Shown one piece after another: positions 1 through 64,000 of a stretch of 64,000 nt of DNA. The stretch is from Patiria pectinifera (lineage: Eukaryota > Echinodermata > Asteroidea > Valvatida > Asterinidae), in NCBI GenBank assembly GCA_029964075.1, contig CM057144.1, positions 3,557,281-3,621,280 on the forward strand. Reading direction: 5' to 3'. The translations under genes were made by a program, and so were the position numbers. Below the pieces are notes generated by a model that was not told where the DNA came from, did no database searches, and saw only the letters and a program-made list of their open reading frames with translations. Position 1 is the first letter of the stretch, and each line of letters begins with the position of its first letter.

Positions 1-1149
1 GAAATTATCTATGGGTGGGGACCATCTGTAGTTGGGCCACCGCAATATTTTTATTTGGCAGTCCCAACTATAGTTTACATTGATGTACGACTATAAAACA
101 TTCTCTACAGCTCTGCTTACATGTCCGACTTGGGACCTTTGACATTAGCTATGGGTGGGGCCCATCTCAGAGTTGGCCGGCCATGGCAATCTTTGAATTT
201 TGCAAAATGTTGCTGGATAATAAAACCCAGCAGCTGGACAACTCATCCAACTAGGCAGTACCACGTGACCGGCCAGCCTTGCGGCATGCATGCATGACGA
301 ATACACGGTGCCAGCGCCACAGAACATTTAATCCAACAAGATCTATCAAGCATGAAGCATCCGGCGCAACTCCAGTCCTAACTATAGTTGGGCCGACCCA
401 ACTGCCGCACTATATAGTTGGGACAGTCCCAACTATAGTTGGGACCGATGCGATAGTTGGGGCGTGACAATGACATTGACAAACATGAAAAATAAAGTCA
501 AAACAGTTAGAGCAATAACATTAACAACAATAGGGCCTACCAGTTTTATATCTATTCCAAAATTTAAAAAAGTCTTAGGATGTTTATACCTGCATCTTGG
601 TCTTGAATGGTAGTGACCGACATGCTGACTGAAGAACTGACAGTCACATCATTCAACATGTTCATCTCGCTAGCACATGCAGCCGCCATTTGGCCAGCCG
701 TCGGTGCGTAGGCCTACACAGAAACGCAGCACAATAAATGTTACGTTAAATATATCGCTGCAAATAACACTTTAACTTGTATATCACCAGTTCAAATGTA
801 TACAGATTTATGCCGCAGTTGTCGATTGCAATACATGCTGTGAGTACGTTGACAAAAGATGCGCCTTATTGATGAATTATTGACGTAGAAAATTAATCAT
901 GCATAATTCGGTAACGATCTCCATTTTAAACTGTGCCCCATTTCACGTTCAGAAACGAGCACTGTGATTGGTCAGTTTGTGAGGTAATGGAAGTTACATT
1001 ACGGCTTGGAAGGGGGAACTAGACTGACGAACGGCGATTTCAGTACGTAAATAGTCTGGTGCTATATACATTATCCGCCACATGTTGTTGCAAACATCGA
1101 GGATTGGAGTTGAGTGTGCAGATCGAAAGGCCTAATTTTTATTTTCAAA
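1..1149. promoter_or_regulatory. Upstream region of the PUDP-like gene
   Basis: No coding exon is visible. The left 480 bases contain repeated short palindromic words built on ACTATAGTTGGG and its complement. Near 965-975 there is an ATTGGTC box, an inverted CCAAT element, about 180 bases before the start codon; this could be part of the promoter, but that is inference. No TATA box is convincing. Confidence 0.35.
370..470. repeat. Cluster of CCCAACTATAG inverted words
   Basis: The words AACTATAGTTGGG and CCCAACTATAG recur several times in both orientations here, with a further copy near 60-75. The cluster can fold on itself. It may be the end of a foldback element that begins left of the window. 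No coding meaning is visible. Confidence 0.5.
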
Positions 1150-4100
1150 ATGAGTTCAAAACGAGCTGATATTACGCATGTAATATTTGATATGGATGGA
1201 CTCTTGCTAGGTAAACGAATGTTACCCACAAGCGCAGACGGAAAAGGTTCAGCGCAGCGCGAGTGGAAGTCGGGAGTTGATTTACGCGCTCATGATGCTT
1301 GTGCTTTGCGCACGTATACGTCCGCACACGTGGGCGTGGCCTACTCCTAGAACTATGAGGCTCCACTACGTGGAGCCTAGGAGTAGGCGTGGCCCACTGA
1401 AGTTGCAGCAAATGACACTAACTTTTTAACAATAGGGGCCGAGCAATTCAGTAGCATGTTAAACTTTAGTAAAAGGCCTAGGCCAAAAATGTAATTTCGG
1501 GCGCTGATCCAGAGGGTGGTTTTAGGGGGTCAAATTTCCCCATATTTTTATTGGCATAGAAATTCCTGAAAAAAATTGCAAACCCGTACCCCGCCCCCCC
1601 CCCCCCTGTTTCGACACCCAAATTTGTGTTGCTAGTATGTCCGCCTTGCACAAAATACGTACAAAGCCAGCTTGTTTAGGAGGTATCTGAGACTGTGTTA
1701 ATAATAATATTTGAACAGCGCCCCCATTGAAAGTATGGTATGAGCACCCCCCCCCCCCCCATAACAGTAGCTGTTGAAAATCAGGGTACGGCTGCCTTAA
1801 CCACCTATTATTAATGATAAGCCACTAAATTTTGTTTTTATTTAATTTATTTTCACGGAGACCCCTTATGATTAGGATGAGTATCACCTGTTGGTCGGAG
1901 CCAAGTCTATGTCAGAGCATGCAGATTTATGCAATCTCGTGCCTCAGCCAATCGGAGTTGACTTTACTAAAACGTGACGTCATTTCATTCCCAAATCAGG
2001 ACTAAACGTATTATTGGTCAATTCGAATGCAGTGTTTTGTAATACAACAGCTGGCCACGCATCGCATAACATAATACAGAGCGTGTGATGCAGGTTTTTT
2101 TTATCCCTGTCTTTGACGGGACAACGGTCGAATGACCAAAGACCAGTTTAATATAGAAAGTGCCCACTGATTGGTCAAAATCTAGAGGTCAATATGCGGT
2201 TGTCTTGCAGCGAATCTGCTCAAATGTTATCTATAGACTACCTCAGATTGTCGCATATGCTCCAGTTTTTTTTCAGTAAACACTAGTTCAAGCAAGCTCA
2301 GCTGGAAACCAGCGCCGACCAATAGCCTACTTTTTTTGTGTTATAAATACAAATATGATGTAAACTGTAATCACCATGGAGGAATTGATAATTAAGTTGA
2401 TAAGTCTAGGAAAAAAAAGTAAACTTATCACTTGCTTCCCCACTATAAACTGCACTGCACGCTCAGTCATTTTTTTTTTTGCTATACTCTCGAGGACAAG
2501 GCTTTGTGTTTCCCTTGTCCCTATACAAAGTATTACACTCTCCCACACAGACTCATGATTGAGGACCATTTTCAACAAAAGATGAATGCTCGGGGACAAC
2601 AAAGAATCTGTACTAGTTCTCCCTTTGTCTGTCCTTGGGGAATACAGTTACACTGTTTTATTGTTTTGTTTTTTAAACAGACACGGAGAGACTTTACACT
2701 GTTATCTATGAAGAGATTTTCCATGAGCATGGCATACCAGAGTACACGTGGGAGCTCAAGCAGAAACTGATGGGTCGTAAAGAGATCGAAGCGGCGCAAA
2801 TGATCATCGACGAGACAGGAATCAAGGTGACGCCTGAGGAATGGATCAAGCTGGTCAGTCGCAAAAGTGAAGAGGTCTTTCCAACTGCAAATTTAATGCC
2901 AGGTAAGAGCAGTAACAGATCTAGGGTGTGGGGGACCCACTCGATGGTTGTATTTGGTCTTAACCCCCCCCCCCCCCCTTAAAGAAAGGAAAACCAGTTA
3001 AGAGGAAATATCACCCAGGAGACCCCCAAGACTGCTAACACCCCCCCCCCATCCCCACACCGTGACTTACAGTACTCATAACAGTCATAATGCTTATTTC
3101 AAAATTTTGGATTAACATTGCATCAACAGTTGAAATTATTTGCATCTCGACCATATTTCGGGTATATAATCCGTAAATTACAGTTGCAAAAGCCAACAAA
3201 TTATAAGCCTTTTTACAGATGGTTGCATACCCCAAAATAGAGAGAAATTACAGTTCTTGGTAACAATCGAACATAAAATGAAAATCTAAAACAAATAAAC
3301 TTTAAAAATGTGTTAATCAATACTGCACGATTCGAAAATGTTGTTATAATTCCTGCAATGTATTTATTCTCTCAAAGCCTTCCAACACTAATATAAATAT
3401 TGGACGGTCCACATTGCACAACCTCCTAAATTACAATGTATGTCCTTGAAACCTCTTTCTAGGGGCGGAGAAACTTGTGCGTCATCTCATCAAGCATAAG
3501 ATACCCATCGCCGTGGCAACCGGCTCCCCGAGTACCCTATTTGCGCACAAGACCAAAAGACATGGTGACTTCTTCAAGCTGTTTCGTCATATCGTGTGCA
3601 CCGGGGACGACCCGGAGGTCAAGCGGGGCAAGCCCGCACCAGATCCGTACCTGATCGCAGCCCAGCGGTTTGGTGCAGATGCACCCCATCCTGAGAAAGT
3701 AAGTGCAATTAAAGATTACAGATGGAACCAAGTTTGCTTGGGTAAAAAAAAAAACCAAGTCCTTAGGGACCGTGACCATTCAGCCCTGGTATGAAAAGGG
3801 CCCCCCGGTACCTCGTCCTGTCCAGAGCCAGTCCGGTCTTCAGCCCAGTCTCGTCCGGTACATGGTCCTGTCTGACCAGAAGTTTTGAAGTCAGTCAGGC
3901 GGATTAAAGATGGAATCCTTCCAAACACCTTTTGAATTTACGGTCCCATTGTGCGCGAAACCGCATGGCAGGGGTTTTGATCTGTGCCGACGAAAGTGTT
4001 CTATTGTTTCGCGCTGAGAGATGAAAACCACAAGCAGGTTTCTTCTGGGATATATTACATGTGTCAATACTTGCAAACAATAGACCCCAGGATTGAGGAG

Positions 4101-5054
4101 GTCCTGATTAGCAACCGGACCAGCTCCGGGGCCGGTAGCTGGGACGGTACGAAAGGACTTCTTGGGAGGGGACGAGCTTACCGGGGGGCCCTTTTCATAC
4201 CGGGGCTGAATGGTCACGGTCCCTTAGGTTTTCTAAGCATGAAACATTTCTGAGAATATTTCTATTCCTGGTTTCCCCCTGGATGGGATGCCAGCCCGTC
4301 GCAAGTTACTCCCCGGCTAATGCTGGTGCCCATTTATAAGCCTAGGTGCAGAAAAGCAAGCCGGGGCGAAGTGGCTTGCCCAAGGACATAACATATGGCC
4401 AGCAGTTGCATTTGAACCCCTTACCCTCTGATCATGAGTAATAAGCGCCTGTATCCATCAGTATTGGTGCTGAAGGTGCTACATCATTATCACCCTGCTC
4501 ATCGGGCCAATGAAACATTCCAAAGACAATCTCAGCTCCCTGGGGAGTATACAGCTCAATACTACCATTTCAGCACGAACAGCGCAAAGCATCTAAAATC
4601 TATCACAATGATCATCTTGGCCCTCACAGAACTCATTCACTCCTGGTTGGCAGAGAGAAAGAATGAGTGACAAAGTGCCTTGCCCAAGGGCACATGCACC
4701 ATAACCCCAGGCTGGACTCGAACCCACAACCTTCAGAATTACCCGCAGACCACAATTTAAATGCTCCAGACACTGGGCAACGGACCCCGACCACTAGGCC
4801 ACACTCCCTTTCCTTTCTAGGAATCGTATGTCTGAAAATCACACCTCTTTGTTTTATTTCAGGTCCTTGTCTTTGAAGATGCAATCAACGGTGTGTTATC
4901 TGCGCATGCTGCCGGCATGAGTGTCATTCTTGTACCTGATCCAAGATTAGACCAATCACTAGCCAAGGGTGCCGACTTGATTCTGCCTTCGTTAGAGGTC
5001 TTCGTACCAGAGGAATGGGGACTGCCACCGTACAATGATAACGCCGCTGTATGA
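1150..5054 (+). CDS. PUDP: Pseudouridine-5'-phosphatase (HAD superfamily, HDHD1/PUDP-like)
   Basis: Four coding exons: 1150-1210, 2681-2902, 3463-3698 and 4863-5054, all with GT/AG borders and matching phases, giving 236 aa. The family dephosphorylates pseudouridine 5'-phosphate in the cytosol during RNA turnover. HAD motif I is VIFDMDGLLLD (residues about 11-21, nucleophile Asp14, acid/base Asp16). Motif II is ATGS, the motif III lysine lies in RGKPAPDP, and the motif IV acidic patch is VFEDA. The helical cap is encoded by exon 2 (MGRKEIEAAQ). Length matches the human protein (about 228 aa). The start at 1150 has A at -3 and begins MSSKRADITH; an in-frame ATG at 1114 would add 12 residues but sits in a poorer context. 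Intron 3 is full of repeats. Alternative: another HAD phosphatase of the same subfamily. Confidence in the family is high. Confidence 0.93.
1342..1385. mobile_element. 44-bp terminal-inverted-repeat element with perfect 9-bp target duplication
   Basis: The element begins TACTCCTAGAACTATGAGGC and ends GGAGCCTAGGAGTA, the near-exact reverse complement, so it is almost entirely inverted repeat. It is flanked on both sides by GGCGTGGCC (1333-1341 and 1386-1394), a 9-bp direct repeat. It lies in intron 1 of the PUDP-like gene. The same termini occur at 11392-12142 and 32153-32208. A 9-bp duplication fits Mutator-like transposases, but the superfamily is inference. Confidence 0.8.
1880..2250 (+). 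repeat. Dispersed ~370-bp repeat, copy 1
   Basis: Shares blocks such as GTGACGTCATTTCATTCCCA and GCAGTGTTTTGTAATACAAC with 21390-21780, and more distantly with 8640-8960. All three copies run in the same direction. This copy lies in intron 1 of the PUDP-like gene. It contains no ORF and is probably a non-autonomous transposon or a SINE-like element. Confidence 0.7.
3754..4232. mobile_element. TIR element in PUDP intron 3
   Basis: The left end (from about 3761) reads CCTTAGGGACCGTGACCATT and continues through CCCTGGTATGAAAAGGGC. The right end, near 4180-4228, is its reverse complement over about 50 bases. Between the arms there is no convincing coding sequence. This is a non-autonomous DNA transposon of about 480 bp; the target duplication is unclear. 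Confidence 0.7.
4268..4440 (-). repeat. tRNA-derived SINE fragment
   Basis: On the minus strand this carries the shared block (ACTCATGATCAGAGGG, GGTTCAAAT box-B-like, then CTTGGGCAAGCCACTT and GGGCATCCCATCC-like tail) also found at 25320-25527, 39100-39296, 58560-58727 and 61030-61240. The polymerase III box order fits a tRNA-derived SINE. It lies in an intron. Confidence 0.65.
4600..4805 (-). repeat. tRNA-derived SINE, second subfamily
   Basis: Reading the minus strand: a GTGGCCTAGTGGTC A-box-like start, GTGGGTTCGAGTCCAGCC as a B-box, then CCCTTGGGCAAGGCACTTTG. A second copy with the same body is at 49095-49410. It lies just before the last exon of the PUDP-like gene, so the exon's branch site is close to the SINE. 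Confidence 0.65.
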
Positions 5055-5394
5055 GTGATATTCATTCCAGACGATATTATACATGTAGATGAATTTTGAA
5101 AAGTACTGTTTGTGCCATTCAACAAAGACAAATTTCCATCTCGGTAAGGGGCTTTTGTTTGGGCTGCATTTGGCACACAAACAGTTGCGTTCCATAAACA
5201 GACTAGTTCCGAGTCCTTACATTATCAATTCCCAAAGGGGCGGGGGCAGGAACCAGTCTGCTTTGTCAGAACTGAATTATTGTAAATAACTCAAAACTGT
5301 AAAGATGACTTATTCCATAACTATTGTGAATTTGGTATTCAAAAAGAAAAGGACCTTTTGTTTAACCAGTTTGCATCGGATGACGTGTTAAACA

Positions 5395-5645
5395 CGATCT
5401 GGCTGTTGTTATACACAGGCACGGCTGACGGGTTAAACGTCATTCGCGCCTCGACTCGCCTCCGGTGTGACGTCTAAACACACTAATCCCGCATTTGTTT
5501 TGTACCTGAACCCTGAACTCTGTGGAGGCGGACCGTGTGTTGAACTTGAACAAGGCCACTGTCCACGGTCTGTTGTACATTTTACACTCCGTGGGCACAC
5601 GCAGAGTGTTGAAAAATATGAGGTTGCGAAAGAAATATCGTACTG
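5395..5645 (-). repeat. Dispersed repeat, inverted partner of 61345-61585
   Basis: The reverse complement of this stretch shares ACACGGTCCGCCTC, TTAGTGTGTTTAGA and GTCAGCCGTGCCTGTGTATA with 61345-61585. It follows the PUDP stop codon by about 350 bases and may be part of the 3' UTR. No intact ORF is supported. Confidence 0.6.
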
Positions 5646-6010
5646 ATACTGTTCAAATGACTCTTGCAAATCAGTATCATTTGGATGTATGTCAAAAGTT
5701 GGCAGCTATATTTTGCCAAAAATAATCCCGGCGCGAACTGGTTAAGTGAATGTACAAAAAAAAGTAGTCGGACTGCAAATCTGTAATGATCCATAGATAT
5801 GTGTTCACCAACAGGACTCATCTATTTTTAAAATTTAAAAAAAATTACACGTAAAAACAAACTGAAATTGCTTAAGTCATGTGCCTTTCAATGTTTTTTT
5901 AATACATCTTGTAATAATATTTACATTTCAGCAAAGGTTAATGTACAATTTGTAATATGTAATCTTGAATGGTGTAAAATTTCTACTGTTTATTTTTAAT
6001 TTGATGCAGA

Positions 6011-6016
6011 AATAAA
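6011..6016 (+). promoter_or_regulatory. Candidate polyadenylation signal for the PUDP-like gene
   Basis: A canonical AATAAA lies about 960 bases after the PUDP stop codon in AT-rich DNA. It implies a 3' UTR near 1 kb. No closer strong signal is obvious; transcript evidence would decide. Confidence 0.4.
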
Positions 6017-6299
6017 AGGGTATTTTTCGGTAAAATTACTGTTTGATTCTTTTACTGGTATTGCTTCAATTTCACAATTTGTTCTGATGAAGGGCCATCA
6101 TCTGTTCGGCTTGGATATATTTCAATAGTACATGTACCGTATAGTGCTGATATCATTTCGAAATTTTTTTGATGTTATAATACCAAAATGTACCAAAATG
6201 CTGAAAAAGACAGATAGAATTTCAAAACCACAATATTCTCTCTAAAATGTGGGCAGAAGACTGGAGACGCACTATACGAATAATTGTTCACGTTCTTAA

Positions 6300-6822
6300 A
6301 GGGAATATACAACATTTGCAAACATCGAAAAATAAAACTACCAAGTTTTTACGAAATACCTTACTAGGATGTTGGTAAATGACAGTCTAAAGCATCCTGT
6401 AAAATTATGGCGCCTGGTGTGAAGTCATTTTCAAGAAAATGGTATTTTTGTATACATTTCCAACGGTGGTCGGCCGACCACCGTTGGAAAAACCTTACTA
6501 TTTTTCAATAACTGCTCCAACTTTACACTTTTTTCAGTCCAAATTTTGTTTGCTATTAGTTACATGTTCATGAATGGGTGCAGGCCAGCTAGACTGGTTC
6601 CCTTACCTTACAATTTTCCGGCATCTATAAATTGATCCATTTTATCTTTAGTGGAGTCAAGGAACCAGAGTACTTGAACATTTTTGTTTTTCTTGGTTTT
6701 TCAAGCATTTTCGAACACAAAACTTCAAACATGTCAGTGTAACAATATTTGATCTATTATACTAACCCCTCAAATAGTTCATTTCTGAAAATTACAGCAA
6801 AAGTCAATGATGTACATTCCCT
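6300..6822. mobile_element. TTAA-flanked TIR element
   Basis: The termini are AGGGAATATACAACATTTG at left and the complement of AGGGAATGTACATCAT at right. Both sit directly next to TTAA (6296-6299 and 6823-6826). TTAA duplication is typical of piggyBac and Kolobok families. The internal sequence has no transposase ORF, so this is a non-autonomous copy, about 520 bp. It separates the convergent PUDP and ZNHIT1 genes. Confidence 0.7.
6457..6490. repeat. Perfect 34-bp palindrome
   Basis: Two 17-base arms, starting TTTCCAACGGTGGTCGG, are exact reverse complements with no spacer. It lies inside the TTAA-flanked element at 6300-6822. Confidence 0.9.
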
Positions 6823-6973
6823 TTAATGGTCACACTATCCAGATAAGTCAGAATTCTGGAACTGGACTTAAAACCGATACTTTTGGATACTTTTGCATCC
6901 CACAGGCCTATGATGTAACTTTACTTCTGATGATGCCACCTGTGTGCGGTTTCCCTTTCATATCGTGTCTTAC

Positions 6974-6979
6974 TTTATT
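6974..6979 (-). promoter_or_regulatory. Polyadenylation signal of ZNHIT1
   Basis: AATAAA on the minus strand, about 270 bases after the ZNHIT1 stop codon. Distance and hexamer fit a normal 3' end. Confidence 0.5.
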
Positions 6980-7245
6980 TTGAAAGCATACAGTCTTCCC
7001 AAAAAAGTACCCAGGAATACCGCGGTATTTTTGTGATGATATACCATGGACTCTCAAAATCCAATACCACGCAAGCTTTGCTGTGTTCAAAACTATCACG
7101 TACAGTCCATGAAGAAGCTGGTACTTGGTCCACGATTTTGTACAGGAACCCTTGCATCCAACTGAAGTAAGCTGGAGTTTGGATGTTGACAGCAAATCAT
7201 GGTAGAAGGCGTGATGTCTGGCCCAACATGACTGTTCAGCCATTT

Positions 7246-10200
7246 TCAAACAGTCCACTTCAAACATCTGGAGGAAAAAAATAATAATTTATGAGTTACA
7301 TTTAAGTAGGAAAAACAATGTGTTAAAAATAATGTATGAGATGACTGATCTAAAGATGTGCGGATTACAGATTTCACAGCTGCAACATTTCTTACTTTGT
7401 TTTTGGATAGGATTAAATATCATTTCATGTTTCAAGCTGGTATTTAGTCACACGAACCAAACCGAATTTACATGATTAACAGTGATACAAGCCAACTGAA
7501 AAAAGAATTTAGTTTTCAGCTTGGTATAAGAAACTTGCTAATGTTTCACTTTCTCTAGCTGACTGGACTCTCTGGTCATTTCAACAACTACAACAGTCAA
7601 TCCTCTGCGAGTTGTTGCTCATTATTTTAAAGACTGAACTTGATTCTAATCTTCCGAATGATTTAGTCCAGCGTGACCTCGGAACACAAGCCTTGAACAA
7701 CGTTGTCACTACTGGAACAGGAGTCCCCCCACCCCCCGTCATGCCAGTGATTTGCATTACGGGCAGTATGAAAACCGGTTACCCTACTGAAGTAAAATCC
7801 GTAAAATAAACCCCACCCCAAAATTCAAATGCCGACAATTGTCTGAAGGGATTTATAGCTTTACGGTGTAAACTACATGTACAACTTTCGCAAGCATCAT
7901 CTGTTACACGTTAAATTGCACAAGAACATTTTAATATAGCCTAGTTTTTATTTTGAAAATTCCCCAAAATGGCATCCAAAAGATTTCTTTTTCATTGTCT
8001 GAGAAGTAACCAAGAACTTCGTAAAGTTGGTTACGGGTACCTGATCCCAAAATCTGGAACCGGTTTCTGACATCACCCCTACCCTTCCCCCCCCCCCTTT
8101 ATTTTCTGTCGGCATATGTGGCAAGTAATAGTGTGGCGCCGTAAATATGTGGCACCGTGTATTAACCTACAGTGTCCGGGCTTGTCCACTTTTGAACAGC
8201 ACCCCCATTTGTCAGATGGTGTCTAGCGACCCTCCCAGCCTGTTCCCGTTACCTTCCAGCATGGAGTGGTCTTTCGACAAACATCTGAACATGTTGTCAC
8301 AACAACCACCCCCTCCCCAACATCCCCCCCCCCCCACCTTTGAAACTTTTCTGGTGACGCTCATGTTACTTCAGTATAGTCTTGTCCTCAAACATACTTC
8401 ACTAATCTATCCGAGTCGAATAAAAAAAAACATTAGCATGAAAATCTATGGTCCATACCTTGTATCTTGATGGGTACCCAGGCACTTGACACAGCAGTAT
8501 CTAGCCCCACAGCTCACGCAGGTGTAGTTAGATGGGAATGTGCAAAGCTACATTAAGGTATCAGTAATCAGCAATTCAAAAATACTCTCAATTATATACT
8601 CAGGATTAATAATTAAGTTTAGAGTTGAACAAGATATTTGACTGGAGCAGGGTTCAAACACATCCGAGTATCACCCGTTGTCCAACGTCTGATCTGTGAG
8701 AGCAATGCAAATTTTATGCGACCCCACGCACCAGCCAATCAAGTTTAGAAACTGTGACATCATTTCAATCAGAAATATGGACGAAGCTGTTGATTAGTCA
8801 ACTTGGCTGCCATGTTTCTGTAATACAACAATGGGTTACGGAAGACCCGATAAAAGGCGCCTGCTGAATGTCAGAACCTTAAGGTCCAAACGCAGTCCTG
8901 TTTTGCAATTTGCCAAATCTGCTCGCACATCATAGACCCTTGCTGTCCATAGACTTAAACTAGGTTCGAACCTGGACACTTACATCGGAGAAACAGCTCG
9001 CACTCTGCAGGCCCACTACAGAGAACATGCCAGTAGGTCAGCTCCCCTGACAGCAGTTGGTGAACATATATCCACCCCAGGACATAACATCTCCGTGGAC
9101 AATGTTAAGATCATCGCCACGAAGGATGACCTCTGGAATTGAAAATCTATAAGGCAGTGGAAATCTGCAGGCATAGCCCCCATATGAACAGAGATGGAGG
9201 ATACAAGCTGGTATACTACCGCCTCCTGTTGTGTGACCAAGCACAGTCACGTGACAGGTCACGTGAGGGCCTCAACACTGCCAGTTGATAAAGACACTGT
9301 GATGGTGTCGCAAGCTCCTGATACGAACTCTGTAATTCAGATCCCAAAAAGTATCTTTCCATGTACTTGATTCAATAATTATCCCTAACCCTGCTGAATC
9401 CAACAGGATCTTACTATATCATATACCCGATGGAGCCTGTTGGATTGAGCAGTAAACCCCCCTGTGTATATTCCTGATGCAAAATGCTGGATTCAGCAGG
9501 CAACTGAACCGCATTATAACGCCATGTTGGACTCTGTTGGATTCAACAGACAACTGAAAAAAAGGCACAGAGGATTGAGCAGGAAACTCTGGTTGGACTC
9601 TGTTGGATTTAGCAGGGTAGTCCTGAGGAACTACTGGGGGGTTAGGGTTGAGACTGGAAACAAACTTTCATGCTCGAATACTACGTTAGTTGAAAATGCA
9701 CAGCCCTAGCCCAAGTATGCATTTACTTGTAAAAGGATATCCACATACAGCACAGAACTTTCTATCGGGCGTTTTGGACGGTGGAATGCAGGCTGTCAGG
9801 TAGTTAGGTGGCTCTTGCATGCTGAGCTGCTCCTCCTCAACTAACATGTTGAAGGTCTTCCGGAAACGCTGCTTGAAATGATCCCCGCGGGTCTTTTTCT
9901 TCTTTTTGGCCGGGGCTGTAAGAAAGTTTAAAGGCAAGACAGTCAACCGTTAGTTACTGGTAGAAGACGTGATTAAAATGTAAAATCATAAATATACTTC
10001 TGAATGGTATTCATTGTTTATTAAAGCTACAGTCCATCATTTGTAATTTGTGCATTTTGTTCGTTTGAAGCAACAAAAGAGTTCAAAATCTAATGAAGGA
10101 TAGTGAGCAACTAACCTGATGAAGTTTCAGCTAAGCTTCAGCTGTATATTCCGAGAAGAACAGCATTCTAAGATCTCAATTTCAAATCAAAAGTTACTGA

Positions 10201-13200
10201 GTCATGTTTTGAATTGTTTTGAATTGCAGCTATACGCGACGTAGCGCACTGATCCGACGAATTATCACAACCGCGCGCGCGTGTGCGTCGTTCCAATACT
10301 TGTGCGCGCTGCGCTGAATAACAAAACGAACTACTAATTTAAATTTTCCTACGGTGCTTCTTAAGAATCACCATTGGAAATGCCTTCTTTCGTTAATTAC
10401 TTCAAAATGACAGCTTCCCAGAAAGAATAATTTCACAGGGAGTTTAGTTCCCTTACTATCTTTCAACCAAGTTTGTTTTTCAACAATAATTACGCCAGTT
10501 ACTTTTCCGATGGCTGCAAATGATGGACTATAGCTTTAAGTGTTGTAACGAGTCACTGAATTTTATGACTCAACAGGGTTCTCCCCACGTACAAACGTGC
10601 GTATGGGCCCGATACGCTGGAAAGTCAAGTGTTTTGAACCTTGGCGAGAGTTTCAATCCGGGTTAAAAATCTCAACTCTGGTCTCGAGCAGGGTTGAGTT
10701 CAACCCGGGGCGAAATCAATCTCAGGATTGACGCAGGGTTGGAGCAGGGTTAACTGTGAAACGCTGTATGTTTTCAACCTTGTGTCAACCCCACGCCAAC
10801 CCCAACATTTGTCTAGTGTGAAAAGGGCTAAAAGCGGAATAACTTACTCCCTTCATTGGAATCAAACTGCGGCAGTCTCTTGTTAGGGATGACAAGGTTG
10901 GCCTGGGGATCCTCCTGGAAGTTGTCTTGTTCCAGAGCCTCCAGCTGTTTGCGCAACCGTTTGGCACGCGTGTAACTATCGAGAACTCTCTTCTGGTTAA
11001 CGTCTTTGATACGCCCTGTAAGGATTAATACGTTCATAGGCAGCAAAATAAGTTCAGCAGTAGCAAGTATTGTAATTGACCCCAAATTCAAAGCCAAAAA
11101 ATAATAATAATAATCTGGAGTTCCGTGGCCTCATGGTCTGGATATTCTTAATTTTTTGGGATGGAAAAAATTTTTAAAAATGTCGCTAGCCGAGAGTTGA
11201 ACCAGGAATCTCTCACTCATGAGATACAGAGCTATCAACTCGGCCACAGGTGCCGCACAAACAAATACATTTTAATAGTTAATGCAAACAATTTAATACA
11301 CACACACTGTGCGTTCTGTCCACTGTTCTCTCAAAAGTGGTAAAAACGGGGAGCTAGTTGTACCAACGGGTACTCTTTTGTTGGCGCAGGGTACTCCTAG
11401 AACTATGAGGCTCCGCGTGAGCGGAGCCTCATAGAGTCAGAAGCCCGCAAAATTGCTGTCAACACAAAACACTAATTAAGTACAAAAACGTCCATTCCAA
11501 ATAAGCCATTTCCCACAGAACCGCTGCACAGTTTGCCCCTAAACTCCGTACAATACTTCATGACATACTCACGTTATGTGCACCAAACAAACATCGGTGG
11601 ATTCTGTCTGTTTTTAGGCCAAAATGATGAAAAATATGCCCTTTCCGCACTGAGCCAACCTAACACTTGAAACGAGCACGCGCGCTGATATCGCAGTCAT
11701 TTTCGGTTCGATCGCTCAGAGCGCGCCGCGGGGGGGTACGAACTTGCACTTGTACGCATGCGCATACTATCAATCCGCTCCTGCACCATACCCCCCGCGG
11801 CGCGCTCCGAGCGATCGCGATCGAACCGAAAATGACTGCGATCATTCTGCGCGCGTGCTCGTTTCAAGTGTTAGGTTGGCTCAGTGCGGAAAGGGCATAT
11901 TTTTCATCATTTTGGCCTAAAAACAGACAGAATCCACCGATGTTTGTTTGGTGCACATAACGTGAGTATGTCATGAGGTATTGTACGGAGTTTAGGGGCA
12001 AACTGTGCAGCGGTTCTGTGGGAAATGGCTTATTTGGAATGGACGTTTTTGTACTTGATTAGTGTTTTGTGTTGACAGCAATTTTGCGGGCTTCTGACTC
12101 TATGAGGCTCCGCTCACGCGGAGCCTCATAGTTCTAGGAGTAGGCGTGTCGAGCGCAAAGTGAGTCCACCGTGCAAGTTTAAACTTGCGCGCGCAAGTTT
12201 AAACTTGCGCGCGCATTCATTTCCTTGCTACAAATTGCGCACGCAAGTTTAAACTTGCGCACTGCATAGATTTTCCCGGCCACGAATACAGAGCCGCTAA
12301 ACTATTTTGCCCCTGGGTATACTTATGCAGATATGTAACACTATTTTTAAAGCAGATTTTTTTTCTCCGATTTAATAGCATCACTGAGCTTCGGGAGACA
12401 ATGCCTTAATGCCTTTTTTTTTAAACATTTGATTAAATTCATTAATTAAATGATTTGCAAATGTATTTACTTTTAAAAATAATTACCATTTTATATGCAT
12501 AGCGTTTTTAAGTTGTAAACATTTTTTAATATGAAATATTGAGCCTGCAATAAAAAATATTTGTTAAAGTAATACATTTAATTAATTAATTAAATTAGTA
12601 ATGCATTCATTAATATTTTTTCAAATTATGCATTTTTGAAGTGTACACAGCGCTCGAAATGTTATGCAAGTATTTCTAAAAACAATATGAATTATTGTAC
12701 CGTACAATTTATTAATTGTTAAATTAATTACTATTTTTTTTTAGAGTAAGTACTTTTTTAATTGTAGAATACATAAGCATTTTAAAAATAATGTGAATGA
12801 TTAGTATAATGTCAAAACTTGAACAATTGAAGGGATCATAATCATTCTTTTTACGTAAACAGCGGGTTTTACACCTAGGAAATTATGATTTATTTACATT
12901 CAAGAATATAAATAAAATGCTAATTATGTTTACAAAGCAAAAAAACTTGAAGCTGGTCTCCATTTTTGAACAACTTCAGTACACTTTCCAAGCAATCGCC
13001 GCTAGTGTGCGTAAGTTGATTGCTTGCCCAGTCCCCTCCATGGCCCCGCCCCCACGTACCCTTAAACAACTTCTCTGATAAGCACTGCTAAATCTCAATG
13101 TTTCTTTTCATTGACGCTAATTGAATTCCCCTTTTTATTTATTTCTTTATTCATTCATTTATTCCATTATTTCTCCATGTGCTCGTGTTTTGAAAAAAAA

Positions 13201-13888
13201 ATTCTTCATCAATGAAAATCCCGCCCGCAAAAGAAGGTTGCGATCGCCTTTGCGCAAGTTTAAACTTGCGCACGCAAATTAAAATGGCGCGGTGTAATTT
13301 GCGTGCTTCAGGAGTCCCTCGCACAAGTTTAAACTTGCGCGCGCAAGTTCAAACTTGCGTGGGGGACTCAAATTGCGCTCGACAGGCGCAGGGAGCTCAT
13401 ACCTGTCAGTGTGAACGTACATGTTTGTCAGACATAGGACGTAAATACGATATCTGAAGAAAAAAAACCTGAAAAATAGGTCCACTGTTCCACCTTAAAC
13501 GTACAGTCCGTAATTTGTGCCTTTCGTTCATTTGAAGCAGATAGTATGATATAGGTATCCGCGTGAACATTTTATTTCATTTCATTTATTTAATTTTTTT
13601 GTAATACATCGATAATTAATTGTAACAACAAACAATAACATTAACAAAAATACACGAAGAGCCTCAATCAAGAGTGCGCCCTACAACACTCAACAATCTA
13701 GCAATGTCTAGCAGCCGGCTAAATAAAATTAAAAGGCCTAGAACATGTAGAACTAGAACTACACTTCCTTAAATTTCGGCAACTTTGTCCTTAGCTATGT
13801 GTAAAAATGCCTCTTTTGGAATGCCCCACTAATGGTTGGCTATACGTTTACCTGACTCGCGTTTCGTCTGCTCCTGCACGACAGCCAT
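7246..13888 (-). CDS. ZNHIT1: Zinc finger HIT domain-containing protein 1 (SRCAP/SWR1 complex subunit)
   Basis: Five minus-strand exons, in order 13888-13852, 11015-10848, 9915-9749, 8547-8459 and 7267-7246, total 160 aa; the human protein has 154. Phases agree at all four junctions. The start is ATG at 13886-13888 (MAVVQEQTKRESG). Recognisable blocks are RVLD...QLEALEQDNFQEDP, LPQFD, KKKKKTRGDHF and PNYLTAC. The C-terminal HIT zinc finger has Cys pairs CALC, CVSC and CC-x2-C, with His in LGTHQ, and the protein ends RCLKWTV. ZNHIT1 (yeast Vps71/Swc6) acts in the nucleus in H2A.Z deposition. The exon 3 donor is GCT|GTATGT, joined in phase 0 to CTTTGCACA. Reading on past it gives a deceptive CAVCGYPF. 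Intron 1 (about 2.8 kb) holds two nested transposons, and intron 2 a TTAA element. Conservation to the last codon indicates an intact gene. Confidence 0.95.
8640..8960 (+). repeat. Dispersed ~370-bp repeat, diverged copy
   Basis: Resembles 1880-2250 and 21390-21780: GAGTATCACCCGTTG, CCAGCCAATC, TGACATCATTTCA and TCTGTAATACAACA in the same order. It lies in ZNHIT1 intron 3, directly upstream of the Penelope-like remnant. Confidence 0.55.
8970..9290 (+). pseudogene. Penelope-like retroelement 3' remnant (GIY-YIG endonuclease region)
   Basis: Plus-strand reading gives YIGETARTLQAHYREHASRS then LTAVGEHISTPGHNI and KIIATKDD. After a frameshift near 9140 it continues KIYKAVEICRHSPHMNRDGG. YIGET, the EH pair and the final NRDGGY block are the pattern of the GIY-YIG endonuclease at the C terminus of Penelope-like elements. 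A stop in the first frame and the shift make it dead. It lies inside ZNHIT1 intron 3 on the opposite strand. An alternative is another retroelement with a GIY-YIG tail. Confidence 0.75.
9385..9620. repeat. Array of TTGGATTCAGCAGG words in both orientations
   Basis: The word TGTTGGATTNAGCAGG occurs at least four times forward and CCTGCTGAATCCAACAGG at least once in reverse, giving foldback potential. It lies in ZNHIT1 intron 3. No ORF is supported. Confidence 0.6.
10025..10535. mobile_element. TTAA-flanked TIR element in ZNHIT1 intron 2
   Basis: The termini AGCTACAGTCCATCATTTG and the complement of AGCTATAGTCCATCATTTG are bounded by TTAA (10021-10024 and 10536-10539). There is no transposase ORF. 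A related left end (TTAAACGTACAGTCCGTAATTTG) occurs at about 13495-13550. This fits a Kolobok- or piggyBac-like non-autonomous family; the superfamily is inferred from the TTAA only. Confidence 0.75.
11392..12142. mobile_element. 751-bp foldback element, long copy of the TACTCCTAGAAC family
   Basis: It begins TACTCCTAGAACTATGAGGC and ends with the reverse complement. The two halves are near-perfect inverted repeats of about 335 bases meeting around 11767, with a short loop rich in CpG. The left flank is GGCGCAGGG (11383-11391). The right flank keeps only GGCG before another element begins, and the full GGCGCAGGG reappears at 13385-13393 after that element. Hence this element made a 9-bp target duplication and was there first. 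It lies in ZNHIT1 intron 1. ORFs across it only reflect the palindrome. Confidence 0.88.
12147..13384. mobile_element. 1.24-kb TGT...ACA element with palindrome-rich ends, nested in a target duplication
   Basis: The left end TGTCGAGCGCAAAGTGAGTC matches the complement of the right end (TGTCGAGCGCAATTTGAGTC). It is flanked by GGCG (12143-12146 and 13385-13388). Both subterminal zones carry repeats of the 20-base palindrome GCGCAAGTTTAAACTTGCGC (three at left, three at right, some with one change). The interior, 12300-13010, is very AT-rich and has no ORF. TGT/ACA ends with a 4-bp duplication recall Ginger-type, integrase-related DNA transposons; that link is inference. Confidence 0.82.
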
Positions 13889-16201
13889 TTCTTTCAAGTT
13901 CGAGCGCAACGCGTGTGTGTGTCGTGGGTGTGTGTTGAATGCCAACCTCGTCCCCACTGTTACTTTATTTCCAACCGCGTTTCCAATAGTAAACCCTGGA
14001 TAGGATACTGCAATTGGCTAGTAATGGATTTTATCGTGTACTTGGTGCTATATATTCACAACGTGCAGTACGTGTTTTCGCGATCATTCGTCCACGCCTT
14101 CTCGAAAATACTAATTTCCTTTCCAATTTGCTCATATTAATATGAAATATGATACTGCATGTTGTCTTGATAAGATCGTAACAGTTTGATTTCAAAAATC
14201 GTGTTTTCGTAACTCACGCCGTGCTCGCGCTGACTCTGTTTTTACCCCAGACACCGCATACAAAAACAAACGCTAATGTGTAACGCATATCCAGGCACCA
14301 GACTGTTCCTCATTTGCATACGTCTGCAAAAATCTTGCACATGCAAATGATCCAATACCATGGTGAGAGAGCAGGTAGTGGTGGGCGCGTACTGCTCGAC
14401 ACCCTGGGTACGAGGTTGGTATGTGTGTGCATGCCGTCGTTCGATATGCACTTCGTAAATGTTATGTAGCGCCCTCTTGCGGTAGTTGATCGCATAATGC
14501 AGCGCTGATACATGTACTGTATGTCGTCTGCATGCGCATGCATGCAGCGCGCGCTGAATGATTATGCGGAGCTAGCTAGTAGTAGAGTCTACCTCCATGG
14601 TAGAGTCGAGCATGAGTCGAGATATCTGGAGATGGACTCGATCGTTCGTTTTGTGTCGTTATTTACGACAAACACCTTGTTCTGTTCCCATGTCTGCGAT
14701 GGAAAAAGAAAGTTTCGTCTGTGGGCCCGTTGATGAGATCTCAGCGAAAACTCTCAGAACTAAGGCTAAGCACACAGAGCCATCCACGGGGGTACAATAA
14801 AGGGGACCCAGGCCTGCCATCGAGCATAGTGCGAGTCTAAGTTTTTTTCTAGCTGATCATTGGTACATTTCTCAGATGTGATCCCTTGCCTTGGTGTTTA
14901 CGTTGCCTACCTACTACATGTGGGGGGGGGGGGTGCAATAAAGGGGACCCAGGCCTGCCATCGAGCATAGTGCGAGTCTAAGTTTTTTTCTAGCTGATCA
15001 TTGGTACATTTCTCAGATGTGATCCCTTGCCTTGGTGTTTACGTTGCCTACCTACTACATGTATAGAGAATATACTCCACTTTAAATTTCAACTTGGCTT
15101 TGCGTGGAAGACATTTGCATGGTGTGCCCCAATCTGCGGTACTGTTTTGATGGCGATGATTGCATGACTCCAAGCTGGGGCAGTTGGCACTGGTTGGTGC
15201 AGATTTCAGTGTAACCTTGTCCTTCCATGTGATTCCTGGTGAAGGCAGCATGCGAAATGCCTCGACATGCTCAAGGCATCTCAAATATATCTCACTATAA
15301 GCCGCTTGGACTTGGAGATATGCATACAGCCTGTTCAACTTGAATCTTGGTGGCAAGCTTTCAATTCATCTCGAAGGGAGTGGTTCAGTGACAACATTTC
15401 TTTGAATTCATGGCATCTTTTTCACCCAATCCCTTGCGGAACGTCGGTTCCATGAAAACAGGCTCTCCACTGTGATCTGTTCTGAGCTTTCTGTATGCCT
15501 GGTTTACATAGAAGGAAATGTTGGGTAGAATATCACTTCCTCATTGCTTCTGTGGCCTACCCCGTCCACCGTTCCCAACAGGAAGTTCACCATAGTTTCC
15601 TGTATTTCCTGTGTGTTTGGTTGTATGTTTCTGAAAACTGATCCAAAATGTTCACAGTGACTGAAACCTGCAAAGTTCAACAACATTTTGTGGGTCTGAT
15701 CGCGTGATGTGATGTGTTCGTACTCGTTCCACACCCGTTGTTGTACATGTAAGCATATTCTCTTCACATTTTTGTACAATCCTCATGCACAATACTAATC
15801 ATTGTGTAGCATTTCAAATCCAGCATCATCCTGATCCTGCCAGTGATGTACTTGTACAATGTTTAGGGCTTATTCAAACTTGGAAGTACAATGTAATTGA
15901 ATATTTGGATACAGTCGACGTTGACTCTCATTAATATAAACTCTGTTAATACAAATTCTGCTAAACCTTGGTCTCAATATGTGCATTTATGTACACAATG
16001 AATGGGACCACAAAGTTCTGAAATAACACACATTTTGGATAGTTCTGGCTGACTTTGTATAAGGATATGAGAGTCAACTGTATTCAAAACGCACCAAACG
16101 TGCCCCCCTTGGCCCCCCCCCCCTCGCGACGCCCAATGTTTTAAGTCAATTCTGATTATTTTAACTGTAACTTCACATACGCTATCTCCACAGCTTAAAT
16201 C
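13889..16201. other. Divergent intergenic region between ZNHIT1 and calpain copy A
   Basis: No coding exon is supported. It contains the ZNHIT1 upstream region, a tandem duplication (14791-15062), and a CAG acceptor at about 16192 just before the calpain start, implying a 5' UTR intron for copy A. ORFs here are short and lack family features. Confidence 0.5.
14791..15062 (+). repeat. Recent tandem duplication of a 131-bp unit
   Basis: Units 14791-14921 and 14932-15062 are the same except for one A/G change near the start (GGTACAATAAAGG versus GGTGCAATAAAGG). They are separated by a run of G. The near identity implies a very young duplication or an assembly artefact. Confidence 0.9.
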
Positions 16202-19200
16202 ATGGTGGAAGAAGTGGTTCCATTCAAGGGACAGAGGTATGCTGACATAGTGGAGGGATGCTTGGCCAGTGGTACACTATGGGAAGACCCCGAGTTCCCT
16301 GCAACTGATGCCTCGTTGAACAACCAGCCATCCCCTTGGCGGGAATGGAAGAGACCTAAAGTGAGTAATATATGCACATTTCAACTCCTCTGGACCATGC
16401 ATATTCATGAGCATAACATGCTGACTTCATTGGTCAGTGGTCCAAGACATCAGGGTATGCTGGCTTAAAGATGCATTCCCTCTGCTATTTTTGAATTTCA
16501 TCCCACAAAAAAAAAAAAAATTCTAGATTACTATTTTTTTCTGGCAATACAAACATTATTCACTTTTGAATAAGACATCGACTGAATAAAACGCAGACCA
16601 GAAACCAGTCTGCTTGCAAATCTGTCCCGAGCCCAAAACAAAAATCTTTCAGTAAGGGAGTCGCAGACATTCCCCCCAAAAAATAATGGACAGAGGAGGG
16701 GTTTTTTTTGGTTGGAATGAAACCTATAAGTTGAACATTTATAATTAAATTTGTTGGGGGGAATTAGTTGAAGAGCATGGAGAATGCAACTTTAAACCCT
16801 GTTTACTGAAATGGTGAACCCACGATATGTTCAATGATTTTTTTTTGTTTCAGGAGATTTGTCCCAACCCCCACCTTGTCGTGGAAGGGACAAGCACCGG
16901 GGATGTATCGCAAGGTGGGCTGGGCAACTGTTGGTTCGTAGCTGCCTGCGCTAGCTTGGCCCAGGAGAAAGAACTGTGGGAAAAGGTAAACATCCCAATA
17001 ATTTTGTTGTTTATGCTCAGCCGTGCCTATATTATACTTCAAATCCTCTGCTTCAACATATTGACAGTGGTTGCTGAAGGATTTGGCAGGATTGAGGCAG
17101 TGGTCACCCCTCCAAGGACCATTCTGAAAATAACGGAGTATTTTGCTGGATGGAGGTTGTATACTCTTTTTACATGGAGGCAGTTGGAGGATTTTGCAGG
17201 ATTGAGGTTACATCCTAGCAAAAATGCCTAGGGAGTTATTAATACAGGCTTTGCCCTTCATTGTATACATGTGATTGTAGCATTGTATTTTCAGTGCCCG
17301 AGAGAAAGAAATTTGTAGAAGACTAGATTATGTGGTGCTGGTGTTCTTGGGCAAGGCATTTTACTACAAGTTTCTCTTTCCATTCAGAAGTATACCTGTG
17401 AGGGTATACGAAAGTAGATTATAAATGGTGCTTGTGTTCTTGGGCAAGACACTTAACTACAATTTTCGCTTTTCATTCAGGAGTATACCTGTGCGGGTAG
17501 AGAGCAGATTATATATGGTGCTTGTGTTCTTGGGCAAGACACTTTACTACAAGTGTCACACTCCACCAAGGAGTGAGGGTAGAGACCATGGTGCTTGTGT
17601 TCTTGTACTTGACAGTTACGCTCCAATTAACTGCCTCACTCCATGGTGCTATCTATGGTGCTTGTGTTCTTGGGCAAGGCACTTTACTACAATCACCTCA
17701 CTACCCAGGAGTATACATTGGTACCTGTGATGGGGTATAGAGACCAGATTGCGCTGATCTGGAACTTGAGAAAACATCTCATGGCCCAGTGAACAGGGTT
17801 AATAATGTAAAGTGCTTTGAGACTTTGGTATGTGCGTAAGCACTTTATAAGCACCTCATTGTAATTTTTGTTTTCACGTTGCTTGCATTTTTTTTCTCAA
17901 GGTGGTACCCGACTACAAGGAGCAGGATTGGGACGATGAGAATCCAGAGAAGCACTCCGGAGCCTTTCATTTCCGCTTCTGGCGATTCAATCAGTGGCAC
18001 AACGTGGTCATTGACGACCGACTGCCGACCAACAAGAAGAAGAAGCTGATCTATGTGCGATCCAAGCACACAAATGAGTTCTGGAGCGCGCTGCTTGAGA
18101 AGGCCTATGCAAAGTAAGCCGACTCCAGAAAAAAAAATCATTCATTCCTTTGGCATTTCAGAAGTTATTTTGAAGATCGAAGCAACATTGTTCAAAATCT
18201 TAAGCAGAGTGCATATAGAAACTAACTTGTTAAAGCCTGAGCTCAGTGGCTGCTTCACATTTTTTTTGTGAAGCAGAGAAAACGTTTGCACAATGTATTG
18301 GGTCCGTACGTCGGGGTCCGCTCATAAGTCTGACGCCTCAAAGGTCCGACGCCTCACAAGTCCAACAAAATCGCATCCCCTAACCAAATAAAGGCCCATA
18401 AGTCCGACACCTCATAAGTTTGACGCCTCATAAGTCCGACGCCTCATAGCTCCGACGCCTCATAGCTCCGACGCCTCGTAAGTCGGACAATTTGAACGCC
18501 TCGTTTTTCCAACATCGGACTTATGAGGAGTCAGACTTATGAGGCGTCGGACCTATGAGGCGAAATACATAAATTGTATGCCTCATAAGTCCGACGCCTC
18601 ATAAGTCCAAAATTTCGGACTTATGAGGCGTCGGACCTAAGAGGCGTCGGACTTATCATACGGTCCCCGTAGGTCTCATCAGTAGATTCTACAGCTAATG
18701 CATGTATTAAGTGCATCCACATCAGGCACCCTATTTTGAAACTACACCCCACGCTGTGTGGTGTCAGTTTGTGAAAACCGCATATCAAGCTTTTTGGTTT
18801 CACGAACTGACACGCGGGTCGCGCACATTTGTACACTGACGCATAACAGAACAAGTTTCGTTTTCACAAATTGACACTCAAGAATATGGCAAGGATACAA
18901 TTTGGAGAAAAACGCTTTGAAAGGTTTCACACGAATTTAATCCATCCGTATAGTTGTGGGCTTATAGAGAAATTAATGACAAACCTTATTCTGGTGAAAT
19001 TAAGACCAGATGTCAGTTTGTAAAAACAAAAATGTACGGAGTGCGCAGGTGTATTGTCGGGTGTCAGTTCGTGAAAACCAAACTAAAGCTGTTCTGTAAA
19101 TTACGCGCTCGTGCCAGGCACTCACGTGCAACTGAGTGTCTTAGTTTGTTGTGTCGGTAACAATTTAATGCCAGTTGTGTATCTTCACTTTGAGCATTAA

Positions 19201-22200
19201 GGTTTCTGTCGTTAAAAATCAATGGTTACTTTAAGTTTTTGGGTAACTTGAGAATTAACCTATGTGGCTTTCAACGAGATTCACTAAACATTCTTAATCT
19301 TACAGACTGAACGGTTGCTATGAGAACCTGAACGGAGGCAACACCGCTGACGCGCTGGTGGACTTCACCGGTGGAGTGGCGGAAACGATCTCGTTAACGG
19401 ACGAGAAGTACATGCAGGACTTTGAGAAGAAGAAGGAGTTCCATAAAAGTCTCAAGAAGTACAGCGACAGGAACTTCCTCATGAGTGCCTCTATCAAGGT
19501 ACGAGTGATTATCATTTGTATACACTTCATAGCACCACGGTGAGCTGCCGTGAACTTAGATCCTCTCGTTAAATGAATGGAATTGGAGAGTTGTGTTCAA
19601 CTAAATTATTTCAGAACAGTTAGTCCAGTGATGTGCAAGAGTCATGTGCTCACAGAAGTAGACCTGGACCAGCACCCACGATTTCACAAAGCGCTGTATG
19701 CGACGCGTACTTTTCGCTAAACAAGTTGTTGATTTATCATGTTAATCACATCGGTTTGCACTTTGACATTGTGGGCAGGCGTCAGCCTTTGTGAAACGAC
19801 TAAAATACGTTTAAACAGTTGTTAAAATATTTGCTAAACGTTTGCAATCGATGAAATCGTGAGTATTGTTGTATTGCTTATTTATGCAGGAGAAATCGGC
19901 CGAAGAGATGGAGGAGAAGACCGATGTTGGGCTGGTCAAAGGTCACGCCTACGCAGTCACCGCCGTCAAGACAGTCAAGCTTGGTGCTGCCGGCTTACTG
20001 TCTCTGTTCAATACGGAGAAAGCACACCTTGTCAGACTGAGAAATCCGTGGGGCGAGAAGGAATGGAACGGACCGTGGAGTGATGGGTGAGTGCTAGGGT
20101 TGTGAATTATTGTCTCGCCTGAACTTTGTTCAGGAAAGAGACTATGCAATCACTACGTCTGTTCATGTACATTGTAGTATGTGGTATTTTGGTTAAACTT
20201 TTATAAAATTGGCCTAATTTCCCAAGTTGAAGTCCAATTGGAACCATTAACTTGAATCATAGATGCAACATGGGAACCTTCATATGATAATGGTGTCAAA
20301 GCTCACATACCAAGGTCGAAGGTCATCTGGGGTCAAGGCTGAACATGTAAAATCGGTCTCATAATTTCAAAAGTTCAAGTCCAATTGGAACCAATCAAAC
20401 TTGGGTCATGCAACATGGCAACCTTCATGTGATAATGAAGTCAAAGGTCGCATACCAAGGCCAAAGGTCATCTGAGTTCAAGTTGTAAAATAGGCTGAAA
20501 ATGTGAAATTGGTCTCATTTGTAAAGTTGTTGTCCAATTGGAACCGAACTTGGGTCATATAGCTGCATCATGGCAACCTTCATACTGATTTCTCACTCTT
20601 TTAAGATAATCGCAAAAGTACACGAGACGCATGGTTCAAGAACCATCTTGTTGGATACTTTATTATTATTCGATTATGGAACACATGATATATTCAAATA
20701 TTTGAATATTCAAATATTTGAATATTCAAACATTGTCATTTGAGGTAAAATCTTTGTCTCAAATATCTTGAATGTAATCAATATATTTGTTTGTGTCATG
20801 GGCTGACCATTATATGGCCATTGTCGAATCTTCTTTGTCAATCTTCAGATCACCAGAATGGAATAAAGTCAGCGAGCGCCAGCGAGAGAGCCTTGGGATC
20901 ATCTTTGACGACGATGGAGAATTCTGGTAAGCTCATTTGCTTGAACAGCATCAGAACAAAAAGTCATGCATATGTAGGATTTATATGCCACAAAAGATGT
21001 TGGGGAGACGTGCAGTGTACCTTTGATTGAAACTTTGGGTACATATACCTGCAGATGTGCAACATCTTTAAATATACATGTACAAAGTGCTATATAAGCA
21101 CCATATTACGTTATATTTTTATTATTTTTTTATTTCAGGATGCCATTCGATGACTTTTGCACCAACTTCACACACCTTGTGATCTGCCGCATGCCCAACA
21201 AGCGCTACTTGAGCATTCGGCGCACGTGGCACGAGAAGGTGATGATCTCTGCTTGGAAGAAGGGTCCAGGGAATGCCAACAGAGCTGGAGGGAGTATTAA
21301 GAAGAACAAAGAGACATTCCTACAGAACCCACAGGTAAACATAACATGAGCAGTGTGCATGGCTGCATGCCACGGACATCTTGGGAATATCTAGTCTGAT
21401 GAGTATCATCCGTTATCCACGGAACCAACTCCTGTATAACGTCTGATATGTCTAGCCATGCAGATATATGCAAGCCGCGCGCCAGCCAAACGGAGTCGAC
21501 TTTACTAAATCGTGACGTCATTTCATTCCCAAATCGGGACTAAATGGTTTGATTGGTCCATTCGAATGCAGTGTTTTGTAATACAACAACAGCCAGGCCC
21601 ATAGCGCGTAACATGATAGAGAGCGCGTGACACAGTTTTTTTTTATCCATTGTCTATATGACGCGCAACGGGTGAAAGGCCGAAGACGCGATATAGAAAG
21701 TGCCTGCTGATTGGTCAAAATCTAGGAGGTCAAGAGGTAGGGTCTTGCCTAATTAATCAGCGAATCTGCTCGCTAGGAAATTCAGGCCAGGGCTTGGGAA
21801 CTTTTCACTGAGACTTGGGAATTATATTTTTGCGTAGGAAGTTGTTGTTTAGGCACAGCTTGATCCTGAAAAGTCAGTCACTGACTGTACTAGCAGCTGT
21901 ACTCGCCGAACGGTCAACTTGAGGGCGGTTTAAAATCATAACATATAATTTTTTTAAAAGATATGAGGAGGTAGGTGCCTCTGGTACGATGTTTATTTGC
22001 ATGCACCAAGCATTACAAGCCAGCTTACTGTACTTGACATGGCTTCATAGGTTGTTGGTTCTCACCACTATTTCGTCGCGTCAATGCAACAAGGTCGTAT
22101 CTCCTAAAATGTCAAACTCAAAACGCGAGTTTTAGAATGTCAAAAGGTCGTATCTCGCTTAAAATAACCCGGATGTACACGCAGAGTCAGTGGACGTCGA

Positions 22201-25200
22201 GATACGACCTTGCTGCACAGAGCGTGTTCGCGCGAGATACGACTTTGTTGCAGAATAAAGTTACGACCTTGTTGCACTGACGCGACGATTAAATTTTTTC
22301 CCCCATTTTTTTCCAAATCTTGTTTTGCTTGGTCAAATTATTTGCTGCCATCAACGCGAGTTGTCACAAGTTACCAAAAATTGCAACTTGAGTTTGACTT
22401 GTGTCAACTTAGCGATTCCAGTCATTGCAACTCGGCAAATATATTTACATATAGAGGGTGTTTGCGTGTTAACATTTTCCAGAAAATCAACTACCCTTCC
22501 AACTTCTTGTCATTTGTACATGTAGTTCATGATCTGCGTGGATAGCGATGTAGATGATATCATGCTCTGTTTGACTCAACCTGATCTGCGAGCTGAACAA
22601 AAAGAAAATAAAATCATGGGATTTAATCTGATGAAGGTACGTATCCCCCTACCTTAAGTAAGTGAATGCTAATAGAATTTTGCAAATATATTGCAAAACT
22701 TTAGTCAATTTCAGAAATTTCAGTTAGTCAATTTCGGAAACATATTGCCTAAATGCTTAGCATGTAGCATCATGGAGTTGAAGATAGCATTTTGTATGAG
22801 AATAATAATTCCTTTTTTTTCGCTGTTCAAATTCCACAGTCAATTCTTAAAAGAACTTAAGTTTATAGGTGAAGTTTGGTCAAGTGAAGTTATAGTTCTC
22901 ATTGCAGTAAGATTTATGTACTCGGTCCAGTGGTGTTTTATTTTTTACGGAATACCTACAACTTGATATCAAGTTGTGGGAATGCCACAAGCGGAGAAGA
23001 GGACAAACAACTTGATATTATTATCCTACTTCATTTCCAAATCCCATGCCACACTTTTGTACTTGTGTGTGGAATGACCCATATACGTAGCATTGCAACC
23101 AGTGTTTTGGTTACATCATGGAGGTAGTTCTACCTCCATGGTTACATTGTCTCCTTATCCACATATACGGAAGGTTGAAGATAACCGTGAATACAGACTC
23201 CACACTCCCGGAGAAAAGGTGCTCAATTCGACCTTCATCAATGCGCGCAGCGTCTTTGAGAAGTGCACACTCAGTAGAGGGCGCTACGTTGTCCTGGCGA
23301 CGACCTATGATGCCGGCGAGGAAAGCCAGTTGATGATGAGGATCTTCTCTGACGAAGGGGCCAACTGCTGGTAAAAATGGCTAGTATTTGTCAAACTTAA
23401 ACCTTGTCGTCCGTGTGAATTTTACTAACTGTTTCGTTTTTGGGGCGCTGTGTGAAAATTAATCATTCTTTCTCATAACTGAATCAGACCATATGGATGA
23501 TACTTACAACGTGACTAGCTACTCGTGCGCCTAGATCTTACAGACCGTAGGTGCTAAGACCACTAACCACATGTGGTTGGACCGGCAGAGTGACTCTGCC
23601 ATAAATATTCGTCTTCCAAGTGAATTTCCTTTTTTCCAAAATGGCTTGATCAAACTAGCCCGGCCCGAAAATCGCAAATGCAAAACCGAAACCAGCCTAA
23701 CCCAACTGAAATTATGGACAAACCGACCCGACCTGACCTGAAGTCGGTTTCGGGTTGGTTTGCCCAACACTACTCAAAGGGATATAAGCAAACAATGTGG
23801 TTTACTCAGTTTAATTGCTTTATCAGAATTTGACTCAAACAGCCATGAGACTTGCTTTGACACTGAAAATTGTTGAAAGAGAATTTTTGTTTGCTTTCAT
23901 TCTTAGTTTGTACTTGAAAATTTAAATGAATCTAAGTTGTGTCCTGAGAACAAAAATAGAGAAATATTTCAGTGAAATTTGTGATAATACACGAAAGTTA
24001 CTTATTTATTTAAATTCAGGGAGTTAGTTGAAGAGGCTCCAACTTCTGGGCATCCACAAGTTGTGTCCAAGATTACCGTGCTGGGGGCTACTGAACTGCA
24101 GAACCAGGATCTCCTTGGAGGTAAGAAGTGTTGTGGTTTATCACAAGTCCTCACAAGTCCTTCGCAAGCCCATCACAAGCCCATTACAAGTCCATCACAA
24201 GTCCATCTCAAGCCCATCAGAACTCCATCGCAAGTCCAGCGGAGGTCCATCACAAGTCTTCACAAGTCATAACAAGTCCATCACAAGCTCATCACAAGTC
24301 CATCAATCACAAGTCCATCACAAGTCCATCACAAGTCCATCACAAGTCCATCACAAGTCAACCACAAGTCCACCACAAGTCCATCACAAGTCCATCAGAA
24401 CTCAATCACAAGTTCATCACAAGTCCATCACAAGTTCATCACAAGTCCATCACAAGTCCATCGCAAGTCCATCGCAAGTCCACCACAAGTCCACCACAAG
24501 TCCACCACAAGTCCACCCCAAGTCCATCACAAGTCCACCACAAGTCCACCACAAGTCAAACACAAGTCCATCACAAGCTCATCACAAGTCAACCACAAGT
24601 CCATCACAAGCCCATCACAAGTCCATCAATCACAAGTCCATCACAAGTCCATCACAAATTCATCGCAAGTCCATCACAAGTCCATCGCAAGTCCATCGCA
24701 AGTCCATCACAAGTCCACCACAAGTCAAACACAAGTCTATCACAAGCTCATCACAAGTCAACCACAAGTCAATCGCAAGATCATCACAAGCCCATCACAA
24801 GCCCATCACAAGCCCATCACAATTCCATCACAAGTCCACCACAAGTCCATCATGACAAGTCAACCACAGGCCCACAACAAGTCCATCGCAAGTCCACCAC
24901 AAGTCCATCGCAAGTCAATCGCAAGTTCATTGCAAACCCATCATAAATTATCTGTTGTTTATGCTATTCAGGTGCTGATCCGTATGTGTATTTGAGATGG
25001 GACAACGATCAGACAACGCAGTCCCCTGTCATCAAGAACACGCTCAATCCCGAGTTCAAATTCAGTGCCATCATCTACCGCACGAAACCACAAGATCCCA
25101 TTGTGGTGGAGGTAAACTTAAGTATATCTCTTTAATTACTTAGTAGTAGAAAAATGTTGTGTTTTTTTTTAACTACTTTGAGACTTTTTAGAATTTGACC

Positions 25201-25806
25201 GACTATAAATTGACTGTGTTTTCTCACCAAAATCTGATCGAGGCTGTCACGATCGACAATATGGCCCATGCAGGCCGGCGTTTATCTCTGTTTCAGTGGT
25301 ATATTAAAAAGACAGAGAGTATTTCTGTTCCTTCTGGATGGGATGCCAGTCAGTTGCAGGTTACTCCCCAGATAATGCCGGTACCATTATACTCCTGGGT
25401 GGAGAGAGGCAGGTCGGGGTGAAGTGGCTTGCCCAAGGACGCAATTAACATATGGCCAGCAGCTGGATTTGAACCTCTGATGACCCTCTGATCATGAGTC
25501 ACAAACCCTAACCACTAGGCCACTCTTCTTCTCAGAAGAAATTAATTCTGTGGTGATCAAATGTACCCCTTAAACTGAAGCATTTTGAGATTTCACCAAC
25601 TGGTCCTTCTCTTCTATCAGATTTGGAACAGTAACGTTGTCAAGGACAAGTTCATGGGAGCAGCAGACATCCCGGAGCCCGATGGCAATCAACCCGAACA
25701 TTATACGTTACGATTACACGGAAAAGGCGAGGACACAGACGAAACTGACCAATTGGGCTCAGTAAGTGTGTTTGTTCAAACTACCGATGATCTGGAGGCA
25801 TTCTAA
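16202..25806 (+). CDS. CAPN5: Calpain-5-type cysteine protease, copy A (complete)
   Basis: Twelve exons: 16202-16360, 16854-16985, 17902-18113, 19306-19498, 19890-20086, 20849-20926, 21139-21334, 22526-22636, 23174-23370, 24020-24120, 24972-25111, 25621-25806; 633 aa against 640 in human CAPN5. Calpains are calcium-activated intracellular proteases. The triad is Cys79 (QGGLGNCWF), His251 (KGHAY) and Asn284 ([15 protein letters not shown]). Core protease domains run from about 30 to 325, the calpain beta-sandwich from 330 to 490 ([19 protein letters not shown]), and a C2 domain from 500 to 630 ([26 protein letters not shown]). There is no EF-hand penta domain, as expected of the CAPN5/6 group. 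An in-frame stop lies two codons before the ATG. The exon 9 acceptor (CGGAAG) has a weak pyrimidine tract. A close inverted paralogue lies at 52490-62946. Confidence 0.95.
17320..17760 (+). repeat. Minisatellite in calpain A intron 2
   Basis: Five copies of a 70-100-base unit containing GGTGCTTGTGTTCTTGGGCAAG start near 17329, 17427, 17516, 17589 and 17656. The unit resembles the tail of the local SINEs. The equivalent intron of copy B has the same array at 62120-62570, on the opposite strand as expected. Confidence 0.85.
18301..18665. repeat. Foldback satellite of the 16-mer GTCCGACGCCTCATAA
   Basis: About a dozen forward units (TCCGACGCCTCATAAG and variants) are followed by units in reverse (CTTATGAGGCGTCGGA). 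The stretch can form long alternative hairpins. It starts near GGTCCGTACG and ends near ATACGGTCC, so it may have short inverted termini. It lies in intron 3 of calpain A and is absent from intron 3 of copy B. Confidence 0.85.
20150..20640 (+). repeat. Tandem ~130-140-bp repeat, about three units
   Basis: Each unit contains AAGTCCAATTGGAACC, a CATGGCAACCTTCAT block and CCAAGGNCNAAGGTCATCTG in the same order. The flanks CGCCTGAACTTTGTTCAGG and ACGAGACGCATGGTTCAAG suggest a larger repeat element. It lies in calpain A intron 5, where copy B instead has an extra exon. Confidence 0.75.
20690..20735. repeat. AT-rich palindromic tract (ATTCAAATATTTGA)
   Basis: Alternating ATATTCAAATATTTGAAT words form self-complementary DNA. 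Related TTCGAATAATCGAATAC words occur near 57450-57490 and 59985-60035 in copy B introns. Confidence 0.6.
21390..21780 (+). repeat. Dispersed ~370-bp repeat, copy in calpain A intron 7
   Basis: Same blocks in the same order as 1880-2250 (GTGACGTCATTTCATTCCCA, GCAGTGTTTTGTAATACAAC, GATTGGTCAAAATCTAG). The equivalent intron of copy B lacks it, so insertion probably followed the calpain duplication. Confidence 0.7.
24148..24945 (+). repeat. 11-bp minisatellite (CATCACAAGTC)n in calpain A intron 10
   Basis: Roughly 70 units of CATCACAAGTC with variants (CACCACAAGTC, CATCGCAAGTC). Because 11 is not a multiple of three and the unit holds no stop codon in most phases, long false ORFs with an 11-residue period appear in several frames. 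It starts about 30 bases after exon 10. Copy B has no such array. Confidence 0.95.
25320..25527 (-). repeat. tRNA-derived SINE in calpain A intron 11
   Basis: Minus-strand order: GTGGCCTAGTGGTTAGGG (A box), ACTCATGATCAGAGGG, AGGTTCAAATCC (B box), CTTGGGCAAGCCACTTCACC, then GGCATCCCATCC. It is the best-preserved member of the main SINE family here. Confidence 0.75.
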
Positions 25807-26290
25807 GGCTACGACTACAGCTAAGGCTAGCAGGAGCACACACACATGTCTAAGAGAAGTGGCTGCAGCGGCTTCCTATAGACGCCTGTAAAAGACGCCT
25901 GATGTGTGTGTAAAGGCGCTTGCTTCAGCGAATTGCTGCCATCGCTAAGGACATCTTGAGCCGAGACTACAGATTGCATCGCTTGGCTGTACTTGATCCA
26001 GACAAAGAGCCACTTTGTTAATTACGTACTGCTCTATCTAGTCTCTGTACCAGTCTGTTTCATCGAGCAATTGAGCAACATGTACCAACTGTAATATGCA
26101 AGTTGCTTTTGTGATGTGTAATCCAGCACACATCACTGCACGTTTGAACTTATACATAATTGGATGGAAAAAAATCTCATTACTGGTTGAATAATGCTTT
26201 ATTTGTCTGTGGATTTTTACCAAGGATGTGACCTTGCATGTAATTTATTGTAAATGTTTAGCCAACTTAAGAAACGTTGAAATAAACGTT
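25807..26290 (+). other. 3' UTR of calpain copy A
   Basis: No ORF. It aligns by eye with the sequence downstream of copy B (minus strand, 52489 to about 51260), for example GTGGCTGCAGC and CTTGAGCNNAGACTACAGATTG. This shows the duplication included the whole 3' UTR. Confidence 0.75.
26281..26286 (+). promoter_or_regulatory. Polyadenylation signal of calpain copy A
   Basis: AATAAA about 475 bases after the stop codon, at the end of the block conserved with copy B. Confidence 0.55.
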
Positions 26291-26323
26291 AAGCCATTTC
26301 ATAAAAGGCAGTGCTTAATAAGG

Positions 26324-26430
26324 TGTTTCACGGAAATATGCGCCATCTTGCCGGCGGGACAATTTTAAATGTGTTGCTGTGTACACATCGTCAATGTGTG
26401 CTCTTTTGATGGCGCATATTACCGTGAAAC
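26324..26430. mobile_element. 107-bp hairpin element
   Basis: The left arm GTTTCACGGAAATATGCGCC and right arm GGCGCATATTACCGTGAAAC are inverted repeats around an 60-base centre. Probably a MITE. No clear target duplication. Confidence 0.65.
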
Positions 26431-27296
26431 TGCTATTTTGAGGTTTTGTAAATGAAATAAAAAATAGGCGTCAATCGGTGGGGGACGGGGGTAGGGGATT
26501 CCCCTCCCCCTTTTCGTACGTCCCGGAATACAAAATTGTAGCCTTGATTCTACAGCTCAGAATAGGTGATTCAATGACTCCAAACTCAAAAATGATGTTT
26601 AAATCATGATGTTTTTTTTGCTAAAAAAATAAATTATTTAAAGTGGTCAGAAATTGCCTTAGATGGTATCGATGAGCGCCTGAGTTCTGAACAAAGTATG
26701 TCCCCCCAATTTTGAGAAGCGATTGATGCCCTTGTTTGAAAATGTCGTTAATTAAATTTGCTATACATGTTCAACTCACAGAAAATCGCAGAAACGTATG
26801 TATTTTTTATAACTTTCATATAAACTGTTTGGGGAATTTGTTTGTAATTAAATGTTTCAGTGCGTAAACTCAACATCCTTAATTTTTATTTTAGTTTAAC
26901 TTAATTAATTTGATATTATTGTAATCAAATTTTTAAAAATTTATTCCAACATCATTTTTGTTATCGTAAGGCGGTAGTCAAATTTGAATATTGAATTTTG
27001 TATTGCAAAGTAGGCCTATATAGGCTACTATATGTTTGTGTTTATTTTTTGATTAATAATGGTACACAGTCATCATGACAATTCAGTCACTGGACGAAAT
27101 TATTATCCGCAGGACAAACTCGTTTTGGGGGCATCAACTCAAGAAATACTAGATGTATCCGATTCAAATCGCAAATGCAAGCTTGGAGATCTAGAGTGGC
27201 GAGTATTTAAACAAAAATGTAAGAGTAGGCCTACATGTTATTATCACTTAAGACTTTAACTCAATTTAAGTCTATCATGTCTATGGGGGTCGATTT

Positions 27297-27612
27297 ACAC
27301 ATCGCACCCATGTGAATAGGCCCATGGGCGTCGCGGGGGGGGGGGGGGGGAAAGGGGGGGCACTTGCCCCCCCCCTGGAAAAGGAAAAAAATATATAAAA
27401 AAAAGGAAGAAAAAAAAAGAAAAGAAAAAAAGAAGAAAAAGAGGCGCGAAGACAAAGTGGTGTAAATTTAATGAGTTGGGGGGGGGCAAAATGTCCCTGC
27501 CCCCCTCTAAAACTGATAAATCGAGAATGTGTTGAGAAATACAAGCATTTTTTGGCAAAAAATTTTTTTGCCCCCCTCTAGAAAAAATCCTGGCGACGCC
27601 CATGAATAGGCC
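27297..27612. mobile_element. TIR element with G/C homopolymer tracts
   Basis: The left end ATAGGCCCATGGGCGTCGC and right end GGCGACGCCCATGAATAGGC are inverted. The inside has long G and C runs and A/G-rich filler. Minus-strand ORFs here are low-complexity and not genes. Confidence 0.55.
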
Positions 27613-28277
27613 CTAAAATCCGTTCGGCGAGCTCATGAATAAAAGTTATAAGCACACTCAAATGTTTCTAGGCCTATACTATATTTATTATTAGAGGATT
27701 CTGAGAGCTATGGAATTGGGAAATTGAAGAGATATGGCAATACACCTCCGGTCCGTATGCAAAGCATTAAAAAGATTCCATGCCTGGACAGTCACTGACC
27801 AACAATTATCAAGTGTCCTTCGTCAGTTCGTGTTTTCTCAGTACTTTTTTGTAATAGGCACGCCATGGAATGATGTAGGGTAGCAGTAGCACATGTATCA
27901 GACCCCCTAAAGCTACGCGGTCCTTTTTCTACGCAATTTAATACCTTCAAATGTGTGTGACAACGCGCGCGTATGCAAGCGTTACTTGCGCAGATAACGG
28001 AAGGTTGAGGATACTGATGTAGCAACTTTTCCCTGCTGAATCTGACATTTTTGGACAGATTATCCATTTTAATGGTGGCATAAGTCACTAGGGAAAAATT
28101 AGTGATGTCCAGATATGGGAATCTTTCCAGTACGCCAAAAGGAAGTTGAATTTTGACAATAGTCCAGACTTACCTGATGTGCAGGCCTAGCCTTACGCCA
28201 TAAAGTACGCGGCTACATTATCCATCTGCTGCCAGCCCATGTCTGCCGAGCGCCGCCGGCCTTATCGGGATAACCGG

Positions 28278-28944
28278 ACAACAGGTGTACTGGTGGCGCT
28301 CTTCACAATTAACGGTGTCAAATACAATCTCGTTCACGTAGTTTTGAGCGGTACGCACTGACAGGTACATAATACAGGAAAGAAAGTTACACATAAAGTT
28401 AACCCTGGGGACGAAGTTGCGAAAAAGTTTCAAAGTCCGAATTTTCCCATCATGCACTGCGAAATCCCAATTCCTATCTCGATAGGATTTTGGAAATGGG
28501 AATCGGTATTCGTTTTCCGTTTTGCTTTCGAAATAGGAAGTGGGAATCGATATTCGTTTTCCGTTTAACTGTCGAATAGGGAAGTGGGAATCGTTATTCG
28601 TTTTCCGTTTTACTTTCGAAATAGGAAGTGGGAATCGTTATTCGTTTTCCGTTTAGCTGTCGAGATGGGATTTGGGATTCGAAGTCCGTTAAAATTGGAA
28701 ATAGGTTAGTTATCCGTTGTTCTTTTTGCTTAGGAATTTGGAAATGGATTTCGTTATCCGTTTTTCTTTTTGCTTAGGAATTGGGGATTGGTTTCGTTAT
28801 CCGTTTTTCTTTTTTGCTTAGGAATTTGGAACTTGGTTTCGTTATCCGTTTGTCTTTTTGCTTAAGAATTGGGAATTAAATGGGTCTCGTTTAAATGGTT
28901 TTGAGATTTGGACACCGTTAATTGTGAAGAGCGCCGCCTGTTGT
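28278..28944. mobile_element. TIR element carrying a ~56-bp minisatellite
   Basis: ACAACAGG(TGTACT)GGTGGCGCTCTTCACAATTAACGGTGTC-like left end pairs with GACACCGTTAATTGTGAAGA...CCTGTTGT at the right. Between them (28480-28880) are at least seven degenerate units containing TTCGTTTTCCGTTT or TTCGTTATCCGTTTTTC. There is no ORF of note. Confidence 0.7.
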
Positions 28945-29197
28945 TTGGTGATATCACCATATTGGTGTCGGAGTAGCTAGCGCGCGCAGAAGACGGGTCA
29001 TATTCATGTAGGCCTTAGCAACTTAGTCTGGACTATTTATTAACAGTACGTATCAAGTATTGAAGACAAACAAATTTCGTGGTCACCAACAAATAATATG
29101 CTTTTAGGAGTTGACTCAAATTTAAGGCAGCTATTCATGTTGACAAAAACAATGATTTACGGTGATTTGATATGACCACTATGTCAGTAGTCGTGTT

Positions 29198-29803
29198 CCC
29201 TAACGTGGCGCACTTCGAAGCTTACCCAACTTTCCTCGTGTAGTGTTGCCAAACCTCTTTGTTGATAAACCTCAAATTCATGCAGTGAAATACTGGTACT
29301 TTTACCTTTTTAGTGCTTGCTATTTAAACTCTGTGAACAATTTCGGTTTCACAAAATGTAATCCGAGATTCAAAAACGGTGGCGTCCGGAAATTGGGCAC
29401 AAATTGGCGGAGTGTCCCCTAACGTGGCGCACTTGAATAAATCTTGGAGAATTCCAAGTTAACATTTACGAATTTCTGTAAACTTGATAAATTCTGATAA
29501 ATAATTATTATCTCTACTTACATACCCAGCCAAATGTTTGTCAGAAAATTATTTTCTTATTTTTCGGGGCATTTTCAAAGGGTTCACTTTGCACTTGAAA
29601 ATAAAATCGGAAAATCACGCCAAAATACATTTTTCTTCTAACTTTGTTACGGGTAAATAAACTCGCGATTTATGAACAGGAGTGTTTAGAACTTGATGAA
29701 ATTTCCCTTTCTGTGAAATTTCAGTTAAAACTTTTGCTCTAGGTAGGCGCTACAGGCGAAAAATCAAAGTGCGCCACGTTGGGGGCCGCGCCACGTTAGG
29801 GTA
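29198..29803. mobile_element. TIR element with CCCTAACGTGGCGCAC ends
   Basis: CCCTAACGTGGCGCACTT starts at about 29200, recurs inside near 29415, and appears in reverse complement at about 29768-29800 (twice, overlapping). This is a non-autonomous element of about 600 bp with an internal terminal copy. Confidence 0.6.
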
Positions 29804-29829
29804 CATCAACACAGTGATGTAGTGCCTTG

Positions 29830-29945
29830 ATGCTGGGCCTTGGCCTTAAGGCTGCCTTAAGGCTGGATTTTAGGGCCTTGGCCTTGGCCTCGAGGCTTGA
29901 GGGCAAAAGCCTTGGCCTTGGCCTTGGCCTTGAGGGTTCAGGGCC
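29830..29945. repeat. (GGCCTT)n tract
   Basis: Imperfect GGCCTTGGCCTT and CTTAAGGC repeats. A second tract of the same word is at 30868-30985. ORFs across it are repeat artefacts. Confidence 0.8.
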
Positions 29946-30867
29946 TTGCAATTTTGAGTCAAGGCTCTTCAAGGCCCATAGATTTTTGCATTTTCCAGAT
30001 AAATCTGTTCGAAATGTTGCTGTTACCATTTTAATTGTATTACCATGGAGGAGGGAAGCACCCTGTAGATTTGTGTGTTGGACACACTTCCATTTTTGTA
30101 GCATAACATTTTGTTACCATTGTAGTAGATTTGCTGCAAAAATATTCTGTACACTTGTGGGGCTAATGAGATGATCACTTTAATTGCATATAACTATGGA
30201 ATAGATCTGATTGGTTGTATATGTCTCCCTGATAAGTGCTAAAGATTTGCATGTATCTGTTTTAGATAATGCTGATATTTCTGACCATGTTGGGCCAGCA
30301 AATACAAAATTCCCAAATCAGTTTCTTGGATCCCCCTTTTGTTACACTTTAGGAGAATTGTGTGTCAATATAGAAGTAAATCATTATTTTGTTTAGTTAA
30401 ACCATATTGAAGACCTGAACTTATACTTTAATAGATACAGTGCAGTCATAAAACGGTGTAGGCCTATGCGAGCATGTTGCTTGCAATTAAAGAAATGTTG
30501 TTCTTCGTAACGAGCAATTCGTGATGATATGGGCGGATCCAGGGGGGCCAAAAGGGGCCATGCCCCCCCCCCCCCCCAAAAAAAAACACCACCGAAACCA
30601 TTTTTTTATGTGACGTCGTAATAAAGGCAGGGAATGAGTACATCACCATCTTTTCCTCAAAAAAAACATCGGTTAAATGGTCAGAAATTGCCTCAAATCG
30701 CACCACAGAGCATCTCGAATCCAAAAATTTTTCGGGGCCCTTAAGCGGGCCCCGAAGCCCAAGCCGTCATTTTTTGACCCACCCTTTTTTTGGAGGGACC
30801 AAATTTCTTTGATGTGTCACTCATGTGACTATAATTAGTTCTATATCAGTGGTCATTTCATAAAACA

Positions 30868-30985
30868 GGGCCTTGGCCTTGGCCTTGGCCTTGAGGGTTA
30901 AGCCTTGGCCTTGGCCTCGAGGCTTGAGGGTCAAAGCCTTGGCCTTGAGGGTCAAAGCCTTTGCTCCAACACTGCATCAACAATA
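30868..30985. repeat. (GGCCTT)n tract, second copy
   Basis: GGCCTTGGCCTTGAGGGTNAAGCC repeats, matching 29830-29945. The two tracts lie about 0.9 kb apart and might bracket an inserted element (30180-30860). Confidence 0.75.
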
Positions 30986-31232
30986 TGTGTAGACTAGCGC
31001 GTTTTTTTGGTAGTTTAATTAATGAACATCCGATGCTGTGCATTTACGTTTGCAACATAATATACACATTTTGGGGAAAACATTTATAGGCCTATTACTG
31101 TTCTTCGCGTGGCAGACAGAATTTGAATTTGATCAAATGTTTTTTTTATGACTTTCTCTGCAAGCCCACATTCGAAAGAAAAGAAGAAAAGGGTAGGCCT
31201 AGGCCTATTTGAAAATGTATAAGCCTCCTTAA

Positions 31233-31408
31233 GGCCAAAAAAGTCCGGTTTCTGGTAAGGCGTATTTTGCACTAAATTTTGTCGGGCACCATTTGCAGTC
31301 ATCAGCCGACATTGAAGAAAAAGAAATTAAAAAAAAGGAAAAAAGCCGTGTCGCCGCCTCACTTTTGGGGCAAGCTCCATACCAGAAACCGGAGACCTTT
31401 TTTTGGCC
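31233..31408. mobile_element. MITE with GGCCAAAAAA...TCCGGTTTCTGGTA ends
   Basis: The left end GGCCAAAAAAGTCCGGTTTC and right end GAAACCGGAGACCTTTTTTT run as inverted repeats. The internal block GGGCACCATTTGCAGTCATC appears in reverse at 33538-33922, showing a second copy in opposite orientation. Confidence 0.7.
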
Positions 31409-32152
31409 TAACCATCTTTTTCCTGTTTTATCCGTCCCCCCCCCCCCCCCCTCCCCCGCCCGCGCCGCGCCCATGCCCCCCCTTCCGTTAATTGTATGTA
31501 GCGCCCTCTTGCGGCGAATGGTCGCACACCGAAAACAATAACAATGTCTTGATGCTTGAACAACGTCTAAATCCCCGCGGGAAATTTACGGCGTGATGGC
31601 GCGCTCGGAATGAATGTGCAGTACAACCGACATCAATCAGATAATGTAGTCGGCCATCCGTGACTTTATGAGCGGATACAAATATCGATAGTTTGCTTTC
31701 AAAGTCGGTGGACTCCAACCAAGTATTGTACATGTTGTAGTTATACCGCGGTGCGCGGGAAATTACTGTTTCGAATTTGTCAAGTTGACTTCCAATACTA
31801 GGGCCTAAATTTTCTGCACAGTGTGCAGAGCACTCAGCAAGCACTGCACGGCTTCGTTCTCGCTGAATCTGCAGGGAGTCTGCACATCCGATTCCGACCG
31901 AGTGATCATTCCTGCATGCACTTTGGCAGTCGTCCACAACTGCACAAGTTCAAGTTTAATCCAGTGTAACTGTAAGTGTACTGTAATTTGTAAACACTAA
32001 ACCATGTAAACAGTCAGTAGGGCCTAATAAGTGTGATTGAAAAGGCTAAGTACGTCATCATCATCACGATCATCATGCAGTATAGATCACTATAGGCCTA
32101 GCTATGGCTATGCCACCATGATGATGACCACCACAGGCATGACAGGTACGGC

Positions 32153-32208
32153 TACTCCTAGAACTACAATCATGACAATGATTCTCCGGCATCATAGTTC
32201 TAGGAGTA
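32153..32208. mobile_element. 56-bp member of the TACTCCTAGAAC family
   Basis: It starts TACTCCTAGAACTA and ends TAGTTCTAGGAGTA. The flanks AGGTACGGC (32144-32152) and AGGTACGCA (32209-32217) agree in 7 of 9 bases, consistent with an aged 9-bp target duplication. The surroundings are rich in CAT/ATG triplets. Confidence 0.72.
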
Positions 32209-33537
32209 AGGTACGCATGGTACGGCATCATCATGATCATCATCATCATCATTACCATGGACTGATGGAGGAATAGCCCAATAGGGCCACTTTTGCTAGT
32301 GACATTTTAAGAATCCGGTGTTTGTTTAGGATTTGCTTTTGTTTGACATGGGTCACTTCAATTTTGTATGACCACGGTGAGGAAAGATTTCCATATACGA
32401 AGTTCACTAATTTTCCTCTGTATTGACTAACAAGCCCCAAGATAGCAACTTCATGTCATCAAAGTCAATTTGAGCAGTGAGAAAATACAAGCATTTTCTT
32501 AGAAAACACTTACAATTTTTCAGTCCAATCACATAGGGTTTGTACACAGGGTGTTGAGTGAACTTCGTATATGGAAATCTTTCCCAAGATTACAATAACC
32601 GCATAGTTTAGGAAAGATTAGGGCGGTCGTGTAGTGTATGTAGGGCCCGGTTCCTATAACAGTAAGGGAACAAAATCCACTTTAAAATTATTAGACCGAC
32701 CAAACTCAAGTTAGCGCGGCATTCTCAATAAACAGCTATGTCGTAGATAGAGGGCAGGGTTTTGAATTTTTTTACGGATATTTGGGGGTAAATTAACGAT
32801 GACAGCGCGGCGACAACACGCGACCCGCAAATAAAGATGGCGATCACCGCGCGATGTACCGTGAGCACGCACGGCACGCTGAATCGCAAGGCACAAACTG
32901 CGCAGGAAAATCGTGATTTCTACCCCAAGAAATTGTTCAAAATTGGAAAACGGGTGTCATTAGAACTGAGAAAAGTCTGCTTTTGATTGTAAAGGTGATT
33001 TTTAAGCAATAAAAAACATTTTTGACTCTAATTTGATCAAAACAAAACAGGGGCCCTACACTACACGAACGTTAAGATTAGAATACATCTTCCGTATGGT
33101 AGGGAGGAGGTACCGGAACCTTCCTAGTTATGATGTAGGGCCTAGCATAGTCAAATCATTCAATTCAGTTTTCCTACTGCTTTATATCCTGCTACTTTTT
33201 CCTTGCCACCCTCCTTCGTGTGTTTTATTTTTGTTCGTACATTTGCAATATATTTTTCACCTTATATTGTCATGCATGTACAGTACATGTCATCATTGTA
33301 ACGTCTTTATTTTTCCAAGAAAATTGTAGCTATGATTATTTAGAAATGGTTGAATTGGAGACAGGCTCCTGTGGAAACAATTTTATCAGCAATAAGTCAA
33401 GATAATTGAAGAATTCATCTACCATCTTGGGAAAGCTGCCATCTTGGAGGGAAAAATGCATCCACCTTAATTTATTAAAAGGGGTAGACAAGAAACTACT
33501 TTTTTTTCTGGGCCTTAATGGGACCCAAAGTGCCTAA

Positions 33538-33922
33538 GGCCAAAAAAAAAAGTCTCCGGTTTCTGGTATGGAGCTTGCCCAAAAAGTGGTGCGGCGACGC
33601 GGCTTTTTTTTTTTTTTTTTACCTGTTTTTTTTTCGCTTCAAATGTCGGCTGATGACTGCAAATGGTGCCCGACTAAACTTAGTGCAAATATTATGGGAG
33701 ACCAATGAGGCCACATAAAGCTTATTCTCGATCCTAACCCCATCTAAAAACACATTAAAATTGTGCAGCAGCAGGATTCCAGTCAAACCAGTGAGTTTGG
33801 CGGTTTTGAGACATCATCTTTCATTGAAAAAAAAACTTTTTCATTTTGCCGACGCGCATGGCTACGGCGACGCACGCGCATACCAGAAACCGGAGACTTT
33901 TTGGGGGGGGGGGGGGGGCCTA
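33538..33922. mobile_element. Second GGCCAAAAAA MITE, inverted relative to 31233-31408
   Basis: GGCCAAAAAAAAAAGTCTCCGG opens it; ACCAGAAACCGGAGACTTTTT closes it before a long G run ending GGCC. The middle holds GATGACTGCAAATGGTGCCC. A third, more diverged relative (CTCTGGTCAG ends) is at 37489-37876. Confidence 0.6.
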
Positions 33923-33999
33923 ATATAGGCCTTCTAGAAGCGGTTATTACCGGTAGTTCATATTTACATCATATTTTTGGACACAGCACTACCAATCAT

Positions 34000-35451
34000 G
34001 CGTGATGTCATCTCATTGGCATTTGTTGTGTACTGCACCCACTCGCCAAAATAGGATGTTGTTGATTTGCTTGTTTTTGCTTTCGTATTTACTTCCAGAC
34101 CAGATACAGAGCTGAAGCATGGCCTATTCTAAACAGGGCAAAATAAAATCAACATATTTTCCACAGATTTTGTATTATTATCATTCTGGTTTATTTAAAA
34201 TTTGAAACAGGCAGCTTGAAGGCTGACATTGCACAATTACATGGAGTGAAAAGGATAAATTTAAGCAATTAAACCATACATTAACAACAAGCTAAATACA
34301 CTTTTAAAGTTACATTAGACACACAAGTGAATGAACTTAAAACATTTTTTTTAAACAGACAAAAGCATACGAACAACTGAAAATGGACAAGCATACAAAC
34401 AACAGACCATAGGGCAGATACATAGAAAACGGTGGGCAGAAAAACCAACAAACAGGCAGAAACAGCCAAACAAACAAACCGACTGACCAATTGATAGACA
34501 CTGGTAGACAAGATGGCAGTGGGGCCCTGGAGACACACTCAAACAGTCCAGTAACTGGGCCAAGTTTCCTGGGCGGGAGCATGTGGGATCCAGTAGGCCT
34601 ATATGGGAAAAGTCCAGTGTTTAAGCTGAATTTATCATAAAAATTATCATGGCCCCAATTACATGTGCATCCGTATCTCGAACCCCACTACCGATCATGT
34701 GAACCCAACCGAAGAATTTGTTTTTCCGGATTTGATAATTAAACTGTTTTTCAAAACTGATGTCAATCAGTTTGGATGAAGATACCTGTTCACTAACTTC
34801 AGAAAAAAGAATGTGGGCAGTCCCTGCAGGTGTGGAGATTCTGAGATGCTTGGTTTTCATGAGAATACCCGGAGTACATGTACATGTACCAGTATATACA
34901 TTTGACTGGCACACAAATTTTTCCCAAGTGTACAATTAGGCCAAATAAAAAAACAAACATGTTTAGCGTCCCCGCCCACTTCCTTTTTGGAGGCCGCCTC
35001 TTTTTGTTTTCTTTTTTTAAATAAAAAAAGAAAAAATTATAAATTTTTAAACAGTGACATTATTTTGGCCTCTTCGTCTGTTGCATCTAGCCCATAGATA
35101 TAAAGCTGGTATGTCATTTCCTGGGTCCAAGTAGCGGCCATTAAAAAAAAAAGCTGATGGCCATCTTGAAAAATAGCCTGGTCGGGCGGCCATTTTGGAG
35201 GGGAAAAAAGGGGGGCATCCTTCCTTTTTTTTCAAAAAAGGCAGGACGCTAAACATTTCTCGTTTGGTCTAATTGTCCAAACAGTACAAACAATAATTGT
35301 CTTCAGCTCCACTAATGTACCACTTGCACCAGGATGTACCCATGGAAGAGGCCCACAGTTCATTTGCAAAAAACAAATTCAGTAGGCCCTATAATTTTGC
35401 AATTTTGTGTTTTATTTCACTGCAGAATTGTTGGAAAGTTAATCCTTCACA
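34000..35451. other. Region upstream of the receptor-like gene
   Basis: No coding exon is supported; minus-strand ORFs near 34281-34582 overlap each other in different frames and are low-complexity. A CTGCAG acceptor at about 35425 precedes the receptor start by 26 bases, so a 5' UTR exon probably lies upstream. The promoter is not identified. Confidence 0.45.
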
Positions 35452-38400
35452 ATGGCAAGCGGTGATTCCGCCATCGAGATCATGGAGCTGTCTCAGTCCC
35501 CTGATCACATTGTCGCTGAGAGTCACGGAGACGAAGCTGTGGAAGAAGACGTCTTCCTGCCGACAACGCCGGTTACCAACTTCGCGCGGTTGCCCGCCAG
35601 AGCTCATTCCACCCCGCGACCCAAGGGCAGTGTGACGGACTCGGACCCGCCGCCGGATTACCCCGTGACGCCTACCAACCAGGCAGCGGAGCACCGTTAC
35701 CCTGGAGGCGACGTAGACTTTGCTGCCGGAAATGAGGGGAATAATCTGAAGCCGTGCGATCTGTGCGGCGCGGGACGAAAACCGTTCTTCTTTTGCCTGG
35801 CGCTGTTCGCCATGGCGGTGCTGGTTGGGTTTCTCGTCGGTTATTTTGTACGGGAGAAGGTTTACGAGAGGGAGTCGGCGATGGTTCGCGGGATGACCCC
35901 GGCCGAAACGAGGGATATGTATCATCAGCAGGCAGTGAACAACGTCTCAGCAGTCAGGATTGCTGATTATGCCAGGTAAACAAAGATGATCAAACGCACA
36001 GACAGGGCCTAGTAAAGATGGTCCCACAGCACACAAAATTCTGTTCCGTTGATTCGGAATGGCTATTCATTGGTAGTCTGTCGTGCATCAGTGTTACACA
36101 AAGGCTATATTTAGCCCATTCATTGCCCTTTAAGGGAACCTATACAATAGCACTGCCCAGCTCATAAGTGACTGTGAGTAAGTCAATCAGACAGTACAAT
36201 AGAAACAAATGGGACCCTTGGCTGCCTTCTGTGACCCAAAAATCAATGTGCATGTTTTTATGAGTTATTTTTTTAAATGAAATTATGGTATAAAATTATG
36301 TTGGTAAGGGAGAAACCAATAATAACCCTCCTATACCATAGGTCTATCACAAACTGTCAAAAAACTTAACCCCTGCCTCTGAGTACACCATTATTATGTT
36401 GCCGCCATCTTGATATTTGCCCATTCAAATCATCATAACCAAAGCGAGGCTGGAAGGAAAATTAGTCTGGTTCCTTTTTGCACAAAATACATCATTCAGT
36501 CTTTTATGTATCTTTGGATACAGGGAACATGACTGAAATGGTGGCAGCATGATAAAGGTCTTGTACAGGCTGGTCATGCACTACCAGAAACCCTATGGAT
36601 TAAGGGACCATTTAAAAGTTTCGATGTTTTTAAATTTCGATTGTTTTTATCGAAAATATGGGTGGGTGGGTCAAGTTAAATTATCGAAAAATCTAAATTT
36701 TAGGGCCAAATTCCATAACACCATTCTCTGTCAGTTGAACCTTCATTTGTCCGTATATCTGCAAGACCATTTTCTTCATGAAGGCTGTAAAAAGGAAACC
36801 ATTTGCCTCAGAAGTGTGCAGAATAGTACGAACGACTGCCAGTAAACGATTGTGAAAGTGTTACTTTCATATGCTGAGGTTTGGTCATATGATACAAGGT
36901 CACACATGAAGATTAGACAATGTTGAAAGAAAAAATTCCCCAAAACTTTACCCAAAGTTTGGAAGTTGGAAATATCCAATTAGTAAGTGATTACATCATA
37001 ATGTACACACATTTCCTTGTATTGAGGGTGCATATCCCATTATGGGACTTTGATAAGGACTGAAAAATCCACGTAGACATGCGCGCTTGTACATAGGGAC
37101 AGTCCCGATTTTACTCGCGGTCACACCACAAGTCCTCAGGAAATGGCAGAACAATAATATTTATATTTTAAAAATGAAAAGAGGATTTCCTCAATGGCTA
37201 GTCAGTTGGAAAAGTCAGCAACTGTTGTAGACTATGTTCCTTTTTTGTTTTTATCTTGTTTACTTAACTTGTGTACATACAGTCTTTTCCTTATTGTTTT
37301 TTCTGATTCGTTGCTTCTTACTAAAAAGTACTACTATACTGTACATGTGTACTTTGAATCATTTTATCAAAATTTTGTTCAATTTGAATTCACATTTGAC
37401 CACTTCCTTGATAAGAATTTGACTCCACACAATAAATAAAATGAGTGGACAAAAGATCAAATTGCAATCTTAATGAGAAACAGACTATTAGGCCAAAAAA
37501 AAAATAAGTCGGTCTCTGGTCAGCGCGTGTGTCGATTTTAATCATGCGCGTCAATCTTTTTTTTTCCCAAAATGTTCCGCGGTAGCTCCAACAGCGCCCT
37601 CTATTGCCGCACCTCCTCAATTTTTTTTTACCAAAGAGCACCAAGGAATGGGAAATTGCACCAAGGCAAATGATCGAGAGCATCAAGGCAAATTATGGAG
37701 GACACCCAATGTACATGAGGACACCAAAAAACAAAACAGTACCCCACCTTGTCTGTACAATCCAAGCTTGAAGAAAAAAAATCCCAAACCCCCTCCCCCA
37801 AAAAAAAGCCGCGTCCCCGCGTCAATTCCGGAACTTTGGTCTGACCAGAGACAGAATTTTTTTTTTTTTGGCCTTAGTCTTATTTCTTCTCAAAGACTCA
37901 AAACAGTTACAAAAATCACACGTTGGTATTAATTATCTGTTTTGACATGTTTGATAGTTGTTCATGGCACCCTCAAAATGTGTACTAAATCACAATGACA
38001 ATTGTGTAATGGTAGCACTTAACTTTTAAGTTTTAGTGTGATGGCCCACCCATCCAAAACTTCTCGTGAAGAAAACTATAATGGTATATTAAAAGCTACT
38101 TGTACAGTGTGTGATTGTTCCACTGTTTGGAAAATGTACACTGACTTCTGTTACTAGTGTCCGCTTAGTACTTTTTTCACTAACTCACTGACTCAGGATT
38201 TTAAAAAAATACTGTTTTGAAATCTGGAGTTTGTGCGATTTTGTACCGTAAGGGTATATATAGAGGTTTATATAAAACAAATGAAAATGGGTATTTTAAG
38301 GGTGTTTGTAGGCTAATATAAACATATAGAAAAGTACAAATTGCTCTGGTGCCCTCAACAACACTCAAACCCTCGGCTGATTACTTCATGGATTTTTCTT

Positions 38401-41400
38401 TTCTCCAAACACACCCCGGGCTGTGAAATTGAAGATTAAGATTGTTTCTGGATTTCTTTTCTGATAGCAAGTTCAGCAAACACGAGTGTGAGAGTGGCGT
38501 ACCATGCAGTCAAAGCATGTCCACAGTGGTCGTGCAACAGCTGCGGGATTTAGGCTTCACCGACGTGCGTGTGTCATCGTACGACGTCCTCACGTCGCAC
38601 CCTGACATGTCGCGCCCGAGCACGTTAAAGACCATGAACCCTGAGGGGGATGTGTTGCACACAGAGGTCCTGTATGGGGATGAGATGGGCTCAGATGACG
38701 GAAGTAAGCCGGCTAACGATGCGAAGAGAAGAGCAGTTGGTTCGGGTCAAGATGCGACAAGTTCTGCCGGTGGTGCGCCGACTGTCATGTTCATGCCATT
38801 CTCTGGCTCCGGTAATGTTCAGGTATGTATGGGCTCCTTGCGCTAACAAGAGAGGGCATTCTTTTACCGATTTCGACAGCCCAGTGGAGGGACACACCTC
38901 CTGCGCGTACTGGTTCGTGCGCGTAAATTACGCACGACTAATTGTACTCTGAATGGTCACGTGAGTGCCATCAGATTTTGTTGCCAATTTGTTTGCATGT
39001 CTCTCCCAGTGTTCTCCCCCAAGTCTGTCACAAGTCAATATAGCCCATCAGGCTGGTGTTTATCTCCGGTTTCTGTGGCATGAAACAACTGACGGTATTT
39101 TTATTCCCCCCCTGATGGGATGCCGATCCATCACAGGTTAGTCTCCAACTAATTCCGGTACCCATTTGTACTCCTGGGTGGAGAGAGGCAAGTGGGGGTA
39201 AAGTGGCTTGCCCAAGGGCACAACACAATGACCAGCAGCTCGATTTGAACCACTGACCCTCTGATCATGAGTCACAAACCCTAACCCCTGGGCCACAGTA
39301 AAGTACAGTGCAATACAAGTGATTAGTGGATTTATTCTACAAGTGCCCACGATCAAAGTTGTTGATGTTTTATATTTTCTCAGGGAGAGCTGGTGTACGT
39401 GAATCAGGCCAGTCAGGGGGACCTTCTTGTGCTGACCGGAAGCAACATCGGCCTGTCTGGTAAAATAGCCATCGCTCGTCAAGGGACCATGATGGTTATG
39501 GATCAGGTATTGCGTCCCAAGCTAAATTTACACAACTACATCACTTTGATAAACGTTTGTGATGTGTTTCATTATGACGTAGTTTAAATGAATTCAAGAA
39601 TATGGAAAAAATGGGCTAAAGAAAAATAAATAAATTGGGGTATATTTTTACACTCGTCACATGTTGTGGCAATGTGTATCACTGATATGAGATGAGAGAT
39701 ATTATCTACAGTCGACTCGTTAATACAAACTCGTCCAGACCTAGCCAAAATGTTTGTTAAATCAGAATTTTGTATTAAGAGGAACATCAGTCCCATTGAT
39801 TGTGCACAAAATGCACTGTCAGGCCAAAGGCTTTGTTTGTTATAACCGTAATTTGTATTAACAGTATTTGTACTAACGAGAGTCGACTGTCACTGTACGT
39901 ATCTGTTAGGTCAGGAATGTGGAAGAAACCGGCATGAAAGGACTGATTCTGTACACAGACCCAGCGGACATGGATGTCATCATGATGTCAGGAACGGAGC
40001 GTTTGGTTGGAATGACCGGTATGATGGGTGATCCATTGACACCTGGTTGCCCAGCCATGGGTAGGTCTACTATTCTGTAACTTGAAAACCTTGGACCTGT
40101 ACCTGTTTTGTTTTCACTGGAGCTACCGCGGTAAAATGTGGTAAAAAGATACCGCGGTAAAAAGTTACTGCGAGTGATTGTTAACATTCCATTGTGGTTA
40201 TTCTACCGTGTGTCTGCATGTCCGTGTGCTTGTGAGTTAATTTCTGCCCACAGAAAGTCTTTTGTTGCGTAAACTTTACCGTACCGTTCTCTGTCTGAAT
40301 TTAATAAAAAAATGTCATACTATTGCCGTCGTAACCTAACACCGGCTGTGGATGTGAAAGAATGGGCCAAATTTAGTATTGTTAGAATATGGCAGAAATA
40401 CTGCAGAATCTCGCGTACAAAATGTCAGCCTAGGCGTGTGACTTACAGAGGTCAATAAAAGTTACTCACATAGAAGTCATAGCAGTGGCCGTCTGCCAGG
40501 ACTTTTCAGTGATGTAAAGGAACAGCTTATTTTGTTTCCCACACCCCAATTTGCCCTGCCAAATTTTCCACTGCGGACCGCAAAACTAACAATCGACAGT
40601 CGACGCTTCGGGGAGTTAACCGGAATTAATAGCAAATACATGTCAGCTGTTACAATATTCAGCATAAGATTGCATTGTAACACTATAGTTGATTAAACTG
40701 AATGTTTTTAATCCGTCAGATGGCATAAGTCGCATGTCAATGGACAAAGCCAAGCTACCGGGCATTCCTGTGCAGCCAGTATCGACAGAGCTAGCAATGA
40801 ATCTACTACGGAACATGACTGGACGAATGGCACCGCAGGACTGGCAAGGGGGGCTAGATGTAACCTACACCATGGGCCGCAGAAATACGAGTAAGAAAAT
40901 TGTCCGTAGCATAAAGCTCTATCTTCAAGCAACCTTGAATCCATGATCCTGATTGGTCAATCCATGGCAACAACAGTGTGGTATTTTATACAAATAATGA
41001 AAGTTTGTGAGTGCAATGGTAAGAATAATTCCATGAGGTGACAGATGGAGTGTTCCATAGTGGAATGGAACATTCCATCTTCCAATGAAGGCTTGCCAAA
41101 ATAAGTTGAAGTTGGTTTCAAAGACTTCAATGTCTTTTATATCTTTATCGGAATGGCACACAAAGATTCTAACCATTTTTATGTCAGAGAAAAGTGTACA
41201 ATTGAAAAAACGTACTTTTAAAGAGCATAGATTCATTATCCAATCATTTGTACTGACTGCGTTATTATGGTTTGTTTGATACAGGGAAACCTACCTGGAC
41301 CGTACAGCTGGATGTAAGTAACATGCAGCAACAGCAGGCAATTCACGACGTGGTAGCGACCATCACTGGAACACAAATGCCAGGTAAAGTTAACTACAAG

Positions 41401-44400
41401 TTGCATTGTAATGTGTTCTGTCAAAAGCAGTCTCCTTTAGTCATGAGTGCTTGTGCTTATTGTTGGTTTCAAAGGGGAGAATCAAGCCATTACTGAGACG
41501 GATTCTCAACAGCCATGGTTAAACCACTGTGTTCACTAGGCCGTTGCAGTGCGCTTCAACGATCATGGTTGCACCGTTGTTGACATCTGAGTGACGTCGT
41601 GACCATTTCAGCAAATTCTGTTATTTCATTTCTACAACAGATGAATACATCATCCTCGGCGGTCATTTCGCAAGCATGATGTCCAGTATGGCCGTAACGA
41701 CCTCCACGGCCTCCGACCAAGGGTCGTTGTCCATGTTCATGGAGACGGCCGCCGTGATGGGTCAGATGATGTCATCAGGCTGGCAGCCCCAGCGTAGCGT
41801 GGTGCTTGGCCTGTGGGGCGGCGCCGAGTACGGCCATGCTGGCTCCATGGAATGGGTCGAGGAGCATCGGAGTGTATTAATGGAGAGGGCGGTATCGTAC
41901 ATTGATCTGGATACTATGATGATGGAGGAGAGTATGGTTGTAGCACAGACGTCACCGCTGCTCAAAGGGCTGGTCATGAAAGCAGCTGACATGGTTGGTT
42001 ACTGATTCATTACTTCTGTAAATACTATACCCATTAGTCCCTGTAGCTCCCGAAAACCGCTCTTCCTGTTACCCCCTGTCATGCCTGAAAGCGCCCGAAA
42101 GCGCCCGAAAAAGCAACAAAGTTTTCAGTGAATAAATACAATATTATACAACGAGGCTTGCCACACAAGCTAGCAGAGGAGGCAGCTTCGTCACCTATGG
42201 CATGCTTCGCGGGGGGCGAGGGGCGACAAAGCTGCCTCTCGCCTCTCGCCAGCTTTGCAGGTCAGAGTGGCGATCAACTCATGAGCGATCAACTCATGAA
42301 CACAGTCACACCTTTTGCACTTTATTGTATAGCAGTGATGTAGTGCAGGTGCTTATGGCTTAAATAGACCGTTATCATGCTGCCACCATTTCAGTCATGT
42401 TCCCTGTATCCAGTCACGGTACTGAATGATAATGCTTCTAGTGCAAAAAGGAACCAGACTATTTTTCTTTCCAGCCTCGCTTTGGTTACGTTGATTTGAA
42501 TGGGAAAACTCCAAATGGCCGCAACATGATAATGGTCTATTGAATGGACAGTTTTGATCAGTATTTTGATGAACTAGGTCAAGGCTTTTCATAATTTGGT
42601 CATTTTATTGTGGTAAAGTGCAGAGCCCTGTTTTAATAACATAAACAGTGCAAGGTGTCCATAGTTATTTTCTATTTTTATTTGCCTCTAGTTGGAACTG
42701 AGTGACATACAGCCAGGCATGTTGAGTGGTGTAGGGGACCATGTTGCATTCACCCATATGATTGGTATCCCATCTGTGCGTCTACATGCCACACAGGGTA
42801 TGCAAGCGGTAAGCATACTTTCGTGAATTCTCAATTCCATCATGTCTGGAGTTATACATTATATATCATTTAACCATTTTGTCTCTGTACCGCCCAAAAC
42901 CGCCCAGCCTGTTACTCCTTATACTGCCCCAAACAGCCACAGTACTCTGTGGTTTCATAGCTTCATCAAGATGCAACTACAATGTAATACAATGTAATTT
43001 AAGTTGTGATGGATTAAATAATGATTTCCTCTTACAAAATATGATACAAACTTCATATTAGTATTAGATATTTTCGGAAGTGTGTGCTTCAGTATTGTTT
43101 TATCTGCACATATTTGATGGGTTTTTTTTTTTTTTGCTCCTTGCCTTGTTTTGGTGTAGTTTTGGAAAAGATTGGTGGAACATATGGGAAAATTCCAAGA
43201 AAACAACAGTTTATATTCTTTTATTTTATACAGTTATGAATAAAGAGGCTTGCCTTGCCTGCTTCAAGGGGAAGGGAAGGGGGGGGGGGCTTCACGGGCG
43301 AGTAGCCTGCTTCGTGAACAACACACATACCAAATGTAGACATTCCTTTGTGTTTGTATAGTTAAGAAAAACCGAAGAAAAAATCTCATTTTACTCCAAC
43401 TGTGAACACTCTTTCAACCCAAATTTTTTTATCATCATTTCGTGGAGTGGTGTTCCTCACTTTGCGATAGATAACCCTAACCCCAAAATGCCTTTAAACC
43501 TGTTTGCCAGAGAGGGGGAAACCTTGTGTGGACGTGGGTACAATGTAAGTCCACGAAACATTCACACGTCCTGCACCCTGTGGACCTCTTTTGTCTGCAA
43601 AATCCACGTCCTGTCTGCAAAAAGTTTGATTTTTCCGTCAATGTTTTGTCTAGGGTTCCCCCACCGGTTCCCCCACCGGTTCCCCCACCATGTCTGCGCA
43701 CATGTCTGTGACCCGGCTTGCCACCCAGATGGTACTCCTGCTTGCTGATAGCGATATGATCCCGTTTGACACCGGTGCTATGGGAGAGATGTTGGTTGGT
43801 TATATGAACAGTCTGGATTCCAAGATGGGTGACATGTTATCCCTCAGCAATATGACGATGGGTAAGAGCACATTAAATTGGCTTTGTAGGACGGCTTCAA
43901 AGCGTCTCCGCATGCAAGAATGAAGAGTTAGTGCTCTAGTAAATATTAATATAGCTCTATGCACAGGACGCGCTTGATTCATGTAACACAAAAATTTCTC
44001 ACAACAAGAATTCTTTTCACCTCCTAAAACATTTTCTTTTAATTGTCCATGTTTTCCAGACAACCTCAAAGTGGCCGTGACAGACTTCATGGATGTTACT
44101 ATGGAGATGCAAAGCATGATGGGAAGTCCTTCCATGATGGAGTCCTCCATTACCATGACGATGGTGAACCACAGGCTGATGTACATGGAGAGATCATTTG
44201 TGGACATGGACCCTAGTGGTTCTATGATGTAAGTGCAGACTGGTATAATTAATTTGTTTACACCGTTATCAGACTTTCTCCCGCCAAACCAAATTATTTT
44301 AAAACAAGTGCCAGTGTACAATAAGCTCTGGCGAAAAATGTGACGCCGATGGCACATATTGAACACCATACTTTTGGTCAAGTTTCATTTCCTCCTCCTG

Positions 44401-45332
44401 GATATTGTCCAACCGCTACACAAAATACCACGTGACTATAACATTACTGCACATATCTTGCCTCCGTTTACAACATTTTCAAATTGTTACAAACAATTTT
44501 TAGAGTGCATTTACTGATTACGGCAAGGCATTTGCTCAATTGTTGGTCAAATATTTTTCGGTCAAATGTTTTCGGTCAAATTTTTTTGGTCAAGGGACGG
44601 ACAGACAGACAGACCAACCGACTCTAGTCAAGGAAACAAAAATCAGTTTCGGTCGACCTGAGCTGCTACCAAACATGTTTTGTGAAAAGAAAAGGAAAAA
44701 AGGAGGGGTATATGCTTTATGTCAATATTATCCTGTTGTTTTGGGGTTTTTTTAACAATAGAGAATGCGGGAAAGGGGTCTTGAAAGATGCTCTGTATAT
44801 ACCATAGACCAAAAAATAAAATTTCTGAAATTTTATAACCAGCATGTTACGGGAACGCTGAATGTGGGTGCATGGTCGCGCAAGGCGACGCTCGCATGAC
44901 GCGTGAGTGTTATTTATCAGAATGAGCGTTGGCATAACATGGCAGTTATAGAACTCAGCATTTTGATAATCAGAAACGCACAACGCAAAGGCATAGAAAT
45001 GTTGGGTCTAGGACTTTTAATGTGTATGGTACATACATACATATGTATACAGTTTTTGAACAGCGCCCCCGAGTAGCAATGGTGTCCAGCCTCCCTCCCC
45101 CGGCCCCTCAAGAAATATAATTTCAAACCTCCATGTTCATTCATGTTTGCTTGTCTCTCCCTGTAGGCACGTTCTGTACGGTATGACGGAAATGGACACC
45201 TTTCCTCTGGTAGCACAGTATTCGCCCACTGGTATGAATAACGAAACCATGACGGCCCTGATGGAGCGTGTCTCCATCATTCAGTGCTCTGTCCAATCGG
45301 CGACCTTGTCTCTCAAGATGGACCTCACATAG
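35452..45332 (+). CDS. Transferrin receptor/NAALADase-like type II membrane protein, methionine-rich
   Basis: Eleven exons: 35452-35975, 38468-38822, 39384-39506, 39910-40060, 40720-40890, 41285-41383, 41641-41993, 42692-42808, 43654-43861, 44060-44228, 45167-45332; 811 aa. The cytoplasmic tail (1-110) has a PPDY motif (67-70) and a juxtamembrane CDLC; the membrane span is about 112-133. Then come a protease-associated domain (GELVYVN, GKIAIARQG, GLILYTDPAD, GDPLTPG), an M28-like domain (EYIILGGH, GWQPQRSVVLGLW, EYGHAGSMEWVEEH) and the dimerisation helices (NHRLMYMERSFVD, HVLYGM). Compared with PSMA, the first metal His is kept, the catalytic Glu is Ala (WGGAEYG), and the segment with the last metal His is not found. 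About 81 residues (10%) are Met. Exon 9 starts with three GSPT repeats. Probably a non-peptidase receptor; the ligand is unknown. The family call is firm, but orthology to TFRC or FOLH1 is not resolved. Confidence 0.88.
36386..36560. mobile_element. ~175-bp MITE (GACCATTATCATG ends), copy 1
   Basis: Inverted termini based on ACCATTATCATGTTGCGGCC. The body has GGAACCAGACTA and CATGTTCCCTGTATCCA (here in complement). It lies in intron 1 of the receptor-like gene. Sister copies are at 42365-42539 and 48228-48372. Confidence 0.72.
37489..37876. mobile_element. TIR element with AGGCCAAAAAAAA and CTCTGGTCAG ends
   Basis: TTAGGCCAAAAAAAA...CTCTGGTCAG at left pairs with CTGACCAGAGACA...TTTTGGCCTTA at right. 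It is a relative of the MITEs at 31233 and 33538, and lies in intron 1 of the receptor-like gene. Confidence 0.65.
39100..39296 (-). repeat. tRNA-derived SINE in receptor-like intron 2
   Basis: Same family as 25320-25527: on the minus strand GTTAGGGTTTGTGACTCATG, GTTCAAATCGAGC, CCTTGGGCAAGCCACTTTAC and GGATCGGCATCCCATC. Confidence 0.7.
42365..42539. mobile_element. ~175-bp MITE, copy 2
   Basis: Left TAGACCGTTATCATG and right CATGATAATGGTCTA are inverted repeats. The body GTCATGTTCCCTGTATCCA matches copies at 36386 and 48228. It lies in intron 7 of the receptor-like gene. Confidence 0.78.
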
Positions 45333-45570
45333 CCGACCAATCAGATGCATCGTTTTGTAATTTTCAGTCAAGTTGTAAGTAATATCAGTTTTATGCGCCT
45401 TTTTTTGTGATGTTGCCTTTCAGTTGTACATAATAAGTACGATTAACACAGCGGCAAAGAGCAAGTTCTGGAGTGAACTTTAGTTAACCATAATTTGACT
45501 AACTTCGCTCGAACGAAGGACGGTTGGACTATTCCAGTCGACTATTTAGAACCGGAGTCTTAGGCTCAGG

Positions 45571-46068
45571 CCAAGTTCGGGCAAGGACCATTAGTCGACT
45601 AGTGGTTGATTTGTGACGTACCTTACGCCTGCGCACTGATAGCAACGTGCGAACGTCTCTAGTCAAACGCTGGTCAAAATGTCATCGCAAAACTTCTGGA
45701 TCCTGGCTCTCTGCTAGCGTTATGAATGCGCGCGGCTATTGGTTACCAGCGAAGCAACCAACCCCAGTAGGCTGGTTCCAAATAGTCGACTAGCGTAGTC
45801 AACCACCGTCGACTAGACAGAGTTCGGGCAAACGTTAGTCAACCATTGGTCAACTATAGTCCTTGCGCGAACTTGGCCTTTGTTGCATCACTGGTTACCA
45901 CTAGCCGCGCGCATCACAAAGCACAGCGGGGAACCAGGACCAAGAAGTTATGGGATGACCAGCTTTTGACAAGAGGCGTTCGGGCGTTGCCAATGGTGCG
46001 CTGGCGTAAGTTACGTCACAGATCAACCACTATTCGACTAATGGTCCTCGCCCGAACTTGCTCAGAGA
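45571..46068. mobile_element. ~500-bp TIR element downstream of the receptor-like gene
   Basis: Terminal inverted repeats of about 70 bases contain AAGTTCGGGCAAGGACCATT, AGTGGTTGAT and TGTGACGTA. An inner reversed copy of the tip (CCTTGCGCGAACTTGGCCT near 45860) shows nesting or internal duplication. It lies about 240 bases after the stop codon. Confidence 0.75.
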
Positions 46069-46248
46069 TACGTGCCTTTAATATAATGAAATACTTATTA
46101 CATACATGCATTTGCAATAGAATATTGCTGTAGATGATGTACTATGAACGTAGTTAGTGTGTGCTTTGCTGTAGTTCAGTCGAAAACGATTATTTATCAA
46201 ATTGTTGGCCAGTCTCATGTGTAACGACCATTAGTGTAGGCCTGCTAC

Positions 46249-46292
46249 ATGTACATGTACATGTACATATGTACATGTACATGTACATGTGG
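46249..46292. repeat. (ACATGT)n palindromic microsatellite
   Basis: About seven ACATGT units with a central ATAT change, fully self-complementary. Confidence 0.9.
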
Positions 46293-48227
46293 TTGCATTG
46301 AATTCCTTGTTGCTGAAGGAATGTGTTTATAAGCTGGCATACATGTAGAGCTACACGTAAGTTATATTTCAAAAGTGCTTATTTTTCTTCAAACTCAACG
46401 TGTGATGAACTTTATTTTGCCAAATCAATGCATTGGTAGTGAGCCTTCGAATAATTTGCACAAATTAACATAATACTGCACGGTTTTATGTTGCTTTTTA
46501 TTTCACTTCTGATTTCTGTTAACCGCGCGCAAATGTAAATTTATATCAATTAGTTTATTCATTTGTCATATGTGTATTATGTCGCAGTCTGAGTTGTACA
46601 TTGCCAGCGTGCTTTTCTTTTTACACACTGTGTAGAAATCCATACATTTCTGCTTATGGACTGTCCCTGTGGTCTCCCCCCAACTGTCCATTTTTAACCA
46701 TTGAGGGGGTACTTTAGCACGCACAGTCTATACAAATTGCAGCTTGAATTTTTAAAGGTGAAAAGCTTTTAAGGAAAGTATTAGGGTTTTAAAAAACGGA
46801 AAGAATGTTCCAACCTGACGCCTCTTATTCGTCAAATATCATCTCAATAAAGGTCAGTCATTGCAAAAATGTTGAAAAGACATGAATCTGGGATTGGGAA
46901 ACATTTCCAACTTTGTTAAAAATACTTCAAAATTTTCTTGACTCTCCATAGACTTTGTACACAACCACTGAAGTGGCGTCTGGATATTACTGCATTCTTT
47001 CCTATAAACAACTGAAATGCTTTAACTTTTTTAATTTTTTTAAAATTAAATTCCCGTAGTGAATTTGATGAGTACTGTGATTTTATAAGTACTGTAGATA
47101 CAGTATTTCAAAACTATAAAAATTTGTGAATACAATGTTATCTTAAGAATGAAGGTTGGAAGATTCAATCAGTATTTTATCACATTCCCCGTTCTGTATA
47201 TGTTGCTGTTTTTTTAACAAACAGGGTTATCTCAGATAATTTATAGTAAGTCTTATCAATTTAATCTGAACAATTCAGTCGCGCAGTAAGCTAAAAACAT
47301 TTGTAGCAATGTTTAGGTTATAGCACAAACGTGTTGGAGCTCGCCAGTAAAAAAGTTTGGCACATACACTGTACGTGTACAGGTACTTAAAAAAAAGTCA
47401 GGGAAACGTTTGAGCGTGCCGCGTTATTTAGAAGCCTTTACAGTATAGTTATTTGTCCACATTAAAAATGTTCATTTGTGGTGGGTAAAACAAAGAACCT
47501 TTTGTTTGAGAGAAAAGAATTTTTTGTAAATTTTTTTTGTAGCAAAAAAATTGTGAAGAAGAAAATCCAAATGTGGATTTAGTGCCTCAAGTGTGCATGC
47601 ATCGTAAAGTTATTTTTGAAATAATGTCATGCCAGAAACAAAAACTAAATCGTCAAGTGATGAAACGCAGTCATGTGTATACATTAGTGTTGTGCATCGG
47701 GTCGGGTTGACCAGGCCAAACAGACCTGAAACATGAATATTAACCTAATCCTGACTAAAACCGATCTGAACTCCCTAAAACCGACCGGATCCAACCAAAA
47801 TTCAAGAAAATCAGATCCGAACCGACCAGAAACTGAACCTTTTTTTTGGTCAGTTTATTTATTTTTTTGAAAATGACTTGCAACTGACCCAACCCAAATA
47901 TCACAAACGCAAATGTGTTGGGTCGGTTTCGGGTCGGGTTTGCGTATCTGTGGTACATGTTTACATGTACATGTATATTTAATATTAACTGCATTATAAA
48001 AGTGCGCATGTTAAATAAGCATGTTACCTTGGCAACTGTTTCAACAATCAGTGCTGGTCCTAGAGGGCCAGCATGGTGTTCTCGTTGCCCCTGTCTCACT
48101 GACTGACTGTCTTTTGTGAGCGGGGCAGTGCTATTGTATAGGATTACCCTGTAACACCAGTGGATGGGCTAAATCAGCCCACTGTGTGTAGACCAGATGC
48201 ATCAAAAGACTTCCAGTGAATAGATGC

Positions 48228-48372
48228 CATCATTTCAGTCATGTTCCCTGTATCCAATGACACTACTGAATGATAACTTTTTTTGGAACCAGACTATTTT
48301 TCCTTCCAGTCCGCTTTGGTTACATGGATTGAATGGGAAAAATCAAGATGGCCGCAACATGATAATGGTCTA
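48228..48372. mobile_element. MITE, copy 3
   Basis: GCCATCATTTCAGTCATGTTCCCTG at left through CCGCAACATGATAATGGTCTA at right, matching copy 2 in the same orientation. The outer left tip is degraded. Confidence 0.7.
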
Positions 48373-49094
48373 CAGCCATTTTGAATCAATGGAATAGATT
48401 ATGTGCATTCTTGAGACCAGCTTTACTAGCTTTCTCTTCTTTTTTTTTTTATGTTACAGTACTGTAAGTGAATTATCTGTGTATAAATGATATCAGCATC
48501 AATAAATCTGCAGCCTCATACAGCAGTTGTATAACTATCACCACGTTTCATTTGTTTTTTTTGCAGTCACTGTATGTATAAGGAATGAATGCTTACCCTT
48601 TTTATACAAAGCTTACAAAAAAATAACCACATATAAGTACACCAGGCATTAAATATTGTTTAACTATTAAATGGGTTTGAAAATTGTAAATACATTACAG
48701 GGTACATGTATTGGACTATATTCATTAGTTATGTCTACAATTATCTCAACCACCCACGATCTGTTGCTATAAATATCAAATTCTGGAAAACTGTTTCAAA
48801 AATTCATTTTCTTCATTTCACTTACCAAAATGCTGACTTCAGTCATTGTTCGTGTACAGTCTCATGCAATATTGGTTCATTTTGGTTTATATTTGTGAAT
48901 ACATGTGTCTTTTTACGTAGCAAGTTTCAAGTATCTCTAACCCCCTATATTTTTTTTATGAGAGACAATACTGACATATATTTACATTTTGTGAATGATT
49001 TTATGCAAGCCACCTGTGCAATGTAAGCTACATCCAGTATCATTACATTTGGAACTTGTATATAATTTTTAAAAAAGGAAGAAGGGTTTTATAC

Positions 49095-49410
49095 AGTGCA
49101 AGCGCTCACCATCATTATTACCCCTGCTCATTGGGCCAATAAACATTCCAAAGACAATCTCAGCTCTCTGGGGAGTATACGGCTTGATGTAGTCGTGTTT
49201 GGCCAAAAAAAAAATCCCCGAAATCAATCAGTATTCTCTGCACTTGCACTGTTGCACGTACCCATTTACTCCTGGGTGGGGAGAAGACAGTTTGTGATAA
49301 AGTGCCTTGCCCAAGGACACGTACACCACAACCCCAGGCTGGACTCGAATCCACAACCTGCGGAATTACCCACAGATCTTGAGTTTGATGCTCCAGATAA
49401 GGCCAATGCA
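49095..49410 (-). repeat. tRNA-derived SINE, second subfamily
   Basis: The body GTTGTGGATTCGAGTCCAGC and CCTTGGGCAAGGCACTTTAT on the minus strand matches 4600-4805, including the distal CCAATGAGCAG...ATGATG tail. Confidence 0.65.
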
Positions 49411-50456
49411 CTTACCAATTTAACTTGGAATTTTCATTGAAGTCACAAAACCTTGCATGCATATATATTAAAAATGTTTACATATATGTACACTGCCAGT
49501 AATAGGAATGAGTGAACAAGAAATGTACTGTTGGGTTCCGTCAATGGCTTTTCAAACCTTGGTCCTTTATCAGAAATCCTGGCATGAAAAATGGAATCTG
49601 GGCTTAGCATTTTCACATTATCTCGGTAATGCCATATTTGAAATTACTACACCTCATACATATTCATGAGTGAAAACCAAAGTCTTATTGGTCCTTTAAC
49701 CATTTAACCATCACTAGTGTCAGCCACTAGTTTTGCCATTAACAAGCGAGGATTCACGCACAGGGTAAATACGAATGCTCAGTCAACTATTGCATGGGTA
49801 AACCATGCAATATTCTACTGTGCATGTGCTTTACTATGCAATCATTGAACTATCGCACTGGGGTGTGCGCATGCGCGAACATTGCCCTGGCTACATAAAA
49901 AGACAGCGGCACACACGCAGCAATGTTTTGTTAAGTTAACTGAGTTCCTGGACGAAATTTTGGTGAATATGTGCGAGCTGGTCGAGAAACTAGTTCCACA
50001 GGTGAAACTTTCAAAACCTCCGAAAATATTCACCCTCAATCCATGTTATATTATTATATAAACCATTATAACACCTCACCCACAGATTCTATATCATGAT
50101 TGACTGAGACCATGTCCACAAGGCATTCGTTATTTTTGCTATCTTACTGTGCATGGCAAAAAGTACTATACGTGTAGCAACTAAAGTACTACACCATGTA
50201 TACCCGTAGCAACCAAAGTACTATACGCATAACAACAGTACTGTGTGGAAATGCATTTGGGCGTGCGCGTATTGTTTACGAGCGCTAGCGCTACAGAGCT
50301 GGGTTCAAACATTTCGTGAAGGGGTAGTTTGGAAAGTGGTGGTAATTTCTTAACTAATTTTGTGTTCAAATAGAAGTACAATTTTATTGTATTTAGATTA
50401 AATTAATCAGTTATCGCTTAAAATCAAGCAGAATCAGTGAGAGAGGTGCTATAAAA

Positions 50457-50621
50457 CAAATATTGACTGCTTTATCTCGTGGTGTAGTAAAACTATCCTC
50501 CCTGGAGGTGATCTATGGAGCATTCTATTTTCCTTCAGCTTCGCCTCGGGAAAAATAGAATGCTCAATGGATCACCTCGGGAGGCTAATTTTACTACTAC
50601 ACTCGAAGCAGTCAATATTTG
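50457..50621. mobile_element. 165-bp hairpin element
   Basis: The left arm CAAATATTGACTGC... and right arm ...GCAGTCAATATTTG pair over about 75 bases with small mismatches (GTAGTAAAA, CCTCCC, GGTGATC, GAGCATTCTATTTT shared). A MITE; no target duplication recognised. Confidence 0.75.
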
Positions 50622-51259
50622 TAAACTATATCATCCAAATTAAATTATATGCTGAATGTGAAGGTTAACTTAAAGGCACAGGATTGAGATGAATATTGGT
50701 CAGAATTTATACTTTGCATTCAAAGAAAACGGCAGCATTTCGTTCTATTCAATAAAATAAGAAGTCTTGAAATTGCAAAACTTCTACAATTTTGTACATA
50801 ATTTCCTGTGGCATATGCGATAATTAGGGATGAAGTAGTTTGGAATTAAAGCAAAAAACAAAAAACAAATCATAGATTGTGACTGCAAAAATGAATCTTT
50901 ATGAAGTGGGATCAAATCTGTACATGACGAAAGCTCATATTAATAGTTCTAAAAAGTCTAAAATAATTAAAACATTTTCACCAGATCATACTAAACCATA
51001 TAACGAAACAGGATGAATTTGAAAGATTAATGATACATGTCACTAAGTTATACAAATCGCTTCATGTATGATTAAGCACACAAAATAAAGTTTATCTTAA
51101 TATGCGATACAAAATTGAATATTCAAATTGAAACTCTAACACCTTATCAAAAAATACAGAAAAAAAAAATTCAAGTTGGAATAAATTCTTACAATTGTTA
51201 AAACATCGATTACAATAAAGTCACATGATTTCAGTATAATAAAGTAAGTTCAACGAAGT

Positions 51260-52489
51260 TAAAATCGCGTAAAAATCCACCGACGAATAAAGCATGCAAC
51301 CAGTAATGATATGCGTTAATTTAATTAGTTAATCATGCAGAAAACAATACACTGGACTACACATTACAACAATAACTTGCAGTTTACAGCTGGTAAATGT
51401 TACTCAGTTATTATATGAAACGGACTGGTAAAGAGACTAGATTCATTGAAAGCAGTACGTTATTAACAAAGTGGCTCCTTGTTCTTTAAAGCTCAGGTAC
51501 AGGCAAGCAACACAATCTGTAGTCTTAGCTCAAGATGCCTTTAAATATACAAGTGTTTCAGTGCACTTTGCTTTATGGCCTGTGCAGTGATTCTGTAGTC
51601 TTAGTTCAAGACGCCCTAAGTGGCGCAGCAATTCGCTGAAGCGGGTATCCTTTACACACAAGCCAACAGGCCACGTTCTTTGCGTGCTGTTCGTCGCCAA
51701 AGTATTGTCACAGAACGCCCTCTAAAGGAACAATATGTGACACGCATGATACGCCACGGTATGAGCCACGGTACGACCTTTGTACCGCGGCTCTTGAATG
51801 ACCGTGAGAACGTCTCATACCAAGACTACCCAATCTGGCGATAAAACAGCTACTACTTGCTAAAATCCTACAAATAATAACTAAGCTTGATTTTATCTTG
51901 CAATTTTTCAAACTGCAAATGACATAACTGAACAACATGCATCTTAATCAAAAGTAAACAAACTTTTGGTTCTGATTATTGTCCACAACATGATTCCAAT
52001 AAGCTCGGTCTCGAGAAACACAGGTTTTCGGAATATTTTACAAACACAAATTCTGGAATATTTTGAAATGATTTCGAGCAATATCTCAACCGATTACAAC
52101 GAACGACCAGATCGCAGCCTTTTCTACAATTTTTTTTCCTCACACATTTAATCATCCAAAAATATAGAGATGCCAGTTTATGTACAAACTTGTCCTAATG
52201 ATAATACGAAAAATCTTTTGTTCAATGACTGAGCATGTACAATTCATTTAAAAACCATTTTGATAAGTATGAGTTTTTTGTACTCCACTTACAAAAGTTA
52301 AAAGTTACACCCTGTAAAAAACTAATCTACATGTAGACAGAAAATTCAAACCTTAGAACGGCGAGGCTTAGGACATGTCGGTATGATTCAACGGCGGCTT
52401 GCATTCTCACAGGTGTCTATGAAAGCGGCTGCAGCCACTTGCCATAGACATGTGTGTGTTCCTGGTAGCCTAATAGCCGTAGTCGTAGC
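51260..52489 (-). other. 3' UTR and downstream homology of calpain copy B
   Basis: Conserved with 25807-26290. Within it the block CTTGA(A/G)CTAAGACTACAGA is present twice (about 51515-51545 and 51590-51625 on the plus strand), a local duplication not seen in copy A. No canonical AATAAA is visible on the minus strand at the end of the homology. Confidence 0.6.
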
Positions 52490-55400
52490 TTAGAATGCCT
52501 CCAGATCGTTGGTGGTGTGGACAACCACACTGACAGAGCCTGACCTGGTTTCGTCCGTGTTGCGCCCTCGGCCGTGCAGCGGCGACGTATACTGCTTGGG
52601 TGCGTTCTCGACGGGCGCCATGAAGACTGCCGCTCCCATGAACTGGTCCTTGACAACGTTGCTGTTCCAAATCTGACGAAGGAAAAGGACCGAGAAATGA
52701 TGAAATCTTAAAAAATGCTTTGATAAAGAGGTTTACATTTGAATACTATGAAATTAATCTCTTATGTGAAGAGGCGTGGTTCTGGAGCACAAAAAAATGA
52801 ACAGTTTGGAAAAGTGTTACCTCCCGAGGCAAAGCCAAGGGACCTAGTCTGTCAACTTCCAATACTGAAGGGAGGTACGTAACATCGACTATCCACCCAA
52901 ACTATTAACCATGTTTTATTTGTTTTACTATACCTCATACATATTCAAACGAATATCATGAAGTTACACATGAGTTTTCTCAGAAAAATGTCGTTGTGAC
53001 AAGTTTAAAGGTCACATGTATCCACATGTAAAAAAAAAGAGTAAAATACTGAGAAAAATGCATTTAAAGTTTTGAGTTTGTAGGCGTGAAAATGAAATAT
53101 GATGGCAATTGTTTTTGCTTAAACACACTTATACCTCAAATTTTATACTATATTTCTAAAGTATGTGAAATATATCAAAGAATACAAATATCAGTAAATT
53201 TGAAAATAACCAAAACATACACCCCATTTGGTTTTTGGCAATTTTTCACTGCCATGGCCAGTGCCCAGTTCTGTCTCTCTTTGCCAGAACACCTCACGTA
53301 TAACAGAATTTTGTTGTTACTGAGTTTGTATTGCTGAGAGTCAGCTGTACATTAACATAATGAAAAGCAGCGCGCATCTGCTCAACCGGAAATGTCCACA
53401 CAAGCTTTAACGTGGGAAAAAGACCACAAAGATAGCCCATTTTGACACTAAATTCCTTGTATCTTCAGAACAGATGGCCGCACAAATCTGGGGGTTGCAG
53501 ATTATGAAAATTCATTCTTCTGGCTTTAAGTCTATCTATGTCTGGCTTGGAAAGGCAGAAAAACCACTGATCATTTTTTTATTGAAAATGTGGGGTATGA
53601 GGCAATTGCCTATGGAGCGGAACAGAAAATGACCGTTTGTGACAGACTTTTGGTTGTTTATCTCAACGTATCTCGAGAACCCAATGTCAGAGCACACGGG
53701 GGTAGCGGTTTTGTAAAGAGGATGAAGTTCTCTTTCCATTCATATAAGACTCAATTTCATTGATTAAGAAACCACTGATCATTTTTTCGTCAAAATTTTC
53801 CCCAATGACTTGATTTCTTGCAGGGGTCAGTTGTGTGAGTGTACGTGGCCAGCGTGTTGCATGTGGTATGCAAATCGCAAGGTGACTTGGGCAAGCTGTG
53901 CAGCTGTCTCACACACATTGATCTTTTGCGCGTTTGGCCCCCAAACTTTTCATTATGCTAAGCACTATTTTCACGTCAGTTTGAAATAAATTCACCTGAA
54001 AAATTTGATGAATAACCTTGCTTTAATACAAGTACTTAATAGCCTTCAAGTATTTTTATTGAAAAAACAAAATCCTAAATACTCAAGAGATACTTTACCT
54101 CTACTATAATGGGATTTTGTGGTTTCTTGCGGTAGACTAAAGCACTGAAGTTGAACTCAGGATTAAGCGTGTTCTTGATGACCGGAGAACGCGTTGTTTG
54201 ATTGTCCCATTTCAAATACACATAGGGATCAGCACCTGTAGAATATAACATTCAAGGTAGATTATATCATTTGCAGCTAGCCAAAAAGTAACTTATGTAA
54301 TTATTGTTGAAAGAGCATACTTGGTTTAATTTATTCTTCCTGGCATGCTGTCATTTTGAAGAAAACAATAAAAGAAGGTCATTTCAAAAAGACGCATTTT
54401 CGGAAATTTCAGTTTGTAGTTCATTCTTATAGAAGATTTGAGGCTTTGCATGGTGGAGTATCGGCATCGTTTCGGTTTGCGGTAACATCGTCTCCTGACG
54501 ATGACTAGAGCAGGCCAGTCGAAACGTTGAGCCCAAAGACAGTTCTTTTAGAACTTAAAGCAGGACTGTTCTTATCAGAACAAAAACTACTTAGCGAAAG
54601 CTGATAATAAGCAGGACAAGTTCTTTTCAGGACTAAATATCTTCTAAGCAATAGTTATTACCACATGGTGTAACCGCAACCCGAAACGATAGTTCATTCT
54701 TAATTGGGCCATTCCTGGAATGGGTGCGTGCCGGCATTGACACGTCGCACAACGTGCATGCAGTTGTTATAATTTTCAATTCAGTGCAGGACATCGCGTA
54801 GCTGCAATCAGCTGATTGCGTATCTTACCTCCACCAAAGTGATCCTGTTTCTGTAGTCCAGTAGCCGACAGCACAGTTATCTTGGACACAACTTGCGGAT
54901 ACCCACGGATGTTACTCATCATGGTGCGCGACGGAGCCTCTTTGACCAACTCCCTGAATGAAAAAAAAAATTCAACATTCGTACTAAACATGTAGTCATA
55001 GAAATTTCACGCCACTAACTCACAAGAATTTCTCTAAAATCAAATGCTCTCAGGACCCAGACAGAGTCGTTTAATTTTTTCTAAATATAAATTGAGATAG
55101 AAAGCTGATGTTTATATTTTTGAAAAATTATCATCATTGTCATAGCATCTTTATAGTCTCATGGCAGTTTGTGAGTCAAAATCTGGTGAAGCAAATATGC
55201 GTTAAGCACCTTGTTTGTTATCCCATGAGCATGAATGGACAACAGAATATTATCTTCAAGCAAACTTGAATCCTCGTTGCTGATTGGTCGATCCATGGCA
55301 ACAAACTGTGCTACATTATCCCATGTAGCACGGTCAATACCGTACTCCATGTATCACGCTATTCTAAGATGCTCGCGCCATTCCTGCTGCACGCACGTGT

Positions 55401-58400
55401 ATTAGGAAAACCGCTGTACAGCGCCAGGTGCGTATTCCATTTCAAGTTTGATTAAAGATAAATTCGTTATCCAACTCGTGTTCCTGTGGAACAAGGAAAA
55501 TGACACAGACGCACTACAATATTCCGTGTTCCACGAGCACGATTGGGATATTTAATATTATCTTCAAGCACACTTGAATCCTAGATTCAGATTGGTCGAT
55601 CCGTGGCAACAATAGTGTGACATTATACTGTAATGCGAGGTCTATATCGCATCCTGCATATTGCGCTATTCCAAGATGCAAGCCACATTCCACCGTATGC
55701 ACAAATCTGCTGAAATGTTCATGTAAAGCATGCGTGTTACAACTGTACTGCGCGTCAAGTTTGCTTGAAGATAAATTCGTGATCCCGCTCGCGCTCGTGG
55801 AACACTGAATAATGTAGTGCCTCTGTGTCCCACATACCACTCGGCCTTCGGCCTCGTGGTATGTGGGACACGGACGCACATTACTCCGTGCACGAGCACG
55901 AGTGGGATATAAATAATGTAGTCATTCTGTGTCCCATATGCCACCTCGTGCCCCGTGGGTACGATCTTGCAGCGCTATGTTGTTTCCCATCATGCCTTGC
56001 ACGATCGTAACCCCTGGAATTGTGTAATTTAAATATACCAAAATACGGTACATTATAATTAGGGCTGCAGTTTATCCGTTTTAAGTGCCGACGCCATCTT
56101 TAAAATGTTAAAAGTTGTGATTTTGAAGAATCAATCCTTTCAAACACAACGTTTGAACGTTGTGTTAATTAGCAAAGATTTATATTAAATGTACGTACCC
56201 CTTTCGTGCCTTTACAACCACAGATACAGGGTTTTTTTAGCGAAAAACGCGGCTGACATAATCCATATCGTACAGGCATCGCGACTTTTGAATCATAATT
56301 TTTTTTTCGTACGTGTCGTTACGTGCAAAACTAAGCACGCGAGCGCGAGCGCATTATGGGCGCGCCCGGCGTGCAATCTTCGAAATGCCCGCGCAGTACG
56401 CTGTGAATAGCCATTCAGCGTCATTTACGTCATCATCACAGCCAGGGGTTAGTGTAAGGAACGAGCACGCGCCCCTGGAGTCGACGCTGTTCCATATGCC
56501 ACTAGACTGAAACCATGTGGAACACTGACGCTTTTGCTTGTTCCACGAGCGCAAGCGGGATAACAAATTTGTCTTCAAGCCAACCTCAGAAACACACCAA
56601 AGATGCAATGCGCCGACTGTGGTCATGCTTCAGTGGTTATTCTGTTACGGGTGTATACAGCCAGAAGACATGCGCGTGCATGTTATACTTGTTAAAAAAA
56701 AGATGTGGTATGCGTCGTGCAAGACGGGATGATACCAAACTCTTGTTGCCCTGGATCGACCAATCAGCAACGACGATTTCAAATTTGCTTGAGTTTGTCA
56801 TTTTACCAGCACTTGGCTCCCTCATCAGAGAAGATCCTCATCATCAAAGGGCCTTCCTCCCCTTGGTCAAAGGTCGTCGCTAGGACAACGTAGCGCCCTC
56901 TCTTGAGCGTGCACTTCTCAAAGACGCTGCGCGAATTGATGAAGGTGGAGTTGATGACCTTCTGCCCGGGAGTGTGGAGTCTGTATTTGCGATTGTCTTC
57001 AACCTGTCAGGGTAACAAAAAAATGTGCTTAGCGAGTAAACACAGTCTAAACACTTTCTTGCTATCAGTTTGTAAACATGTTTTCATGCTAAATATTAGC
57101 CAAAAAGTAACTGACGTAATTATTGTTGAAAGAGCATAGTTGGTTTAAAGATAGTAATGGCAATAAACTCCCCGTGAAATTATTCTTCCTGGCATGCTGT
57201 CATTTTGAAGAAAACAATAAAAGAAGGTCATTTCAAAAAGACGCATTTTCGGAAATTTCAGTTTGTAGTTCATTCTTATATAAGATTTGAGGCTTTGCAT
57301 GGTGGAATATCGGTATCGTTTCGGTTTGTGGTAACATCGTCTCCTGAGGATGACTAGCGCAGGCTAGTCGAAACGTTGAGACCAAAGACAAGTTCTTTTA
57401 GCATGAGGTGATAGCAACAAAGTGTAAAACTGGATCGGAGAGATTCAAATATTCGAACACTCGATCAAACAGATTCGAATAATCGAATACTAAATTATTC
57501 CGAAATGGAGACAGCTCTACGAGTTGAACAATATTTTGTGAAATTGACCTTACACTTACAGTGTAGTTGCGCATACTTTACAATTGTAGAATACATTCAT
57601 ATAAACATACCTTCATTACGTTGAATCCAATGGTCTTATTTTCCTTTTTGTCACTGCGCAGATCAGGTTGAGTCAGACAGAGAATGATGTCATCTTCGTC
57701 ACTATCCACGGAGATCATGAACTACACGAAAAAAAATTAACGATACTGTACTTTCACATGTGCTTGCCAACACTTAAAACTTGGATCAACTTGGTAAACA
57801 CCTTTGACGTCTTTCCTTTCAGTAGATACATATAGGATGATTAAAACACATGTATGCAGCCTTAGGAACGATCGCTGGCGTGACGCCGAATCCACACTCT
57901 CCACCAGTACCTTCCCAGCCCCTCCAGTGAGCCTACAGGCTCACCTTGCAGCCTGGGTGCAGCTGAATCACCTCCGGACCAGCTTTGCGATAAAAACAAA
58001 GACCCTCCTTTACAAAAGCATCCGATGCCTGCGAGTGTCAGATCTGTCAGACGGTGGACCACATCATCGCCGACTGTATGCCAACTGTACCCCTACCACA
58101 TGGACCCAATGGCTGCGGGACCTTGACAATGAGACCATTCGATGGTTGACGGACGAAGAGATTTGAAGAGCATCGTACGAAAGAAGAACCATTATAGCAA
58201 AGTATTCCCAGTTCCAAGTAACCTGTAAAACCACACCTCTCTACAGGGGTGTGAAATCTCAGCTTTTTAGCTGATTTCAGCTTTTTTTGTTTTGGATTTC
58301 AGCTTTTTTCCCTCACTTGCTGTGTACAAAAGTATAGGAGATTTCCAAAATCCAGCTTTTTTACACCTTTTTCAGCTGTTTTCAGCTATTTTTATCAGTG

Positions 58401-61400
58401 GTCACTCACACCCCTGTCTCTAACATAACGGGGACGAACCTGTGCTCACATGAACAGCGTGCCCATCTCTCTTTCGAAGCGATTGGGTCAGACTCGAGTT
58501 CATAAAATGCTGCTGTGGGGGGATCGCCACACCTCCTCCACAGCGAGTCTGTTACCTTCCCAGCATTGAATAATGCCGGTACCCATTTAATACCTACATG
58601 TAGGGAGGAGCAATTGAGGTAAAGCGCCTTACTCAAGGGCACAACACGCATGGCCGTGGTGGGGCTCGAACCCACAAGCCCATGATCATGAGGCCTGTGC
58701 TCTACCGCTAGACCACACGTGCCCTCTCTACACACCATAGCAGTAAAATATCTGACTTTCTTTAAACAGATGCACGTTATACATAAATGTTGGGGTTTTT
58801 TTACCTGAGGGTTCTGTAGGAATGTCTCTCTGTTATTGATACAGCCTCCAGCTCTGTTAGCCTTCCCTGGACCCTTCTTCCAAGCAGAGATCATCACCTT
58901 CTCGTGCCAGGTCCGCTGAATGCTCAGGAAGCTCTTGTTGGGCATGCGGCAGATGACAAGGTTAGTGAAGTTGGTACAAAAGTCGTCGAATGGCATCCTA
59001 AAAAAAATATTTTCAATAGGAATGCCACAAACATCTTAGCTAGTCCACTGCAAAACAACACTGCGTCTTGATTCAGATTCTGACCATTCAGAGGGTGCCT
59101 TCTTTTAGGTTTTCATAAATCTGATGTTGTATGACAAAAACATGGCCTCTATTGACCAATCACAGAACTAGGACCAATCTCTATGGACCAAGCAATAGCT
59201 TTGGCCGAATTTCTGCCGTCTAAATGAGGTCACAAAGGCAGCTCCGAATCGCTGGCAACCAGGGTCACATAAAATCTGCATGCTCGGTTATATTAGACAT
59301 TGAAGTGTGGTTCTGCACATGTGAATGTCTGATCCTCAGACAACAAACATCTTCAATACTGGCTTCATTTTTTTTTTGGTCCCAAATATTTAAAGACATT
59401 GCGCAGCTACCGCAAGAAGTAATTTCAATCGTACATACACTGCCTAGCTCCACAATTAGTATTTTTGCATAAATCCTACACCCGGCAACAGATGCTGTTC
59501 TCGGAAATCAACTTACCAGAATTCTCCATCGTCGTCAAAGGTGATCCCAAGGCTTTTTCTCTGGCTCTCGCTGACTTTCTGCCATTCTGGTGATCTGAAG
59601 ATCGATAGAGAAGATCCAACAATGGTTAGAATGGTCAGCCCATGACATAAACAAAAATACTGCAAGTAAAACTTGCGCGATTCCCCTGGCATCCAGAGAC
59701 CTCCGAGTCATTAGTAATTACTGACCTGAGCTCTCCAGAGACCTCGTAAATATCCATATTGGAAAGGATTTTTTTGACGTCAGCCTTCTCTTCCACAGAC
59801 CACCTGTCAAGTTTGATTGAGATTTATGACTGAACTTATAGTGAACTGGAACACACGCACACACGGACACACAGAAGGAATGTATACACGATTGCAATAT
59901 CCCTGTCTGGCTTGAAAGCCGGGGGAATTATCGATACATACACAATATTCATTGGAAACAAATGTTAACCTCAAATGTCAAAATTTGAATATTCGAATAG
60001 TCGATCAAATCCACGATCCAATAATCGAATACTTAATTATCCGGAAATGCCCAGCACTAACTCACCCATCACTCCACGGTCCGTTCCATTCCTTCTCACC
60101 CCACGGATTTCTCAGTCTGACAAGGTGTGCTTTCTCCGTATTGAACAGAGACAGTAAGCCGGCGGCACCAAGCTTGACTGTCTTGACGGCGGTGACTCCG
60201 TAGGCGTGACCTTTGACCAATCCAACGTCGGTCTTCGCTTCCATCTCTTCAGCCGATGTCACCTAGTAAATCAACAATATAACAATATTTAAGATTCGTT
60301 GCATCACTGCAAGAAGGTCATATGCCCATTCTGCAACATAGTCGTATCTAGCGCGAATACGCTCCGTGCAAAAAGGTCGTATTGTGACGTTTGTATGTAC
60401 ATCCGGGTTTTTTTTAAGTGAGATAGAACCTTTTGACATTCTGAAATTCATGTGTGGCCCATTTTAGGAGATTTCACCTTGATGCACGAACACCATGATT
60501 TATGTGTTTTACTAATCTCATATTTCTGCTTTTAACAAACTACTTCAAAATGTAAAGTAGGCAGCAGGGATTATTTTCACGTAAAACAACAACCGCAAAC
60601 TCTTCATTTTACATGGCAACTCACCCTGGTGCTATGAACTGCATAAAAAAGGATAATGACAGGGTATTCTATTCTAGGTCACTCGTACCTTGATAGAGGC
60701 ACTCATGAGGAATTTCCTGTCGCTGTACTTCTTGAGACTTTTATGGAACTCCTTCTTCTTCTCAAAGTCCTCCATGTACTTCTCGTCCGTTAGGGAGATC
60801 GATTCCGCCACTCCACCGGTGAAGTCCACCAGTGCGTCAGCGGTGTTGCCTCCGTCTAGGTTCTCATAGCAACCGCTCAGTCTGAAAAGGTAAAGAATGT
60901 TTAGTTTATCTCGTTGACAGCCACGTAGAATGATTTGCAATCACCCGGAAAAGTAACCGCTGATTAATAATGACATAAACCTTGCTCGAGGTGGAGATAG
61001 TAAGGTCAAGTCAAGTCAAGCATAGCACATTTATCTCCGGTTTCTTTGGCATGAAACAACTGAGAATACTTCTATCTTCCCCTGGATGGGATGCCGGTCT
61101 ATCAAAGGTAATGCCAGTACTAATTTATACTCATGGGTGGAGAGAGGCCAAGTGGGGTAAAGTGGCTTGCCCAAGGACACAACATATGGCCAGCAGCTGG
61201 ATTTGAACCCCTGACCCTCTGATCATGAGTCACGAAGCCATGAAGTGAAAATAAGACCGGTATATCCAATACCGATGATACAAAAATGATTGGCAAGAGT
61301 CATTTTTAACAGTATTTATATGATATTTCTTGCCGAAACCTCATATGTTTCAATACTCTGGGGTGTGCACTGGAGCGCAAAATGTACAACAATAGGCCGT

Positions 61401-62946
61401 GCACAACGGCCAATTCAAGATCATCACACGGTCCGCCTCAACAGACTTCACAGACTTTATGCGTGTGTTCGAAAGGCGTAAGAGATTAGCGTGTTTAGAT
61501 GTCACCCAGAGGCAAGTCAGGGCATTCTGGATGTCTTAACCCGTCAGCCGTGCCTGTGTATAAAAAGAGCCAGTGCGTGTTATCACGTCCTCCAACGCGC
61601 AATGTTGCTGCTTCAAACAAACAAAAATTGTGCAAAAATCAAATGATCCTGAAGTATCAATTAACTGAATTGTTTTTTTCTATTCAGCTTACTTGGCATA
61701 GGCCTTCTCAAGCAGCGCGCTCCAGAACTCGTTCCTGTCCGTGGAGTGCACATAGATCAGCTTGTTGTTATTGGTCGGCAGTCGGTCGTCAATGACCACG
61801 TCCAGCCACTTATTGAAACGCCAGAAACGGAAATGAAAGGCTCCGGAGTGCTTCTCTGGATTCTCATCGTCCCAATCCTGCTCCTTGTTGTCTGGTACCA
61901 CCTAGCAAGACATACGTAAGCAACACAAAACTAATAATGATATGGTGCTTATATACATGTAGTATAGCTGATACATGTATACCAACGTTTCAAAGCACTT
62001 CCCAATTATTACCCTGTTCATTAGGCCATGAGACAAGTTTTCTCGAGCTCCAGATCAGCGCAATCTGGTCTCTAAATGTCACATGTACCAATGTATACTC
62101 CTGGTTAGTGAGGTTATTGGAGTAAAGAGTCTTGCCCAAGAACACAAACGCAATATAAACTGATCTCTCTTATATCTAACAGGCATCCATTAATACTCCT
62201 ACATGTAGGCAGAGAGAGGCACTTGTAGTAAAGTGTCTTGCCCAAGAACGCAAGCACCATATATAATCTGCTCTCTACCCTCAAAGGTATCCTTTTTACA
62301 CTCCTGGATGGAAAACAATTGTAGTAAAGTGTCTTGCTCAGGAACACAAGCACCATATAACCTGATCTCTTCTCTGTCTCAAAGGTATCCATTAATACTC
62401 CTATATGTAGATGGAGAGAGGCACTTGTTAAGTGTCTTGTCCAAGAACACAAGCACCATATATTCTGCTTTCTATCCCTCATAGGTATCCATTTTATACT
62501 CCTGGATGGAGAAATTGTAGTGAAGTGTCTTGCTCAAGAACACAAGCACCATATAATCTGGTCTTTGGTTATTTGTTTCTATCAAGCACTGAAAACACAG
62601 TGCTAGCGGTACTTATGTCCATGAAGGGCAATCTAGGATGAAAAGACGTCCGACTGCAATTTTAAGCATTGATAGAAAGTTAAGTAAAGTCCTTTTGAAA
62701 AATCCAAATTTGTTTAGAAAGAAAAGAAGGCATTACATTTATGTCATTGCTCAGTGCATTTTATTGTCGAAAAACTCAACACCTCTGGTACTGGAAAGCA
62801 AACTGTTTACATACCTTTTCCCACAGTTCCTTCTCCTGGGCCAAGTTAGCGCAGGAGGCAACGAACCAACAGTTTCCCAGCTGGCCTTGCGATACATCCC
62901 CAGTGCTTGTCCCTTCCACGACAAGGTGGGGGTTGGGACAAATGTC
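52490..62946 (-). CDS. CAPN5: Calpain-5-type cysteine protease, copy B (exon 1 outside window)
   Basis: Minus-strand exons: 62946-62815, 61901-61693, 60881-60689, 60262-60066, 59803-59726 (extra), 59594-59517, 58997-58805, 57721-57611, 57003-56807, 54953-54829, 54235-54099, 52672-52490; 610 aa in view. Most aligned residues match copy A and every shared intron is at the same place and phase. The triad is intact: [14 protein letters not shown] and [15 protein letters not shown]. Differences are one codon fewer in exons 3, 7 and 11, eight more in the linker exon before C2 ([11 protein letters not shown]), and a changed C2 loop ([13 protein letters not shown]). A 78-bp exon with no counterpart in A sits inside the protease core. 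Intron 1 homology runs to the window edge, so exon 1 should start soon after 64000. It faces copy A tail to tail. Confidence 0.93.
54279..54692. repeat. Repeat with inverted ATCGTTTCGG ends in calpain B intron 10
   Basis: The first 280 bases are repeated directly at 57099-57400 (AATTATTGTTGAAAGAGCAT, ACGCATTTTCGGAAATTTCA, CAGTCGAAACGTTGAG). In addition ATCGTTTCGGTTTGCGGTAA (near 54468) is inverted at 54670-54690 (TAACCGCAACCCGAAACGAT). This may be a Penelope-related or other retroelement terminal piece. Confidence 0.6.
57099..57400 (+). repeat. Direct copy of 54279-54560 in calpain B intron 8
   Basis: Long near-identical blocks with 54279-54560, including GGCATGCTGTCATTTTGAAG and GTTTGTAGTTCATTCTTATA. 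The copies are about 2.8 kb apart within one gene. Confidence 0.8.
57845..58170 (+). pseudogene. Non-LTR retrotransposon 3' ORF remnant
   Basis: Plus-strand reading gives [14 protein letters not shown], and after a frameshift near 58015 [17 protein letters not shown] leucine/arginine-rich block followed by a C-x2-C...H-x4-C zinc knuckle is typical of the C terminus of jockey/CR1-type LINE reverse transcriptases. It is broken by the frameshift and sits antisense in calpain B intron 7. Confidence 0.65.
58560..58727 (-). repeat. tRNA-derived SINE with recognisable tRNA head
   Basis: On the minus strand the head reads GTGGTCTAGCGGTAGAGCAC (A box) and TGTGGGTTCGAGCCCCACCA (B box and T arm), with CTCATGATC where an anticodon loop would be, then CCCTTGAGTAAGGCGC as the body. 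It is close to a full tRNA but continues into SINE body, so I call it a SINE. Confidence 0.75.
59726..59803 (-). CDS. Extra 26-codon exon in calpain B protease core
   Basis: Bounded by acceptor TTGACAG and donor GTCAGT; length 78 bases, phase 2 at both sides, no stop. It would insert [20 protein letters not shown] plus VSGELR directly after the GPWSDG loop that follows the catalytic Asn, before SPEWQKVS. Exons 5 and 6 also join in frame without it, so it could be a cassette exon. It has no match in copy A intron 5 or in remembered calpain-5 sequences. Expression is unproven. Confidence 0.6.
61030..61240 (-). repeat. tRNA-derived SINE in calpain B intron 3
   Basis: Main family: ACTCATGATCAGAGGGTCAG, GGTTCAAATCCAGCTGCTGG, CCTTGGGCAAGCCACTTTAC, GGCATCCCATCCAGGGG, then a GAAACCGGAGATAAATGTGC tail that is also seen near 39055-39085. 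Confidence 0.75.
61345..61585 (+). repeat. Dispersed repeat, partner of 5395-5645
   Basis: CACACGGTCCGCCTCAACAG, TTAGCGTGTTTAGATGTCAC and CGTCAGCCGTGCCTGTGTAT match the reverse complement of 5395-5645. It lies in calpain B intron 3. Confidence 0.65.
62120..62570 (-). repeat. Minisatellite in calpain B intron 2
   Basis: Five units of 94-107 bases with GTCTTGCCCAAGAACACAAG at about 62131, 62238, 62332, 62434 and 62528. It is homologous to 17320-17760 in copy A, including the flank with GATCAGCGCAATCTGG. Confidence 0.85.
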
Positions 62947-63159
62947 CTGAAAACAATGAAAAACCACAAATTGTGTGTTCATTATTTTAGCAGATAGGGT
63001 TTAAAGTTGCATTCCCATGCTCTTCAACCAATTCGACTTTATTTTTATTAATAAATTTTCAACTTGTATGTTTTATTCCAACCAAAACAAGTTTTACCCT
63101 TTTATAATTCGACGTTTGCAGCCCTCTGAAAAAAAATGTTGTTTTGTTTTGGGCACAAA

Positions 63160-63612
63160 CCATAGAGCTATATTAAATTACTAGAGCGCTAACTCGATGT
63201 ACAAAGTAATGCCTGATGGGCGCATCCATGTTTGCATACAAACCTATGGAGAACTAGAAATATTGTACAGCTTTTGTACGGCTATTTGCATATCTGCATT
63301 TGTATTCCATACCGGTGCGTTATCAAAGCTGATACGCCCAAAACCGAAACGCACAATCAGCAAATGAGCGTGCCATTTTGCTCTAGGCAAACAGCGCAAC
63401 GTGCGCACAAATTCGCTGCAGATGCTTTTTGCCGTGACGTTTTTTGAACTTTCATGACACACTTAAGTTGTTTGTGTATGTTCTACTTGCACGTTGCACG
63501 TTCTACAAACACGCACATGAATTCAAAATGTCTGCGCCCAGGACGGCTTCAAAGAGTCTCCGCGCGCAAGAATGAGGAGTTAGCGCTCTAGTAATTTAAT
63601 ATAGCTCTATGG
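63160..63612. mobile_element. ~450-bp TIR element in calpain B intron 1
   Basis: CCATAGAGCTATATTAAATT starts it and the complement ends it, about 35 bases of inverted repeat extending through ACTAGAGCGCTAACTC. Sequence on each side matches adjacent bases of calpain A intron 1 (ATCTG...GCCCAAAACAAAA near 16620-16640), so A is an empty site. A solo right end occurs at about 43889-43967 in the receptor-like gene. Confidence 0.8.
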
Positions 63613-63649
63613 TACAAACAGATCCACATTGCGAGCAGATTGGCTTTTG

Positions 63650-63752
63650 GCAACCTTATGGTTGCGAAGGCCAATTTGTAAGGGTTAGGTAATCGGATAT
63701 TAAACTTTGCTTATCAGCGCACGACGCAAAGCCTTCACAACCATAAGGCTGC
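63650..63752. repeat. Inverted repeat CAACCTTATGGTTGCGAAGG
   Basis: Arms at about 63650-63673 and 63731-63752 are inverted (GCAACCTTATGGTTG versus CAACCATAAGGCTGC). It is part of sequence absent from copy A intron 1, so a second insertion in this intron is likely. Confidence 0.6.
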
Positions 63753-64000
63753 AGACCTGTCCATATGTTATCGCTCCTGATTTGGGGCGGGAACCAGGTT
63801 ATCCTGCGATAATAGAACTATTGTCTCCTACTGCCAGCCAATAATTCAAAACTGTATTTAAGTAATAATTGAACAACTAAAACACGGGCCAACATTTTTT
63901 CGGTCGATGTCTCATTTGAAAGTGAATAACTTTTGTATTGCTAGACAAACAGCAGTTGCGGAAAAAAAATGTCCATTTTGGGGGATAAAACGCGGAAATA

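Follow-up and report, generated by a model that had tools for sequence, protein, structure and literature searches.

The closest relatives of solved structure to the gene described here are GCPII/PSMA (FOLH1) and GCPIII, both of which combine PA, M28, and dimerisation domains with a membrane helix situated close to the N terminus. TfR1 belongs to the same family and has lost its peptidase site. In GCPII, Glu424 is described as the proton shuttle, and His377, Asp387, Glu425, Asp453, and His553 are described as the zinc ligands (PMC10794815). Furthermore, NAALADL2 is placed in the GCPII or M28B family (PMC7429505; PMC10794815). Among the literature matches listed, no methionine-rich member of the family appeared in the titles and opening lines of the abstracts. 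This report is focused on such a member from Patiria pectinifera, its 11-exon gene, its degenerate peptidase site, and the distribution of its methionine (Met) residues.

The gene occupies positions 35452–45332 (+) of the window, the stretch of 64,000 nucleotides that was analysed as a whole, and was rebuilt from the genomic DNA. All 10 introns are bounded by GT and AG, and the joined exons read in frame through 811 amino acids to a stop codon. The 11 exons contain neither a frameshift nor an internal stop; the gene looks intact, as the first-pass annotation had maintained in calling it not broken. In the splice model, with all exons on the forward strand, exon 1 (35452–35975; 6 Met in 174 residues) encodes a cytosolic tail of approximately 111 amino acids that carries Cys102 and Cys105, a putative transmembrane helix, and the start of the stalk. 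The helix was placed by eye on a hydrophobic segment at approximately residues 112–132, and GCPII, starting at its own transmembrane segment, gives a weak alignment with residues 106–242 (21 bits, i-Evalue 0.0009). Exon 2 (38468–38822; 6 Met in 119) supplies the N-terminal part of the ectodomain, exons 3 (39384–39506; 3 in 41) and 4 (39910–40060; 8 in 50) the PA (apical) domain, and exon 5 (40720–40890; 6 in 57) precedes the entry into the peptidase-like domain in exon 6 (41285–41383; 2 in 33), where the Pfam M28 match starts. The M28-like core with the remnants of the dizinc site, located by the splice model and by alignments, lies in exon 7 (41641–41993; 16 in 118), and the domain ends in exon 8 (42692–42808; 3 in 39). 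Exon 9 (43654–43861; 11 in 69) is followed by exon 10 (44060–44228; 13 in 56), assigned to the dimerisation domain by Pfam, and by exon 11 (45167–45332; 7 in 55), which comprises the C-terminal end of that domain and the stop codon.

Three Pfam domains are matched in order, each above its curated cut-off: PA at residues 292–359 (27.6 bits, cut-off 23.9), Peptidase_M28 at 464–626 (49.4, cut-off 21.3), and TFR_dimer at 700–806 (29.1, cut-off 27.1). In a phmmer search against solved structures, the best match is GCPII/PSMA (E = 6.2e-58), followed by GCPIII (2.8e-56), NAALADL1 (4twe; 4.6e-51, in one stretch across residues 270–806), and, more weakly than GCPII, TfR1 (1.7e-30). Judged by its sequence, the protein is a member of the M28B/transferrin-receptor family, and the earlier assignment to a transferrin-receptor/PSMA family is supported by the three domains together with the matches from GCPII to TfR1. 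Identical residues number 154 of 486 aligned with GCPII and 147 of 411 aligned with GCPIII. Relatives of exon 7 were also sought in collections of prokaryote genomes and viral contigs, in which animal genes are not expected, and none was confirmed there.

The peptidase site differs from that of GCPII at several positions. Ala536, encoded in exon 7, aligns with the catalytic Glu424, and His377, Glu425, and Asp453 are retained as His483, Glu537, and Asp565. Asp387 of GCPII aligns with Ser499, which is adjoined by Asp500, and its GCPIII equivalent is paired with Val493, at another point of the loop; the counterpart of this ligand is uncertain because the two alignments are gapped differently there. 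His553 has no counterpart in the 11-exon model, in which the stretch from the M28 core to the dimerisation domain comprises 51 residues (591–641) compared with 89 in GCPII (479–567), and is hence 38 residues shorter. A scan of introns 7, 8, and 10 with one motif did not convincingly locate an exon for the His553 segment and returned a single weak match, FPLTKYDT, at 43025. The first-pass annotation had considered the structural landmarks to be otherwise those of the family; this is correct for the domains, but not for the degenerate peptidase site or the shortened inter-domain stretch. Like TfR1, the protein is predicted to be an enzyme-dead pseudo-peptidase.

Its long cytosolic tail further distinguishes the protein from GCPII, the tail of which is shorter. 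A tail of more than 100 amino acids, a CxxC directly preceding the predicted membrane helix, and a degenerate site whose catalytic position reads WGG are suggestive of NAALADL2 and resemble a provisional human sequence of that protein. In a one-sequence BLASTP search, this provisional sequence aligned across the transmembrane segment and ectodomain (146 bits, E = 3e-40) with an identity of 23% (168 of 732 columns); the identity with GCPII in the aligned parts is higher, which argues against NAALADL2 kinship, and the BLASTP and phmmer bit scores of the two matches are not comparable. The protein is possibly NAALADL2-like, which, given the provisional reference, serves as a lead only. The provisional human sequence contains 14 Met in 795 residues, compared with 81 in 811 here.

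The total of 81 (10.0%), initiator included, agrees with the approximately 81 Met in 811 residues first reported, and the claim that most lie in the ectodomain also holds, with 78 of them in its 676 residues. The database average for Met is 2.41%, and the binomial tail for the observed count against this value is 2.4e-26; in the outer part of the protein, the Met share is four to five times the usual one. By region, 3 Met are found in residues 1–135, which span the tail and the putative membrane helix, 8 of 147 residues are Met in 136–282, and 70 of 529 (13.2%) in 283–811. The densest exons are 10 (23.2%), 4 (16.0%), 9 (15.9%), 7 (13.6%), and 11 (12.5%); exons 7, 9, and 10, previously singled out as densest, are all high, but exon 4 had been overlooked. 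Compared with database averages, the ectodomain is low in Ile, Phe, Leu, Ala, Lys, Glu, Arg, and Asn and high in Ser, Thr, Gly, and Val. It contains 4 Cys in 676 residues, and its net charge (K and R minus D and E) is -31.

ATG accounts for 81 of 812 codons in the coding frame; the two alternative frames have 19 of 811 and 2 of 811, and in the introns ATG occurs at 2.09 per 100 positions. The excess is confined to the coding frame, and ATG-rich DNA is therefore ruled out as the source of the Met. Ten fragments of neighbouring genes, chosen by eye with the aid of the open reading frame list and a coding score derived from the codon use of the Met-rich gene itself, were submitted to Pfam. The seven with a match, belonging to a HAD hydrolase and two calpains, contain 5 Met in 374 residues, and a region-wide Met-richness is excluded by these fragments; the three without a match contain 6 in 110, and all ten together 11 in 484 (2.3%). 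With ATG in excess only in the coding frame and with ordinary neighbours, the Met shift is therefore a protein-level effect local to one gene, and within the window it concerns this gene only.

The neighbourhood has further features. The calpain (Peptidase_C2) fragments at 16818–20018 (+) and 60134–61901 (-) flank the Met-rich gene and belong to two very similar genes in opposite orientation; two matching fragments agree at 30 of 33 and at 39 of 41 residues. The HAD-hydrolase exon, assigned to its family by Pfam, lies at 3450–3695 (+) and presumably resembles pseudouridine-5'-phosphatase. A 141-bp tandem pair with nearly identical copies occupies 14788–15062, and approximately 71 tandem copies of the 11-bp unit ATCACAAGTCC extend over 24140–24930, where all three forward frames are open for 240 to 275 codons.

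The sites that hold Met were compared with those of relatives in the printed alignments with GCPII, GCPIII, and NAALADL1, and burial was judged from these relatives rather than from coordinates. At 486 positions aligned with GCPII, the protein has 58 Met versus 12 in GCPII, 4 of them shared; at 411 positions aligned with GCPIII, 55 versus 8, with 3 shared; and at 166 C-terminal positions aligned with NAALADL1, 30 versus 2, with 2 shared. Classified by the GCPII residue, the 58 Met fall on 29 hydrophobic (VILMFWYC), 21 polar (DEKRNQHST), and 8 A/G/P sites, for which BLOSUM62 predicts 6.6, 2.8, and 1.1, corresponding to excesses of 4.4, 7.5, and 7.5 times. In the reverse direction, the Met of GCPII are near expectation in the same classes (8 versus 11.8, 4 versus 2.9, and 0 versus 0.9). 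Met is in excess in every site class and is therefore spread through all kinds of sites, with the larger fold change at polar sites and the larger absolute number at hydrophobic ones. More of the Met look like replacements of core-like residues than of polar ones, and the polar positions that gained Met are presumably exposed. The first-pass annotation had described a surface composition shift; the 21 Met at polar sites are consistent with this description, but the 29 at hydrophobic sites are not, and the Met would in part be buried and scattered.

The reading that we favour, at slightly better than even confidence, is that of an intact, non-enzymatic surface protein, the ectodomain of which has taken up Met diffusely, with no designed metal site. 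The gene would encode a single-pass type II membrane protein belonging to the M28B/transferrin-receptor family, in which peptidase activity is very probably absent, so that the ectodomain would have been freed from catalysis and could have accumulated Met through ordinary substitutions, in exposed positions as well as core-like ones, with Met serving as a flexible general hydrophobic residue. The protein would most likely function as a dimeric receptor or scaffold at the surface, with no enzymatic role; the dimer and the surface location are inferred, and the consequence would be diffuse, namely an oxidisable, sticky, thioether-rich ectodomain. An artefact of the gene model or a pseudogene has very little probability. 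It might be suspected because the acceptor of exon 9 falls on a perfect threefold repeat of the 12-bp unit GGTTCCCCCACC (43654–43689, +), encoding GSPT three times where GCPII carries the conserved and here missing His553 segment, and because intron 8 holds a second open, in-phase segment (43362–43544, +) flanked by an acceptor that looks plausible and by the donor GTAAGT. This segment, possibly an alternative exon or a chance occurrence, shows no recognisable family resemblance, gave no family motif with the one pattern applied, and is absent from the 77 segments that score as coding by the codon use of the gene. Moreover, all 11 exons are free of frameshifts and stops, and the same frame aligns the Met-rich stretches with GCPII, GCPIII, and NAALADL1. 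A soft-metal ectodomain binding Cu(I) or Ag(I) is improbable too, despite the 70 Met in 529 residues and the placement of Met487 and Met488 after His483 and of Met567–569 after Asp565, two of the retained zinc-ligand positions. Eleven spacing and neighbour patterns in the ectodomain were counted and compared with shuffled sequence. The counts of MM, MxM, MxxM, MxxxM, two longer spacings, and triple Mets, as well as those of Met near His or Cys, next to basic residues, or next to Ser or Thr, are not clearly above those of the shuffled ectodomain: MxM 9 versus 8.9, MxxM 8 versus 8.9, MxxxM 11 versus 8.9 (reached by 26% of shuffles), the triple motif 1 versus 3.6, His or Cys near Met 10 versus 11.5, and Ser/Thr-adjacent Met 35 versus 28.2 (8.5% of global shuffles). 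A copper protein of the Mets-motif type receives no support from the MxM and MxxM clusters, which do not exceed composition. Of the 51 positions lying no more than 8 residues from one of the three retained zinc ligands, 8 are Met, not clearly above the regional share, and core-like sites hold half of the alignable Met. The metal link that had first seemed attractive thus gained no positive support. Diffuse substitution is preferred over a designed binding site because all site classes are raised without an enrichment of Mets motifs.

The remaining alternatives assign the Met a selected function, and any redox, metal, or ligand role is speculative. The 7.5-fold excess at polar sites and the acid-adjacent Met, which number 28 versus 16.9 expected (a value reached in a fraction of 0.003 of the global shuffles and 0.012 of the local ones, for one of the 11 patterns and uncorrected), hint at a selected surface property and argue against diffuse uptake. 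In a redox buffer, surface Met would absorb oxidants and be recycled by methionine sulfoxide reductases, thereby protecting the surface or sensing oxidation. The excess at polar and probably exposed sites and the scarcity of ectodomain Cys are consistent with this; the 29 of 58 alignable Met at hydrophobic sites are not, and extracellular recycling of Met is not known to be an established route, so that we regard a redox buffer as unlikely. The closest published parallel to the Met load is the Leu-to-Met excess in Antarctic fish proteins, for which the authors proposed redox sensing, although they found no evidence of positive selection (PMC6336007). The Met of proteins secreted by bacteria has likewise been described as an antioxidant strategy (PMC5526929). 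An acidic, Met-rich surface might instead capture hydrophobic ligands, namely varied basic or amphipathic peptides. Flexible Met side chains bind peptides in calmodulin and the SRP54 M domain, and by this analogy the net charge of the ectodomain and the above-chance acidic neighbours of Met would fit peptide capture. Against it, acid adjacency is an uncorrected result, and the only fold, an AlphaFold model of exon 7 alone, has a mean pLDDT of 44.9, offers no groove or helix arrangement, and was not used; peptide capture accordingly has a slim chance. A fairly slim chance, likewise, is given to the broader proposal that selection remodelled an enzyme-dead receptor of the PSMA/NAALADL2 type, such that a Met surface would sense oxidants or capture soft metals or hydrophobic ligands, with a Met-lined former zinc cleft beside the retained His, Glu, and Asp.

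A protein of more than 800 residues in which the domains of a known fold persist at 10% Met provides an unusual natural experiment. It raises the question of how far Met can replace other residues, and of whether a Met shift in a pseudoenzyme receptor reflects drift or an adaptation for redox chemistry, ligands, or metals. The solved structures of its relatives make the Met question testable.
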